Assembly: GCF_037975245.1 (NCBI RefSeq)
Contig: NC_092568.1
Location: 8,815,001 to 8,879,000 of the forward strand
Direction of reading: 5' to 3'
From: Apostichopus japonicus
Taxonomy: Eukaryota; Echinodermata; Holothuroidea; Aspidochirotida; Stichopodidae
DNA length: 64,000 nucleotides
Shown here: in pieces, positions 1-64,000 of the stretch
How positions within the stretch are numbered: the stretch's first letter is position 1
Layout of the letters: the number at the start of each line of letters is the position of its first letter
Translations under genes and position numbers: made by a program
Notes under the pieces: generated by a model
What the model saw: only the letters and a program-made list of their open reading frames with translations
Told to the model about the DNA's origin: nothing
The model's database searches: none

Positions 1-2932
1 CCCTGTTTACTGTATGTCAGTTTGGGAATGAACCAAATACTCAGTATACTACTGTACCTAGATATATATCACTACAATGATGGGCCTGTGAGGAAGAATT
101 GTGTACAAGGATTAATTCACTGGTGCAACTTTCCAATGAAACACACTAGCACCTACAGGACAGCATGCACAGTAATTTACAATGTGTGTTACGCAGTGCA
201 AGCCTAACAGTAACATAGTAATACAATAGTACTGAAATTAATAATGAAAAGCATTAGTTTACTGGAGACAATTCTCATGTGCCCTTGGGAGTAAATAATT
301 CAACTATCAGTTTTGCAATACTTTCTAACTTAGTCTACATGCGCTTGTGTCACTATAAATGTAATGCTAGGCCTTCACCTGAACTTCTTGAAGATTAAAA
401 CATCCACTAAGCCTACTACTAATAGTAGTACTACTACTAGCAAAAGCAGGTTTCTTTAATTTGATAGTAGGCTATAGCCTAAACATTATTCACTGCATTG
501 TACGCTACGAGTCTGGGTAATGTGTAATCTAGCATTGTATAGCAGTGGAACTTTACTGAGCCTATACAACTGGTGTAGATTTAGGAATGGTAGTGTACAT
601 AGCTGAGCCTTAGAAGTTTGGAACTTTGGGATAGCCTAATACCTGTTAGGCCTAGCCTACCGTAGGCTAAACGTTGTGCAATGGAACTAGGTAGCTTTTG
701 ACCTGGAAAGCCTACGTTAAGCTCCTAGCTGAGGGCGCACGGTATTTTACTTACTTTGTGACGAATAATACGACAAATGAACTCTCAACTTTGTACTACT
801 GGTGAAATGTTTTCAGTTATCTGTAAAAAAATTCTTCATGATACCTCCTTCAATGTGTCATATGCTGCTAAGATGCTTTACGGAAGAAGTCAATACCAGC
901 AACAGAACGCTATACAATGTGCGAACAATTAGCATGGCGCTTTGCACCACTGTACAACAGCCAAGTCAGGTGACTTGTTCTGAAAATAGTAAACAGAGAT
1001 TACGTAAGTTCCGGGGACTTTGAACTTGCGAAACTCTTCCGCGGTGAGGTGTTTTGATGTGTTTCAGTGAAATTGGGATCGGAGTTTATCAAACAATTAA
1101 ACAGGAAATTCCACCTTCGCAAAAGTGACATACGAGAAATCACCTGATCATTTGCTAAAAGCGTCGGATCAAACCTATGAATCCAGTCACCGTAAGGACG
1201 AGAACATTAAACACTGCTAAAATGTTATTTGTGTGTCAGTTGTCTATAAAATAATGAACAACCAATTGAGCCATCGCAGTATAAAACATTTCAACCACCG
1301 AGTCAATTTAGTTGGCTCTAATCAGACCAAGTCAGATTATTTGAATGTTCAACATAATGGATTAAACCTGCGGATTGTTTTTGAGATAACTCATTGTATA
1401 GTCGGTTAATGAACTGATATTGTTATGCATGGAATTGTTGTATTGATCAAGTGACCTACTGCCGAAAGTTTACCACAATCAGTGCAAATGTAACGCTTTG
1501 AATTTTATATGCAAATTGGTTTCATAGTTTACAAGAATACGTGATGAAACCCAACAGTCTACTATTCTTGAGTAAAAAGATCTCATGTTCAAAGTATCTT
1601 AGCAGTATTTTTCTTTCCTTAGGTCACCCATCGCGACAACGACGTTAAACTGTCTCATTGAGGTATTACAGGCTGACAAGGAGTCCGTAACAGAAGAGCT
1701 ATTGCTTGCCATTTTGTATAGTCTATCTAGTATATCTGCAAGTTAGGGGTGGGGGGGGGGGGGAAGCTGAAGGTGGGCATAATTAGCTAGTGAGGAACAC
1801 TAAGGAATAAGCTCAATGGTCGAAGCCAAATGAAATGATCTAATTTATACCTTACATGCTGACACGATATTCAGTGCCCTACCAGTTTGTGAGTGCTCCC
1901 GAATCCCTGCAGTGACGTGGTCCTTAATGTTGCAATAGGCTTCTCAATAGGATAATAGTGGGTAGCCCCTGTTCGACCTCAGGGGAATAATACATGCGCC
2001 TATAGTATACGGGTGGAATTTATTAGTTCATTGGTTAGGAGCTAGTCTTGTTAAGACCCTAGTATATATGAACAGCATATAGTCTGTCCGTCACTCTGAG
2101 ACATGTACGTATGCGATTAAAAGAGTACTAAACATTGAGTTATGGCATAACAACTCCCTGCTACAAACGACTTGGCCAAGACTAGTCAGGAGCCGCTGAG
2201 ATCATCGGGATTTTTTTTTTGTCTGGCAGAAACGTAGTGTTTACTTCAATGGAAGTATATAAGTGATACAGTGTACGGTATAACGATAGAGAAGATTGAT
2301 TGTGTACAATATATAGGACTTAGCCTGGCGTGACGTAGTAAGATTTTAAAAAAAGTAATTCCCACAATAACCTCGTTGCAAACTTACCTTTGTGAGAATC
2401 ATATTCCATCGCGTACGACCATTCATTTATAGTAATGAAATATACGATAAAAACAAATTTTCACTGGCGGATTTCAGTCCAGAGCGAATTATCCACGGTG
2501 AGGTCAAAAGCAGTCTGTTTTCTTAGTAAACGCTGTTAAAAACAAGTTCATAGAATGAATGATTAAATGCGAAAGACGCTAGCTAGTTTTACTACCGTGT
2601 TTTGTTTTGCCAGATATCCAGGGCAGACAATTAACGATATGTATATAGCGATGAAAGTATATATATATGAAATGGCACAGCTTAGAGTCTCTGATGCATG
2701 ACCTGCCAGTCAGCGTGCGTCATATTAAGGAACTAAATAATTCAAAATAACATCTCTGTTCCACAATTAGTGCAACAATCCGAACCAGCCTTAGTACGTT
2801 GTTTAAAATATGTAATTTTTAACAAGATTCCAAAGGCTGGTTATGGAGAGTCAACTGAAGAGCTACATACTGGCACACTACAGAAAAGTGATCAATGTGC
2901 GATCTGAGAGATTTTTCATATGTTATGTTTGC
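1..2932. other. No gene recognised; AT-rich sequence
   Basis: Open frames are short with no family resemblance. Short AGGCCTAGCCTA-like strings recur around 600-680, and a 13-base G run lies at 1751-1763. Nothing else is supported. Confidence 0.5.
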
Positions 2933-3172
2933 AATGTATGTATGTATTTTAGATCCTCCTGCAAGCAGGAACTCGCGAAGAAGCCTCATTGGCTTATCAA
3001 AGCCGCAAGCTGACCGAAGTCAGTCTCTGAGATTAATATTTAACGTCCATGATTATGAATTGTCAATTGTCAACAACTCTGTAACTTCACGACATACATT
3101 AATCTTGGAGTGACTCGAACTGGGGACCTTATGATTGGAAGACACCGGCATTAAGCACTGAGCTAACACTCC
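2933..3172 (-). mobile_element. Degenerate copy of the (CATA)n-tailed tRNA SINE
   Basis: Shares CAAGCAGGAACTCGCGAAGA, GCAAGCTGACCGAAG and TTTAACGTCCATG with the copy at 54538-54815, in the same orientation and also bordered by a short TGTA repeat. The tRNA-like head is eroded in both boxes, so this is an older copy. Confidence 0.75.
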
Positions 3173-3419
3173 TATGTTAAAGAATAAAAGCAAATGTCCA
3201 TTTTGTCGTGTAATCCTGATGCCATATGTTCATACTTTCCTACTCCGTTCAGCTAGGTATCAACGTCTCCCCTGTCCAACCGTCCGAACAAATGTATATT
3301 CTCATATTCTTGTCTGGTAATATGGTACATGGTTTGTTGGATTCCAGATCATGAACGCTTAACCATTCACATTAATTGTCATTGATAAAAATGAAAGGTT
3401 TCATGTTCTAATTGGGAGT

Positions 3420-3798
3420 GGACAACCATCCTCAGGCCGGTGGTGACGAATAGGGCGACCGTCTCGGTGGAATTGAAGTGAACAACCGGTCAGCGGTTAT
3501 GTCAATAGGACGGTATATACCCATCCCAGCACCCTTGTGGTGATGCAAAGGACATCCATCTCACTTGGGGATGGAAGGGATACCACCTCAGTGGTGACGA
3601 TATGGACCACCGTGTAATGAAGTGGACTACAACCATCTCAGTGGAGATGGATATACTGTCCTCAGTGGGGATGAAATGGATATACTGTCCTCAGTGGTGA
3701 TGGTATATAAATAGCTAGAATATCTTGGTCAGTGTCACAGGTTCACGTCTTAGCTATAATGGAGTCACGGTGGCCTACCATCTCAGTGGTGATAGATG
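3420..3798. repeat. Degenerate minisatellite
   Basis: Irregular repeats of ATCTCAGTGGTGATGG-like units, best kept at 3640-3710 (TATACTGTCCTCAGTGG twice). The same motif resumes after the hAT element at about 4495-4570, so the element split the array. Confidence 0.6.
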
Positions 3799-3806
3799 GA
3801 CAGACC

Positions 3807-4486
3807 CAGGGCCGGATTTAGCTTGTGGTGGGCCCGGAGCCAGAATAGTTTGGGGCCCTTTCACGACTAGGGCCCACTATCTTAGCGGAGCGCCACCATA
3901 GGTTGGCGCGTAGCGTGCACGAGAAGGTTTGGCAGAAAATGCTTCCCAGATCGCTGGAAATGGCACTTCCCAGGCCTTGCAAGTTGCATCTAAACATTTT
4001 CAATTTTGAAATCTCATGTTCTGGAAATTCACTATTGTCGCAATTAATATGTAAATTTTGTTTTGAGATGTTTTTGCTAATGCCCCTCCAGGAATCAATA
4101 TTCCGTTTTCCGTTTTTCGGAATCACATGATCGGTGGTTGATAGCCAGAACGTCATCCATATATCTACAGGGATGCCAATTTGTTTTGTGGAAAACCGAC
4201 AGAATTTACATTTGTAAACACTGAATTTATGGGGTTTGTGGTGTCACGTGTGTGACAAGTTACGCAAATGCCGTAGAATAATGACCAAGCATCCTTATAG
4301 GCCCCATGTATTTATGGAAAGACAACTTTTGTTCAGTGTGGAGTTTTGAACAAAGGTCCGTATTTTACATATTGACAATCGACGGACGGACGGAAAGGCA
4401 TCTTATGCCTCCATTTTTTTAGACACCCAAATGTGGGGGCCCCTTAAAGTGGGGGCCCGGTGGGCCCCGTCGTAAATTCGGCACTG
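3807..4486. mobile_element. hAT-type non-autonomous element, 680 bp
   Basis: Terminal inverted repeats CAGGGCCGGATTTA (left) and CAGTGCCGAATTTA (right, reverse complement) are flanked by an 8-bp target duplication, GACAGACC at 3799-3806 and GACTGACC at 4487-4494, with one mismatch. The CAG...CTG ends and 8-bp duplication are hAT hallmarks. The 112-codon minus-strand frame inside has no transposase resemblance. It is inserted in a minisatellite. Its interior matches parts of 20499-20767 and 45454-45849. Confidence 0.8.
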
Positions 4487-4494
4487 GACTGACC

Positions 4495-7400
4495 CACCTC
4501 ATTAGTGACGTGTAATAAGCACTCATGTGAGTATTCGTGAAATGGACATATTCTCCTCAGTGGAGATGGTGTTGAAAACCAACTTACTGGTTACGTCATA
4601 GAATAAAGCCTTAGTTCTAATGGTCATACAAGTAATACAAAAAAAAAATCCGCTTTTTTTATTTTGCAGCTAACCTCAAAGCAATTTCTCTCCAGGGTTG
4701 CAATCGAGTCCAACAAACCCGATTCCGAGCAAAGTCCGAGTCCACTAGGGTCCGAGTCTGAGTCCTTTACTGCATTATTGAGCCTCTCTTGTGAACTGGA
4801 CATTTGGGATATAAGGATTACCATACCAACCTTATGTTGAGACCTGTAGACTAGACGATTCCTCACACAGGCCTTAAGGGAACATATGCCTACTATATAT
4901 GAAAGTAATAACAGTAGGAAGGGGAAGGACTCATGTACAAAAGAGCATATCTAACAATGGGGCAGGGGATCCCCCGAAACCAACCCTGTTTTTCTCACTC
5001 TCTGAGGCATTTCATTGTCTAATTAAGCACTTCTCAGTATATAGTAACAATCTAGCTGGGCGTTCAGAACCTCCACATAATAGACTATTGGAAGCTCTTA
5101 TTATTAGTCATCACAATGACCATTCTTTGCATATACTAACATTGGAAGGATTTGCAAAGTGACTCTATCGTGTGTAGCATATACTGTAGCTGTAATGTTC
5201 CTTCCGGAATGGAACTGTCTTGCTCAGCAGATCTCAATACACAAAAGCAAACGGTACGCAGGTAATTTATTGAAAAATAAAACACAAAGTCAAAAACTAC
5301 TTCCGAATTATAACATTACGGACGTTGAACACCTTTTCTTTTACTCAGGTGGCTAAAATGTCGTTTTTGTTTCGTGTCCTCATTTTTATAACGAATATAG
5401 GTTTGAAATATATGATTCATTAATTAAAAACTTTGACCCTTAAAGATGAGTACGTATGTTGTATCACAAATCCACCTTTAAACCTTGTTAATTAGTCCGT
5501 AAAAGTAGCTATACTTCTTTAAAAGCACTTGGAATTTCCTGAATTGCCACCTCAAATTATTACTAAGAAACTACGTAAAACAATAAATCATCTCGGCACG
5601 CAAAAAAAGAGAGTTTCGCCGATGATATAAGTGCCTATTAAAGCTTTGGAATATGAGAGACCCTTATATGACTTCCTATCACAGGATTGGAGATGGAGGG
5701 GGTTGGTGGGGGGTGATGAGTCCGACCAATTCAGCGATGTGCAAAGTGTACCTCACCAACATGAAATTAATAGCTCCGAAAATAATGCGGGGATTATCGC
5801 TGCCCGTGTCCGATGGTGTCCCTATAGCAAATTTAGAGGCAATACCGCGGGGACATTTAAACACATATTACTACAATACGTATCATATATAAATGCAGAA
5901 ACACGTCACTGAGAAACCAATATTTACTTTCTATATCTACACAAACGATAGTGTGACTTGCTTATAACTGTGTTGAGCCTGTTATTATATACTTACCGTA
6001 TAAGGAAATAGGCATGAATGGCACACTAATGATCCGATATCGTATTTTGAATATCCACGGTATAAATAGCTATATACATATAGGCTATATATGCATATAC
6101 GTATATGATTACGTAGGATAGTATACAACAGTTTACGATTATCCTGATGTGCCCTAGTTGTTGACCACATGCAACCTAACGTGCATATGGATATAAGCCT
6201 TTCGGATTTGTTACACTTAAATCTTTATACTAAACATATAAAGGTCAGATTCCAGACAACCTTAAACAACAAGCACTGATGAAAACAAGAAAAAGCTTAC
6301 AATACGATTTATATATTTACTCATAAATTACTTAGAACGGTAATTAATCTGATTATCTTTTCTTATCTGTGGCTATGCCCATGTGATCTTTAGACTCATA
6401 AGTTTGGATCAAAAGACCAAAAGAACCGAAGTCCAATTTATCTGGTAAAGATACGGGGCGGATTCATGAAGACTAATGGTTATTTTCTTCAGGTTGAACG
6501 AGGTCAATTCATGTACTAATCGTATAGGAGATACCATCATGCAAAGAAAAACTAAAACTAAACAATAACACTGCGTAGCATGTTCTTTGTTTTCTTCCAC
6601 CTATATGCGGAGTACATGGGATACAGAATTTACAGAGTCGACTTACGGCGGTAAACAACCAACTGATCATTAACATGACTCACAGATAAAACGTTAATCT
6701 ATCTACAGGCAGCTATCAAAATAAAGTGCAATCACCCGCACCCGTGTTAAAGTATTAAAGGGAGGGCGGAATGGGGCGGGCTTGGGGGAATGGGTTGGGG
6801 TGCGGAAGGGGATATGTGCAGGAAAACCATATTAAAAACGCCACAAAGCTGTGGATAATATACTGTCGCGGGAGTAACTGAAATAATCATAAAATAAACA
6901 CAAAATCGGGTGCAGAGGTATGGCTTGTCGATAGTAACATCGATCTCTCAAATTCACTGAAGTTGGATGTATGAATATTTTGTGACTTTTTTTGTTGGTT
7001 TATGACGTACGGCCCGGTGCAGTGCTAAATGTATACTACAAATGAGTCCCCTACGCTGCCGAAGTAAGGAATTAAGTACGGTTACACAGGAAATACAGTT
7101 TCAGGTGACACAATATTTTTTTTTTTGGGGGGGGGTTCCTTTGTTCTTGAGAGGAATGGGGGGGGGGGTCAAAAGATTTGCTCCAGTCTTCTCAAGACAT
7201 CCTTACATCTTCTCTGACTCGTGGTTCTGTGAGTGGTGCGTCTGCACTCATCGAAGTACTGCAGTCTTCATATATAGGGATCACAACAGGCCCAGTGCGG
7301 TCCTTCCTTCCACACATTGCAATGTTAATTTGTACTGCTGTCACAAGGAGTCGTTAGCGTCGATGTGCTTGGAATATATACAAGTTGTTGATATGAGCAC

Positions 7401-8777
7401 ACGAGCCAAATAAGCATGGAAACTTAAACGCAATATCTACTTAAGAATACATAATCTTTCCTTACCAGATTATCCAGATAATTCTGAGCATACAATCATA
7501 AATCCTGTAAAGGTGGCGCTCTCTCTATATATTTGCATATATATTAACTCAGAATATATGGAAAGTAGTTGACATACAACCGTTCTGTGTATACATCCGC
7601 ATGAAAGGTTTACCATCGTCCTGATAAGTCCCAAAATAGATCTACTGAAAAACCAAAAATGTTGTGGCATGTTTGCAGTATCCATCATTTTATTGTCGTT
7701 GCTATGTTGTCGAAGAGTAAGAAATACACTATCGATGGTCTACACATCAGTAGGATTAATGGTGATTCTAGGAATTATTAGGAATTCTTTAGTGAAGGAC
7801 GAAGATTACGATTACAACGAGAGCTGGCAATCGATATATTGTTTACCTCTTACACATCTGGAAGTTGTCTAACGGTCATGTTGCTAAATGTGTTAGTACC
7901 ACCACAAGCCATCAGCTATAAACGTGCGGGGTATATAGGATATTTCAGTTGAAATCTCCTATATTTGTGCTCTGGGACCTAACGAATATAGTGTATAGGT
8001 TAATGAAGCATTTAATTACATAATAGGCATGCCGAGCACATGTGTATATATGTTAGTTATGTAGGTGTTATTTCGATGTTGGCAATGGTATACGTCGCAG
8101 AGTAGAAAAATAGACCGTTTCTTTACCTTTAGAACAACCTTGAAACATTCCTCTAATTATTCTGCTATAGGCTAACTAGTTTGATGACGAATAGCAGTAA
8201 ATGGGGATGGTCTAATGTTATTCCCTACTTAAAGCTCCCTCCCCCCCCCCCCCCACAGACACACACCAACGTACACGTCACTTCAAGGGAATAATATTGG
8301 CAAATTATCCATCTTTATTATACAGTATGTTTGTAGCTAAGCATGACACAATTTTGCGCAAAGATCACGAGTAAATCTACACAAAACTTGAATAGCGTCC
8401 TCAGTTTTTAAAGTTTCACCTTCCAATCACTGTAATGCCGTGTGAAGTCTAGTAACTCCCTTGATTTTTTTTTTTCACTCAGTGAAAGTAGCACGGCAAG
8501 CAATTACAGACGGTGATCAAGCACGAACTGTCAAGACCATATACCACTTATATATCAGGTGTATCCTTTTAACCATTTAATCCGTCAAGGTTGATTATAG
8601 TGCTTCTTAACTTTTAGAGTGTTATCAGAAACAATATATCATCATGCATGAAAGAAACCGTTTTACGTATATAATACCTGCAGATATAAATTTATATGCA
8701 TTTATACTACTTTATGACAGTGAATTTATAGAACCCTTCTTTACAGCCAAGGCTACAGTTTAAGCATTAACTATCGC
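4495..8777. other. No gene recognised
   Basis: Only short frames are present; the longest (7042-7413) runs through G and T homopolymers and has no domain. The remainder of the 3.4-kb minisatellite is at the left edge. Long C runs lie near 8241-8254. Confidence 0.5.
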
Positions 8778-8781
8778 TTAA

Positions 8782-9124
8782 AGGCATTGAAGACTCGCCC
8801 CAAAACGCGTGCCGCGCTTTGAAAAAGTTAACTTTCCGTTGCTTGCAACTTGTCGCTACAAAATGCAGACAGTGATGAAACGTGATACCTTGTTATCTTG
8901 TATCTAGACCTGAGATGTCCACGCTGCTATGTACACTGTGTTGTGGGTATTGACCGTAGCTGTATGTATTGACTGTACACTAGTGACTAATTACCGACGG
9001 TAGCAAGCTGTGTGTGTATTTTCTGGGATCGATGGTGGTGTCTAACACTTCTGTTACACCTCATTCGAAACTAGGTCAGATTACCGGCATGAGTCGTTTC
9101 TCTGTGCGCGAGTCTTCACACCCT
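8782..9124 (+). mobile_element. 343-bp TTAA-type MITE, copy 1
   Basis: Starts AGGCATTGAAGACTCGC after TTAA (8778-8781) and ends GAGTCTTCACACCCT before GTAA. The inner inverted ends share TGAAGACTCGC. An inverted copy of exactly the same length is at 49760-50102. The TTAA target points to Kolobok- or piggyBac-like mobilisation; no coding capacity. Confidence 0.75.
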
Positions 9125-10105
9125 GTAAAGTACTCTTTCATAAACGCTTCATCGCCATTTTCTTTATGCGCTTCGTACATATCAATTCATTCAGCCAATG
9201 TATAAAAATATTACACATCGAAAATCAGAACGTTCCCCTCCCCACCCCCCCCCCCCCATGCTCCGTAATAGATATTAGCAAGAAATTGAGAAAAATATGT
9301 GAAGATATATACAAAATATGTAAGAATATAAAAATGTCAGAAATATGTAAAGATATGCAAAAAATAATTTAAGAAACCTAAACAGTGCAAAAAATGTTCA
9401 TATGAAATATATAAAAATATGTAGAAAAAGGCTGAAAAGTGCCTAAAAATAGGAACAATAAAATCTAAAAAGAAAATATATATACCTGTTATGACGAATT
9501 CAATAATTCCATAGCAGATGGGGAAAAAACCATCAGTTAGACGCTTATTTCCCCGACACAATGTTTTGAATTTCCCATAGCGACACAACATAATATTAGC
9601 TGAAGCATCACACTCTGATACCGAACTATGAGCAATGATCAATCAAGTGATCCGTTTTTGCTTTCATAATACGTCATCGGTATAATAAGAGGGACGTTCG
9701 TTTGCTACTAATCGACAAATGTAATGCATGTCATATCCTCTTGATTTTAAACTGAACAACAAAACTGCATAAATTCATCGAGTTTAGTTGAATAATAAAC
9801 GTTGAATTCTCGACGGAGTAAATCACCAAAAAACATGTGTGGAATGACTCCGATGAAACGCTTCCAGTGTTTCTAAGTCAGGATGTAAGACATTCCTTAA
9901 ATGTTTTATATCGTTCTAAAATACTTCCTAAACATGCTTTATAATATACGTCCTCATTTACCCTCCTCACCCCACCCCCCCCCCACCACAAAGAGGTTCA
10001 AACGGTCCCTCCTATACTACTTACGTGAAATGGCGCATTTATTGAGTCTGAGATATTTATGAGCTATAGATTAGGTCTACACGCAAGACTGTGCTTATAA
10101 CTTCT
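9125..10105. other. No gene recognised; A-rich sequence
   Basis: The 9270-9480 stretch is rich in AAATATGTAAAGATAT-like repeats. A 13-base C run lies at 9245-9257. No coding signal. Confidence 0.5.
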
Positions 10106-10215
10106 TTTTGTTTGTTTGTTTCTTCGTTCGTTCGTTTGTGTGTGTGCATGTGTGTGTGTGCGTGTGTGTATGTATGTGTGTGTGGGTGTGTGTGAAGGTG
10201 GATGGGGGGGGGGGT
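10106..10215. repeat. Compound (TTTG/TTCG)n-(TG)n microsatellite ending in poly(G)
   Basis: TTTG and TTCG tetramers change to a long interrupted TG tract, then a run of G. It lies directly 5' of the LINE fragment. Confidence 0.9.
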
Positions 10216-10277
10216 ACAACCTCACATCACCTGGCCCGGTGATGCGGATGTGATCTTAAAACAGTTAAGATAATATG

Positions 10278-11099
10278 GTCAATTTGTGTGAGCAGAAGAA
10301 CCTCTTACTTAATCCTAAGAAATCTTAAGAAATCCTTTTTGAGAACATTAACATTAAATATTAAGGTCTCATACAGACCGGGGATCAGAAAACTTAAGGC
10401 TTCATTGTTAAGCGGGTATCTCATACTATGTACTTAGGAGTTGATATTAACGCCAAGTTAACCTTTACTAACCATATATATCTAAAATGTTGTCTAAGGT
10501 GTGTTACATTGTATCAACGTTGGGATACATTACTCCTTATTTGCATTCTTGTTGGTAAAAGATAAGGTATTCACCTCATCAATTCTGCCAGTCATTGTGT
10601 ATGCAGTTCCTGTCTGGTATCACCTTCTACTTGAAAGGGACAAGAAAAGAATCAGAAGTTTCTTGAAATACTGCTCAAATATATTTTATCTCTATAAAAG
10701 CCTGCTTGGTAAAGTAAACATTACTGCTAGAAATGACTTCATAAGACTAGCGAAGAATAAACATAATTCTAAAGATCACCCACTTCACTCCGAATTGATC
10801 TCTCTGTGCAATAGAACAAATAAGTACAATCTACGAAATCCTACTATCTTGCCAACTTTTAGAATTATGCTTTCAAAGAACTCATTTATCTACAGAGCAG
10901 CCATGGCATTTTTATTCAAAATGGGTTCTTAGAATCTCTGTTATAATACTTTTAATCTTTCAACCTTCTAATACTCCATCTTATTTCTTATTTGTTCGTG
11001 CTTTCATGATTGTACATTTCACATCTTTTGTGTATCATTATTATGCGTTCTATTTATAAATTTTGCAATTGATACTGGAATGAAGAAATTGAAATTGAA
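10278..11099 (+). mobile_element. Non-LTR retrotransposon 3' fragment (degenerate reverse transcriptase end)
   Basis: Broken frames show the C-terminal side of a LINE reverse transcriptase: NLLLNPKKS near 10300, YLGVDINAKLTF near 10435, then a 143-codon open stretch (10501-10932) with VYAVPVW and the typical late segment LRNPTILPTF. Stops and frame changes separate these pieces, so it is dead. The 3' end is a short GAAATT repeat tail, as in several LINE clades. The clade is not assigned. Confidence 0.75.
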
Positions 11100-11194
11100 C
11101 TTACGCGGAAAGGACAAACCGTATCAGAACGTGACGAATATAGTGCGCCTAGTAAGCCATAAGTTCTGAAATTTACATGTCGATTTATATTGGC

Positions 11195-11345
11195 ATATGT
11201 CGGTTTCTCGTACTCTCATTGGACGACCAGTGTCACATGTTGTGTTATAATGCTCTTATTGGGAGAATTCAACATATGTCAAATTAAATAGACACAGGCC
11301 TGTGTCGGTTTCTCGTGCTTTCGTTGGACAACCCAGTGGCACTTA
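11195..11345. repeat. Imperfect direct repeat
   Basis: TCGGTTTCTCGTACTCTCAT (11199) recurs as TCGGTTTCTCGTGCTTTCGT (11307), followed by TGGAC(G/A)ACC and CAGTG in both; spacing about 108 bp. Confidence 0.7.
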
Positions 11346-13344
11346 TGGCACACTTGGCACACCATAGACGAATACCGTTTGTCAATCAGGTGAAAGATTG
11401 AGCTGAGTCTACGGAGACATATAATAGCCATTTGTAGATACGTAAAAGGGAGAACAGCTGCCATCTTTCAAAACGGCTCACGTAAGAAAAATATACCATT
11501 TGAAATTTCAGAGTACCTCGTCAAAAAGGTGTAACATTAGAGAAATATAATTCCGTGCGCCTATCGAAGTTGAAATTCGGAGCTTATCACAGTGGACGAG
11601 CAAATAACAATTTGCAAGGACTTACTTTAGGCATTTATCTTAATGCAATCAATGTCCGCAGGTTGTATTACCTTTATGAGATCAACCACTCAACACTTCC
11701 GTAATCGACACTGGGTTCTTCCCTACGATCTACATATCAACGATAACGTCGTATCTACCATATACATGATAATAAGTACGGCTACTTCCTTAACCCAGAT
11801 CAAGCTACCCAGGAACCATCAATCTGATGTATTTTATACGCTTCCGTACCTTTCTGTATTTTGCAACAGTAGGCCATGGGCCGTGGCTCTGAAATCCTTC
11901 CAGAAAATGATTCTTGTTACGTCCGGAGTGGTATTACATGAAATATAGTCTGAGTTATAGATAATATGTCCTTAATAAAGAATCAAGTTGTTCTTTTGCT
12001 CAAAAGTGGCACATTAATATGTAATTCACGGATTAAATGTCACATTTTCCAACATAAAGAAATACATAAAAAAAACAGCGCCCTCACTTTTTCAAAAATA
12101 ATTATTCTGTCTCCAGAAAGAAACAGTTAACCCCCAAAAAATTCACATTTTAATGTGGAAACCTTTATAATTGTAAAGAATATGTATGGCACAACATTTC
12201 TAAAAGTTTGGATAGGCATATAACTATTGGAATAATATTTTTCAACTGTACTTGGTGTTTATTTGTTGTGGGGATAGGCCAGTTTGTTCATTGTTAAATT
12301 GTTGAAATACACTATTTCTAGGCAATTAATGATCCAGTAATAACAAATGAGAGCAAGGAGTAGGCCAGCAAGTATACATTATAACATGACTGAGGATGGG
12401 GTCATTCTTGGTGAATAAATAAGCACACTATTTCATATTCATTATAATCAAACTGGAGATTCCGATAGACTTTTTTAACAAACAAAGTATGTCTAAACAG
12501 CCCTAAAAAAGTGACAAACTCAGATCTATATGTTCTTCTTTTATTTATCAACTGCAAATCTTTTCAACATGTTTAGAACACCAAAGTTCACAACAGACTA
12601 CTACATGTACAATGTTTTGTTACAAGCAGCGCTTCACCTAACTACCTTCACAAAAAATTTTAAATCTCATTTGTAATATGCATTAAAACTGTTTGTTGAT
12701 CATAACATTGCACATGAAACTTTCTGTAGATAGTATCAGTAAGTTGTACTCTTATGAATACCCATGGTGAATGGGTGGCACTTGTTTGTTTGTTTGTTTG
12801 TTTTTTGCGGGTGGGGGGGGGGTGTTTGAGTGATCGCATAATCAATATTCAATAGGGTGTGGTGCACTGACTATGTCCTTGATTATTGTATATTAGATTC
12901 CATACTGAAATGGTGTTCTGGAGACTGGTGTCAGCCACGATTAAACTAACATGAAATAAATCAACAATGTGTGTGGAAATTTGCATCAAATTGAATAAAC
13001 AATAACGTGAGATATTACTTCATGGGACCATTTCGAATCACATTATAGTCCTACACCTTTTCCAACTGATACTGAAAGTTACAACAGAGTACAATTTAAT
13101 TTTTTTTTTCAAACTCAAGGCATAGCCACAACTCTTGACAATACTGAATTTGTTTTCTTCATGTTTGTCCTACAGATCCCTCTATTTTCTTACACATTAT
13201 TTGAACATGTAACTAATGATGCACTATATATAGTTCACACATTCCTGCATGTATTTACACATCTAACAATCACAATTTTTGAGTTCACATTATAAAAATG
13301 CTAGATTTTGAAATATTACTCCAAAGTCCAATTGATGTCTGATG
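11346..13344. other. No gene recognised; downstream of the minus-strand CxxC gene
   Basis: May include the 3' UTR of the minus-strand gene (possible minus-strand AATAAA near 12541). Contains a TTTG tetramer run followed by a G run near 12780-12822. No coding evidence. Confidence 0.4.
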
Positions 13345-15110
13345 TCATGCTGTGTCCACATGTACCTCTTGGACAGCAATTCTAAGCTGTCTAGCTGTAA
13401 AGTACATGTCACTCAATGAAATGCCTTGACTTCTACATGAACCTCTTTGTTCATGCTGCAAATCAGATTCACTACCACTTGAAATGTCTAACTCGTTACT
13501 TGACTTTGTATCATATTGTAGATTAACCAGGTTTACTGCTAGATCCTGAGCTTCTACAATTCTGGAAATTACAACTTCACTTTCATAGCGTCGCGTTGGT
13601 TGCAAAAAATGAAGTTGTGGATAGGAGCCTTGGAGACGCTTTTTTAAGTTGTAGGATCTGTAACTTGAGGCATCAATCCCTTGAACTTCTTTAACCATTT
13701 TGATGAACTGGGCTGTGAGTTTTGTCATCCTGATCGCACCCTGTTGTTTAAGAATCTGTTCATCAATGACATTGTGGCAAAACTTTGCATATGCCTCTGC
13801 ATATAGAATATCTGTTGTTTCTTTTGGCCACTTCCGAGTGAGAAATCTGATTGCGTTGCGAAAACAACTCGGATGGTATCTTGCCTCGGAACTTCAACAA
13901 GGTCTCTGCCACGCATTTGCAAAAGAAGGGATTCGTTACATGTCAGCTCAGCAGCCTTTCTGAGTTTCCCAGCATCTATTGTCTCGTAACGAGTCAGGGG
14001 CTCTCTTCGTCTCTTACAGGTCACCTTGCCCCATATCCAGTGATCAGCGTGACAAATGATGCACGACACTGGAAGTATGTGTGGTCTGCCTGAAGAAGAT
14101 GGTCCAGCTACATTTGATCTTAGTGTTCGCTTCTTACAGACAGGTTCAACATCGTCATTGTCATCATCAGTGGAATCATCTGTAACATTCAAACAAGAGA
14201 AAGATACATATTAAATACAACTTTAAAAAAAAAAGTTTAAAAAATTTGCTCTGAATTCATTAACCTACACCGTTTTACAACTTGAATTGACAAACCTAGC
14301 CCAGTTTATCTAAACTTGTTATAATGAATAATTTTTTTTACAAATGAAAAATTGGGCACAGATTTGGGGCCCTTGTCTTATTTTATCAAATCATTGAGCA
14401 ATAATGAAATATCGACCTCCACCCATATAAAAAAATCAACCAAGTATTTGTACAAATGAAAAATTGGGCGTGGGTTTGGGGCCCTCGTCTTATTTTATAA
14501 AACTCACGGAGCAATATTGAAATATTGATCTCCAGTCCACCCATATAAAAAAAAAATCAACTAAGCGCAAATGGAAAATTGGGCATGGGTTTGGGGCCCT
14601 CGTCTCATTTTATAAAATCATGGAGCAACTACTGAAGAAAGTCTAAAAGTTAAATACCAACCCCCCCCCCCCCCCATGACAGGTACTTCTATTTGTTGAA
14701 CACATGCCAAATGTAACTTAACACACACTAAATACAGATTTTGATTGTAAATGTATCCCTGTTGTTTGTACATATCTAACCCTAACCCAAATAAATTCAC
14801 GATTACATCAGGTTGATGCATTTTGCACAACAAAATGACAGCAGGACTAGGCCTAGGTTACAATACAATAACAAACCGTCAAGAACGAATGTAAAAACTT
14901 AAAAGCACAACCACATTCCACAAAATGTCAGATTGACATTTCTAATTTCAGTTGGAAAATGGATTCATACTCATAATATTATTTAAATGTTTGCTTACCA
15001 TCTTTGAGCGGATTTTTAGCAAGCCTTTCTTCAGTCTTGTTGAGTTTATTCATCTGTGAATCTCTGTTAGCACTCACAATGATAGCCAATGCACGACTCA
15101 CCATGCTCAT
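13345..15110 (-). pseudogene. Two-exon gene for a CxxC...HxxxC protein of unknown function, frameshifted
   Basis: Exon 1 is 15110-14999 and exon 2 is 14179-13345, with a GT-AG intron (donor GTAAGC, acceptor TGTTACAG). The ATG is preceded by an in-frame TAG 18 bp upstream and has A at -3. Exon 2 starts with an Asp-rich run, then a CIIC motif, WGK and a basic stretch. A YHPSC motif lies past a break: the reading frame shifts by two extra bases near 13888, after GRDLVEV. Without those two bases the combined frame would be 314 codons; as it stands the first frame stops at 13725. The CxxC plus HxxxC pattern suggests zinc binding. Similar CxxC/YHxxC proteins occur as multi-copy uncharacterised genes in marine invertebrates and are usually longer, so this may be a mobile-element-derived or truncated copy. 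Function unknown; a sequencing error at the frameshift is not excluded. Confidence 0.6.
14341..14640. repeat. Tandem repeat, ~113-bp unit, 2.6 copies
   Basis: Units at 14341, 14453 and 14568, each beginning CAAATG(A/G)AAAATTGGGC and containing TTTGGGGCCCT. It lies in the intron of the minus-strand CxxC gene. Confidence 0.85.
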
Positions 15111-15727
15111 GATCTTGAAAATCAGCTAAAGATTTTGAGCTCTCTATACAGTATTTTGAAGTGACATCTCTAGCTAATGCACCATAAATACCTGGTTACA
15201 CAATCCACCTTAAAACACAATCCTTGAATTTGGCAAAAGAGCTGTCAGAAAAGGATGAAATATTCGTTTTTGTCTGTGCACACACATGCATACAACATTT
15301 GAGTGTGGGAGCAGCCATGTTTGTGCAGTTAGTGTAACCATGGTGTAACCAGACCACAGATCAACAGCTGTGATTGGTCAATTAAGGTTTGACCTGAAAA
15401 TACTGACCAATTAGATAAGCTCTTTTAAGAGCAGTGGGTAATTTCTTTTGTTAGTTTTTCTTAAATTCTGACTGTTTGTGCCAGTAGAACCAAAAAGAAC
15501 AAGTCAATCTTGATTCAGTACATATTTATACTAACTATTTCAGAGAAATTAACTTTCCCCACTTACCATGTGAACAAAAGTGCATTTAAATTGGCCATGG
15601 CCCATGGCCTACAGGGACCAAAGTGGTTTTGGATCGAAGAACTGCGATCACTTCTTTGTTGTGCGTTGTACAGTTCATACGCGGCAAGAGCATATTTTGA
15701 AGTCTTACGATATCAATAGCAGACGAC
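15111..15727. promoter_or_regulatory. Candidate bidirectional promoter between two divergent genes
   Basis: Only 617 bp separate the minus-strand ATG (15108-15110) from the plus-strand oxidase ATG (15728). The gap holds two CCAAT boxes in opposite orientation (ATTGG 15373-15377; CCAAT 15407-15411) and a GATA-like site just after the second box. A TATTTATA-like string near 15525 is a weak TATA candidate. Shared use by both genes is inferred from geometry alone. Confidence 0.4.
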
Positions 15728-18700
15728 ATGGAGGCTGATGGAGGTAGCAAATATTGTGTCTTTTACTTCTTCTGTAATGGCAAAAAGGTTTGCATCAATG
15801 TCTTTACTTTGTAATTACATACGTTGCTATGGTCATTGGCTACTGGTGTAGCTGAAATGTATAACAGTTATTAGAGTTTATTAAATTTGACCTTTCCCTT
15901 TGTCCGAGGGTCTAAATTTACATTGGCAGTAAGGACAATAGGACATGCACACTCAAGCCTAGGCCTAAGTTTGACATGTAAAATATATGCGGTGCCAACC
16001 TTATGCAATAGTTGCCTAACTTGTAAAGTTGTAGGATTTGTAAGTTACACACATTGAAGAAAAATGTCATCTCTTGTCTAAGGACATGTCGTAGGACTGT
16101 CTGAAGTTGTGCAAGAGTAGGACTAGGCTTAGTCAATATTTTTTCGATTTTATTGACAAGATTGTGATATACCGTAGGCCTATTGTATTGCTACTGGGGT
16201 TCAAGAACAAAATAGAAGTAATGTACACTGCTGAATTTTGTTGCAGATTGTGTTAGCTTGATGAAATTTGTAAAGTTTATAAATGATTTTGTGGAACAAT
16301 GTTAAATTCCTCACATTTACAGAATTTGTCATTTTGTTGAAAATTGTTAATGACAGCAGAAAATCATCTTGTTGAAAATTGTCATAAATATGTACAAAAA
16401 GATCTTAGAACTTTGACAGCACCTCAACGTTTCCATATCAGAGGCTCTAAGTGAGGCACTGTAGTCTAGCTAGCTGCAACCCTACGCTAATTTATAAGTA
16501 TATAAAGTATTATAAGTATTTATAAATAAGTATATATAAACGCAAATAGTATGAAGACAGAGACAAATGGTAGTAGGTTTCTGCTATTTCAATGTCTTTC
16601 TTCCATAGCCCCCAGATATATAGACTACTCATATGTAATAATGGCAAATATTTAAGAGCTGAGTAAACTTTATTGACAGTGGCTGACTTGGCAGGAGCCT
16701 GGAGGGGTCAGAAGCTGACCCTGTTTGTAGGGCCTATGCTGGGATATTTCAAAACCCTAATGTTGTTACGGCGGCGTGACAATTTGGCTGGTTTTTGTGG
16801 TGTCATGATCCAGACTGTGAATATTAAAAGCCCTCAAAATCTGTGTTTAAAGACTTTCATAAGACAAATTTATAAAAAAAAATCAGAACTGGAAAATCTC
16901 TTTTCATTTTGCTGTGAGGTGCATTTGAAATTTTGTTACGGCGTGACAGGATAAATTTGAACTTTTGTCGTCATCTGCATTCATTCGTGAATATTATCTC
17001 AAGTATATACTTACATTGAGTTTCTCCCCTTTGGCTCAGTTTATTTTGCAAATGTATTTTACCATTTCTAAATAGGATTAGTGCAAGGTCATTGTGGTTT
17101 AGGAGAAAACTGGCTTTCCCCATTTTTTGAAAACCGTTACGGCGTGACGCATAGTCTACACTGTTTTAGAAAATTCGATATTTGGCCAAGTATGTTTATT
17201 ATTTTGTTCCATTTGAGTAATAAAATGATAACAATCACTACAATATATTGTATTTCTAAGGAATATATTGAAATTATCACTGAACAATCAAATTCATACT
17301 TTAAATTTTACAAATATATCTGAAATTGAGAAGCATCATAAAACAGAAAGAAAATGCTCCATTGGGTACTGTTTTAATATCAACATTAGAATCTTTATAA
17401 GATCCTCTTCCAATAAAAAACAAGGATTTATGTTTAAAAATTAATGACACAGAGTGAAGAGATTTTTGAAATAAAAGTAAATAAATCTCTCTAGGTTGAT
17501 TTTACATTGTCATTTACATAAGTTACAGTGTTCACAGAAGGTAGTCAAGATCAACAACAATTTCCTTTGAAATCCACTGCATCCCCTCCCGTAAACCCGA
17601 TCTAAGTATCAAAGCATAATACAGTACTTTGAGTCCATGAAGTTGAATATTGTGGACTTTTCCAATGGATTTTTGAAAATCATTATATAAGAGAAAAAAA
17701 TATAAAACAAACTGGTGAAACAAATCATGTTGATATCAAATAGCTACAAGAAGTTTGAATATTCAAGTTTGAAATTCTAAGAAATTGTCTGCAGATAGAC
17801 GGTCAAAGGTTAAGTGTGACATCCCAGTGGCAAATTCAAGCAAAGTTTTTATGAATGTATTTTGATAGAATATGTCATTCAATTTTTTCATAACAAAAAC
17901 TGTTGGGTACATGGACAGATGATTTACAAATATTAATATAAACTGTATGTTATTACCTGCCAAAATTTGTTTCTGAAAAATGTTTCAAATATCTTAGAAC
18001 AAGGTGATGAATTTTCAAAGAAATACAGTACATATCGAATTTGTATAGATTTGTTTGTATGACATCACAGAATTAAATGAACATAACTGCAGTGTCTTTT
18101 AAATGCACTTTTTTACTCTGTAAAAACTCATATCTCTTTAAGGGAACATGGTATCAAAGTGGTTTTAGCACCTTTTTGTTTAAAAAATGTTCCTCTATTA
18201 TATAAAATTTTCAAAAATCCATGTGAATATTCCTTTAAAACTTAAACATTACTACTCAACAAACAATTTCTAACATACTCTACCTACTAAGAAACTTTGA
18301 ATTTCCCAAAAAATTATAAAATCTAAACAAGCTAACTGGCAAATATGTGCTTGAACATCAAAAACAAACAAGTTACTCAGATTAAAATTTCAGCCAATAT
18401 TATAGTATCTAGAATTACAAAAATTCTGGCCAAATATCATACCTAATTGAGCAACATAATATATATTTTTTGCAATTATTGAAAACATTAAATTTTGCAC
18501 TTTTGTGGGGGCAGCTATTTTGGTCTTTAACAAGCAGATTGTGAATTCACCAGGATGTTAGAATGTTATGTTTCTTATTATAATCTAGCTCAAGGTTGCT
18601 ACCCCTTAACAATTGATTTTATTATAATCAAGGTCGTGGACATTTTTGTGTACACAGTCATTATCAAAACAAGCTTTTACCACTTTGTAGTACCAAGTTT

Positions 18701-21700
18701 TGGAACAAAAAATGAATATACAATTATGAAGGAGAAAAATACACTCCATCATCATTCTGAGGAAATGATGTCATCATGTTTAAGTATTTGGTCCAGAATT
18801 GAGCATATGTCAAATTTAAGCATGGATAACTTGGGCTAGATATGAGCTTTTAACTAGCTTTTTTTTTTATAACAATTGGCTTAGATTTTAGTTTTCTGCC
18901 ATAGGAGTTTTAAGGTTGATGTTTGAGTTTATGTTTCTCCTTTCAAATGCATACAAAACATCAAGAGCATTAACTGAAAAAGCAGCTCACAAGCACCAAT
19001 TTTATAACTCAAAGATTAGCTTTGGCTATGTGAGTGTTTTGTGAGATTTTAATGACCTTTTAATCATTTACATATTCCTATTATAAGGTGAACACAATTT
19101 GGAATATTGAGACTTTCAATCAGCATATAATATGAACCAAATTAAAAATGTTACGGCGTGACATGCATGATTGTCACGCCGTAACGTTACGGCGTGACCA
19201 TAATATTGCTACCCATTCCACACCATGCAGACAGACAATCTAGACCAGCCCTTGTTTTTGTGTCATCTTGGCGGCTTAGAGATAATTTAGCTGGATTCAA
19301 TCTGTTCAGTGTGGTTTATATTTTCTGGGTAAAACTATTTGACCCTTTTTTTGTTACGGCGTGACCCTGAAATATATGAACCCTTTAATCAGAAAATTAT
19401 TGGTCTTTGAATATTTTGTAGCTTGAAAGTTTAAAAAAGGTGCAATATCTATATTGAAAAACATTATGATAGTGGCATACCTCTTGTTACTTTACTGGTA
19501 CTGAAATTTTTGAATTCATAGCGTTTTACTACCTTTTTGGAATATCAACTTTGAGTGCGTTTAATTTTTCTTGTAACGGACAGAAACCAGCCAGGCTGTT
19601 TGGTTCTTTAAATTTAGACCCTTTTTCAGATAAAAACAGCATTTGATGGTGTAAAAGAGGCAAAATAAATTTTAGGTCAAGTTACACCTAGTTTTGAAAT
19701 ATCCCCGCCAGTAAGATAAATGTGACAGGTGACAAAGTACATACTCTGGGAATGTCAGATAAGATTACTGAATACTGTACATCACATTACCCCTCCCCCC
19801 TCCACTAGAATCAGAAAGAATCAAAGAAAATAAGATCAGGTTACTTCACTAAGTTCAGGTATAAAAACTGAATATTTGCCCACAAGTGGTGGATGATGAT
19901 CCGATTAGATTCCAGGTGCCTGTTATGGAGCGGTAAAATTGATGGTTCAGCAGCACCCGCTCTGGCATGTGGGATAGATGGATAAACTGCCTAGGAATTC
20001 TCGAACAGATTTAAGTATTGGGGTAGCTTGGAGTAAAGCTGTCATTATGAAATCATTCAAATCTGGCGTTACTTTACTGGTACTGATATTTTTGAATTCA
20101 TAGCGTTTTCCTACCTTTTTGGAATATCAACTTTGAGTGCGTATAATTTTTCTTGTAAAGGACAGAAACCAGTCAGGCTGTTTGATTCTCTAAATTTAGA
20201 CCCTTTTTCAGATAAAAACAGCATTTGATGGTGTAAAAGAGGCAAAATAAATTTTAGGTCAAGAATCAAAGAAAATAAGATCAGGTTAAGATCAGGTTAG
20301 GAGCGGTAAAATTGATGGTTCAGCAGCACCCGCTCTGGCATGTGGGATAGATGGATAAACTGCCTAGGAATTCTCGAACAGCTTTAAGTATTGGGGTAGC
20401 TTGGAGTAAAGATGTCATTATGAAATCATTCAAATCTGGCGTTTTGAGGCATATAGTATTGTTAGGACCAACAATATCCGTTGCCACCTTTCAGTGACCA
20501 GGGCTTAAATTAGAAGTTGAACATGTAGGTTGCATAGGGCCAGGTAGTATCCTAGCCATATCTTTATCATGTCAGGCGTGTAGCCCCCTTGAGCATATAT
20601 TTTTTGTATGTGTTTTTATGATATCGCTAGTAATTTCAAAGAGAAAATGCTAAGATGCAACTTACAAGGCCTGGGAAGTGCCATTTCCAGTGATCTGGGA
20701 GGCATTTTCAGCCAAAATTTTCTTGTATGCTTCCCACCAACAATGGTGGGGCTACGCTTAGATAGTTTGCAATAACGTATCTAAGGCTGTGACAGTTTGC
20801 CTACAGTTTCGCTGAGCTCCCTTGGCAAATTCCTCGCTAGGCGCCCGTATCATGTGACTGGCGTACTGTATAATTCTTAATAATGGTCTCAATTTGTTTA
20901 TCCATGAGTGGCCACCAGTAGAGCTGCCTTGCTCTTTGTACTGACCACACCTTAGTGACCCTGGTGTGCAGTATCGGGATAGTGGAACACTGGAACAACC
21001 ATTCACCCCATGCCACTGAATAGAATAACACTATTTAGAGACAGCTCGCTTTGGATTCGAGAATAGGGCAGAAAGGCTCCAGAATTGTGCTCTTGTCATT
21101 CGGCCATCCATGAACAACATACTCTGCACTTTAGCATGGACATCATCATTAAAGCAGTCTTTTTGTGTCCCTTTCTATATTTTTTCAACCTCCTTGACCC
21201 CACGATGCCATAACGACATACATTACTAGCTTATCCATTCAAATCTAACTTCAAATGCTGGAATTGGTTGTTTTTTCCTCGAAGATATTTTCAATTAGTA
21301 TTGCAATAAACCCCACCCATATGTTATGTCGCACGCGTATATTGTAAGTAATAGGATGAATGTAATTAACCTGAATAAATAAGTACACAGGAAACGAATG
21401 TATACATTAACTATTTATTCCATGTCTTCCTTGGTGAGTACCCATGTAGCAACTGTTCTCATTCATATCTTATATTATATAATAACATAAATGAGACTAA
21501 ATCACAAGCTGACCCTATTGGTATGTAGGTTGCAGGCATATGACAGGTGATATTATACAGTGAGTAAAAATGGTCATCGCAGGCATATGACAGGTGATAT
21601 TATAGAGTGAGTACTAATGGTGGATTAGATGAAAACTAATATATCATATCGGTAATAATGAATGGTCGATTAGATAATAACTACTATATCACACCAAAAT

Positions 21701-24700
21701 ATTTAAATTCTAAAGACAACATTTGGGGAACTGTATATGTGATTAAGTTTAAATGAGGAATTTGTCGGAAGACGCTCTTCTCATTATCTGCAGAAATCCT
21801 AAATTACTCGCCAATTAACGCTCTTGACAGGGAAAAAACTTGGCTTATATCTTAGTTTGCTGTTTTGTGATGAATACATGTAAAAACTCGATGGACATGT
21901 CAAAAAAAGTGGGAAACGATGACAAAACACAAAAAAGGTGCTTTTAGTAAAACGTGGTGTAACTTATCTTTACTAATGCTTTGACAGCCCTAGCATATTT
22001 TTGTTAATATTTTATTGGATTTTCTTTCCTGCATGGAACCTTAGTTCTGATGACATTAAGCACTCCATTCATTCATTCATTCATGACATAGCAAAGAACA
22101 TTCAGAGAATGACATACAGTATATGGGCAACCAATACGTAATTCTATTGACCAGAGTTTTTACATGAAAGCATGTTATTATTTGTGAGGGTAGAAGAAAT
22201 TTAAAAACTGAGAAAGCATATTGAAGAATCATGAAATAACCAGGTCTCATTTATTTAAGATTTCATATTCTCGGTGCTTTACAGATGGGAATTGACAAAT
22301 CGAGCAAATACAAACTGCTTCCAGATAAACTTTTTAAGTGGTCACTGAAAACTTTTTTAAGTGGTCACTGCAAACAAAGTTTTGCATACATGTACAACAC
22401 AGACTTTATACTACAGTGGCTCTGCTGGCTCAACCCTTAAATGGGGTTGAAATTAATTAACTTTTCTGCCTTTTGGCTAAGATCATGTGTAGTATCTGTT
22501 CCCTTTCGAGGGGAATGGTGATGCACACCCGACGATGATCACACAGTCACATTCCCGATGCAAGGGGACTGGGGTTGAGAGCGGGTCAGTCGTTCGGTAG
22601 TTTGGTTTTCGTGCCCAGGTTCTATCCGGGGCGACTTTTTCTTAAAAAGTATTAATTAACTGAGAAGAAATTAAATCTTTGGCTTCATATTTCACAGATT
22701 TCAGATCCAGAAGTTGATCCATCGAAGACTCTCTCATCTTATCTTCGGTTGAATTGTATCCTTAAATTTCCGTTATCTCACATTTGAAAGAATGAAAGTC
22801 TGGTAAATAATGATTTCAAACACTCACTATATATAAATATGTAGAACCTTTTAAAGTTAGATTGGTGGTTTGCCGTTATTGTATGGTTGTCGTCATACCA
22901 GCTCAGTGTACAGAGTAATGCCTTTCATATATGCCATGAATCATGTGTGATGATATCTTTCTTGACGATTATGAAATCTTCTGTTCAGTGGATCTAAAAG
23001 GAACAAAAGTAGCCTGCCAGGAAGGAGGATGTGGTGCCTGCACAGTGATGGTATCCTCGGTCAACGTGACGACTGGCAACATTCTGTATCCTTATCATCA
23101 CATTTTCCTCTTTTTTTTTCAAAAAATAATTTAAGTGCGCAATATGGATCGTATAGCCTTTAATACTAAAAATTATCAAGGCAAAAGGTAAATTATGAAG
23201 AAATATCACATTATTTTGTTCAGTCGAGAAATGGTCTTTGGGTGAGATTAATTTGCCAGATTGATAGTTGCATTTTAGTTTTTTAGTTTGGAGAATTTGA
23301 ATCTAAGCCTGTTTTTATAATAAATAAACACTGTACGCTGAAGATTGTGCAACAGGATGATTCTTTCAGTTATCTATTTATCCAGTTGGTAAAGTCCAAT
23401 TTTGAATTTCTCAGTGCAATGTTTAGAATACTTCCTTTTTTTTAGTAATCTCTAATTTGCAGACATACTTTGTGCCCATGCTCTCTTAACTTTTAGTAGT
23501 CGTTGAAATCCACATATTCCTAACTATTTATCACAAATTTCACTAGGTTTGTTTCTACATCTTTAGCTTTATATGCAGTATACACTCTCTTCTTGTTTGT
23601 CTTATAAGTCTTAGTTTTTCTTTGGACAAATATATATATATATATATGGGCAACTGTAAAATTCAGATCTGATTGTCAATACTTAATTATGTGCATCAAA
23701 GTTGATGTAATATATAGTCTTCATAGGCTTTTGTTTAACTCATTGGAATATATTAAAGTCAAAGTGGCTTTGAGTATCTGGTTTGCATTGAGTGTATCGT
23801 CTGCTTAATATGGTTAAATTCTTAACCTCAAACATAATTGTCAGACATACAGCAGTAAATTCTTGTCTTACGCCTATTTGCAGTGTCTATGGCATGGCTA
23901 TTACTACAATAGAAGGAATTGGGAGCGTCAAGAAGCTTCATCCCGTACAGGTGAGACAGTGTCAGCTATATATATATACTTGACAGGGAATAATTTATCC
24001 AGTATTTCGTCTATAGTATCATGCTATGCAGAATGGTCAAATTGCTATACAAATACAAAAGATGTATATCTGTTTTTGTACACAAGATATCATAGTATTT
24101 CATAATAACAAATTTCAGAGACTTCAGAAACTGTTACACAAACTTTGAATGCTAAAACTATTCCCTGCTTGATCAAGAAAATATTGCTTTGTAGGCCTAC
24201 CTGAGATGCCCTTCACCACATGACAACATTAGCATGGTAGAAAAGTAGCATGCTTCTAGTAACTTACAAGTGTAAACATAGCACGAGAATATTCCCATCA
24301 ATTTGAAGGCAATACTCTGCCTATTTGCTCTACTAGATTCATTAACACTGCAGTTGCATGAAAAACTAGAATGCAAAACGGGTTGCACTTCAGTGCACTA
24401 GACTTCTGCTTGTTAGTAACCAGAACGGGTTGTTACAATAGAATTACAATAAGAATTTATGAAATGCTAAAAGACTCTTTTACTCCTAGATTTTATTTGG
24501 AAGGTTTTTATTTTCAAAAAAATGATTTGGTATCAACAGCAAGAGATGTGCAAAGTATGGTTACAAACATAATAAATAAATTGGCTCCCTGCACAGGTTC
24601 AATTCAAATGCCTTTGTGTTTATTTTGTTGTTGTTGTTGTTATTGTGCAGGAGAGGATAGCTAAAGCCCATGGATCCCAGTGTGGGTTTTGCACCCCTGG

Positions 24701-24839
24701 ATTTGTCATGTCTATGTACACCTTGCTTCGCAACAACCCAGAGCCCACAATGGAGGAAATCGAGACAGCCATAGAGGGCAACCTCTGTCGATGCACAGGG
24801 TATCGACCAATCATAGAAGGCTTCCGGACGTTTACAAAG
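15728..24839 (+). CDS. Exons 1-5: N-terminal 2Fe-2S domains of the molybdo-flavoenzyme (residues 1-170)
   Basis: Exon 1 encodes 20 residues ending in FFCNGKK, the usual opening strand of the ferredoxin-like domain. It is separated from exon 2 by a 6.9-kb intron. Exons 3-4 supply cluster II cysteines C49, C54, C57 (motif CQEGGCGAC) and C79. Exon 5 supplies cluster I cysteines C118 and C121 (QCGFC) and C153 and C155 (CRC). All eight ligands known from the family are present, so both clusters should form and pass electrons from the molybdenum centre to FAD. The introns after exons 2 and 3 start GTATCCTT and look U12-type. Confidence 0.95.
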
Positions 24840-27800
24840 GTGTGGATTTTCATTTAATCACCGCTTGTATATTACATCTTGTCTTTCAAAAAGATATACT
24901 CTCAATTGTTTTCACATTGTGGGAAAACCGTTTTTCTCTGTTCATTCCAATTAGGGAAACTGCGATCAGAGATGTACTGTGGGAAGGTGCTGCCAGGACA
25001 ATTTGTTGGATAGTCGACAAGACGGTATCAAGGTGAATGATAAATGTGAGGAATTCTTAGGGGGGGGGGCAGTATTTTGAAAAGCAACAATGTCACTAAT
25101 TGGCTAATATCTACTGCTGCTGATACAGACAGACAACATGAAATGGCTTTACTTCTGTGATGTATGATGAACCATGATAGGTGGAGCAATTCACTCTGCA
25201 AAAGTAAATTGTGCTACATCTCCAGGGTAGTAGTTTTCTTTTACCTCTGTTATACCTTGCTTTTTCACAGCTGACGTCGACTTTGTTCAGACCACAGGAG
25301 TTTATTCCGTACGATCCTACACAAGACATTATATTCCCGCCAGAACTCATGGTTAGTTATAGACTGTTGTTTGAAATAACGGATTTGTTTGTACCTCTTA
25401 ATTGTTTTTATTAAATGTCACGTCATTGGCTAGTACCACTTTGCATTTTGTCAATCAGGTTTCATGAAATTAAAGAACCGAAGATCTATGCAATTGACTT
25501 TATCTGAGTTTTATAACTACTGCATCCATTGAGCACGTACTTAATTCAGCAAGGACACTCGAAATTCATCGCTTTTTTAAATTTTCCATCTTTCAGATAA
25601 ACCAAAAAGAACAACAAACAAGTGATGAATGTCTTATCTTTACATCAAGGAGGGTCAAATGGCTCCGGCCTTTGACCCTCAAATCTTTACTGCAAGCAAA
25701 AGAGAGACATCCTTCGGCAAAGTTGGTGATTGGAAATACAGATGTTGGTAGGTTTAATTGTCATTCGTTCATTTGCAGGCATAGCTTGCATCGACTAATG
25801 TTTTGTGTCACATAGTAGCAGTAATGAATATGCAGTTTAATAATGAATTATCAGTAAGTGAATATGCAATAAATGAATATGCAGTAAAAATAGTAGCAAC
25901 AAATGTTGGAAAAAGGGTATTTAATAGTTTGGTTTTATTTCCAATTACTCAAGCTGATATGTTGATGATGATGAAAAGTTTCTAGATACAAATTTTAATA
26001 TCTGTTGATTAATTAGGACAAGGAATATCTTTGGACCCACATGGAGGCATATATGCCATTTTCGCCACTTTTATTCCTTGCAGAATAATAAATCGAAAGT
26101 GAAGCTAGGATAAACTTCACAGTTGATATCTAAATCCACATGAGTGTACCTATCCTACTGGTAATAATTAGTATTAAAAACATGTATAATTTTTGTGGAG
26201 TCTATATATTAAATACTTCTTCTATTTATTTAAAATGTAGCATAGAATAACCAGTAGCCTGTTGGTTTTGTGGTTTCTCTTGCTTGCGATCCTCAGAGGG
26301 GAAGGACAAGAAATTACCATTTGTTGTTGTTGTTGTTACTGTGAATACCTACCTGCATATCTACCTACATACCTGGCACCTGGTTCAGTTCGAGGTCACC
26401 TATTATGAAATTAATGACCTCACCTTGGCTGGTTTTCTTGCAATCAGTTGCCTCGATTTTACAATTTCCGTTGCAAAACAGACCAGCAGCTGTCAAATTT
26501 CTTTCTTTCTTTTCAGCCAATTTTTGTTACCATTTATACTTTCGTACTCTTCACAGATCAATTAACAACTTAAACCCTTTTTTTTTGTCATAATTTTTTT
26601 CAATCATACGTCCTTGCCACCAAAAAATTGATTGATAGCACTTGTGTAACTTGATGTGAAACAAACACTTTAAATTTAAAAAAAAAATACTTCTTTGAAG
26701 AGAGGAAGTATTCACATCAAAAAAATTTTTTGAACACTTTGCAAATGGTACCATGGGTAGTTGTAACTTTCTCATGAGTAAGACTATAAGTCATGGGGTA
26801 AGAAAACCTCCACTATTAATCTCACTTGTCTTTAATACCTACCATCGCCATGGAGTGGGTGGATTTGGTGATTAGGGGGTGGGGGGTGGGAGGGGGATGA
26901 TGGAGGCGGGCTCAGATTTAGTGTATAGTTCAACAAGATTTCATCACAGTCTTGTCGAGTTCTACTTAATGGAGATAACATAACAGAACACAAATTGAGT
27001 CTAATCATTTCTTGAAATTAATCTTCAACAGGATATATTTTCATGTCTTAAAGAATAAGACAAACGTAACCCACTTAACGTTTTCTTTTATCGACAAAAG
27101 GTGTGGAGGTAAAATATTCGGATAAATTTTATCCGATCGTCATCCACGCAAAGCACATCCCCGAGATGAATCAGCTGAAATCTGTGTCAGATGGAATCTT
27201 CATCGGATCTGCGATCACCGTCACGAAGCTCACCAAGTTCATCGACGAACAAATGTCGTGCTTGAATGGTAGGTATACAGGTTTCTGGAACTGCTGCTAC
27301 AGATTTCTCATATAAAGTTACTAGCACAGTTGATGCTCTGCTGTTTTATATGAGTTTCATAATTTTTTTAATAATGCTATTTTGATATTGCACTTTTGAA
27401 AATGTAGGTCACTAACTTGACTAGTCAACTGTCAAATTTTCAAATAATGATAGTTTCAGGTAAAGTTTTCCAAAAAAAATCTAGGGTGCTGTTGATACAT
27501 GTAAATATATTATTACTATAAATACAGTCTGTGTGATGAAATGTTTAAGACTAAATTTGGAATTCATTAATAATTCTCAGAGATTAACCTTAATTTGATG
27601 AAAATATCTTGGAGGGTTTTTCATTTTGGTTTGATCCATCGCCATCTTGTTTTGAGTAGTACTAAAATAAAGGCTTGGTAAATTAATGACCATTCTCACA
27701 TAGCTGATTTTTTTAAGTGCTTTTTCCTCTCCAGAAACCCTCAAGTACATTTGCATATTGAAGTGCCAAAAAAAAAGTAACACAAGTGTGAAAAAAATCA

Positions 27801-30800
27801 TCTCTTCGTGACTGTCATGCAGGCAGTTAGTAGTTGAAAAAAGTTGAACAAATAGATACAAATAATATTTCACTGGGACATATTACAGCAATATCTAAGA
27901 AAGTTAAAGTTATGATTATTTGTGTTCAAGGTCAACTTGAATATGGATGTTGCCGGTACATTTCAACTTTGGGTGGTCTATTCGTTTGTATTTACCTGCA
28001 TTATACCTCGAAAAATCAAATTTCAAGGTTGTTTAAGCAACATCACGATTTTTGATGGTGGACTGAGCTTCAAATCACGTCATACTTACTGGTTACTGTT
28101 ACCGCCTCACCTGGCTTTAAATTGATCTACCGTTGGAACAAACGCAGAGAAAATATAAGAACACCTCTCGAGACATATAGTCTTTCTTCCATAGACGTAT
28201 ATTGACTTCTTAATTTTGGTAACGTTAGAGGCGAAGAATGGTCGGGCCATAAAATGAAATGGATGCAAGAAGAAAAGGTCTGTATAAGGCAAAACCTACA
28301 TAGGAAAAAAAAAACTGCCTGAAACATAATGGCTCCCTGCTTTTATATGAACTAAAGAGAGGAACAAGCACGGCAACATATGATTGCATAATCGTAATGA
28401 CTGGCTATGCATGCACAATGTAAACTTATTCTGAATTTCATGTGTATGATAAAGGAATAAACTCTTTTACAAGACTAGGCTACTGTTAGTAATACTCGCA
28501 TTAAAGTGTCTCATTTTGGCAAGCTCCTCTAAAGAGCTCAATGCGGATATGTTTTTTCAACTTCCTTTTAATTTTGTTCTCTCCTTATTATCTTTCTAGA
28601 TTCCAAGGCTACAGTCCTGCAGGCTATCAAGGAGATGTTGAGTTGGTTTGCTGGTATGCAAATTCGCAATGTGGCTGTGAGTAATTAGTAATAAGTAATA
28701 AGTATTAGTAATTAGTCGACAGACTTATATACACAATGGCTGAGCATTATCATTTGTTGACGTTTTAAAGCAGTTTGCTTTTTAAGAAAACATTTAGTTG
28801 ATTTTGATAAAAATTTCCATTTGCAACTTGATGATATAATCCTAATAAAAGTGTTGGTTATTAAATTGACTATAGTTGTCAAGCTGTTATGCATGCTGAT
28901 GGGTGTCTAGGTGAAGAAAACTTAGCCCCTCACCCCCCCCTTTCTAGAATTGACTCAATTATTACTTGTGTAGGCTAAATGTTTAATGTGGTGGAAGAAA
29001 TATAGAATGTTAACCTTAGTTTGAGCAATTGCAATCTTCTTTTGAGAAACACTTTATTTTAAGGGTTTTGTTTGAAAGGTTAGACCAAATGAGCAGAGGA
29101 CTGCTTGGAAAGTTGTGTTGCTTTATCTCAGTGTTCTCCAATCCAGAGACAAATTTTTAATTAATCTATATGCTCTATTGTCTTATATACCCTTCACTGC
29201 TAATCACTTGAGCGAGCAACGATACAGTGAGTAAGCATTGACAGATATTAATTAAAAGTGTAAAACTGAAAAACAACGAACAAATACAACTTGAAAAACA
29301 ACAAACAATGTACAAGTTAACTGTGTGCTGAATGATAGCCTTTCTGTGAGTATAAATCTCTGATAACTCTGCTGTGACCGCAATAACATTCATTTAACTT
29401 TAATACCGATTACTTAATATATTTTGACTTTGACTGTGAAATATATAAAATGCCATTTAATCATGGTGAGATATTTGCTGGAAGAAGCCTTGTACATAAT
29501 ACGTCAAGTGTTGTTTCAATGAAAGGATGCAGTGAAAGAAGAGCAGAAACGAAATAAAAAATTTAAAAACTTATAAAAGTGGCTGGACTACTTAGTTTAG
29601 TGGATATACCATCATGACCCATGACCCAAAATGAAAGTATAATCTGTGACAGTGATGATATGGAACTTATAATAACTTATATACATATTTACATTTATGA
29701 CTTCATCGATGAGAAATCACATAAGTGTTATTTATTTATGCTTTTGTTTTTGGTCCATCTTCAGTTTTTGTTTTGGGATGATGAATTTTGTATTTATACA
29801 AGAGAACTTTTAGCTCATGACATAAAACCAAAAGTTCACAATGTTACGTAACTCTCTGTTTTGTAGTCTGTTGGTGGTAACATCATGTCAGCCAGTCCCG
29901 TGTCTGACCTCACCACACTCTTCATGGCATCGGGAGCCACTTTGCATGTCGCTTCCATCAAAGGTAAAATTCATATTTTTAATAGAATTAGTATAGGAAA
30001 AAAGAGTTTTTTTGGAATGTGATGCTGAACCTATTAAGGGAAGACATTTCACTAAAAGAAACAGGATCTATATAAAGAATGATTGCTTGATGTTAAATCT
30101 GGACACTGGCATGTGTAGTAGGTAGAAATAACATTGTAAGTCTTCTACACATGTAAAAATACAATTTTGCATTATTTTTTATCAAAATATACTTTTTCCA
30201 TATTTTTGATAGCTATCAAAGTCACAGAATTGTTCTGTTTGTTTATATTTTCATTTATGCTTGTCTGATAATAATCTGATTGAACAAAAACCAATACTAC
30301 TGTTTAATAAAAATGTATGATATTATGAACCAAGTGTTTCTCATTCCAACTTGTTTAATAATCCCAACGTTTATCTGAATTACTAGGAAGCCGAACTTTA
30401 GCGTTGGATGACAAATTTCTTATCGGACAGAGGAAGACAGCTGTTCGTCCAAATGAAGTCTTGATCGGAGTTCAGGTTCCTTTTACAAAGAAGGTATTAC
30501 CTCACCGATTGTAAATCGATTGTTTCTAGAACAATTATATTCTACACTGGTTTGTTTGCTGTTGTTCAACAAATAAACATGGATTAGGTCAGAGCTTCTC
30601 AACCTTTTCCATTACTTGCACCCCGTTTTCACCCCCTTATTCAAGTATTGATAATAGCTCTGTGCATTATTTTTGCTGCTTATGCTTATATCTTTGCACC
30701 CTGAAGAGTTCTCACGCAGGTTTATATAGCAAATTTAGATTTATGCAAATTATGATTTCCAAAGTTTACAGCTTATGTTATTGCATGACAAATGTGAATA

Positions 30801-33800
30801 GGGTTCTATGGTATCATTTTTTCAAAGTTTCCATCATATAATAGCAGATGGCTTGTACTATCATTGTATTTACCAATATATTCACCACGGCAATGATCTA
30901 GATTAGGTGAAAGTTTAGAAAAACACCCCCTCTTCCACTGTTGAATATTTTCTGTTTCACACAGGAATCTGTAAAATGCCTTGACTCACCTTTAGTCCTG
31001 TTTTTCAAAAACCATCCGTACAATTTTCATCCCCTTCAACTTCCAAGCATAAATAATAAAGATTTTGACTGAAAACTATCCATAAATGTCACTTCATGTG
31101 AGACAATTTATGGTTTTTTCTTCTCGACAATGGTTGACTTGTCAAGCAGATGTACACTACTCTAAATTGTGGTATGCTACCTGAGTGTATAGGCTTTCTA
31201 TACCTTGGGATTCACTTGACTAATATCATATACTGAACAACACCCAAGTAAATGTTTCTAATTATTAATAGGATACGTAGTAATAAACGTCTTTGTTTCT
31301 GAAACCAGCTGGCATTTTAGGCTATTATAATTGTAATAAAATGATTTTTTTTTGCCCAGAAATAAACACAGGTATAAAACCATCTATTAAGTGGATTTCA
31401 AAAGAAATAGATAAAAAGAACTACTATTTCATTTTTATCCAAAATTCAGCTTTGGTGTTTTTCTTTCCTTCCGACAGAATGAATTTTTCTACAGTTTCAA
31501 GCAATCGAGAAGGAAGGAAGATCCCGTAGCAGTCGTCAAGGCAGGTATGATGGTGGCTTTCAAAGAGAATACCAACGTCGTATCGGCAATAAGAGTCGCC
31601 TTCGCTGGCGTGGCAGAGACCGTCAAGCTGGCTGAAAGGACTATGTCAGAGTTAGTAGGAAAGTGAGTGACATTCCAAGTCAGTAAAGTGGTCCAAATAA
31701 TAGAAATGAAAGAACAAACTATTAATGGGATATATTTGCTTCATGTGCTTTGAATTGTCTCCGGAAAACACAATTTGCTAATTAAAGTTTATGTTTGGAA
31801 AATAACTCAAATTCCATTAAGTGACTTGTGAAATATATTTTATGAATACTGCAACTGTTCTTCTTGCCCAATCAGCAGCAATTATGTGGTAACTGGCTTT
31901 TCCACGTACACACAATAAAACACACAAAAAACACAACAACAACCTTTCCATGCTGAATATACAAAGTAGGCTATATGCTAGATGCATCTGATATGATAAC
32001 AGATTTTGATAAATTCAGCTTCTTGAGGCTCCCCAAGGAGTGGGGAGGGGGGAGGGGGAATGGGCTGTGATGCAGACATTTCTTTAGGAGACTTGCAAAG
32101 TAATAGGGTCTTGGAAAGTTGAAGGGTTTCCATTAAACATTTTACTAAATTTCTATATGCTGCCATGAAAGTTGGAACGACTCTGAGGGTACTGTCTCGA
32201 GTAAAGGAAACCAACCATGGTAGGGTAGATGTTACCGGTCATTCTTCCTATGTCTATGGGTCTGTGAAAATGTTTCTATTGCCCTTCTTCTCAATATTTC
32301 AAATAGGCATTGAACATAAAGTCCAAAAAATTAAAAACAAATTACATTTTGTGTTCAAGTATGTTTCTTTGGTGAGTGGTTTTGTTATTTCTGTTGTTTT
32401 CTAACCATATGGAAACTTTGACTCTATAAACGGCCTGTTGTCAGAGAATTAAATGCTGTTGTATACGCACAGTAAGCTTTTGGGTTTTCACTCTCCGAAA
32501 TTGCTGTGAGAGCACTGCACACTGTACTGTGTTCAGATTAGCCGTGTAAAGGAGGACTTCACACATTTCTTACAATGCTTTTGATTTGCTGGTGAAAAGT
32601 ACGATCCTTATAATTAACCAATCAAGTCAAATTTTATATCACTGGAGAAAAGATTCAACAAACTTTTCTTTTGCATAGGAATGAAATCATGCAATCACAC
32701 TCTCAGCAGGCACAATGTAAGCATTGAGAGATAGGGACATTTTGAAGAGGTTCACTGCTTTCTGAAGTGGTGTTTACTTTTTCAGATTCAATAGTACGGG
32801 GTTTAGTTCATATGTATGCTAAATAACGATGCATCATTGTAAAGAGGTTACAATATTCTTCAAAATGACATAAGAAAGAGTTTTCTGAGTGCTATACTCA
32901 GAAAGTTATGAAAAGAGTTAGCGCGAAATGTGCTTATATTGTTGCGATATTTGCTGTGTAACAGGGTGTTTTGTGCCCAGTTCCGCAAGGATTCCATATA
33001 TTTGTTCAAGCATGTTTATGTGGTGAGTGGTGTAGTTATTTCTATTGTTTTTAAGATGTGCTCAAATTAAGCTCATTTCCAGTTTAATGTTCTATTCGTG
33101 TACTGGAGAATCATTGCTTCCTTGCATGCAGACTTAACGTTACACTTAAATGCTTGACTGATGGTGTGAATCTGAATCTGGCTGTCATGACGTATACCTT
33201 TTCTCAACAAGTGTTGTGTCCGGTCGCTTTATCTTAATATTGCTATAATGGTTGATTATGTTTTGGTTCATTGCGGTTGATTATTAATATTTATTTGTTG
33301 TTATAAAATTGTAAAAAAAAAAAAATGACAGTGAATGTTATTACTACAAAGAGTTTATATTATCAAGTCATGAACTGGTTAAGAATCATACATTTCCCAT
33401 AAAAATCATCTCTTTATAATTCTCTGTCTTCTTAGAGCCTGGACTGATGATCTGTTGACATTGGCTAATAAGAAACTCTTAGAAGATTACCCTTTGACCC
33501 CCGAAGCTGCTGGTGGCATGACAAAATACAGACACTCATTGGTCCTTGGATTCTTCTTCAAATTTTATTTGCGGGTTTTGATGAGTCTGAACAATACGAA
33601 GGTGTGTTTTCAAATATTCAAGCGATTTTTTGACATAAATTTTGATAGTACACTCTTTTAAATGTAGTTTTTGTTATTATTTGCCTCAGTAACAGCAAAC
33701 ATATATAAAATATTGTAACACATGTCAGATTGGACAGTGTTTTCACAGTCATAGAAAACCTGGAAAAAGTCACAGAAAAGAGTAAAAATGTCAAAAGTCA

Positions 33801-36800
33801 TGGAAAAGTCTGGAAAAAGGTAAGATTCTTTAAAATTGCTTCTACCCGATTCTTCATCCTCCTGCAAATTCTGTCCAAAATGTTTCGACGACAAAGCTCA
33901 TGGAATTCCTTAAAGTTGTCATGGAGCTATATATATATTCAAGAACCCTGTTTGAGAGATATTTGTAATTTTTCATGTTCTTGTTGTTCTTATCCTCTTT
34001 ATTGACTATTTTAGTTACAGATTATGTCCGAAATACAGCCAATTCCTGAAACATGGCACTCTGCTGTTGATGGCTTATCCAAACGTTCTTACAAGAGCAC
34101 ACAACTCTTTCAGGTTTGTACCCTTTTCATAAACAATGAGAAGGCCTGTTGGTTCATCTTTACCTAAACCAATAACTAAATATCAGATGGAGTCATTTAT
34201 CATTCATCTTGTCTTTGTTTAAAGTCTTGCATTTGCTTCAAAATATCTTGTCTATTCTGAGTTTTGCACTTAAGATTTCCCAAAAAATAGAATCCTGAAA
34301 AAAAGTAGGTGACTGCATCATGATGAATATTTTCTACCTTTTTTTACTTATCTGAGCCATTTAATATTCTGATGGTGCAGTTTAAGTCAGTTAATTGTTT
34401 TATCCGAGATTTCATAGTCATATCTGAGAGCCATTCTTTATTTGTCAGTGTAGTTAGTTTGGTAATTCTTTCATTTAAAAACTATGCAGTGTTTAGTTCA
34501 ATAGTTCTGCAATCTCAATTATTAGTTTTATTTGTTTGTCTTTGAGGGTTAATATGGTTGCCTGAATATATAACGTATTTTGACTGGCTAAATCTCCCCT
34601 TAGTCCAATAAGTGGGTCACAAGTGGTCTGTAATTATGGCGGGCCATCAGTCTCAAATCATGGGAGATCAACTTATACCGATTTAAATCGACATATACCA
34701 GTTTCCTTCGACTTATACCAGTTTCCAGCAGCTTAAATTGACTTCTACCAATTTAAATCGACATATACCAGTTTCATTCTACATATCATCGATTTAAATT
34801 GACATTTACCAGTTTTATTCAACATATCATCGATTTAAATCGACATATACCAATTTAATTCGACTTATACCAGTTTAAATCGACATATTTAAATCGACAT
34901 ATACCAATTTAAATCGATGATGAGTAAAATAAATCGGTATATGTAAATTTAAATCGACATCTACCAGTTTAAATCGATGATATGTCGAATTAAATCGGTA
35001 GACGTCAATTTCCTTGGACTTATACCAGTTTCTAGTAACTCAAATTGACATTTACCTATTTAAATCGACATATCATCGATTTAGCTCATTAACATATTCC
35101 AAATCCTGATTTCAGTGATGATTGACATGTGGAGATACATCACGTGTAGTCACTTGGCTTGTCTATACTCAAACACGTGGAGCTACAGTATAGGAATACA
35201 CATGCAACTGCATAGGCCTACAGTATGTACACAGATGCAATTACCTACTCCAGTTACACCATTAACAAAGATGATATTGTTCTGCAGTGAGGCCTACTGT
35301 AAGGTTACGTTTTACTGTAGCTAAATTTATACCAAGGGGGGATTAACAATCACAGTATTCAAGCTCAAATCATGCATTCCACTGTGCACGTGTGTATTTT
35401 CAATTATTCGCGCGCCTTGTCAGGTGACTACACGTGATGTATCTCCACATGTCAATCATCACCGAAATCGGGATTTGGAATATGTTAATGAGCTAAATCG
35501 ATGATATGTCGATTTAAATAGGTATATGTCAATTTGAGTTGCTAGAAACTGGTATAAGTCCACGGAAATTAACTTCTACCGATGTAATTCGACATATCAT
35601 CGATTTAAACTGGTAGATGTCAATTTAAATTGACATATACCAATTTATTTTACTTATCATCGAATTAAACTGGTATATGTCGATTTAAATCGATGATATG
35701 TAGATTTAAACTGGTATATGTCGATTTATTAAAATCGGTATAAGTCGATCTCCCACGATTTGAGTCTGATGGCCCGCCATACTGTGATATGTCATCAGGT
35801 TCGATGTGCTTCAGAAACTTTACTCACGCTACTAAAATATTCTTTTCGATTTATTCTTGCAACCTGATACATCTGGAATGTTTTCTGCTGTTGCCAGATG
35901 CAATTTTCGAAATATTACCAAATTTAAAAATCAAAATTGTAAATTTTTGATACAAAATGCTGCAAGGATGTGGTTTGTGATCTAAACATTCATAAAAATA
36001 TGACTATTGCAATCAGGTTCAGCCAGCAGCAGATCCCTTGAAGTGAATTCTCTAGAAATATCTAATACATTGTATAATTTTACAGGAGGTGCCATCCTCT
36101 CAAAGTAATATGGATCCTGTTGGGAGACCTATAGTGACCATTTCATCTATTCAACAAGCTACAGGAGAGGCTAGATATTTGGATGATATTCCTGAAGTTA
36201 AAGGTAAAATGTCCACTTGTTTTTGGTTTGACAGGGAATGGAATTAGGGCTCCGATATGAAGTCCGGTTGGTCTGAAATATTGCATCAAAAAATGCAGAC
36301 GTTTCTATGACGACGATATGCGACGGCGAGTAATAGTAAATGAATATCTGTGAATGCATTTCATTTTTCATATCATATTTTTGAACTTCCCTTATGAATG
36401 ATGATAAACCATGAAAAACACCTACTGAGCACTTCAAATTAAATAATGTTTGCATGGTTCTTATAAAAGTAAACTTTTAAATGAATATAATCACACACAG
36501 AGTGTATAGCAATGGTCAGTTCAGGCAGTTCATGTAACTAAGGCCTATTAAGTCCAGAGCCCTCGCGGGTTTTTCAGGTCTTTTTTTTGCATGAATGGTT
36601 GAATTTTTCTTATGTATTATGGGTAGGCATACCGGAGCTTGCATTAATTCAGATCATAGTAGATGTGAATACAGGGTTGAACAGGCCATGGTTTGTCATT
36701 TTATCCCCTCACACTTAATCAGGACTGCACTAAATAGCACCATTTTGCAGCCTCCATACCCCCTAATTATCTCATAAGAGAGGGACACCCGTCCTTCCTT

Positions 36801-39800
36801 ATACATGACAGCCCAAAAATAGAAATTGAAATTGGCCTGGTGTCAAGTCCAGGTTAGATGAAGTGAGAGTGAGATCTTATTCTTGAACAGGGGGCCCTGA
36901 AGCCCGAAACTACCTTGATCACACACGCACACGCATATGTATGTCATAATATGTCCAAAAAAGAATCATTTTTTCAATGTCACAAAAGATATATTAGTTA
37001 CAGCTCGGTTCACATACATAACCTGGTGGGATATTACTATTCTTCACATCGCATGACATATAAACTTGCTTGAAACAAACCACCGAAGAAATGACACTGT
37101 TCCAGATTATTGTAAAATACAGTCCACTTTCCTTTCACTTTTAAACGGCACTTTGAACCTTGAAGTATTGCGTGTATGTATGCCAGGCATGATCGATCAT
37201 CCATACAAGACAATAAATACTGAAGGCCACTTTCGTTAACCTTGGTTGGTACGAAGTTGTAAAAATCATTGGACTTTTAATGGAATAATATCAAGTGGAA
37301 GAGGGTGTCACATGTAAATGTACGGAAATATCGTAGATGTAAAATAATATAGCTGGAATCAGAATTGAGCAGGTTAAACAATATATTTATTTTAGAAGAA
37401 ATTAAAATCCTCAGTAATTATTGATTTTTATACCCTCTATTAAAGTTACTGTAATTTCAAATTATTTCGAAGTCAAAATATTCAGGTTCAGTTTCTAAAT
37501 GTTGAGTCTTAAATTAAAAAATTATAGACAAACGTCAAACTTTCAAGATTTATAATCAAAGTTTTGAAATTAGAAATACAGAGGGATGTATTTAGTTTGT
37601 TACTTTGTATACTATGAAGGAACATCTATTTGCAATATGGTGGTTTAGTAAGAACTATGAAAAATGAAAGGGAGAAAATCTCGAAAAAAAATACAATTTT
37701 TACTTTTTCAACAGTGTTGTCATATTTGGAAAATTTAAAAATTAATGTAAGTCAAAATTTCTAGATTTAGCAAATAGCATACAAATTTTGAAATTGAAAT
37801 CCAAAATGTCTAGTTCAAAACTAAAAATTGTGAATTTTACAGTTATGTACAGAGAATTTGACTTTTTGAAGCCCAAGGATTTTATTTGTCCATGTTTCTA
37901 ATAAACCACCACACTCGTAATGTTTGTAAATGCTGATATTCATCGTAATGTTCTGTTATATTCTATTCAGGTACCTTGTATTTAGCTCTGGTTCAAAGCA
38001 GGTCTCCTCATGGAATCATCAGGTATGTAGGACAAAAATGATTTAGAAAGATAGATTTTTTCTTCTCAAACTATTTGGACTAAAATAAAGTTTGCATTTT
38101 GCCATAGGAATTAAATGGACGTAACATATATATTATCTGCTTAGATAATTAACAAGGCCAAGGAGTCATAATACAGATCTTTAGTTTTCATTCAAGATGT
38201 CAACGAAGTCTTTGGTCTGCATATCACATGGATGCCTCTTTTTTTCCTTTTATTATAGGTCAATAGATTTTGAGGCTGCCCTCTCTGTGGAAGGCGTGGT
38301 CGATGTGGTTACAGCTAAGGACGTCCCCGGAAGGAATACCTTTGGTATATTATCAGAGGACGAAGAACTGTTTGCCACAGAAAAGGTTACTAAATTAAAC
38401 ACCTTTCTGAATTCAGTGGACACGTATCAAATTGCTTTTTTTGCTATGTCTTGTGCAGCTATGAGGCTTGTAGTGTCTATGATGTACACATTCATCGTAG
38501 AATCTTGTCTTTCACTTGTCAAGTATAGAATTAATTTCCCTCCCTGTCTGTTGATATTTACACAGTAACTAGTTTGCTTAATAACTCTCTAAAGCAGGGG
38601 TGGGCGACCTACGGCCCGCGGGCCACATGCTGCATGCCAGTGATTTTTTTGCGGCCTGTGAGATGTCTCAAGAAAATGAAAAAAAAATCAGTCTATTTTA
38701 CATCATCACAAAAAAAGAGCTAGCTGCTTAGAATTTACCTGCACTAATGATGCTGTCAGGTAGGCCTATTATCCCCATTAATTATGAACTGTACTGTATT
38801 GACATTATGTTTTTGTGAATACGGATTAAGTACACACACCTATTGCTTGAAAGTCCTCGGAGTCAAAGGTTTGAAATCAACAGCAGGTCATTGGTGAGGT
38901 GTGGCCCTGTCAATCTTTCACTCCTAAACTCTGGCCCATTCATTCAAAAAAGTTGCCCACCTCTGCAGTCTAAAACGATCCTATATCACCCTTACAAACT
39001 GCGGATCACCGAACCTCTTCGTTTAATGTGGATACCCTTCTCTCGTCTTTATATGATTTCCGTCGAGTCTACACTTCATTCTTTGTTCTTTGTAAGGAAT
39101 TGTTTTTCAAAAAGAAACTCAATTCTCTCTCTTTTTTTTCTTTTTTTTATAAAGAACTGGTTTGCCAAATTTGGGTTTGAAATTTAAAAATCACATCAAT
39201 AATTTGATTTTAGGTTCATTGCATTGGTCAGACTGTAGCAGGAGTTCTTGCCAAAGATGAAGATACAGCTAGGAGAGCTGCTAAACTAGTTAAGGTGGAG
39301 TACGAGAACCTAGAACCAGTCTTCACTATCAAGGTAGGTTGCATGTTACTTTAATAGAACAATGTCTCTGTTGTGGTACTGCTGTCGGTTTAGCGTTCAT
39401 TCAAGGCCTCTGTAGTTTCCGTTCTCAGTATTGCAGATTTTATCGTAGACTCATTTCAGTCCACAATTTGATACATCATCTAAAGAGAATTTGCCAATGG
39501 TTGTCTAATTGAGTAGGCGCGTTTGTAGGAGAGGATTTTTCATGAAAAAGTCAAGCCAATAATCCCCTGTGAAAATATGTCTTTCTTTAGCAATATAACA
39601 CGTTATGCATTTACTGACAAAAGAAGAAAAAATGTTACTGAAGTGAATAGGGGTTTGGTATGTTAATTGATAGGCCGAGAAGAGACAGGAAAACGTTAAA
39701 ATTTCTTCAGTAGTTACAAAGTGCTGTCACATTTTGTATTATTTGATCAGATAAGACGGGTAGAATAGGAGGAAAGGTGTCTCCCAAATAAATAGTAACT

Positions 39801-42800
39801 GACATTTGGTTTTTGTTGCTTTCAACCTCAACATGACCATGTGTCTCTTTGTCAACCCCCTCCCTCCCCCCTCCTCCACCCTGCAAGTTACATGATTGTA
39901 TTATCTAATATTCCTTTCTTTTTTGTCCCTTTAGGAAGCCATTGCAAAAGGCAATATTTTGGGTGAACCTGTCATCATTACGAGTGGCGACCCTGATAAC
40001 GGTCTCGAGATGTCCGATCACGTGATCGAAGGAGAGATTGCGGTCGGTGCTCAAGAGCATTTTTACATGGAGACACAAAGATGTATGGTGATACCTCAAG
40101 GAGAGCATGATGAAATTGAGGTCATCTTATCGACGCAATGTCTATCTCCGGTGCAGGTTAGAACCCAAAAAAATGTTTTACATAAAATGGTCGTTGACTC
40201 AGTCTTGCATGTGTGATCCCAATTTATCAACAATTTTTTTTTGTTTCCATTTATATTATTTGATAATTGCTTTATTGAGGTGAACCATGTATGATGGATT
40301 TTGAAAGAGCGAAATTTAAGAAATGAAAAGCGTTTTGCTTTGTATATAACCTTCTTTCCTTTGATTTTTCATTTCAAACCACCATTGAATATAGCTTGAC
40401 CTAAACCTGTTATGCATCATATATTTATACTTTTCATATATTGTATATATAAGCGAAGCGAAAACTGAAAAATTAGCTGGCTGGCAAAATTGTAAACAAT
40501 TCGGAAAGAGCAGAGCGACTTTGGTGGCTGTTCAATACAGCAATCAGAAAATATTTATGTGGCGCCCAATGTCACGTTTGACTTTTAACGCTAATTAGCA
40601 TATTAGACCTGCTTCACTGTCATGGTAACGTTTGACATTGCTCAGCCTTAACTTTGCATTTAAGAATCAGGAAAGCAGACATTTTAATAGCAGTTGTCAG
40701 ATGAAATTCTTCCCAATTTGACTAAAAAGACTAAACTTTATTCCTTTTAATTTGTGAAGCTTTTAGCAAGAGTTTATATAACAAAAATCATTAAAACAAA
40801 TATTAATGGCACCTTAAAATTTATAGAATTATATTTAAAGACGTGTTTAAGCTTTTTGTATTTAGCCAGTTTTCAGCTGGTTTCTTTAATAATACATAAA
40901 ATTGACCTTGTTTAATTTTCAAGGCCGCCATAGTTTCAGCACTTGGCATTCCGAGCAACAGGATCGTCTGCAAATCCAAGAGGGTAGGTGGTGCTTTCGG
41001 AGGCAAAGCCTACCGTTCCACGCCCTATGCAACTGTCACGGCTGTAGCAGCAGTCAAGTGAGTTTCTAGTTTTTGGCCTTAGTTTATTCGTTTCTAACAT
41101 ATGGTTAGGTTCAAACTGATGAGAAAATGCCTTTCCAAAAAATATATGATTTCTGTCTCGGTAAACACCTGCATTTTATATACATGACTTAAGTTGAAAT
41201 TAAATTATCAATGAAGTGACTTCATAAATGTAAATCATATGCAAAAGAAAGTCCCCGTAACAATTTTTAGTCCTAGAACTGGTTATACACTATGGACTCG
41301 CTTGCTCGTGTAACTTTGTAGTATATGCTTAGCAACTTATTACCAATTAGTGATATAAAATGTATGTGTCCTGGTGGGAAGGTTTTTGAATTCATGAAAT
41401 CCACCCACCTGCTGATATTGAAAATTATTTGCATACCCTTCGGAGATAACACAGCAGTGACACTTTCTAGACTTGTCGCTTGATGTAGATGTCAGTCATA
41501 TTTAACACATATTTAACGTACAGTACCTTGAAGAACTTATTGTAAAATTAATTACAAACACCCCTATAGTCTCATTTGTTAGAGATTGCAGGAACAAAAA
41601 TTTAAAATAAATGTTTCAGTTAAATGAATTTAATATTCCATCATGTCATGTGGAAACTGGCAACATCAGAATAATGATGCAATTATGAAAAAAAGAAAAA
41701 AGAACAGCTATAGCAGAGTTATTGACAAACGAATATCTACCACAACTTCTAAAAATGTTCAATTAAACCAACAGCCCTAATAAATATATGAATGAGTTTA
41801 AAAAGTTGATTGCTTTGTTGAATTGATAGGCTCTTGTTTGCATATATAGTTTTATAGGCATTTTCTTCTTCTCATGTCAAAAAATTACTTTTAATTTAAA
41901 AATTAATATAACAAAAAAATGATTTTACATAAAAAATTATTTTGATCAGGGTCGGATCCCCGGTCAGATTAATTCTGGACAGACACGAAGACATGATCAG
42001 CTCTGGGACCCGTCATCCTTACTTGGTCAAGTACAAAGTAGGATTCACTGACCACGGCAGGCTGACCGCTGTAGACGTTACCTACTACGCCAACATTGGC
42101 TTTGTGCTCGATATATCACAATCTGTAAGTTAAGAAAAGCCAGACTTTTAGGCAATTTAGCTGGAAGTTTAATGACTAAAATCCTCTTGGAACAAAGGTT
42201 CTCTTTCACATCCAAATTTTGACAGAAGTGTGGCTGCAGTTCTTATTTTTTAAGGTGAGGAGATTTGTATTCCTTTCCCGACTGACTACAAAATATGTAA
42301 ATTACATTTCTTTGATATTGGTTATGGTATAATATCAGACCTGTCAACTCTCCCGGCTTTTACCCGAATCTCCCGGCCTTCGGTTTCATATTCTATTCTC
42401 CCGGTTTTTTAATGTTTCATCACTTGAGACATTTCTGAAAATAGCCAACAATTAGTCCCATGCTTTCTCACTGTATTGCATAACTATACTTATTTAGGAG
42501 TATTTATATCATTTCAGTTGAAAATTACCAACCTCCCTATTTCCCCCTTGTTCTCCCTATTTTTTGGCCCTGAAAAGTGTTATTCTCCCTATTTTGGGGT
42601 CAAACTGGTTGACAGGTCTGTAATATGTTTATTGAAGTTTGAGAATGCTCACAAGATTTGTTTTGCATAGCATATACTTAGCATTTAAGACTCAGGCAAG
42701 AGACATTCAGCAAATTGTCAGATAAAAATTCATCCTATTTTGACAAAAAGACAAAATGTTTTGTCTGTAATCTTTTGATGCATTTTAGCTGGAAGTTTAA

Positions 42801-45800
42801 TACTTATAAAGCCACTGAAGCAAGATTGTCTTTTGCATTCAAATTTTGGACAGAAATGTGGTTATACATTTCTTCTTCTTTGAATGAGGAATCTTGTCTG
42901 TTTTCTACTGACTACAAACTCTATGGATTAATTTTCCTTTGATACAGGTCATGGTTACATCCTTACTGAAGTTTGAGAATGCTTACAAGATACCCAATGT
43001 TAGAGTGACTGGTATCTTTTGCAGAACCAACATTCCCTCGTGCACTGCCTTTAGAGCATTTGGTGCACCGCAGGCGATGATCGCCACGGAAACATGGATG
43101 AACGACATCGCCCGGATTTGTGGGATATCACCAGAAAAGGTAAGTAGTACTTAATAAAGTATGCTGGTTTGGTTTATAGTAACAACTCTTAACTATTTGC
43201 TCATAGTAACCGTATATTATTGCTCTGTCTTTCAGCTTAACCATTTGTGTGATGCTTCACACATTGTTTACAGGTATGTGGTAGAATTTGGAGTTGGTGG
43301 TTTTAAAGATGAAGGTAAATATATAATGTTGTCCAAATCTGCATTTATACCTGCCTATATAAGCTAAATGAGCTGGAAAATGTACATTATGTGTTGAATA
43401 TAAAAGCAAATCTTTGCTCATGCAAGACAATTAACAATGAGTTTACTAACCCGGAGTATTTACTCAAACTAAAACTATGGAATAGAGTAAAAAGAGCAGA
43501 ATAGAGTAGATAAACATTTTGATACTAGTATTGTTCAGAATCGAAACTACACATCAAAACTGTTGAACTTAAAACAATTGTTTTCTTTTCTTTCATTTTT
43601 GAAACAAAACTTGTCAGCGAAGTTGTCATTTCAATGGGATCTTATTATCAATAGTAAAATTCAATATTTAAACAAAAAAAAGGAAAAAATTATCACTACA
43701 ACAACAAGCTGCTCCTAACCTGCAAATTCGATCTACTTGTTTTCCGCAACTCTTTTCAATAGCTTTAACAAAATTCTCCATCTTTCTCTCAGATTTATTT
43801 TGTAATTTCATATTTATTTACTTCTGGCTAACTCTTTCAGTCTCCCTGTACTATTCTTTAAAGAAAATTAATCAACCAAAACAATTTTGAAATGAACCAT
43901 TTAATATTGCATTTTACTTTTTTTTCCAACATGCACTCATTTGGTACAAACTTTCAGTAACATGTGACTCCATTTTCAGACAAGAAGGGAGAATTTCTCT
44001 TTTACCATTTTCAGTGGACAATAAATATAACAGATAATGTATAAACAGGTGCCTCTTGTTTAACTGTGGATTCTGGTATTACACAATTTTTACAAATTTT
44101 GTACAAAATGCAGCTTTTAGTGTCATTTTGTACTGTTTTACCCTTGGTGTTGTCATGATGTATACTATGCTTCATATATTCTTCAATACAATTTGAAAAT
44201 GCTTGTACAGTGTCCTTTGAACAATTCGAACATGGAAATACCCAAATTTATTTGATTTACTTTTAATAAAAGGACAGGTAATATTGTGTAATTAATATGG
44301 CATGTAATTACCCTATTGTCTGCAGGTTCGAGAACTGAATTTCTACAAGGAGGGAGATGCGACCCATCACAGCCAAGTTCTTCACGGTGTTACGTTATCC
44401 CGTTGCTGGGAGCAGTGCCTCACCCAGAGTAACCTTGCCACCAGGAGAATAAGTGTGGATAACTTCAACAAGTAATGTTGAATATTTCTTCAGTTTATGT
44501 TGAATTTGAGGTGATAGATCATTCACCAACGTTGAATCGGTTTTCATCGTAACTTATTCATCTGAGAAATGGCTAAAGGTTTGCAGGTTAACTGGTTTGC
44601 AAACTATCATTGTGTCACTCTTTTCAGAAGTAAATACATATTTAAAAAAAATGAATAATGTAACAACTTTCAAAGATTCACAATGTACTTCGAACGACGA
44701 CAAGATGAATTCCAATCCCAACTCCATGGATATTGGCTGAAGCTAGATTGATTTGGTCGAAACAACAGATAAACACAGTTAACAGATTACGGCTTATTAA
44801 ATGTGTCAATTACCAATCCTTTCACCCTCAAGCTGGAAACCTCGTCTGTTCGCTTGATGCAATTTGTTATCATTTTCGTTTATCTCTGCTGCTTCAATTG
44901 GTCTGTGAATTTGACCTACCTGTTTATTTCTTTTTCATAACATATTCACAGGGACAACAGATGGAAGAAAAGAGGTCTGGCAATAGTTCCGGTCAAATAC
45001 GGGATCGCATATATCGGTTTGGTCAAGTTTATGAACCAGGTTAGTGGTAGTATGTTCAACATTTCTCTGTTCTTTCTTTCTTTCTTTTTAAATTCTTTAA
45101 ATTATGTCTGTCCTTGCTGGACATCCCTTTATTCTCTCTCTGTGTTGTGATTGTACATTCATAAATACAACGATGGTTTACTGTTTTTCCAGGGAGGTGC
45201 CTGCGTGCATATCTACAAGGATGGTGCGGTCCTGTTGTCCCACGGTGGAATCGAGATAGGTCAGGGGATGTACACTAAGATGCATCAGGTCGCCAGCCGA
45301 ACTTTGGGAATTCCCATGGATAAATTCCATACCATCGACACAGCTACTGACAAAGTCCCTAACACATCGGGGACGGCAGCCAGTACCGGAACGGATTTGA
45401 ATGGCATGGCAGTCAAGGTGAGCAATAATTGTTTCTCTTTTAATTAGTAAAGCCAGTGGCGGAGCTAGGGGTATTGGTCAGGAGGGGCGAGAATGGTTTG
45501 TAGGGGTGTTTTTGACACTATCTAAGCGGAGCGCCACCACAGGTTGGCTCGGAGCGTACAGAAATTTTTTGAGTAAAGATACTCCCTAGATCGCCAGAAA
45601 TGACCCTTTCTGGGCCTTGCTAATTTGCAGATAAATGAAGAATAAATAGGTGTCATCGCCATTTTGTCAGAAAATTACACCTACAAAATGTGCCAAATGT
45701 CAATAGGTATTTGAGAGCACAATAAAAAAGTCAATAATCGTGAATAAGTAAAAAGTGGTAAAAAGCTGAAAAGGGCGCCAGCAGTCCATTTTAGTCTTTC

Positions 45801-48800
45801 AGGGGGGGGGGCATCCGCCCCCTCTGACTGTATGGACGCTCCGCCACTGAGTAAAGCGACTGCACTGACCACAGAGGGTGTAGAAGGGAGGGCAGTAGGG
45901 GGAAGAGGGGAGGGGGGGTGGAGAGGATGGGGATTCTCTAAGTGCTATTCTCACAAATTTCACCCCATCCTCATACTATCTAGAAGAAATGGAATATTGT
46001 ATACTGCAGAAAAATGTATGAGGATAAGGTAGAGGCTCAAATCCAAACCCTTGAGTCAGTTTCTTGAGGCAGTTTCTGTTTAGTTAATTAAGCCTCCTGA
46101 TGATTACATTGCTTCAAGTGGTTTTTATACAGTTACAAGTTTTCACAGAAAGGTACAAAAGTTGTAAAATTAATACTTTATGTAGAAATAATTTACTACA
46201 TTATTGATTGATTATTTTACTTTAATTTTCCAAAGTTGAAAAGAAAATTGATTTGCATTTGGTTTGGTTTCCCAAGTGTCTTTCAGTTTAGTTATTAACC
46301 GTAACGATACAGAGTAATTAATTTTAACTTTGAATGAAAACGTGTTTCTCATATGCAAATGGCACAGTGAATATTTCATCAAAGTGCAAATCAAAGTAAG
46401 GATTTTAGGAAAACACATAAATGCAATGGATCAACATACCGACCTACTGTGGGTTTACACCCAATGAATATGAATTTATTTGCGAATAACTTTTATAAAT
46501 GATTCCATGAAAGTCTAACAATTTTTGTCACCCGGATGCGTTTGCATATATTTGCATTTAACTCATACGAAGAGAAAATTTCATTTTTTGGAATTTTATT
46601 ATCCAGTAGTGTAGGAATACCACAAAAATCAACTCAAAAAGATGAATTTTAAATTAATCATTTTCATTCTTTTTTCTCTTCTCAGAATGCTTGTTTGAAA
46701 ATCATGGATAGATTGAAACCTATTGTCGATAAGAATCCTTCTGGAACCTGGGAGGATTGGGTAGGCATTTTGTTTCTCTTTCTCTTGATTTGAAAATGCG
46801 TTGCTGTTACTGCAATCGTGTGATGCCGTGTTTCAATATTCATCATTTAGTTTAACTACCGTGTAAAGTTGGCACTACTCGCCCATAAGCTCGATGGGGT
46901 AGGTTCGATATTAATAAAGTTTTATGTGGACATAAATTTATGTCAAGATAAATAAGACACATCAGATTTGAGATACTCTCAAAACACCAGAGGTATCTTG
47001 GGGTTTTTTCTGCAGCTAAGGCTTACACAGGCCACTGCAATAGCAAAAACTTTGAAGATGGTAAATAGGAAAATTCAAGTTTTGGGGTTGAGAATGCCGA
47101 AGTGGTGACTCATTGCCACATGTCTGAGATCAGTGATGGTTTCTTGTAGCCTGAATATGATGTACTGTACTGTTTCAATATGAAACATGTTCAATCGACC
47201 CATGCAATGATATGGGCCAGTTATGTCCTGAAGACTGACTCGAAAAATTATAAAAACAATGAGATTGTGATAGGAGACTATCTGTCCTTAAACAAAAGAG
47301 AATATAAATGTAACGAGAAGACTTTCAGATAATGTAACTGTTCAGTATGAAGCATGTTGAATCGACCCATGCTATTATACTAACCAATCATGTCCTGAAA
47401 ACTGACTCGAAAAATTATAAACAAATTTTGAAAGGACAAAGGAATCGTTGGCTGGATTTTAAATTAGCGAGCTCACTGGAATACAGGCGTTTCTCGTGCA
47501 TTTCATTAATCAGCGAGTGAAACATTGACTGGTTTATAAATGGAACAAATCATAGTTAGATTATAGATATGATGGGCTCAGAATTTGACATTGAAATTTC
47601 TCTCATTTTTCACAAGATCTCTGAGGCCTATCATTCTCGAATCAGTCTATCAGCTACTGGGTTCTGGAGGTAAGTGCTTCAAATAGTTTTTATTCTCAAG
47701 GCTATAACATGATAAAATGAGATTCAGAATGGGAAGAAGATGAGAATTGGAAGGTGAGATATAAGGAGGATAAGGAGCATAAGGAGGATGGTTAGAAGGT
47801 AAGGAGAGGAGAACCAGTCTTTGGGCATACTTCAGCATACAATGTTTACTTCTAGGAGATGTAAAATATTATCTCTATCACTAAAGATGAAGAAGAAGAA
47901 AAGTTGGAAGGATTACAGTGTTTGAAAATTAACTTGCGTTCCATCTTTCAATATTTTTGAATTTGATGTAATCATCAGAATTATTTATATTTTAAGAAAT
48001 TACATTATTTTTGTCTTAAGATTTGGTTTTATTTGAAGAAATTTTTCAGATAATTTCTATAACCGATAATTACCTAGTGCTACATTAACACCCTCAGGGA
48101 CCCTGAGGCATTGTCATGACTCCCCCCGCCCCCCTCATTTGTTAAGTTTTACATGCACAACCTGGAAATTGAAAGTTGGTGTGTCTTGCCTGTTAGTGTT
48201 CAAAGAGGAACCTTGTCCATTGTGGGCCCCTTGACCTTAGGGGACCTTAGGGGCCCCTAGACAAGTAGCCAATTGTGTATTCAATAACCCCTCCCATTAA
48301 CTACCCATGCATCCTTCTATCAATTGGTTTTCCTCTCTTTCCCACCTCCAGGACCCCTGACTTGGGTTACGACTTGCAAACCAATCAAGGAAACAATTTT
48401 AATTACTTTTGTTACGGGGCTGCAGCATCTGAGGTAGAGATAGACTGCTTGACGGGAGACCACGTGACCCTAAGAACGGATATCGTAATGGATGTGGGAG
48501 ATAGCCTCAACCCAGCTATTGATGTCGGCCAGGTGAGAAAACAGAGTAACAAAGTAATGCTATGGTGTGGTAGTGGTACGTGCAGGGGTGCTGTTACCCT
48601 CCATCCCACATGAGTCATAATGTTTAGAACAAACTAGTATAACAGAGTAACAAAGTAATGTTATGGTGTGGTAGTGGTACATGCAGGGGGGTGCTGGTCC
48701 CCTACATCCACATGAGTCATTATGTCTAGAAACAAACTAGTGAAACAGAGTAACAAAGTGATGTTATGGTGTGGTAGTGGTACATGCAGGGGGTTGCTGG

Positions 48801-51255
48801 TATCCCTACATCCACACAGTCATTATATTTAGAAGCAACTAGTTAAATCAACCGCCTCCTACTTTATTACGTTAACGTTAAAGTCTGCAAAAGTATTACT
48901 CCTAAGTGATATCAGATTAATAAACATTCTCCTGTTTGTCTTCATTAAAATATATAAATAATTAACGATATATTGAGGAGTTTATTACTAATTCATTCAT
49001 TGAAATATAAAACCTTACATGTTCACCTGCTATTTTGAATTGGTATCAATATAGCGCAAACAGAAATTTGGTATTTATAAATGAATTGATGTGCTTTTAT
49101 TAAAGCATTTATTAGTGCATGCTATACCAATATTTACCAGCTTAAACCACCAAAACATTAACCCAATTAAAAGGATTTAACATATGAGGTACATTTTGCA
49201 ATGTAGAGAACTTGTTAAATAGTAAAAATTGTTTGAAGTCTGATTAAATTCATTCCTGGGTTTCATCCACGTTGGAAGTTGCTATTTTTGCAAAGTTTTT
49301 TTGTTGTTGTTTCTTTTCATTTTAATTAAAGATGGGACTACTTCTTTTTCTCTCCTTGGCCCCTAATGTTATTTTCTTTTCATACTGCTTCGTTAAAATT
49401 GAGGAAGAATTACCAACGATATTCTGTTTTGTGTTTTGCTTCCATTTCTAAGATTGAAGGAGCATTCATGCAAGGCTATGGGTTGTTCCTATTGGAGGAC
49501 TACCGTATCAACTCTGCTGGTCAACTTCTCACTATAGGACCCTCTGCGTACAAGATTCCAACCGTCAGGAACACTCCTGTAGAGTTTAATGTATCTCTAC
49601 TGCATAATGCTGCAAATCCGAGATCAGTTTACTCATCAAAGGTCAGATTTATATAGTTTTTATTTCTTGTGTTTTCCGTGGGGTACAGGTGAAGGATGGG
49701 AGGTAGGGAGGGAAGGGGAATGCATCTGTTCATGTGACAGTATAAGTGAATTATATTAAAGGGTGTGAAGACTCGCGCAAAAAGAAACGTCTAATGCCTG
49801 TAATCTGACCTAGTTTCGAATGAGGTGTAACAGAAGTGTTAGACACCACCATCGATCCCAGAAAATACACACACAGCTTGCTACTGTCGGTAATTAGACA
49901 CTAGTGTACAGTCAGTACATACAGCTGCGGTAAATACCCACAGCACAGTGTATAAACGACACAGCAATGGACATCTCAGGTAACAAGATAACAAGGTATC
50001 ACGTTTCATTGCTGTCTGCATTTTGTAAGGACCGAACAAAGCGTCACTTGCAAGCAACAGAAAGTTAACACTTTCACACGGTTTGGGCGAGTATTCAATG
50101 CTTTTACTACTTGACTATCGGGGCATGTCAAGCATAAATCACATAATTTTGTGAGAAGTGGACAGGGGCATGAAAGGCATCAAACATGACACCCCGACAT
50201 TTGGTCGCATCTTGTCGCTGCGTTCCTATAAACAACATTAACTGTTGATCATGGAGTATAAGTCATAGAGAGTCAGAAGCCACCCCTTCTTACAGCAACA
50301 TGCATGCTTACCCTGGGATGGGGGGGTATTCAATCTGAGGGAGGGGGTGGGAGTACAGACTTTGTGGGGCAGTGAGACATGTGTGAACTGATCTGAGGGG
50401 GCAAGCTCATATTGACCTCTGCGCCCACCTTCCCCCACTTCCAGCTCCACTGCCTGTGATTAATTACCAGTGTTAGCCATTCACCTGTTATCACAGTCCT
50501 GTATATTTCTGAACAATCTCTATATTTAGGGTGTCGGTGAGCCTCCTCTTTTCTTGGCATCGTCTGTGTACTTTGCTGTGAAGGAAGCGATTTCATCAGC
50601 GAGGCTGGACGCACATCTGCCCGTAGAGTTTAGATTGGATTCACCAGCAATACCAGAGAGAATCAGACTGGCATGTCAAGATTCTATCCTCGGGGAGGTA
50701 AGAAGTCATTTGAACTGGTTGGTTGTTTTCTTCAAGTGAGTTAAATCATAGAACATGTATGCCATAGGTCGTGTGAATCTTATGCTTTCCCACTTGCCCA
50801 TCTTGTGACTGATTTTAGTTTGTGACTTAATTCTATTGAAAAAAAACACAAATACACAAGCATGCATTTGCTTTATTTATTTATTGAATTTTCTGGTAGA
50901 TACTAATTCTCTTTTGAGCAATGCCATATATCGGTAAGCCTTACCCATAGGCACCTGGCAAAGACCTGTGAACTTCCACTTCCCCCCCCCCCCTCCCCCT
51001 ACTAACTTCTTTTTATTTCATTTTGATAAACATATTTTTATGATTTCGGTCGGGGCTCAATATTATGTCATATTTTCTCCCGAAGTCTTAAGCAAGTGCC
51101 TGCATTATTAGAGCCCAGTGCCATCCCACAATCCATTGCTATCTTGCTCATGTGCACATGCCTTCTTATAACTTTTCTCTCACAAGTTTTACCCCTTTTT
51201 CTCCTTTCAGTTACCTGAAGAAGAGACAAGTAGCCCTTTCTTCCTCAGACCGTAA
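15728..51255 (+). CDS. Xanthine dehydrogenase/aldehyde oxidase family molybdo-flavoenzyme, complete, 32 exons
   Basis: Exons: 15728-15787, 22698-22755, 22989-23085, 23845-23950, 24651-24839, 24955-25032, 25271-25351, 25597-25747, 27101-27268, 28600-28676, 29867-29963, 30387-30493, 31478-31662, 33436-33601, 34015-34113, 36086-36203, 37971-38022, 38259-38385, 39214-39333, 39935-40156, 40924-41057, 41950-42124, 42948-43139, 44326-44471, 44952-45039, 45193-45417, 46686-46760, 47617-47669, 48352-48532, 49453-49641, 50530-50697, 51211-51255. All introns are GT-AG, phases agree throughout, and the sum is 1342 codons plus TAA, close to the usual ~1330 residues. The ATG has G at -3 and +4 and an in-frame stop 30 bp upstream (15698). 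Domain order is 2Fe-2S, FAD, molybdopterin, as in cytosolic purine/aldehyde hydroxylases. Family membership is certain. The choice between xanthine dehydrogenase and aldehyde oxidase is not: substrate residues are non-XDH (see the molybdopterin domain entry). Databases may label it xanthine dehydrogenase/oxidase-like. Confidence 0.95.
16765..19365. repeat. Seven dispersed copies of 13-mer GTTACGGCGTGAC in intron 1
   Basis: Copies at 16765-16780 (with GCG duplicated inside), 16935-16947, 17136-17148, 19150-19162, 19173-19185 (inverted), 19186-19198 and 19353-19365. The inverted copy and its neighbours form a hairpin (19150-19185) and a perfect 26-bp palindrome (19173-19198). Flanking sequence is AT-rich and not obviously repeated, so the 13-mer itself is the unit. 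Role unknown. Confidence 0.8.
19488..20443 (+). repeat. Imperfect tandem duplication in intron 1
   Basis: Copy A is 19488-20068 and copy B 20069-20443. Both start at TTACTTTACTGGTACTGA and end at TCATTCAAATCTGGCGTT. Copy B lacks two internal blocks of copy A (about 140 and 65 bp). Few substitutions separate them. Confidence 0.85.
20499..20767 (-). mobile_element. Truncated relative of the 3.8-kb hAT-type element, in intron 1
   Basis: On the minus strand it shares GGAAATGGCACTTCCCAGGC-like and AAGTTGCATCT strings with 3870-4010. One end, CAGGGCTTAAATTA, resembles the CAGGGCCGGATTTA terminus; the other end is missing after about 20767. Confidence 0.65.
21531..21720. repeat. Short tandem duplications in intron 1
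   Basis: GCAGGCATATGACAGGTGAT occurs at about 21532 and 21579. A second pair based on GATTAGAT...AACTA...ATATCA follows immediately. Confidence 0.7.
22461..22640 (+). mobile_element. Composite repeat with a U2 snRNA-like head, in intron 1
   Basis: 22461-22501 matches the 5' end of U2 snRNA, including CCTTTTGGCTAAGATCA and the branch-site-recognition segment GTGTAGTATCTGTTC. After that point U2 similarity stops. An unrelated GC-rich unit follows, with a CCC...GGG hairpin, then a box-B-like GGTTCTATCC (22618-22627), and it ends in TTTTT. It lacks U2 stem II, the Sm site and the 3' domain, so it is not a working U2 gene. It may be a SINE with a U2 head, or a junction with a U2-targeting retrotransposon. 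Confidence 0.6.
24955..34113 (+). CDS. Exons 6-15: linker and FAD-binding domain of the molybdo-flavoenzyme (residues 171-573)
   Basis: Exon 6 is the cysteine-containing linker. It must be read in the frame containing RCCQD; the longer open frame there is a shadow. Exon 7 has the FIPYDPTQ and IIFPPEL signature. Exon 8 ends in the FAD-binding LVIGNT (residues 266-271). Exons 10-11 carry WFAG (345-348) and SVGGNI (356-361), both typical FAD-domain motifs. Exon 13 holds the FKQ-S-R-R-K-E-D loop (430-438), equivalent to the mobile loop of mammalian XDH that governs NAD+ access. In that region bovine Arg335, Arg427 and Phe549 correspond to Ser344, Lys436 and Trp554, with only Trp336 kept (Trp345). 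NAD+ use is therefore uncertain; oxygen as acceptor is possible but inferred. Confidence 0.93.
30590..30970. mobile_element. Possible one-ended hAT fragment in intron 12
   Basis: CAGAGCTTCTCAACCTTTTC at 30590 resembles a hAT-Charlie type terminus and is followed by a TTGCACCCC string. No matching inverse end was found, and the right border is arbitrary. Confidence 0.3.
34637..35779. mobile_element. 1.1-kb palindromic (foldback) element in intron 15
   Basis: Ends TGGCGGGCCATCAG and its inverse CTGATGGCCCGCCA are flanked by TA on each side. Each ~500-bp arm is an array of variants of the 20-mer AAATCGACATATACCAGTTT, followed by a unique inner segment (35096-35152 against 35420-35478) that is again inverted. 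Only about 270 bp in the centre is unpaired. TA flanks suggest Tc1/mariner-type mobilisation; no transposase frame. Confidence 0.85.
36086..51255 (+). CDS. Exons 16-32: molybdopterin/substrate domain of the molybdo-flavoenzyme (residues 574-1342)
   Basis: The domain starts with VGRPIV and [10 protein letters not shown] (exon 16). Gln780 in STQ (bovine Gln767), Phe927 in AFRAFG (Phe914), Gln1055 in GGIEIGQG (Gln1040) and the catalytic base Glu1276 in GVGEPP (Glu1261) are all kept, so hydroxylation chemistry should work. Bovine Glu802, Arg880, Lys771 and Phe1009 correspond to Ala815, Thr893, Pro784 and Tyr1022. Glu802 and Arg880 orient xanthine and are also lost in aldehyde oxidases. The alignment is ungapped: the offset is +13 at every one of these sites before a two-residue insertion near residue 1025. 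The protein ends in a short tail, FFLRP, shorter than the mammalian C terminus. Confidence 0.93.
38595..38965. mobile_element. hAT-like MITE in intron 18, about 371 bp
   Basis: Begins CAGGGGTGGGCGACCTACGG, a terminus style widespread in hAT elements, and ends GTTGCCCACCTCTG, its imperfect inverse. No convincing target duplication is visible, so the borders are approximate. Confidence 0.65.
42132..42990 (+). repeat. Decayed duplication of the intron 22 end plus start of exon 23
   Basis: TTTAGCTGGAAGTTTAAT (42156 and 42786) starts both copies. Copy 1 continues past the MITE to TTGAAGTTTGAGAATGCTCA (42633), matching the exon 23 string CTGAAGTTTGAGAATGCTTA (42968). Copy 1 has stops and no clean acceptor, so it is a relic, not an alternative exon. 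Confidence 0.65.
42336..42620. mobile_element. MITE with 13-bp inverted repeats in intron 22, 285 bp
   Basis: Ends CAGACCTGTCAAC and GTTGACAGGTCTG are perfect inverses, flanked by TAATAT on both sides (42330-42335, 42621-42626). The interior repeats CTCCCGG and CTCCCTATTT strings. It sits inside a decayed duplicate of exon 23 and adjoining intron. CAG...CTG ends suggest hAT, though the visible duplication is only 6 bp. Confidence 0.75.
45454..45849. mobile_element. hAT-type MITE in intron 26 of the oxidase gene, 396 bp
   Basis: Termini CAGTGGCGGAGC and its exact inverse are flanked by a perfect 8-bp duplication AGTAAAGC (45446-45453 and 45850-45857). It lies 37 bp after exon 26. The interior module CTAAGCGGAGCGCCACCA is shared with the 3807-4486 element although the ends differ. 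The identical duplication suggests a fairly recent insertion. Confidence 0.9.
47172..47428 (+). repeat. Direct repeat pair in intron 27
   Basis: About 90 bp at 47172 recurs at 47338, sharing AATCGACCCATGC and GACTGACTCGAAAAATTATA-like strings; the spacing is 166 bp. Confidence 0.75.
48540..48843 (+). repeat. Three tandem ~102-bp units just after exon 29
   Basis: Units start at 48540, 48642 and 48743 with AACAGAGTAACAAAGT and each contains TATGGTGTGGTAGTGGTAC. The array starts 7 bp into intron 29, next to the splice donor. Confidence 0.85.
49760..50102 (-). mobile_element. 343-bp TTAA-type MITE, copy 2, in intron 30 of the oxidase gene
   Basis: Starts AGGGTGTGAAGACTCGCGC after TTAA (49756-49759) and ends GGGCGAGTATTCAATGC, the inverse of copy 1 (8782-9124). 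Long stretches match, including the GATCGATGGTGGTGTCTAAC region read in reverse. The right-hand TTAA is degraded. Confidence 0.75.
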
Positions 51256-51680
51256 CCATGGTGATTGCTATACTACAGCTGCTGAGAGGGTAAAAGTCTG
51301 GTGAAATTGAAATATACAAAACATATTACATAAGCATAAGAACATGTATGCCCTTAATACTTTTAGTTCTTAAGAGTACTTTGTAAATTTATTTTGTAAA
51401 TAATATTATAATTATTTCTTACCTGAGGCAATACACTTGTTTAACTCGCGTGCAAAGCGATCTGGCCACAGTGTGTGATCTGTCACTTGCAGCTCTCTGT
51501 GCTGCTTCTGTTACTGTTCTGGTTCTGCTTATTTAGTTTTATTCTTGTAGTTGTTCACTAATAGCTTGTTTATTGTATGGTTCTGTTTGTATTCACTACT
51601 GTTTTATGTTTACTGTCGACAGGAAATCATTTTCTGTTTTTGTTTTCTGAAATGGACAATAAAGTTCTATCTATAAGAAA
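51256..51680 (+). other. 3' UTR of the molybdo-flavoenzyme gene
   Basis: This is untranslated sequence after the TAA stop at 51253-51255. The first canonical AATAAA is at 51658-51663, followed by a GT-rich stretch near 51700-51720, so cleavage near 51680 is likely. Further AATAAA-like hexamers lie about 100-170 bp on. The exact end is inferred. Confidence 0.5.
51658..51663 (+). terminator. Polyadenylation signal AATAAA
   Basis: First canonical hexamer downstream of the oxidase stop codon, about 400 bp away, with GT-rich sequence 40-60 bp downstream. Confidence 0.5.
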
Positions 51681-53324
51681 ATTGAGAACCTGCAAAAATG
51701 ATTTTTGGTGTTGTTTAGTTTCAGACTAGAGTGGATTGTATCTATATCTAAATGGAGTAATAAATGTAGAAAATGTTTTTGGTTAATATGTGATGAACAG
51801 AACTTGAGCTAGACTATTTGTATGTAACTAATAAAATACATTAAACAGATTGAGACAAAACTTGAGAAAAGTCAGAAATGAGGAAATTCACGCAGGTTCA
51901 TCGTGCAATGCAACCACTAGTAGTTTGTGGCTCATTCCACAAAGAAAGTTGTATATAAACTAGACTATTTGAAAAACAGAAAAAGAAAATGGAGAGGTTA
52001 CTGTTTTGAAAGTATGTATTAATTGAAGAATTGAAAGCTGTTAATTTGACAATGGGAGGTTAGGGGGTGAGGGGGGGGGGGATGTGGTGCTAAGTCAGTT
52101 CCAACTATCATGGCAAATGTTTCTTTCACTGGAAAAGTAAGCAAAATTTAAATTATTTCTAAATCTATTACAGATTTGTACAAACATTAAGCACAAAAGT
52201 TAGAACATTTTTTCTCCAATTTTGGACTTTTTCTTTTGCATCAGTTTAAAAAAAGGAAAGAAAGAAAAAGAGATTGACTTGTAAATAATTTATGGACTCA
52301 GTGCAATAAATAAAGGTGAGTTCTCAACTAGAAATTTCTTTGACAGAAATAAGCTAGATTTGCAGAAATGTAAATAATGCATTCTGCCAGGGATGAAATG
52401 TTTCACGAGACAATAATGTATATAAGCCAAGTCTTGTTCACCGAAACACGAGATGCAATTTCCCATATTTAGTTGTGGAATTATTGAATGGCATGGCTAC
52501 TTGACCAAATAGTTTTATTTATTAAGGTTATGGGAGGTATTTTCAAGTTTAAAACATTTGTCTATACGGGTACATATACAGCAAAACCATGTATTTTAAC
52601 ATATGTATTCACCTATTATTATTATTTTTGGTTGATATTATCCTTGGTTATAACTACAGCATTAGTTACTCAGTTGTGTATTGTAATAATTGCTTACTTT
52701 TAAGTACTACTCTATTGTTATCAAAAGATTAATTATGCATAATAACTGTGGGACTGCACCAAATCCTTTTAATATCAAAGTCATTTTGGTACTTGTTATA
52801 TCTTCATGCATACACCTAAACATATTTAAAATATGATATGTACGGATCTAAGAATTATGAAAAATGTAATATATATAGTACTGTATATTTGATTTTAGAT
52901 AATATCTTGCTTTTGCATGTTGCATTGTTCCTAAATTTCTTTTTCATTTGTAGTAGTTTTCAGTATATCTACATTTTCTTAACAATAGTCTAACTGTCTA
53001 TAAGTTTGGCACAATGGCAAAATGGCAGTACCTTACTACTTCCTGATGTGTTAACAGGAGTGTCAGACTAATAGTAATATACTGCAATCATACTACTAAT
53101 TGTTCGGTATGTTAGTAAACATACATCACCGGTGCATTCTTATCTTCACACAGCCTGTATGTACAGGATCATACAGTAGCCTACATGTATATCACTGCTG
53201 GGGCAGACACATATGAGTATAGTTTTATTATAGAGTAATACATATTCCCAAAGGGTCGAAAAATTATACGGCTACAAGTAAGTATGAGTACTTTAGCAAC
53301 CCAGTCTGGGTACTGCATGACGAC
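51681..53324. other. Intergenic, nothing recognised
   Basis: AT-rich sequence between the oxidase gene and the 19-bp minisatellite. A G run lies near 52072. No conserved frame. Confidence 0.5.
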
Positions 53325-53777
53325 GAGTACAATCAGTAATACCAAGTACAATTAGGAATATCTAGTACAATCAGGAGTACCGAGTACAATTAGGAATACC
53401 GAGTACAATCAGTAATACCGAGTACAACCAGGAATACCGAGTACATCCAGAAATACTGAGTACAATCAGGAGTACCGTGTACAATCAGGAGTACAGAGTA
53501 CAATCAGGAATACCTACAGTAGTACAATCAGGAATACCGAGTAGTACAATCATGAATACCGAGTACAATCATGAATATCGAGTACAATCAGTAATACCGA
53601 GTACAATCAGTAATACCGAGTACAATCAGTAATACTGAGTACAATCAGTAATACCAAGTACAATCAGGAATACCGAGTACAATCATGAATACCGAGTACA
53701 ATCATGAATACCGAGTACAATCATGAATACCGAGTACAATCAGGAATACCAAGTACAATCAGGAATACCGAGTACTA
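53325..53777. repeat. 19-bp minisatellite, about 23 units
   Basis: Unit GAGTACAATCAGGAATACC, with common variants CAGTAATACC and CATGAATACC. It is nearly uninterrupted, with one insert near 53515-53545. Confidence 0.9.
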
Positions 53778-54537
53778 GATTCAAGTAATATACAACACTG
53801 TCATGTGTTATAGTATCTTGTTTTATAGAGGGAAATGTATAACGGTTGAATAAAATTGTAAAACATTCTGTAGAGAGTAGAAAATATATTATAAGGTAAA
53901 ATACCTGTCTATCTTTGTATGAATATGTCTCAAGAAGTGTTAAATTGGTGTAATGGATGAGTTTGGGCAGACATAGCACAAAAATACCATAGCGTAGCCT
54001 GCAGAAGCACAAAATATGAATCTTTCACATGATCCTGATATTCCAAACAGAAAAACACATGCTCAAAAAATTAGTGATAAAACATGAAGTGGTTTAATGA
54101 TCAGGAATGGTTTTATTGCAAATGTATGACACACACAATACAAAGTATTGTATAAAATAAACAATTAATACTTTTCTGAAAATGAGGTTACCTCTCTGAT
54201 GTTTCTCTACTCCATTAAAAATTATCATTATATAACATATTACCTTATTAACCTAAAAATTATTTGACCTATAGGTAGAGACTGGATTTTAAAGGGTATC
54301 TTAATGAGCAATAATGCCAACAATATCACAACTCACTGGCAAAAACTAACATCTTACTTAAACTTCCAAAACTTAAGAAATCAAAAGAAAAACAAAAAAG
54401 ATTTACCAAACTTGAGAATTACCCATGTAGGCAAATAGAGAGACGTTTGCCCTTGCATTTAAGCAGACTGCAAGAAACTAAAGATGAATACTTACTAGGA
54501 TTATAATGTCAGCTGGCCACCTAACTTTCACATAAAG
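53778..54537. other. Intergenic, nothing recognised
   Basis: AT-rich spacer between the 19-bp minisatellite and the SINE. A 90-codon minus-strand frame (53740-54012) overlaps the minisatellite and has no domain. Confidence 0.5.
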
Positions 54538-54815
54538 TATGTATGTATGTATGTATGTATGTATGTATGTATGTATGTATGTATGTATATGTGATCTTCC
54601 CGCAAGCAGGAACTCGCGAAAGAAGCCATGGAGGCTTGTAGACTCGCAAGCTGACCGAAGCCAATCTCTCGGCACACATCCATTTAACGTCCATGTCAGG
54701 AAGTTGTTATTGAACAACACCCTTGCCAGACGACACACATTGCTGTCGGCGGGGAATCGAACCGGGGATCTCATGACTGGGAGACGCCGGCGTTAACCAC
54801 TAGGCTATACACTCC
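54538..54815 (-). mobile_element. tRNA-derived SINE with (CATA)n tail
   Basis: Read on the minus strand it starts with a tRNA-like head: box A TAGCCTAGTGG (54807-54797) and box B GGTTCGATTCC (54763-54753). A body follows, containing GCAAGCAGGAACTCGCGA on the plus strand, and it ends in a CATA repeat of about 12 units (plus-strand GTAT 54538-54587). A degenerate relative is at 2933-3172. Confidence 0.8.
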
Positions 54816-54979
54816 GCCTAAGTAAAATGATGAATACAGTCAAACTTCACATCAACAGAAATGTTGTTTACAAACCTGACAGAGAAATTTATTTTTTGAA
54901 TAAATCTTCATTGTTAACTCAAAATTCTCTGGCAGTGTATCATCAAGTATGTGACACATCCCAAGCACATCAGATGGAC

Positions 54980-55522
54980 TAACCTAGTATATGTTATATA
55001 TGAAGTACATAAACAGTGCATTTTACAGGGAATGACCTAGTATATGTTACATTAAGTAAACATTGCATATCACAGGGAATAACCTAGTATACAAAGTAAA
55101 TGCATATCACAGGGAATAACCTAGTATATGTTATATATGAAGTACATAAACATTGCATATCACAGAGAATGACCTAGTGTATGTTATATCTAAATTCAAC
55201 AGCATATCACAGGGAATAACCTAGTATATGTTATATGTGAAGTACATAAACATTGCATATCACAGAGAATGACCTAGTGTATGTTATATCTAAATTCAAC
55301 AGCATATCACAGGGAATAACCTAGTATATGTTATATGTGAAGTACATAAACATTGCATATCACAGGGAATAACCTAGTGTATGTTATATCTAAGTTCAAT
55401 GGTATATCACAGGGAATAACCTAAGTATATGTTATATATGAAGTAACATAAACATTGCATATCACAGGGAACTACCTAGTATATGTTACATAAAAGTAAA
55501 CGCATATCACAGGGAAGTACCT
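54980..55522. repeat. Minisatellite with alternating long and short units
   Basis: Units of about 45-57 bp share GCATATCACAGGGAATA and ACCTAGTATATGTTA. Middle segments alternate between a TATGAAGTACATAAACA type and a TCTAAATTCAACA type, giving a higher-order pattern of about 100 bp. Confidence 0.85.
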
Positions 55523-56311
55523 ATCACACTGAAGAGCAAACTACTACTCTATTATTGCTATGGCAAAACTAAATTATCTCTTCATTAAAGAGAAATGATT
55601 TAGAGAGATGTAAGATGTTTAATTTCTAGTTCCAAATAACTTGTTTGAATACCGAAAAAATGGACATTTATGTTGGGGAAAAAAATATTCAAAATTCTAA
55701 ACATTCTTTTAGGACTAGAATCTAACAGGACACTTCACATATCATCAAAGCTTTACAATGGATTTATTAATAAAACATGATTGTAAACCAACAGAGGTAA
55801 GAAGACAGAAAACCCTGTAATTATTAAAGAAATATATAAATATTATTATATATTCTCATTTATGATATCTTTAAATTCCTTAGTTGGTACAACAACTTTC
55901 TTTTCGTTCTCATTCTTTGAAAACTTGAAAATTATCATATGATTACATTGGACCCTGATTTCCAATACTGCTAGTGATAAATTCTACCTTTGGTTTTCAT
56001 ATTATTAAATGCTCATGATAGAATGGTTACCCTGTTTATATATGTCTCCTGTACCCTCTCCAACCCCATTCTCCTTCAGACATCGTTTCCACTACAAATT
56101 CACATATATGAGGCATAAAATATTTTTAAATTTTTTGACAGAGTATTAAACCACATGACAAATCCATCCAATGTCCGATGTGTTTAGGAGTTGTCGAAAT
56201 AAAGATATATGGAGTTTACTATTGTTCTTAAAGTTTTCTTATAACATCATTATACAATTCTTAATGAAACAAAACTTTACTTGGTGTTGATCCAGAATTA
56301 AATAAGCCAAG

Positions 56312-56352
<41 letters not shown>

Positions 56353-56879
56353 AGTTATAGGTGAAAACACGAGAAAACATCGACTTCTGAAACATTTATG
56401 CATTTATACGAAACACAAATTTAGCTATCAAGATGTTAGGTTTCAGTTAACTGCCGGTTGTCTCGTAACAAAAAGGATAAACAGCTCTGTGAAAAATGAC
56501 TAATAATAATAAAATTAATATAAATTAAAGATGCAAGTAATGTTTATCAATTTGACGGCACCAGCAAAAACTTTGAAAAAAAAAGACAAAGAAGAAAAAC
56601 CAAATATTGAACTGTACAACTGAGGACAAGACATCAAAAACACTTTCTTCACATCTTATATGCCATCCTATCTTCAGCTCAATGCTGGCTTATGTCTGAA
56701 CCACTCTTGATGGGAAAACAATGTAACATACAATAAACAACCGTGGTTCAAAATGGAACCTACTAAAATTGATATATATTCATTTGTAGGTCTAGTCGTG
56801 TATCAAGGCCAGGCCTTCTTGTACGACCTTACAACAATTAAGTCTTTGGTACAGTGATTAATCACACACATATTATCAA
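55523..56879. other. Intergenic, nothing recognised apart from an (AT)n tract
   Basis: AT-rich sequence with no coding signal or repeat match inside the window other than the microsatellite at 56315-56349. Confidence 0.5.
56315..56349. repeat. (AT)n microsatellite
   Basis: About 17 uninterrupted AT dinucleotides. Confidence 0.95.
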
Positions 56880-57145
56880 GTGTGCACAATTCAAACAGTC
56901 ACTCCCGGGGAGGGGTTCTAAGGAGTGCGTCACCTCCAATAGGGTACTGCCAAAAGTTGGCACATGCATGAAAGTTTATTTTATATGTTACCTTGTAGGT
57001 CCCCGTTCTGTATACACCCATGTGAGGTGGGGCATAGGCGATTATTATATTATTGCCGAAGGGGGCAACGTTATCATCCGATCAGGACTGGAACCTGCGA
57101 TGCTTAAGATGGCAAGTCTACTGCTGTAGCCAATCGACCACAATA
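56880..57145 (-). mobile_element. Second tRNA-derived SINE family, minus strand
   Basis: On the minus strand the head GATTGGCTACAGCAGTAG is box-A-like. GCAGGTTCCAGTCCTG forms a perfect T arm (4-bp stem, 7-base loop) with box B at 57095-57085. The body runs down to about 56880; the exact 3' end is unclear. A 91-codon open frame over it is not a gene. Confidence 0.55.
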
Positions 57146-59559
57146 TACTCCAGATAGCCACTATAGCCAGCCAATAAGGAATCAGCAAATATTATACATG
57201 AATAATTCATTATCCCTGAGATAGTTAATAGAATATGACAACTTTGCAGAATATCACTCCAATTATTAAGACTGAAGTAAATCATTCATAATAATTAAGC
57301 ATGGAAATAAAGTGACATATCTCTACATTTTGAAAGCAATCTTCAGACTATTGACACCTCTATCAACCCTACTATTAACAAAAACTGGAAAATGCTATGA
57401 AATTCAACCGAATCTTTATCCAAAATATTCCAGTCAAGGCCATTTTTCGAAATCTTCTTTGATTGCTTTTTTCTAGATCGTTTGTTAAAGACATTGATCA
57501 CCGAATCATCTCTGTTGCACCTTTTAACAAAACTTGTTGTAAACCCCCTCTCTGCTTAGAACAATACAATAATTAACTATATGACACAGACCAATAATTT
57601 CTACAAGACAAAGACTGCTTGTGACGAGTAAAGGCAACAGGATGAAATGAACGGATTTCACGGAGAGGAGCGGAAAGTTTCAACGGGAGGGTTTCGTGAA
57701 ATGCATAGACATTTGGTAGGGGTATGTAACAACAGTGCAGCCTCAAATCACAGCAAACCTAACATTAAGAAATAAGATATGAGAGTCGTAACATTTTGAC
57801 CATTATGACCAAAAATAGCCAAAGAAAAGTTTTCGACTGCCAAAAAAGAAAAGAAAGGTCAACGAACTTATCGATAATGAGCTCTAAACAAATACTGCCC
57901 TTCTGCGATTTAAACATATTTTGTCTTCTTGGATTCTACTGCATATTAGCCAAGTGAAAATCTATATGTGAATGTAACCATGAATCTGGCAGAAAAACAA
58001 CCACTTATGTGGCTTGATTAAATCTCTCATAATTCATGGTAACATAGAAGTACCTGATTTGGAGACCATTTCATTGATAAAATAGTTATAGTTTTTTTTT
58101 TCTCAAGGGTCATCAGGAGCTTATATGAAACCCTACCCATGTGGTGATCAAGGATTGATACCAGTTTACATCAAGGATTGTCTTTTCAATATTTAAAAAA
58201 AAAATGGTTTTCCTATTTTATTTGCATTCATCTCTTCGGCACAACAAATTATGTTAAAATGAAAGATCGATCTATTTCATGACATAAAAAAAACCCTTCA
58301 TTTCCTTTATCAATAGTGCAAGGAATCTCCTTGCAGTTTATAATTTCTTTGTCTTTTCAATAAGTGTTCAGAAATTTTCAAAGCAGGTGTATAATTGTCA
58401 CCACTATTTCTACCCATGGCAACATCTCCACCTTCTATGTTATTCTGTAGAGCTTAATATTTTGTTGATACATGAAGTTCTAATTGTTAATTGCAAAGAG
58501 TATTTGGTTTTAATCAACATTTTATATTCCACTAAAAGTTTGCTTGAACAGAATATAGGGTCATCTTTTATACAAAATTCAGTACAAAATATTTGTCAGA
58601 AAACCACTAACTAAATATATTTTATTTCACCCCGTTTCTTCATGCTCGATAGATGATGGTATCATGAAATTGAAAAGAAAAATATTTTCTTTCTGATATA
58701 CAGTTTCTGCATAACTTGTAAAAGTGATTACCCAACTTGTCATTTGGTGCTGCAATACACCATCCATGATTACAGATGGTTGTGGATAACCATTAAGCCT
58801 CCTTGTTTTATTTATTATACTCAAGTGATAACGAGCATCTCAAATAACGTATTTCTAATCGATGCTAGCGCACTGTAAACAGTATTGTCGATCATTGATA
58901 AGTGAAGGAATAAATCTCTTTACTCGTATCTGTCTCAGAGAGACATTTAAAATCAACCTCTGATGTTTCTCTTTCTTGTGCTCTATGATAAAGAATTTTG
59001 AAAGACAAACTATGGAGAAGGAAGCCCGGCTTTTATAAGGTCATAGACGAATAAACGCACGGTTGTGGACAAATAGCACCAGTATGAAAGATAATTGACC
59101 ATGGTAATACCAGGATACTCTTCTTACATCCAAAAACCTTCTGATTTGATGAAGTAAACAAAAGAGTGGGATCTTTAATTGACCAAACAATTCCCACCCT
59201 CCCCCTACCCCTTACTTCCTAACCCACCCCTCTTTTAATTAGTCTTCCTAACCAGTAACACAACAATGACTTACTCCATCTGTTTCTATTTCATAAAAGT
59301 AGTCATTTTATGACAATTTTAATCTTTCAGATAGTAGATGGGAAGTGTGTATGTGGGGGGGGGGGGCTTGTGTGTGGAGACACAATAGCTAATGAGTTTT
59401 GAAATGAAGTAGGTCAAACCAACATTCGACCTACCTAATGCCCCCATCCACGATTATCAATTTCAGACGCACCATCACTGTCACTTATTAGTGAAATTCT
59501 TTGGCAAGATCTAAACAGAGGGGAAAGAAACAAAATTTGCTCCTCATGTTCTTCTGGAA
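57146..59559. other. Intergenic and probable 3' UTR of the SLC5 gene
   Basis: No conserved frame. The right part should hold the 3' UTR of the minus-strand transporter; its polyadenylation site could not be fixed. A G run lies near 59356-59366. Confidence 0.4.
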
Positions 59560-62500
59560 CTACATCTTTTCAAGCTCATGTTCTGTAGCTTCAATATTCT
59601 CTGTCAGCTTCTTCTTGGAGACGACACCATTGGAATCGAGAACTTTGTGGTCCACCTGCTTTGGTCTGAGACAAAAAAACAGAAATCAAGAATGCGTCAC
59701 TTGGCTGATAACTCGGTAAAGAATTAGATCACAGCTTTTAGATTTTAGGAAACTAAATAATAATGCCCCCTAAACTTGATATTGAAATTTAGAATGTTAC
59801 TGACATTATGTTTAATCAAATGACCAAAATGTCATTTTAATCGGGGGAAAAAGAGATGAAATGAGTGAACTGATGACAACATTACTGATTAATTTTGTCA
59901 GAATTCCTTCCTGAGCCTAATTCTTTTTCTACAACCCCCTCCCCCCACCACCGCCCTCTTTTTGTTATGTTCATGCTTGGCCCTATGTTGCAACCCGTAA
60001 CAAGTTTTTTTTTAAAGGAGAGAAATTAGCAATGATCATAATAAAAATGATTTCTACAGAGGGTGTATAAGCAAGATGAAATCTTTCTGTTTCAAAGTTG
60101 AAATATCCTGAATCTAAATGTTTGAAAGGATATCGCCATTCACACTGTTGCTAACCATGTAAATACAACAATCATACATCCCCTCCTCCACTAGAAACCA
60201 TACCTGATGAATGTAGCCAAGAGCTTTGGGTCCACTTTCTTGGATTGCTCTGCTGGTATTAGGTATCTGAATAACTCACTGAGTGGGACGGCGAGTAACA
60301 CAGTGGTGGAGATAGTCAGTGTCGCGTACCAGTTAAAGGACAGCTGAGGAACAGAACAACAAACAGACACCGAAATGAACATTTACATTTTCATCCAACA
60401 AGATGATTAGGCTTTTTCTATGGTGATGAATCCCACACCATAACACCTTATACTTTAATCCAGTAGACATCTAGGCCTTCCGATCGGGTGATGAACGTCC
60501 CGTTCTTAAATGTGATAACACTAAAGCGTTAGTTGTAGGAAAATTTGGCTGAATAAATGTGGGTAATTTTCCAGAATTTAAATCAAAATTCTGAGTGCCA
60601 ACGGGTTTCAGGTTACATATCATCTAAAGACTCGCCAGTCAGTTTTACTGGATGCAGAAAATATATATATATCTAAGTCACCACAGAATTGCTGGCGACT
60701 ATCTACTTACTCAAACAGCAATTTTTGCTGTTGTTATAATATCTTTACACCCAACTAACATAACATTACTTCAAGTGCGAATGACCAGAAGACATCAAGA
60801 TAGTAAATTTTTATTGTTCTTTGTAAAAGTAGTCTGCATTTCTGAGACGATGATGTGGTGAGTTTTCTCTTCTTCGCGTATAAATCGAGCAAAAAAAAAT
60901 AAAAAATTCAAAGTATCTTCTTTTTCTAACGGTTAAGTTAGGAACAACCAGACTTTTGAAAAGATCCATGCAAAATGTATATTTAACAAATACTATATAT
61001 ACAACCAAATATTGCAATAATACATTTTAAGAAGAGCTAAAAGGTTCTTTCAGCTTTTATCACAGATCGTCAAAGAAGTGTATTTTTTCAAGCTAAATTT
61101 TCATCTAACAATCAAACAGAACAATCTATTGAGCAGGCTGCCAGACCACTGAGCATTTTTCATAACAACTTTCTGTCGTATTATTTTTAAAAAGATGTAG
61201 TTGAAATATTTCCCTAAATGAATAAGCATGGGAGTAAAGCCATATAGTGATAAACGGACGAAATATACTTCTATGCTCCCTGGTTACATTTGAAGAACTT
61301 CAGCGGTCCTCACCTGGTAGATGGCTAAAGCATCTCTGTTAATAAGTGACCCGGCACTTATCCAAGCACCGAGGGCAAAACTGCACAAGGTTCCTATCAG
61401 CACTCCCCTAGAAAGGAACAAAGATCGAGAAAATACATCGACATCGTCATCACAAATCTAGCCACGGATTAATAAAAAATTCATTCATCTAGTCCAACTA
61501 TCTGTTGCCTGATTTAAGTTTTTGGTTAAAGGTTTAAAGGTGAGTGGCTATTAGCACATGCCACAAGATATTTATTGATAAAAGAAGACCACAAAAATTA
61601 GTAACAGATTTATCTACAGGTATCCCACAAAGTAAATCTAAACTTACCAAATTGAATATTTCAAAAGTTAACAAACAAACTTTGATTTAAATGATAAGTG
61701 GAGAATATGTCACAAGAGATTTATAAATGAGATGAGATAAATTTAGCAACAGTTTTATCTAAAATATAAATATATTTATAGAAGTTGTCCAGGGTTCCAT
61801 AAACCACAAAGCAAACTTAAAACTAACAGACATTCTGTAGTAAACAAGTTTAACAAACAAACAATGTATTATGGTATTATATTATTATGATACCATAGAG
61901 GATGTTGTTATTTTATAGTAATATTCAAAAGATATAATTGATGGAAAAGAAAAGTTGTTCATTTAAGTTATGTTCCCAAGAAGCGTTGGTTTTACTCTGT
62001 ATCTGTTACAGATTCTGAGCAGAGTTATAGTTCAAAGGTCATCATTTGCTATTAGGTAGGCCTGCACATGTTTGCTTGATATACTATTCTTTCCGAGATG
62101 TATCGGTTGGACCGATGCAATCTACTAAGTTGCAAAACAGGTTTGTCCGAGCATTGTTCGTCAAAGTGGTAATTTGGAAGAATATAAATTATAGACTCAC
62201 CACGTGTTAGCTCTCTTCCAAAACATGCCCAATAGGAAGGTTGCTACTAGAGGGCCTCCTAGTGCTCCAAATATAGAATTAGCTAGAGTGACTAACGTCC
62301 CCAGTCTGCTAGCGGTAAAAGATAAGACTATTGTGAAAGCACCGAATACAAATGCTGTGAAAGAAAAGAGGTCGAAAGAGAAATGTCAAAGGTCACAGAA
62401 GATCTGTTAAACCGAAAGCAACTTAGCAGAAGCATTCATCACGATAACCACGACATCGTTTTCGTTCGATGCAAGAACTTTTATCGTCTGAACATTTTTG

Positions 62501-63771
62501 TATGAATGTACGACGTATGTATGTGTCAATACACTCAGAGAGCTTGTTGGAACTTTCTTAAAATTTCTTTATCATTTGGAATGAAAACGTGACTAGTCAA
62601 GCAAAGTAACTACATTCACAACTGTATTAAATTAAAACAATGCAAACGCTACATTTTGAATGAGTTTTTCCAATTTCTTTTAATACTGTTCTGCTCCATT
62701 AAAACCAGGCAATATTTGATTGGCTCTTTAGCCCATCGAAGTCATTCCCAAGAATCAATTAGATATTCCCTTTCAAAGGTTTGTGTTTAAGAAAAATAAA
62801 AGATTTGCAATAAATTTTTTGTGGCACAGACTATTCTCTGTTTGGGAGTAAATGCTTCAAAACTTACTAAATAGGAACAGATAAACCAAATTGTTGTGTT
62901 GATATTGCATGGCTTGGTAAGAGTGATACCAATTTACAACCCAATGTAAAGACAAAAAAAACCCCAAAACATACAGTTTCTTAGCGTCGGATAATAAAAA
63001 GTGACTGGAAGTTAAGACTAACACATACAGTGTTGAGTTAGTAGCTAATTCTGCACAGTGGGTTTTAGTACACAAATGTCATTTTTACTGCTCTTTGAAA
63101 ACTGTGATCTTAAATGAATCTTCCTCCTGCTAAGCCAACCATACAAAGGTCTCATACAATTATGATCTCTTAAGAAGATCAAAATAAAATAAAACTGTTA
63201 GCAAACTGCTTATCCACTAGAGAGCCTGTGTAAGAGAATGTGTGAAAGTAAGTTGGCCTGACATTTCAATCCTAGCAGGATCTTCTTCAAAGGCTAAATG
63301 ACAAGTAACAGTAACAGGAGGGAAAACCCCCTTCCTTGTCCGTCCACTGTTTATCTCCTACCTCTCCCCTTCCCCTGTTGGTTTCTTTCTTTCTTCTCTC
63401 CATCCCATGTCTACTAATCCCCTTACATCTATCTCTTTGTGTTCACCATGCTCATTAACCTGTCTGTATTCTGTGCATTTTTTTGTCCCATTTGTTAATG
63501 TACTTGTCATTTAGCCTCTTAAAAAGATGTTTGATAATTCTCAAGACCTTTCTGTCTAAATCATTAGGTTTAATACACTTGAATTAAAATAACAACCTAT
63601 ATCATTTGATTTGCTTTGAATTCCTTACTAAGAACTTTCGCTATGAGAGTGTTGTGTGCATCATTGTCCACTAACTGCGTGTGTGTCCTCTCTGCGTTCC
63701 ATTTCTTGAAAGGTTTGTAAATGTCGACGAGTATGACAGCCACGATGGCGTTCAATCCAGAAGACACGGTG
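59560..63771 (-). CDS. SLC5-family sodium/solute symporter, C-terminal five exons (gene continues beyond window)
   Basis: Exons in transcription order: 63771-63629, 62354-62201, 61407-61314, 60343-60204, 59665-59560 (stop TAG 59562-59560). All junctions are GT-AG and phases join. The first exon reads TVSSGLNAIVAV then VDIYKPF, the helix-and-loop signature of SLC5 symporters. The next has SIFGALGGPLVATFLLGMFW and KRAN, the best-conserved C-terminal motif of the family. Two further membrane segments follow (GTLCSFALGAWISAG; then a hydrophobic stretch after LSFNWY), and a charged cytoplasmic tail ends the protein. Motifs resemble the monocarboxylate/multivitamin branch (SLC5A8, A12, A6 types) more than the glucose carriers, but the substrate cannot be fixed from this part. 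The plasma membrane is the expected location. The gene converges on the oxidase gene, about 8.3 kb from stop to stop. The N-terminal sodium and substrate sites are outside the window. Confidence 0.85.
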
Positions 63772-64000
63772 CTGAAGAGAAACGAGATTGAACGACGACC
63801 GTTTTTATGATTTTATCGACTACTTACGTAAAGTGATATCACTGACAGGCAAAGCAGTGGGTATTTGCACTTGGGTAAACTAAGAATTAAGTCTAATTAA
63901 GAGTTTATATGTAGCTGAAATATTCATGAGAAAATCTTCTCCAATATACCGTTTATGGCTATGAAATATTGAAAACATCAAACCCAATGGCTCTGTCAGA
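63772..64000. other. Intron of the SLC5 gene running off the window
   Basis: Upstream of the first visible transporter exon (minus strand). No further exon was recognised before the window ends. Confidence 0.5.

What the first reader, a model, noticed from the sequence alone, without database searches (positions are those of the whole stretch)
39935..45039. Xanthine-dehydrogenase fold with an aldehyde-oxidase-like substrate pocket
Seen: at an ungapped offset of +13, bovine Glu802 is Ala815, Arg880 is Thr893, Lys771 is Pro784 and Phe1009 is Tyr1022, while Gln767, Phe914 and the base Glu1261 are kept. Known: Glu802 and Arg880 position xanthine, and aldehyde oxidases replace both. Inference: the enzyme hydroxylates something other than xanthine, by independent or shared conversion from XDH. 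The Ala/Thr/Pro combination is not one I recognise from vertebrate AOX.
Basis: partly seen in the sequence, partly recalled or inferred. Interest (0 to 1): 0.75.

Follow-up and report, generated by a model that had tools for sequence, protein, structure and literature searches.

The report
Echinoderm xanthine dehydrogenase copy, converted pocket
A gene in what is probably an echinoderm genome descends from xanthine dehydrogenase, the enzyme that makes uric acid, has lost the two amino acids that grip xanthine, and has probably turned, independently of vertebrates, into an aldehyde-oxidase-like enzyme.

Summary
The window carries an XDH-family gene, W (30 modelled exons, 22656-50727, +; first exon unresolved). 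Bovine Glu802 is Ala, Arg880 Thr, Lys771 Pro, Phe1009 Tyr; Gln767, Phe914 and the base Glu1261 are kept. No alternative exon restoring Glu/Arg was found in the window. The genome, probably an echinoderm, shows five more copies: D keeps Glu/Arg and equals human XDH at 9 of 9 published pocket positions; F keeps Glu/Arg; B (Glu/Val) and C (Glu/Tyr) are half-converted; E is Gly/Ala. Trees put W with B (100/100); W with human AOX1 is rejected (AU p 3e-5, 4e-4). So the pocket changed within this set of copies, apart from vertebrate AOX, and Glu802 went after W split from B. Most likely W hydroxylates aldehydes or azaheterocycles and not xanthine; activity is untested. It is a new instance of a known evolutionary route, with half-converted copies in the same genome.

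The parts
22656..25747 (+). Exons 1-7 of gene W: two [2Fe-2S] domains and linker; 5' part of exon 1 and start codon unresolved
   Evidence: spliced alignment; Pfam Fer2 and Fer2_2; Fe-S motifs kept in the stretches shown
27101..34113 (+). Exons 8-14: FAD/NAD domain; NAD-site Tyr393 is Gln (30428-30430), Asp430 is Pro (31523-31525)
   Evidence: Pfam FAD_binding_5 and CO_deh_flav_C; role of human Tyr393 from PMC3509653 passages
36086..39333 (+). Exons 15-18: start of molybdopterin domain (a/b hammerhead)
   Evidence: Pfam Ald_Xan_dh_C
39935..40156 (+). Exon 19: Gln767 kept (40136-40138), Lys771 to Pro (40148-40150)
40924..41057 (+). Exon 20: GGAFGGKA motif, Glu802 to Ala (41008-41010)
41950..42124 (+). 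Exon 21: Leu873 to Ile (42113-42115)
42605..42658 (+). Decayed partial copy of the start of exon 22 (84% over 38 nt); Ile at the Arg880 position; the rest of the exon is missing, so not a usable alternative exon
42948..43139 (+). Exon 22: Arg880 to Thr (42957-42959), His884 to Lys (42969-42971), Phe914 kept (43059-43061)
44326..44471 (+). Exon 23 of gene W
44952..45039 (+). Exon 24: Phe1009 to Tyr (45010-45012) and two-residue insertion in the following loop
45193..45417 (+). Exon 25: Gln1040 kept, Pro1076 to Gly (45370-45372)
46686..50727 (+). Exons 26-30: rest of molybdopterin domain with catalytic base Glu1261 (50539-50541); exact 3' end uncertain
   Evidence: Pfam MoCoBD_2

Best explanation
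W is a molybdo-flavin hydroxylase made by duplication of an XDH gene within the lineage of this probable echinoderm. The catalytic apparatus is kept: Glu1261 as base, Gln767, Phe914, Fe-S and FAD motifs (shown by sequence). The two charged residues that hold and activate purines are gone (Glu802 to Ala, Arg880 to Thr; shown), so xanthine and hypoxanthine should be poor substrates (inferred from mutants). The opened pocket, with the AOX-type Lys at 884 and a longer 1009 loop, should take aldehydes and flat azaheterocycles in the manner of aldehyde oxidase (inferred). Loss of the NAD-site Tyr393 suggests weaker NAD+ use and a drift to O2 or another acceptor (inferred, weak). Glu802 was lost after W split from B; Arg880 was lost in their ancestor or on both branches.
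For: Open model over 30 exons (partly by construction, see observation check). Six family loci found; D carries the XDH pocket. W differs from human XDH at 8 of nine pocket positions named in PMC3864932, D at 0. H884K is the Lys that PMC3864932 calls conserved in AOX and His in XOR; Ala at 802 is the residue of mouse AOX3 (passages). All five bacterial rows keep Glu802 and Arg880, so the losses are derived. W+B 100/100 and 100/99; W+hAOX1 rejected, p-AU 2.7e-5 and 3.6e-4; W+E+hAOX1 rejected, 3.5e-4 and 4.0e-4. Precedent: R. capsulatus XDH E232V/R310M has no detectable purine activity and its benzaldehyde kcat/Km rises from 0.063 to 4.1; human XOR with Val803 or Met881 has significantly decreased purine activity and gains AO activity (PMC3509653 passage). 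W-B dN 0.35 (NG86), or 0.34 with dS 2.0 (LWL85), suggests constraint.
Against: No enzyme, transcript or structure was examined. W as a whole is not more AOX1-like than its paralogues: of 1240 ungapped columns it shares 18 residues with hAOX1 that no other copy has, the other copies 14 to 24; within my pocket list only H884K is such a residue. Thr880 and Pro771 match neither human AOX1 (Met, Tyr) nor mouse AOX3 (Tyr, Phe), so the substrate could be a special one. W passes the NCBIfam cut-off of the bacterial XDH small-subunit model (477.0 against 467) and fails that of aldehyde oxidase. Asp429, Trp336 and Phe337 near FAD are kept, so NAD+ use is not excluded. In mouse AOX1 the reverse exchange gave no purine activity, so the two residues are not the whole story. 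Vertebrates are one XDH and one AOX row. dS is near or past saturation (NG86 gave no value, YN00 failed).
Confidence: 0.68

Rival explanations
1. W has gone to one dedicated non-purine heterocycle (for example a pterin, nicotinate or a marine metabolite) by reshaping the 1009 loop, as fungal HxnS may have done for nicotinate; aldehyde activity is incidental.
For: Two-residue insertion after the 1009 position; sister B has three residues there and F one. HxnS has an Ala insertion at the same point (PMC5746545, section 6 read). The Ala/Thr/Pro/Lys set matches neither human AOX1 nor mouse AOX3.
Against: HxnS keeps Glu and Arg, W does not; loss of both is the AOX pattern; the AOX-type Lys884 is present.
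Confidence: 0.2
2. W is an inactive or decaying copy whose pocket drifted.
For: A decayed partial copy of exon 22 lies in the preceding intron; dS is near saturation, so constraint is only roughly measured; lack of stops is partly built into the model.
Against: Base, Gln767 and Fe-S motifs kept; change is concentrated in the pocket (17 of 35 against 95 of 416) where plain decay would be even; dN well below dS.
Confidence: 0.07
3. W is the orthologue of vertebrate AOX; the conversion was shared and ancient.
For: Same two residues lost, shared Lys884 and GGAFGGK.
Against: AU tests reject W+hAOX1 and W+E+hAOX1; W+B 100/100, and B keeps Glu802. GGAFGGK also occurs in B and in the Glu/Arg copy F.
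Confidence: 0.03
4. The pocket is a gene-model artefact, or an alternative exon restores Glu and Arg.
For: A partial repeat of the start of exon 22 exists at 42605-42658.
Against: tblastn of the W exon peptides against the window at E up to 1 listed no further hit for exon 21, one low-complexity minus-strand hit for exon 20, and for exon 22 that fragment (Ile at 880, no remainder) beside two chance-like hits.
Confidence: 0.02

Closest known systems
Xanthine dehydrogenase/oxidoreductase (human XDH, PDB 2ckj; bovine 1fo4)
   Same: Single-chain order Fe-S, FAD, molybdopterin domain; 49.9% identity to human XDH; base Glu1261, Gln767, Phe914
   Different: Glu802 to Ala, Arg880 to Thr, His884 to Lys, longer 1009 loop, Tyr393 to Gln
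Vertebrate aldehyde oxidase (human AOX1, PDB 4uhw; mouse AOX3, 3zyv)
   Same: Glu802 and Arg880 lost, Lys at 884, GGAFGGK (human AOX1); Ala at 802 as in mouse AOX3
   Different: Separate origin by AU tests; Thr at 880, Pro at 771; below the NCBIfam AOX cut-off (1372.8 against 1912.3 bits); 44.2% identity to human AOX1
Fungal nicotinate hydroxylase HxnS
   Same: XDH paralogue with an insertion at the 1009/1010 point (PMC5746545)
   Different: HxnS keeps Glu802 and Arg880; W has lost both
Insect aldehyde oxidases
   Same: Another XDH-to-AOX conversion (recalled; PMC5746545 section 13 notes XDH duplications in insects and vertebrates)
   Different: Not compared; no insect row could be obtained

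Membership tests
Xanthine oxidase family of molybdo-flavoenzymes | Fer2, Fer2_2, FAD_binding_5, CO_deh_flav_C, Ald_Xan_dh_C, MoCoBD_1, MoCoBD_2 in order | tested here: met
   all seven above Pfam's cut-offs
Xanthine oxidase family of molybdo-flavoenzymes | catalytic base Glu1261 and Gln767 | tested here: met
   (kept in 13 of 13 rows)
Xanthine dehydrogenase | Glu802 and Arg880 | tested here: not met
   Ala and Thr
Xanthine dehydrogenase | NAD+-site Tyr393 | tested here: not met
   Gln; role from PMC3509653 passages
Xanthine dehydrogenase | NCBIfam cut-offs of bacterial XDH subunit models | tested here: inconclusive
   small subunit met (477.0 against 467), molybdopterin subunit not met (766.4 against 849.5); models for bacteria
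Xanthine dehydrogenase | turns over xanthine | not testable with these tools
   needs enzyme assay
Vertebrate aldehyde oxidase | Glu802 and Arg880 replaced | tested here: met
   'never conserved' in AOX by PMC5746545
Vertebrate aldehyde oxidase | Lys in place of His884 | tested here: met
   PMC3864932 passages
Vertebrate aldehyde oxidase | shares descent with vertebrate AOX | tested here: not met
   W+hAOX1 rejected; NCBIfam TIGR02969 is the best-scoring model but below its cut-off (no human control row scanned)
Vertebrate aldehyde oxidase | oxidises aldehydes and azaheterocycles with O2 | not testable with these tools
   needs enzyme assay
HxnS nicotinate hydroxylase | Glu802 and Arg880 kept plus one-residue insertion after Phe1009 | tested here: not met
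   both residues lost; insertion is two residues

The most novel reading that the evidence does not exclude
This genome holds a stepwise series from XDH to AOX: Glu/Arg copies (D, F), half-converted ones (B Glu/Val, C Glu/Tyr) and converted ones (W Ala/Thr, E Gly/Ala). On the W line Arg880 went first and Glu802 later; the AOX-type Lys884 arose in parallel to vertebrates; and the electron acceptor drifted from NAD+ at the same time. The half-converted copies would be enzymes of a class that is neither XDH nor AOX.
Probability: 0.4. Interest if true: 0.6.

Novelty: new variant of a known kind. Interest (0 to 1): 0.42.

Why it matters
[quoted passage not shown] A genome with Glu/Arg, half-converted and fully converted copies side by side would let the order of the pocket changes be tested by enzyme assay, and would tell which changes are needed for aldehyde use and which are incidental.

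Tried and rejected
Alternative exons: tblastn of the W exon peptides against the whole window (E up to 1) listed no further hit for exon 21, one low-complexity minus-strand hit for exon 20, and for exon 22 the decayed fragment at 42605-42658 beside two chance-like hits. Orthology with vertebrate AOX: rejected. W with E as one converted pair: p-AU 0.046 (molybdopterin tree) and 0.008 (full length), so not favoured; the order of C, D and E is unresolved. Global likeness of W to AOX1: no excess over paralogues. Lys771 as a marker: dropped, since all five outgroup rows have Glu. First exon: a motif search upstream found nothing convincing. A first scan of prokaryote contigs found no relative; the second gave five bacterial rows, two of them of odd composition.

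Literature, open-licence library only: 'aldehyde oxidase', 'echinoderm', 'xanthine dehydrogenase' gave 0 papers; 'aldehyde oxidase', 'xanthine', 'gene duplication', 'sea urchin' 0; 'aldehyde oxidase' with 'sea urchin' 10, 'xanthine dehydrogenase' with 'Strongylocentrotus' 5, none on this by title and start of abstract; a six-term search on phylogeny and duplication held 27, of which 12 were listed, none on echinoderm copies by title and start of abstract. Searches found the papers cited. Two references were not held.

Full report
WHAT IS THERE. The window is G000:C8:8815001-8879000 of a 671.6 Mb genome in 35 contigs. A spliced alignment of human XDH to the window gives one gene, W, on the plus strand: 30 exons from 22656 to 50727, 3966 nt, no stop, all 29 introns GT-AG. 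The 5' part of exon 1, the start codon and the exact 3' end are unresolved. Pfam finds the seven domains of the family in order.

THE POCKET. In bovine numbering W has Gln767, Pro771, Ala802, Ile873, Ser876, Thr880, Lys884, Phe914, Tyr1009, Gln1040, Gly1076 and Glu1261. PMC3864932 (passages read) names eight residues of mouse AOX3 exchanged for those of XOR (F776, A807, D878, L881, Y885, K889, P1015, Y1019) and, as substrate contact, F1014; the bovine numbers 771, 802, 873, 876, 880, 884, 1010, 1014 and 1009 follow from the constant offset of 5, which the passages state for 802, 880, 914 and 1009. At these nine positions W differs from human XDH at 8, human AOX1 at 9, E at 8, C at 7, B at 6, F at 4, D at 0. 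H884K was not in the finding; the paper calls this Lys conserved in AOX and His in XOR.

CHANCE. Among molybdopterin-domain columns where human XDH and D agree, W changed 17 of 35 on a pocket list and 95 of 416 elsewhere (one-sided Fisher p 0.0013); E 23 of 34 against 125 of 417 (p 1.6e-5); C 15 of 35 against 93 of 417 (p 0.008); human AOX1 20 of 35 against 115 of 415 (p 0.0005); B 11 of 35 against 92 of 417 (p 0.15) and F 10 of 35 against 100 of 415 (p 0.34) show no clear excess. I wrote the list partly from memory and after seeing some residues, so the p-values lean in favour.

THE GENOME'S OTHER COPIES. All 24 matches to MoCoBD_1, all 54 to the molybdopterin half of W and all 44 to its N-terminal half fall in six loci: B C8:6.74-6.80 Mb, W C8:8.84-8.87, C C8:13.56-13.59, D C8:34.11-34.16, E C8:34.26-34.29, F C2:20.18-20.21. 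Further copies may have been missed, as the tool warns. The five others give models without stops (same caveat on the aligner; their first exons align poorly).

ORGANISM. The COX1 contig makes sense with AAA as Asn, AGA as Ser and ATA as Ile, and ND4L and COX2 follow COX1. That is NCBI code 9, of echinoderms and flatworms; the gene order and the likeness to sea urchin COX1 (both recalled) point to an echinoderm.

DESCENT. A molybdopterin-domain tree of 13 rows (six paralogues, human XDH and AOX1, five bacterial rows), with 14 pocket columns left out, joins W and B at 100/100, human XDH and AOX1 at 94/94, and the six paralogues at 92/90 (the last two are not starred, and two bacterial rows have an odd letter make-up). 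The full-length tree of 8 rows, with 16 pocket and NAD-site columns and the first 36 human residues left out, gives W+B 100/99 and a 100/99 branch between the six and the two human rows. W+hAOX1 is rejected in both (p-AU 2.7e-5 and 3.6e-4), as is W+E+hAOX1 (3.5e-4 and 4.0e-4). W+E is rejected weakly (0.046 and 0.008), E+hAOX1 likewise (0.021 and 0.003). The order of C, D and E is not resolved. All five bacterial rows keep Glu and Arg. On the first tree Glu802 needs 3 changes (human AOX1, W, E), Arg880 3 (fewest; this leans on a weak C+E fork), and Lys884 2. Since B keeps Glu802, W lost it after the split from B; Arg880 was lost before the split or on both branches, as Val and Thr differ.

HOW IT MOST LIKELY WORKS. 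Shown by sequence: base, Gln767, Phe914, Fe-S motifs and FAD-region motifs kept. Inferred: no purine gripping. In R. capsulatus XDH, E232V/R310M had no detectable xanthine or hypoxanthine activity, while benzaldehyde kcat/Km rose from 0.063 to 4.1 and phthalazine from 0.0022 to 0.20; R310M alone lost xanthine but kept hypoxanthine at kcat 9 per min (PMC2671166, section 9 read). W corresponds to the double variant, B and C to the single one. Human XOR with Val803 or Met881 has significantly decreased purine activity and significant AO activity by PMC3509653 (passages). In mouse AOX1 the reverse exchange of both residues gave no activity with the aldehydes and purines tested (PMC2671166 passages); in mouse AOX3 seven exchanges plus K889H gave hypoxanthine activity, the seven alone did not rescue activity. 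So more than two residues matter.

ELECTRON ACCEPTOR. Human Tyr393 is assigned to NAD+ binding by chemical modification of its chicken counterpart (PMC3509653 passages). W has Gln there (FLIGQRK); B, C, D and F keep the Tyr; E and human AOX1 lack the motif. W also has Pro at 430, Ser at 335 and Lys at 427, but keeps Asp429, Trp336 and Phe337. This hints at weaker NAD+ use; it does not prove an oxidase.

AGAINST. There is no RNA or protein evidence. W is not globally AOX-like (18 of 1240 columns shared only with AOX1; the others 14 to 24). In NCBIfam it passes the bacterial XDH small-subunit cut-off and misses those of the XDH molybdopterin subunit and of aldehyde oxidase, though the last is its best-scoring model (no human control was scanned). 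Vertebrates are one row each. dS between W and B is near or past saturation, so dN below dS is only a rough sign of constraint.

NOVELTY. XDH duplication with change of specificity is widespread in Metazoa (PMC5746545, section 13 read). The literature searches named in Tried and rejected found no account of echinoderm copies in the open-licence library; most subscription papers are not in it. New here are the probable echinoderm instance, the half-converted copies in the same genome, and the parallel Lys884. [quoted passage not shown]

Noticed in passing
L008 (G000:C8:34280400-34289400), paralogue E: The most altered copy: Gly/Ala at 802/880, GGAFGNK for GGGFGGK, the FRGFG motif replaced by MRAAG (Phe914 lost) and no FFxGYRK motif, yet no stops in the model and the base Glu1261 kept. 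Its first hits lie about 100 kb beyond the last of copy D.
   Followed up: partly
L006 and L012-L014 (C); L001-L005, L023-L025 and L033-L036 (B): Paralogues C and B keep Glu802 but have Tyr and Val for Arg880, a combination that PMC5746545 describes for neither XDH nor AOX.
   Followed up: partly
window 42146-42991: Intron 21 and the start of exon 22 carry diverged direct repeats at spacings of about 627 and 334 nt, probably remnants of local tandem duplications.
   Followed up: partly
window 53324-53775: Minisatellite of 19 nt, about 23 copies, 87% matches, 3' of the gene.
   Followed up: no
window 55102-55523: Tandem array of a 100-nt unit, about 4 copies, 92% matches.
   Followed up: no
G000:C29:14745-16086 and 30842-31219: COX1 pieces also match on contig C29, apart from the mitochondrial contig C35; a nuclear copy or a second mitochondrial contig.
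   Followed up: no
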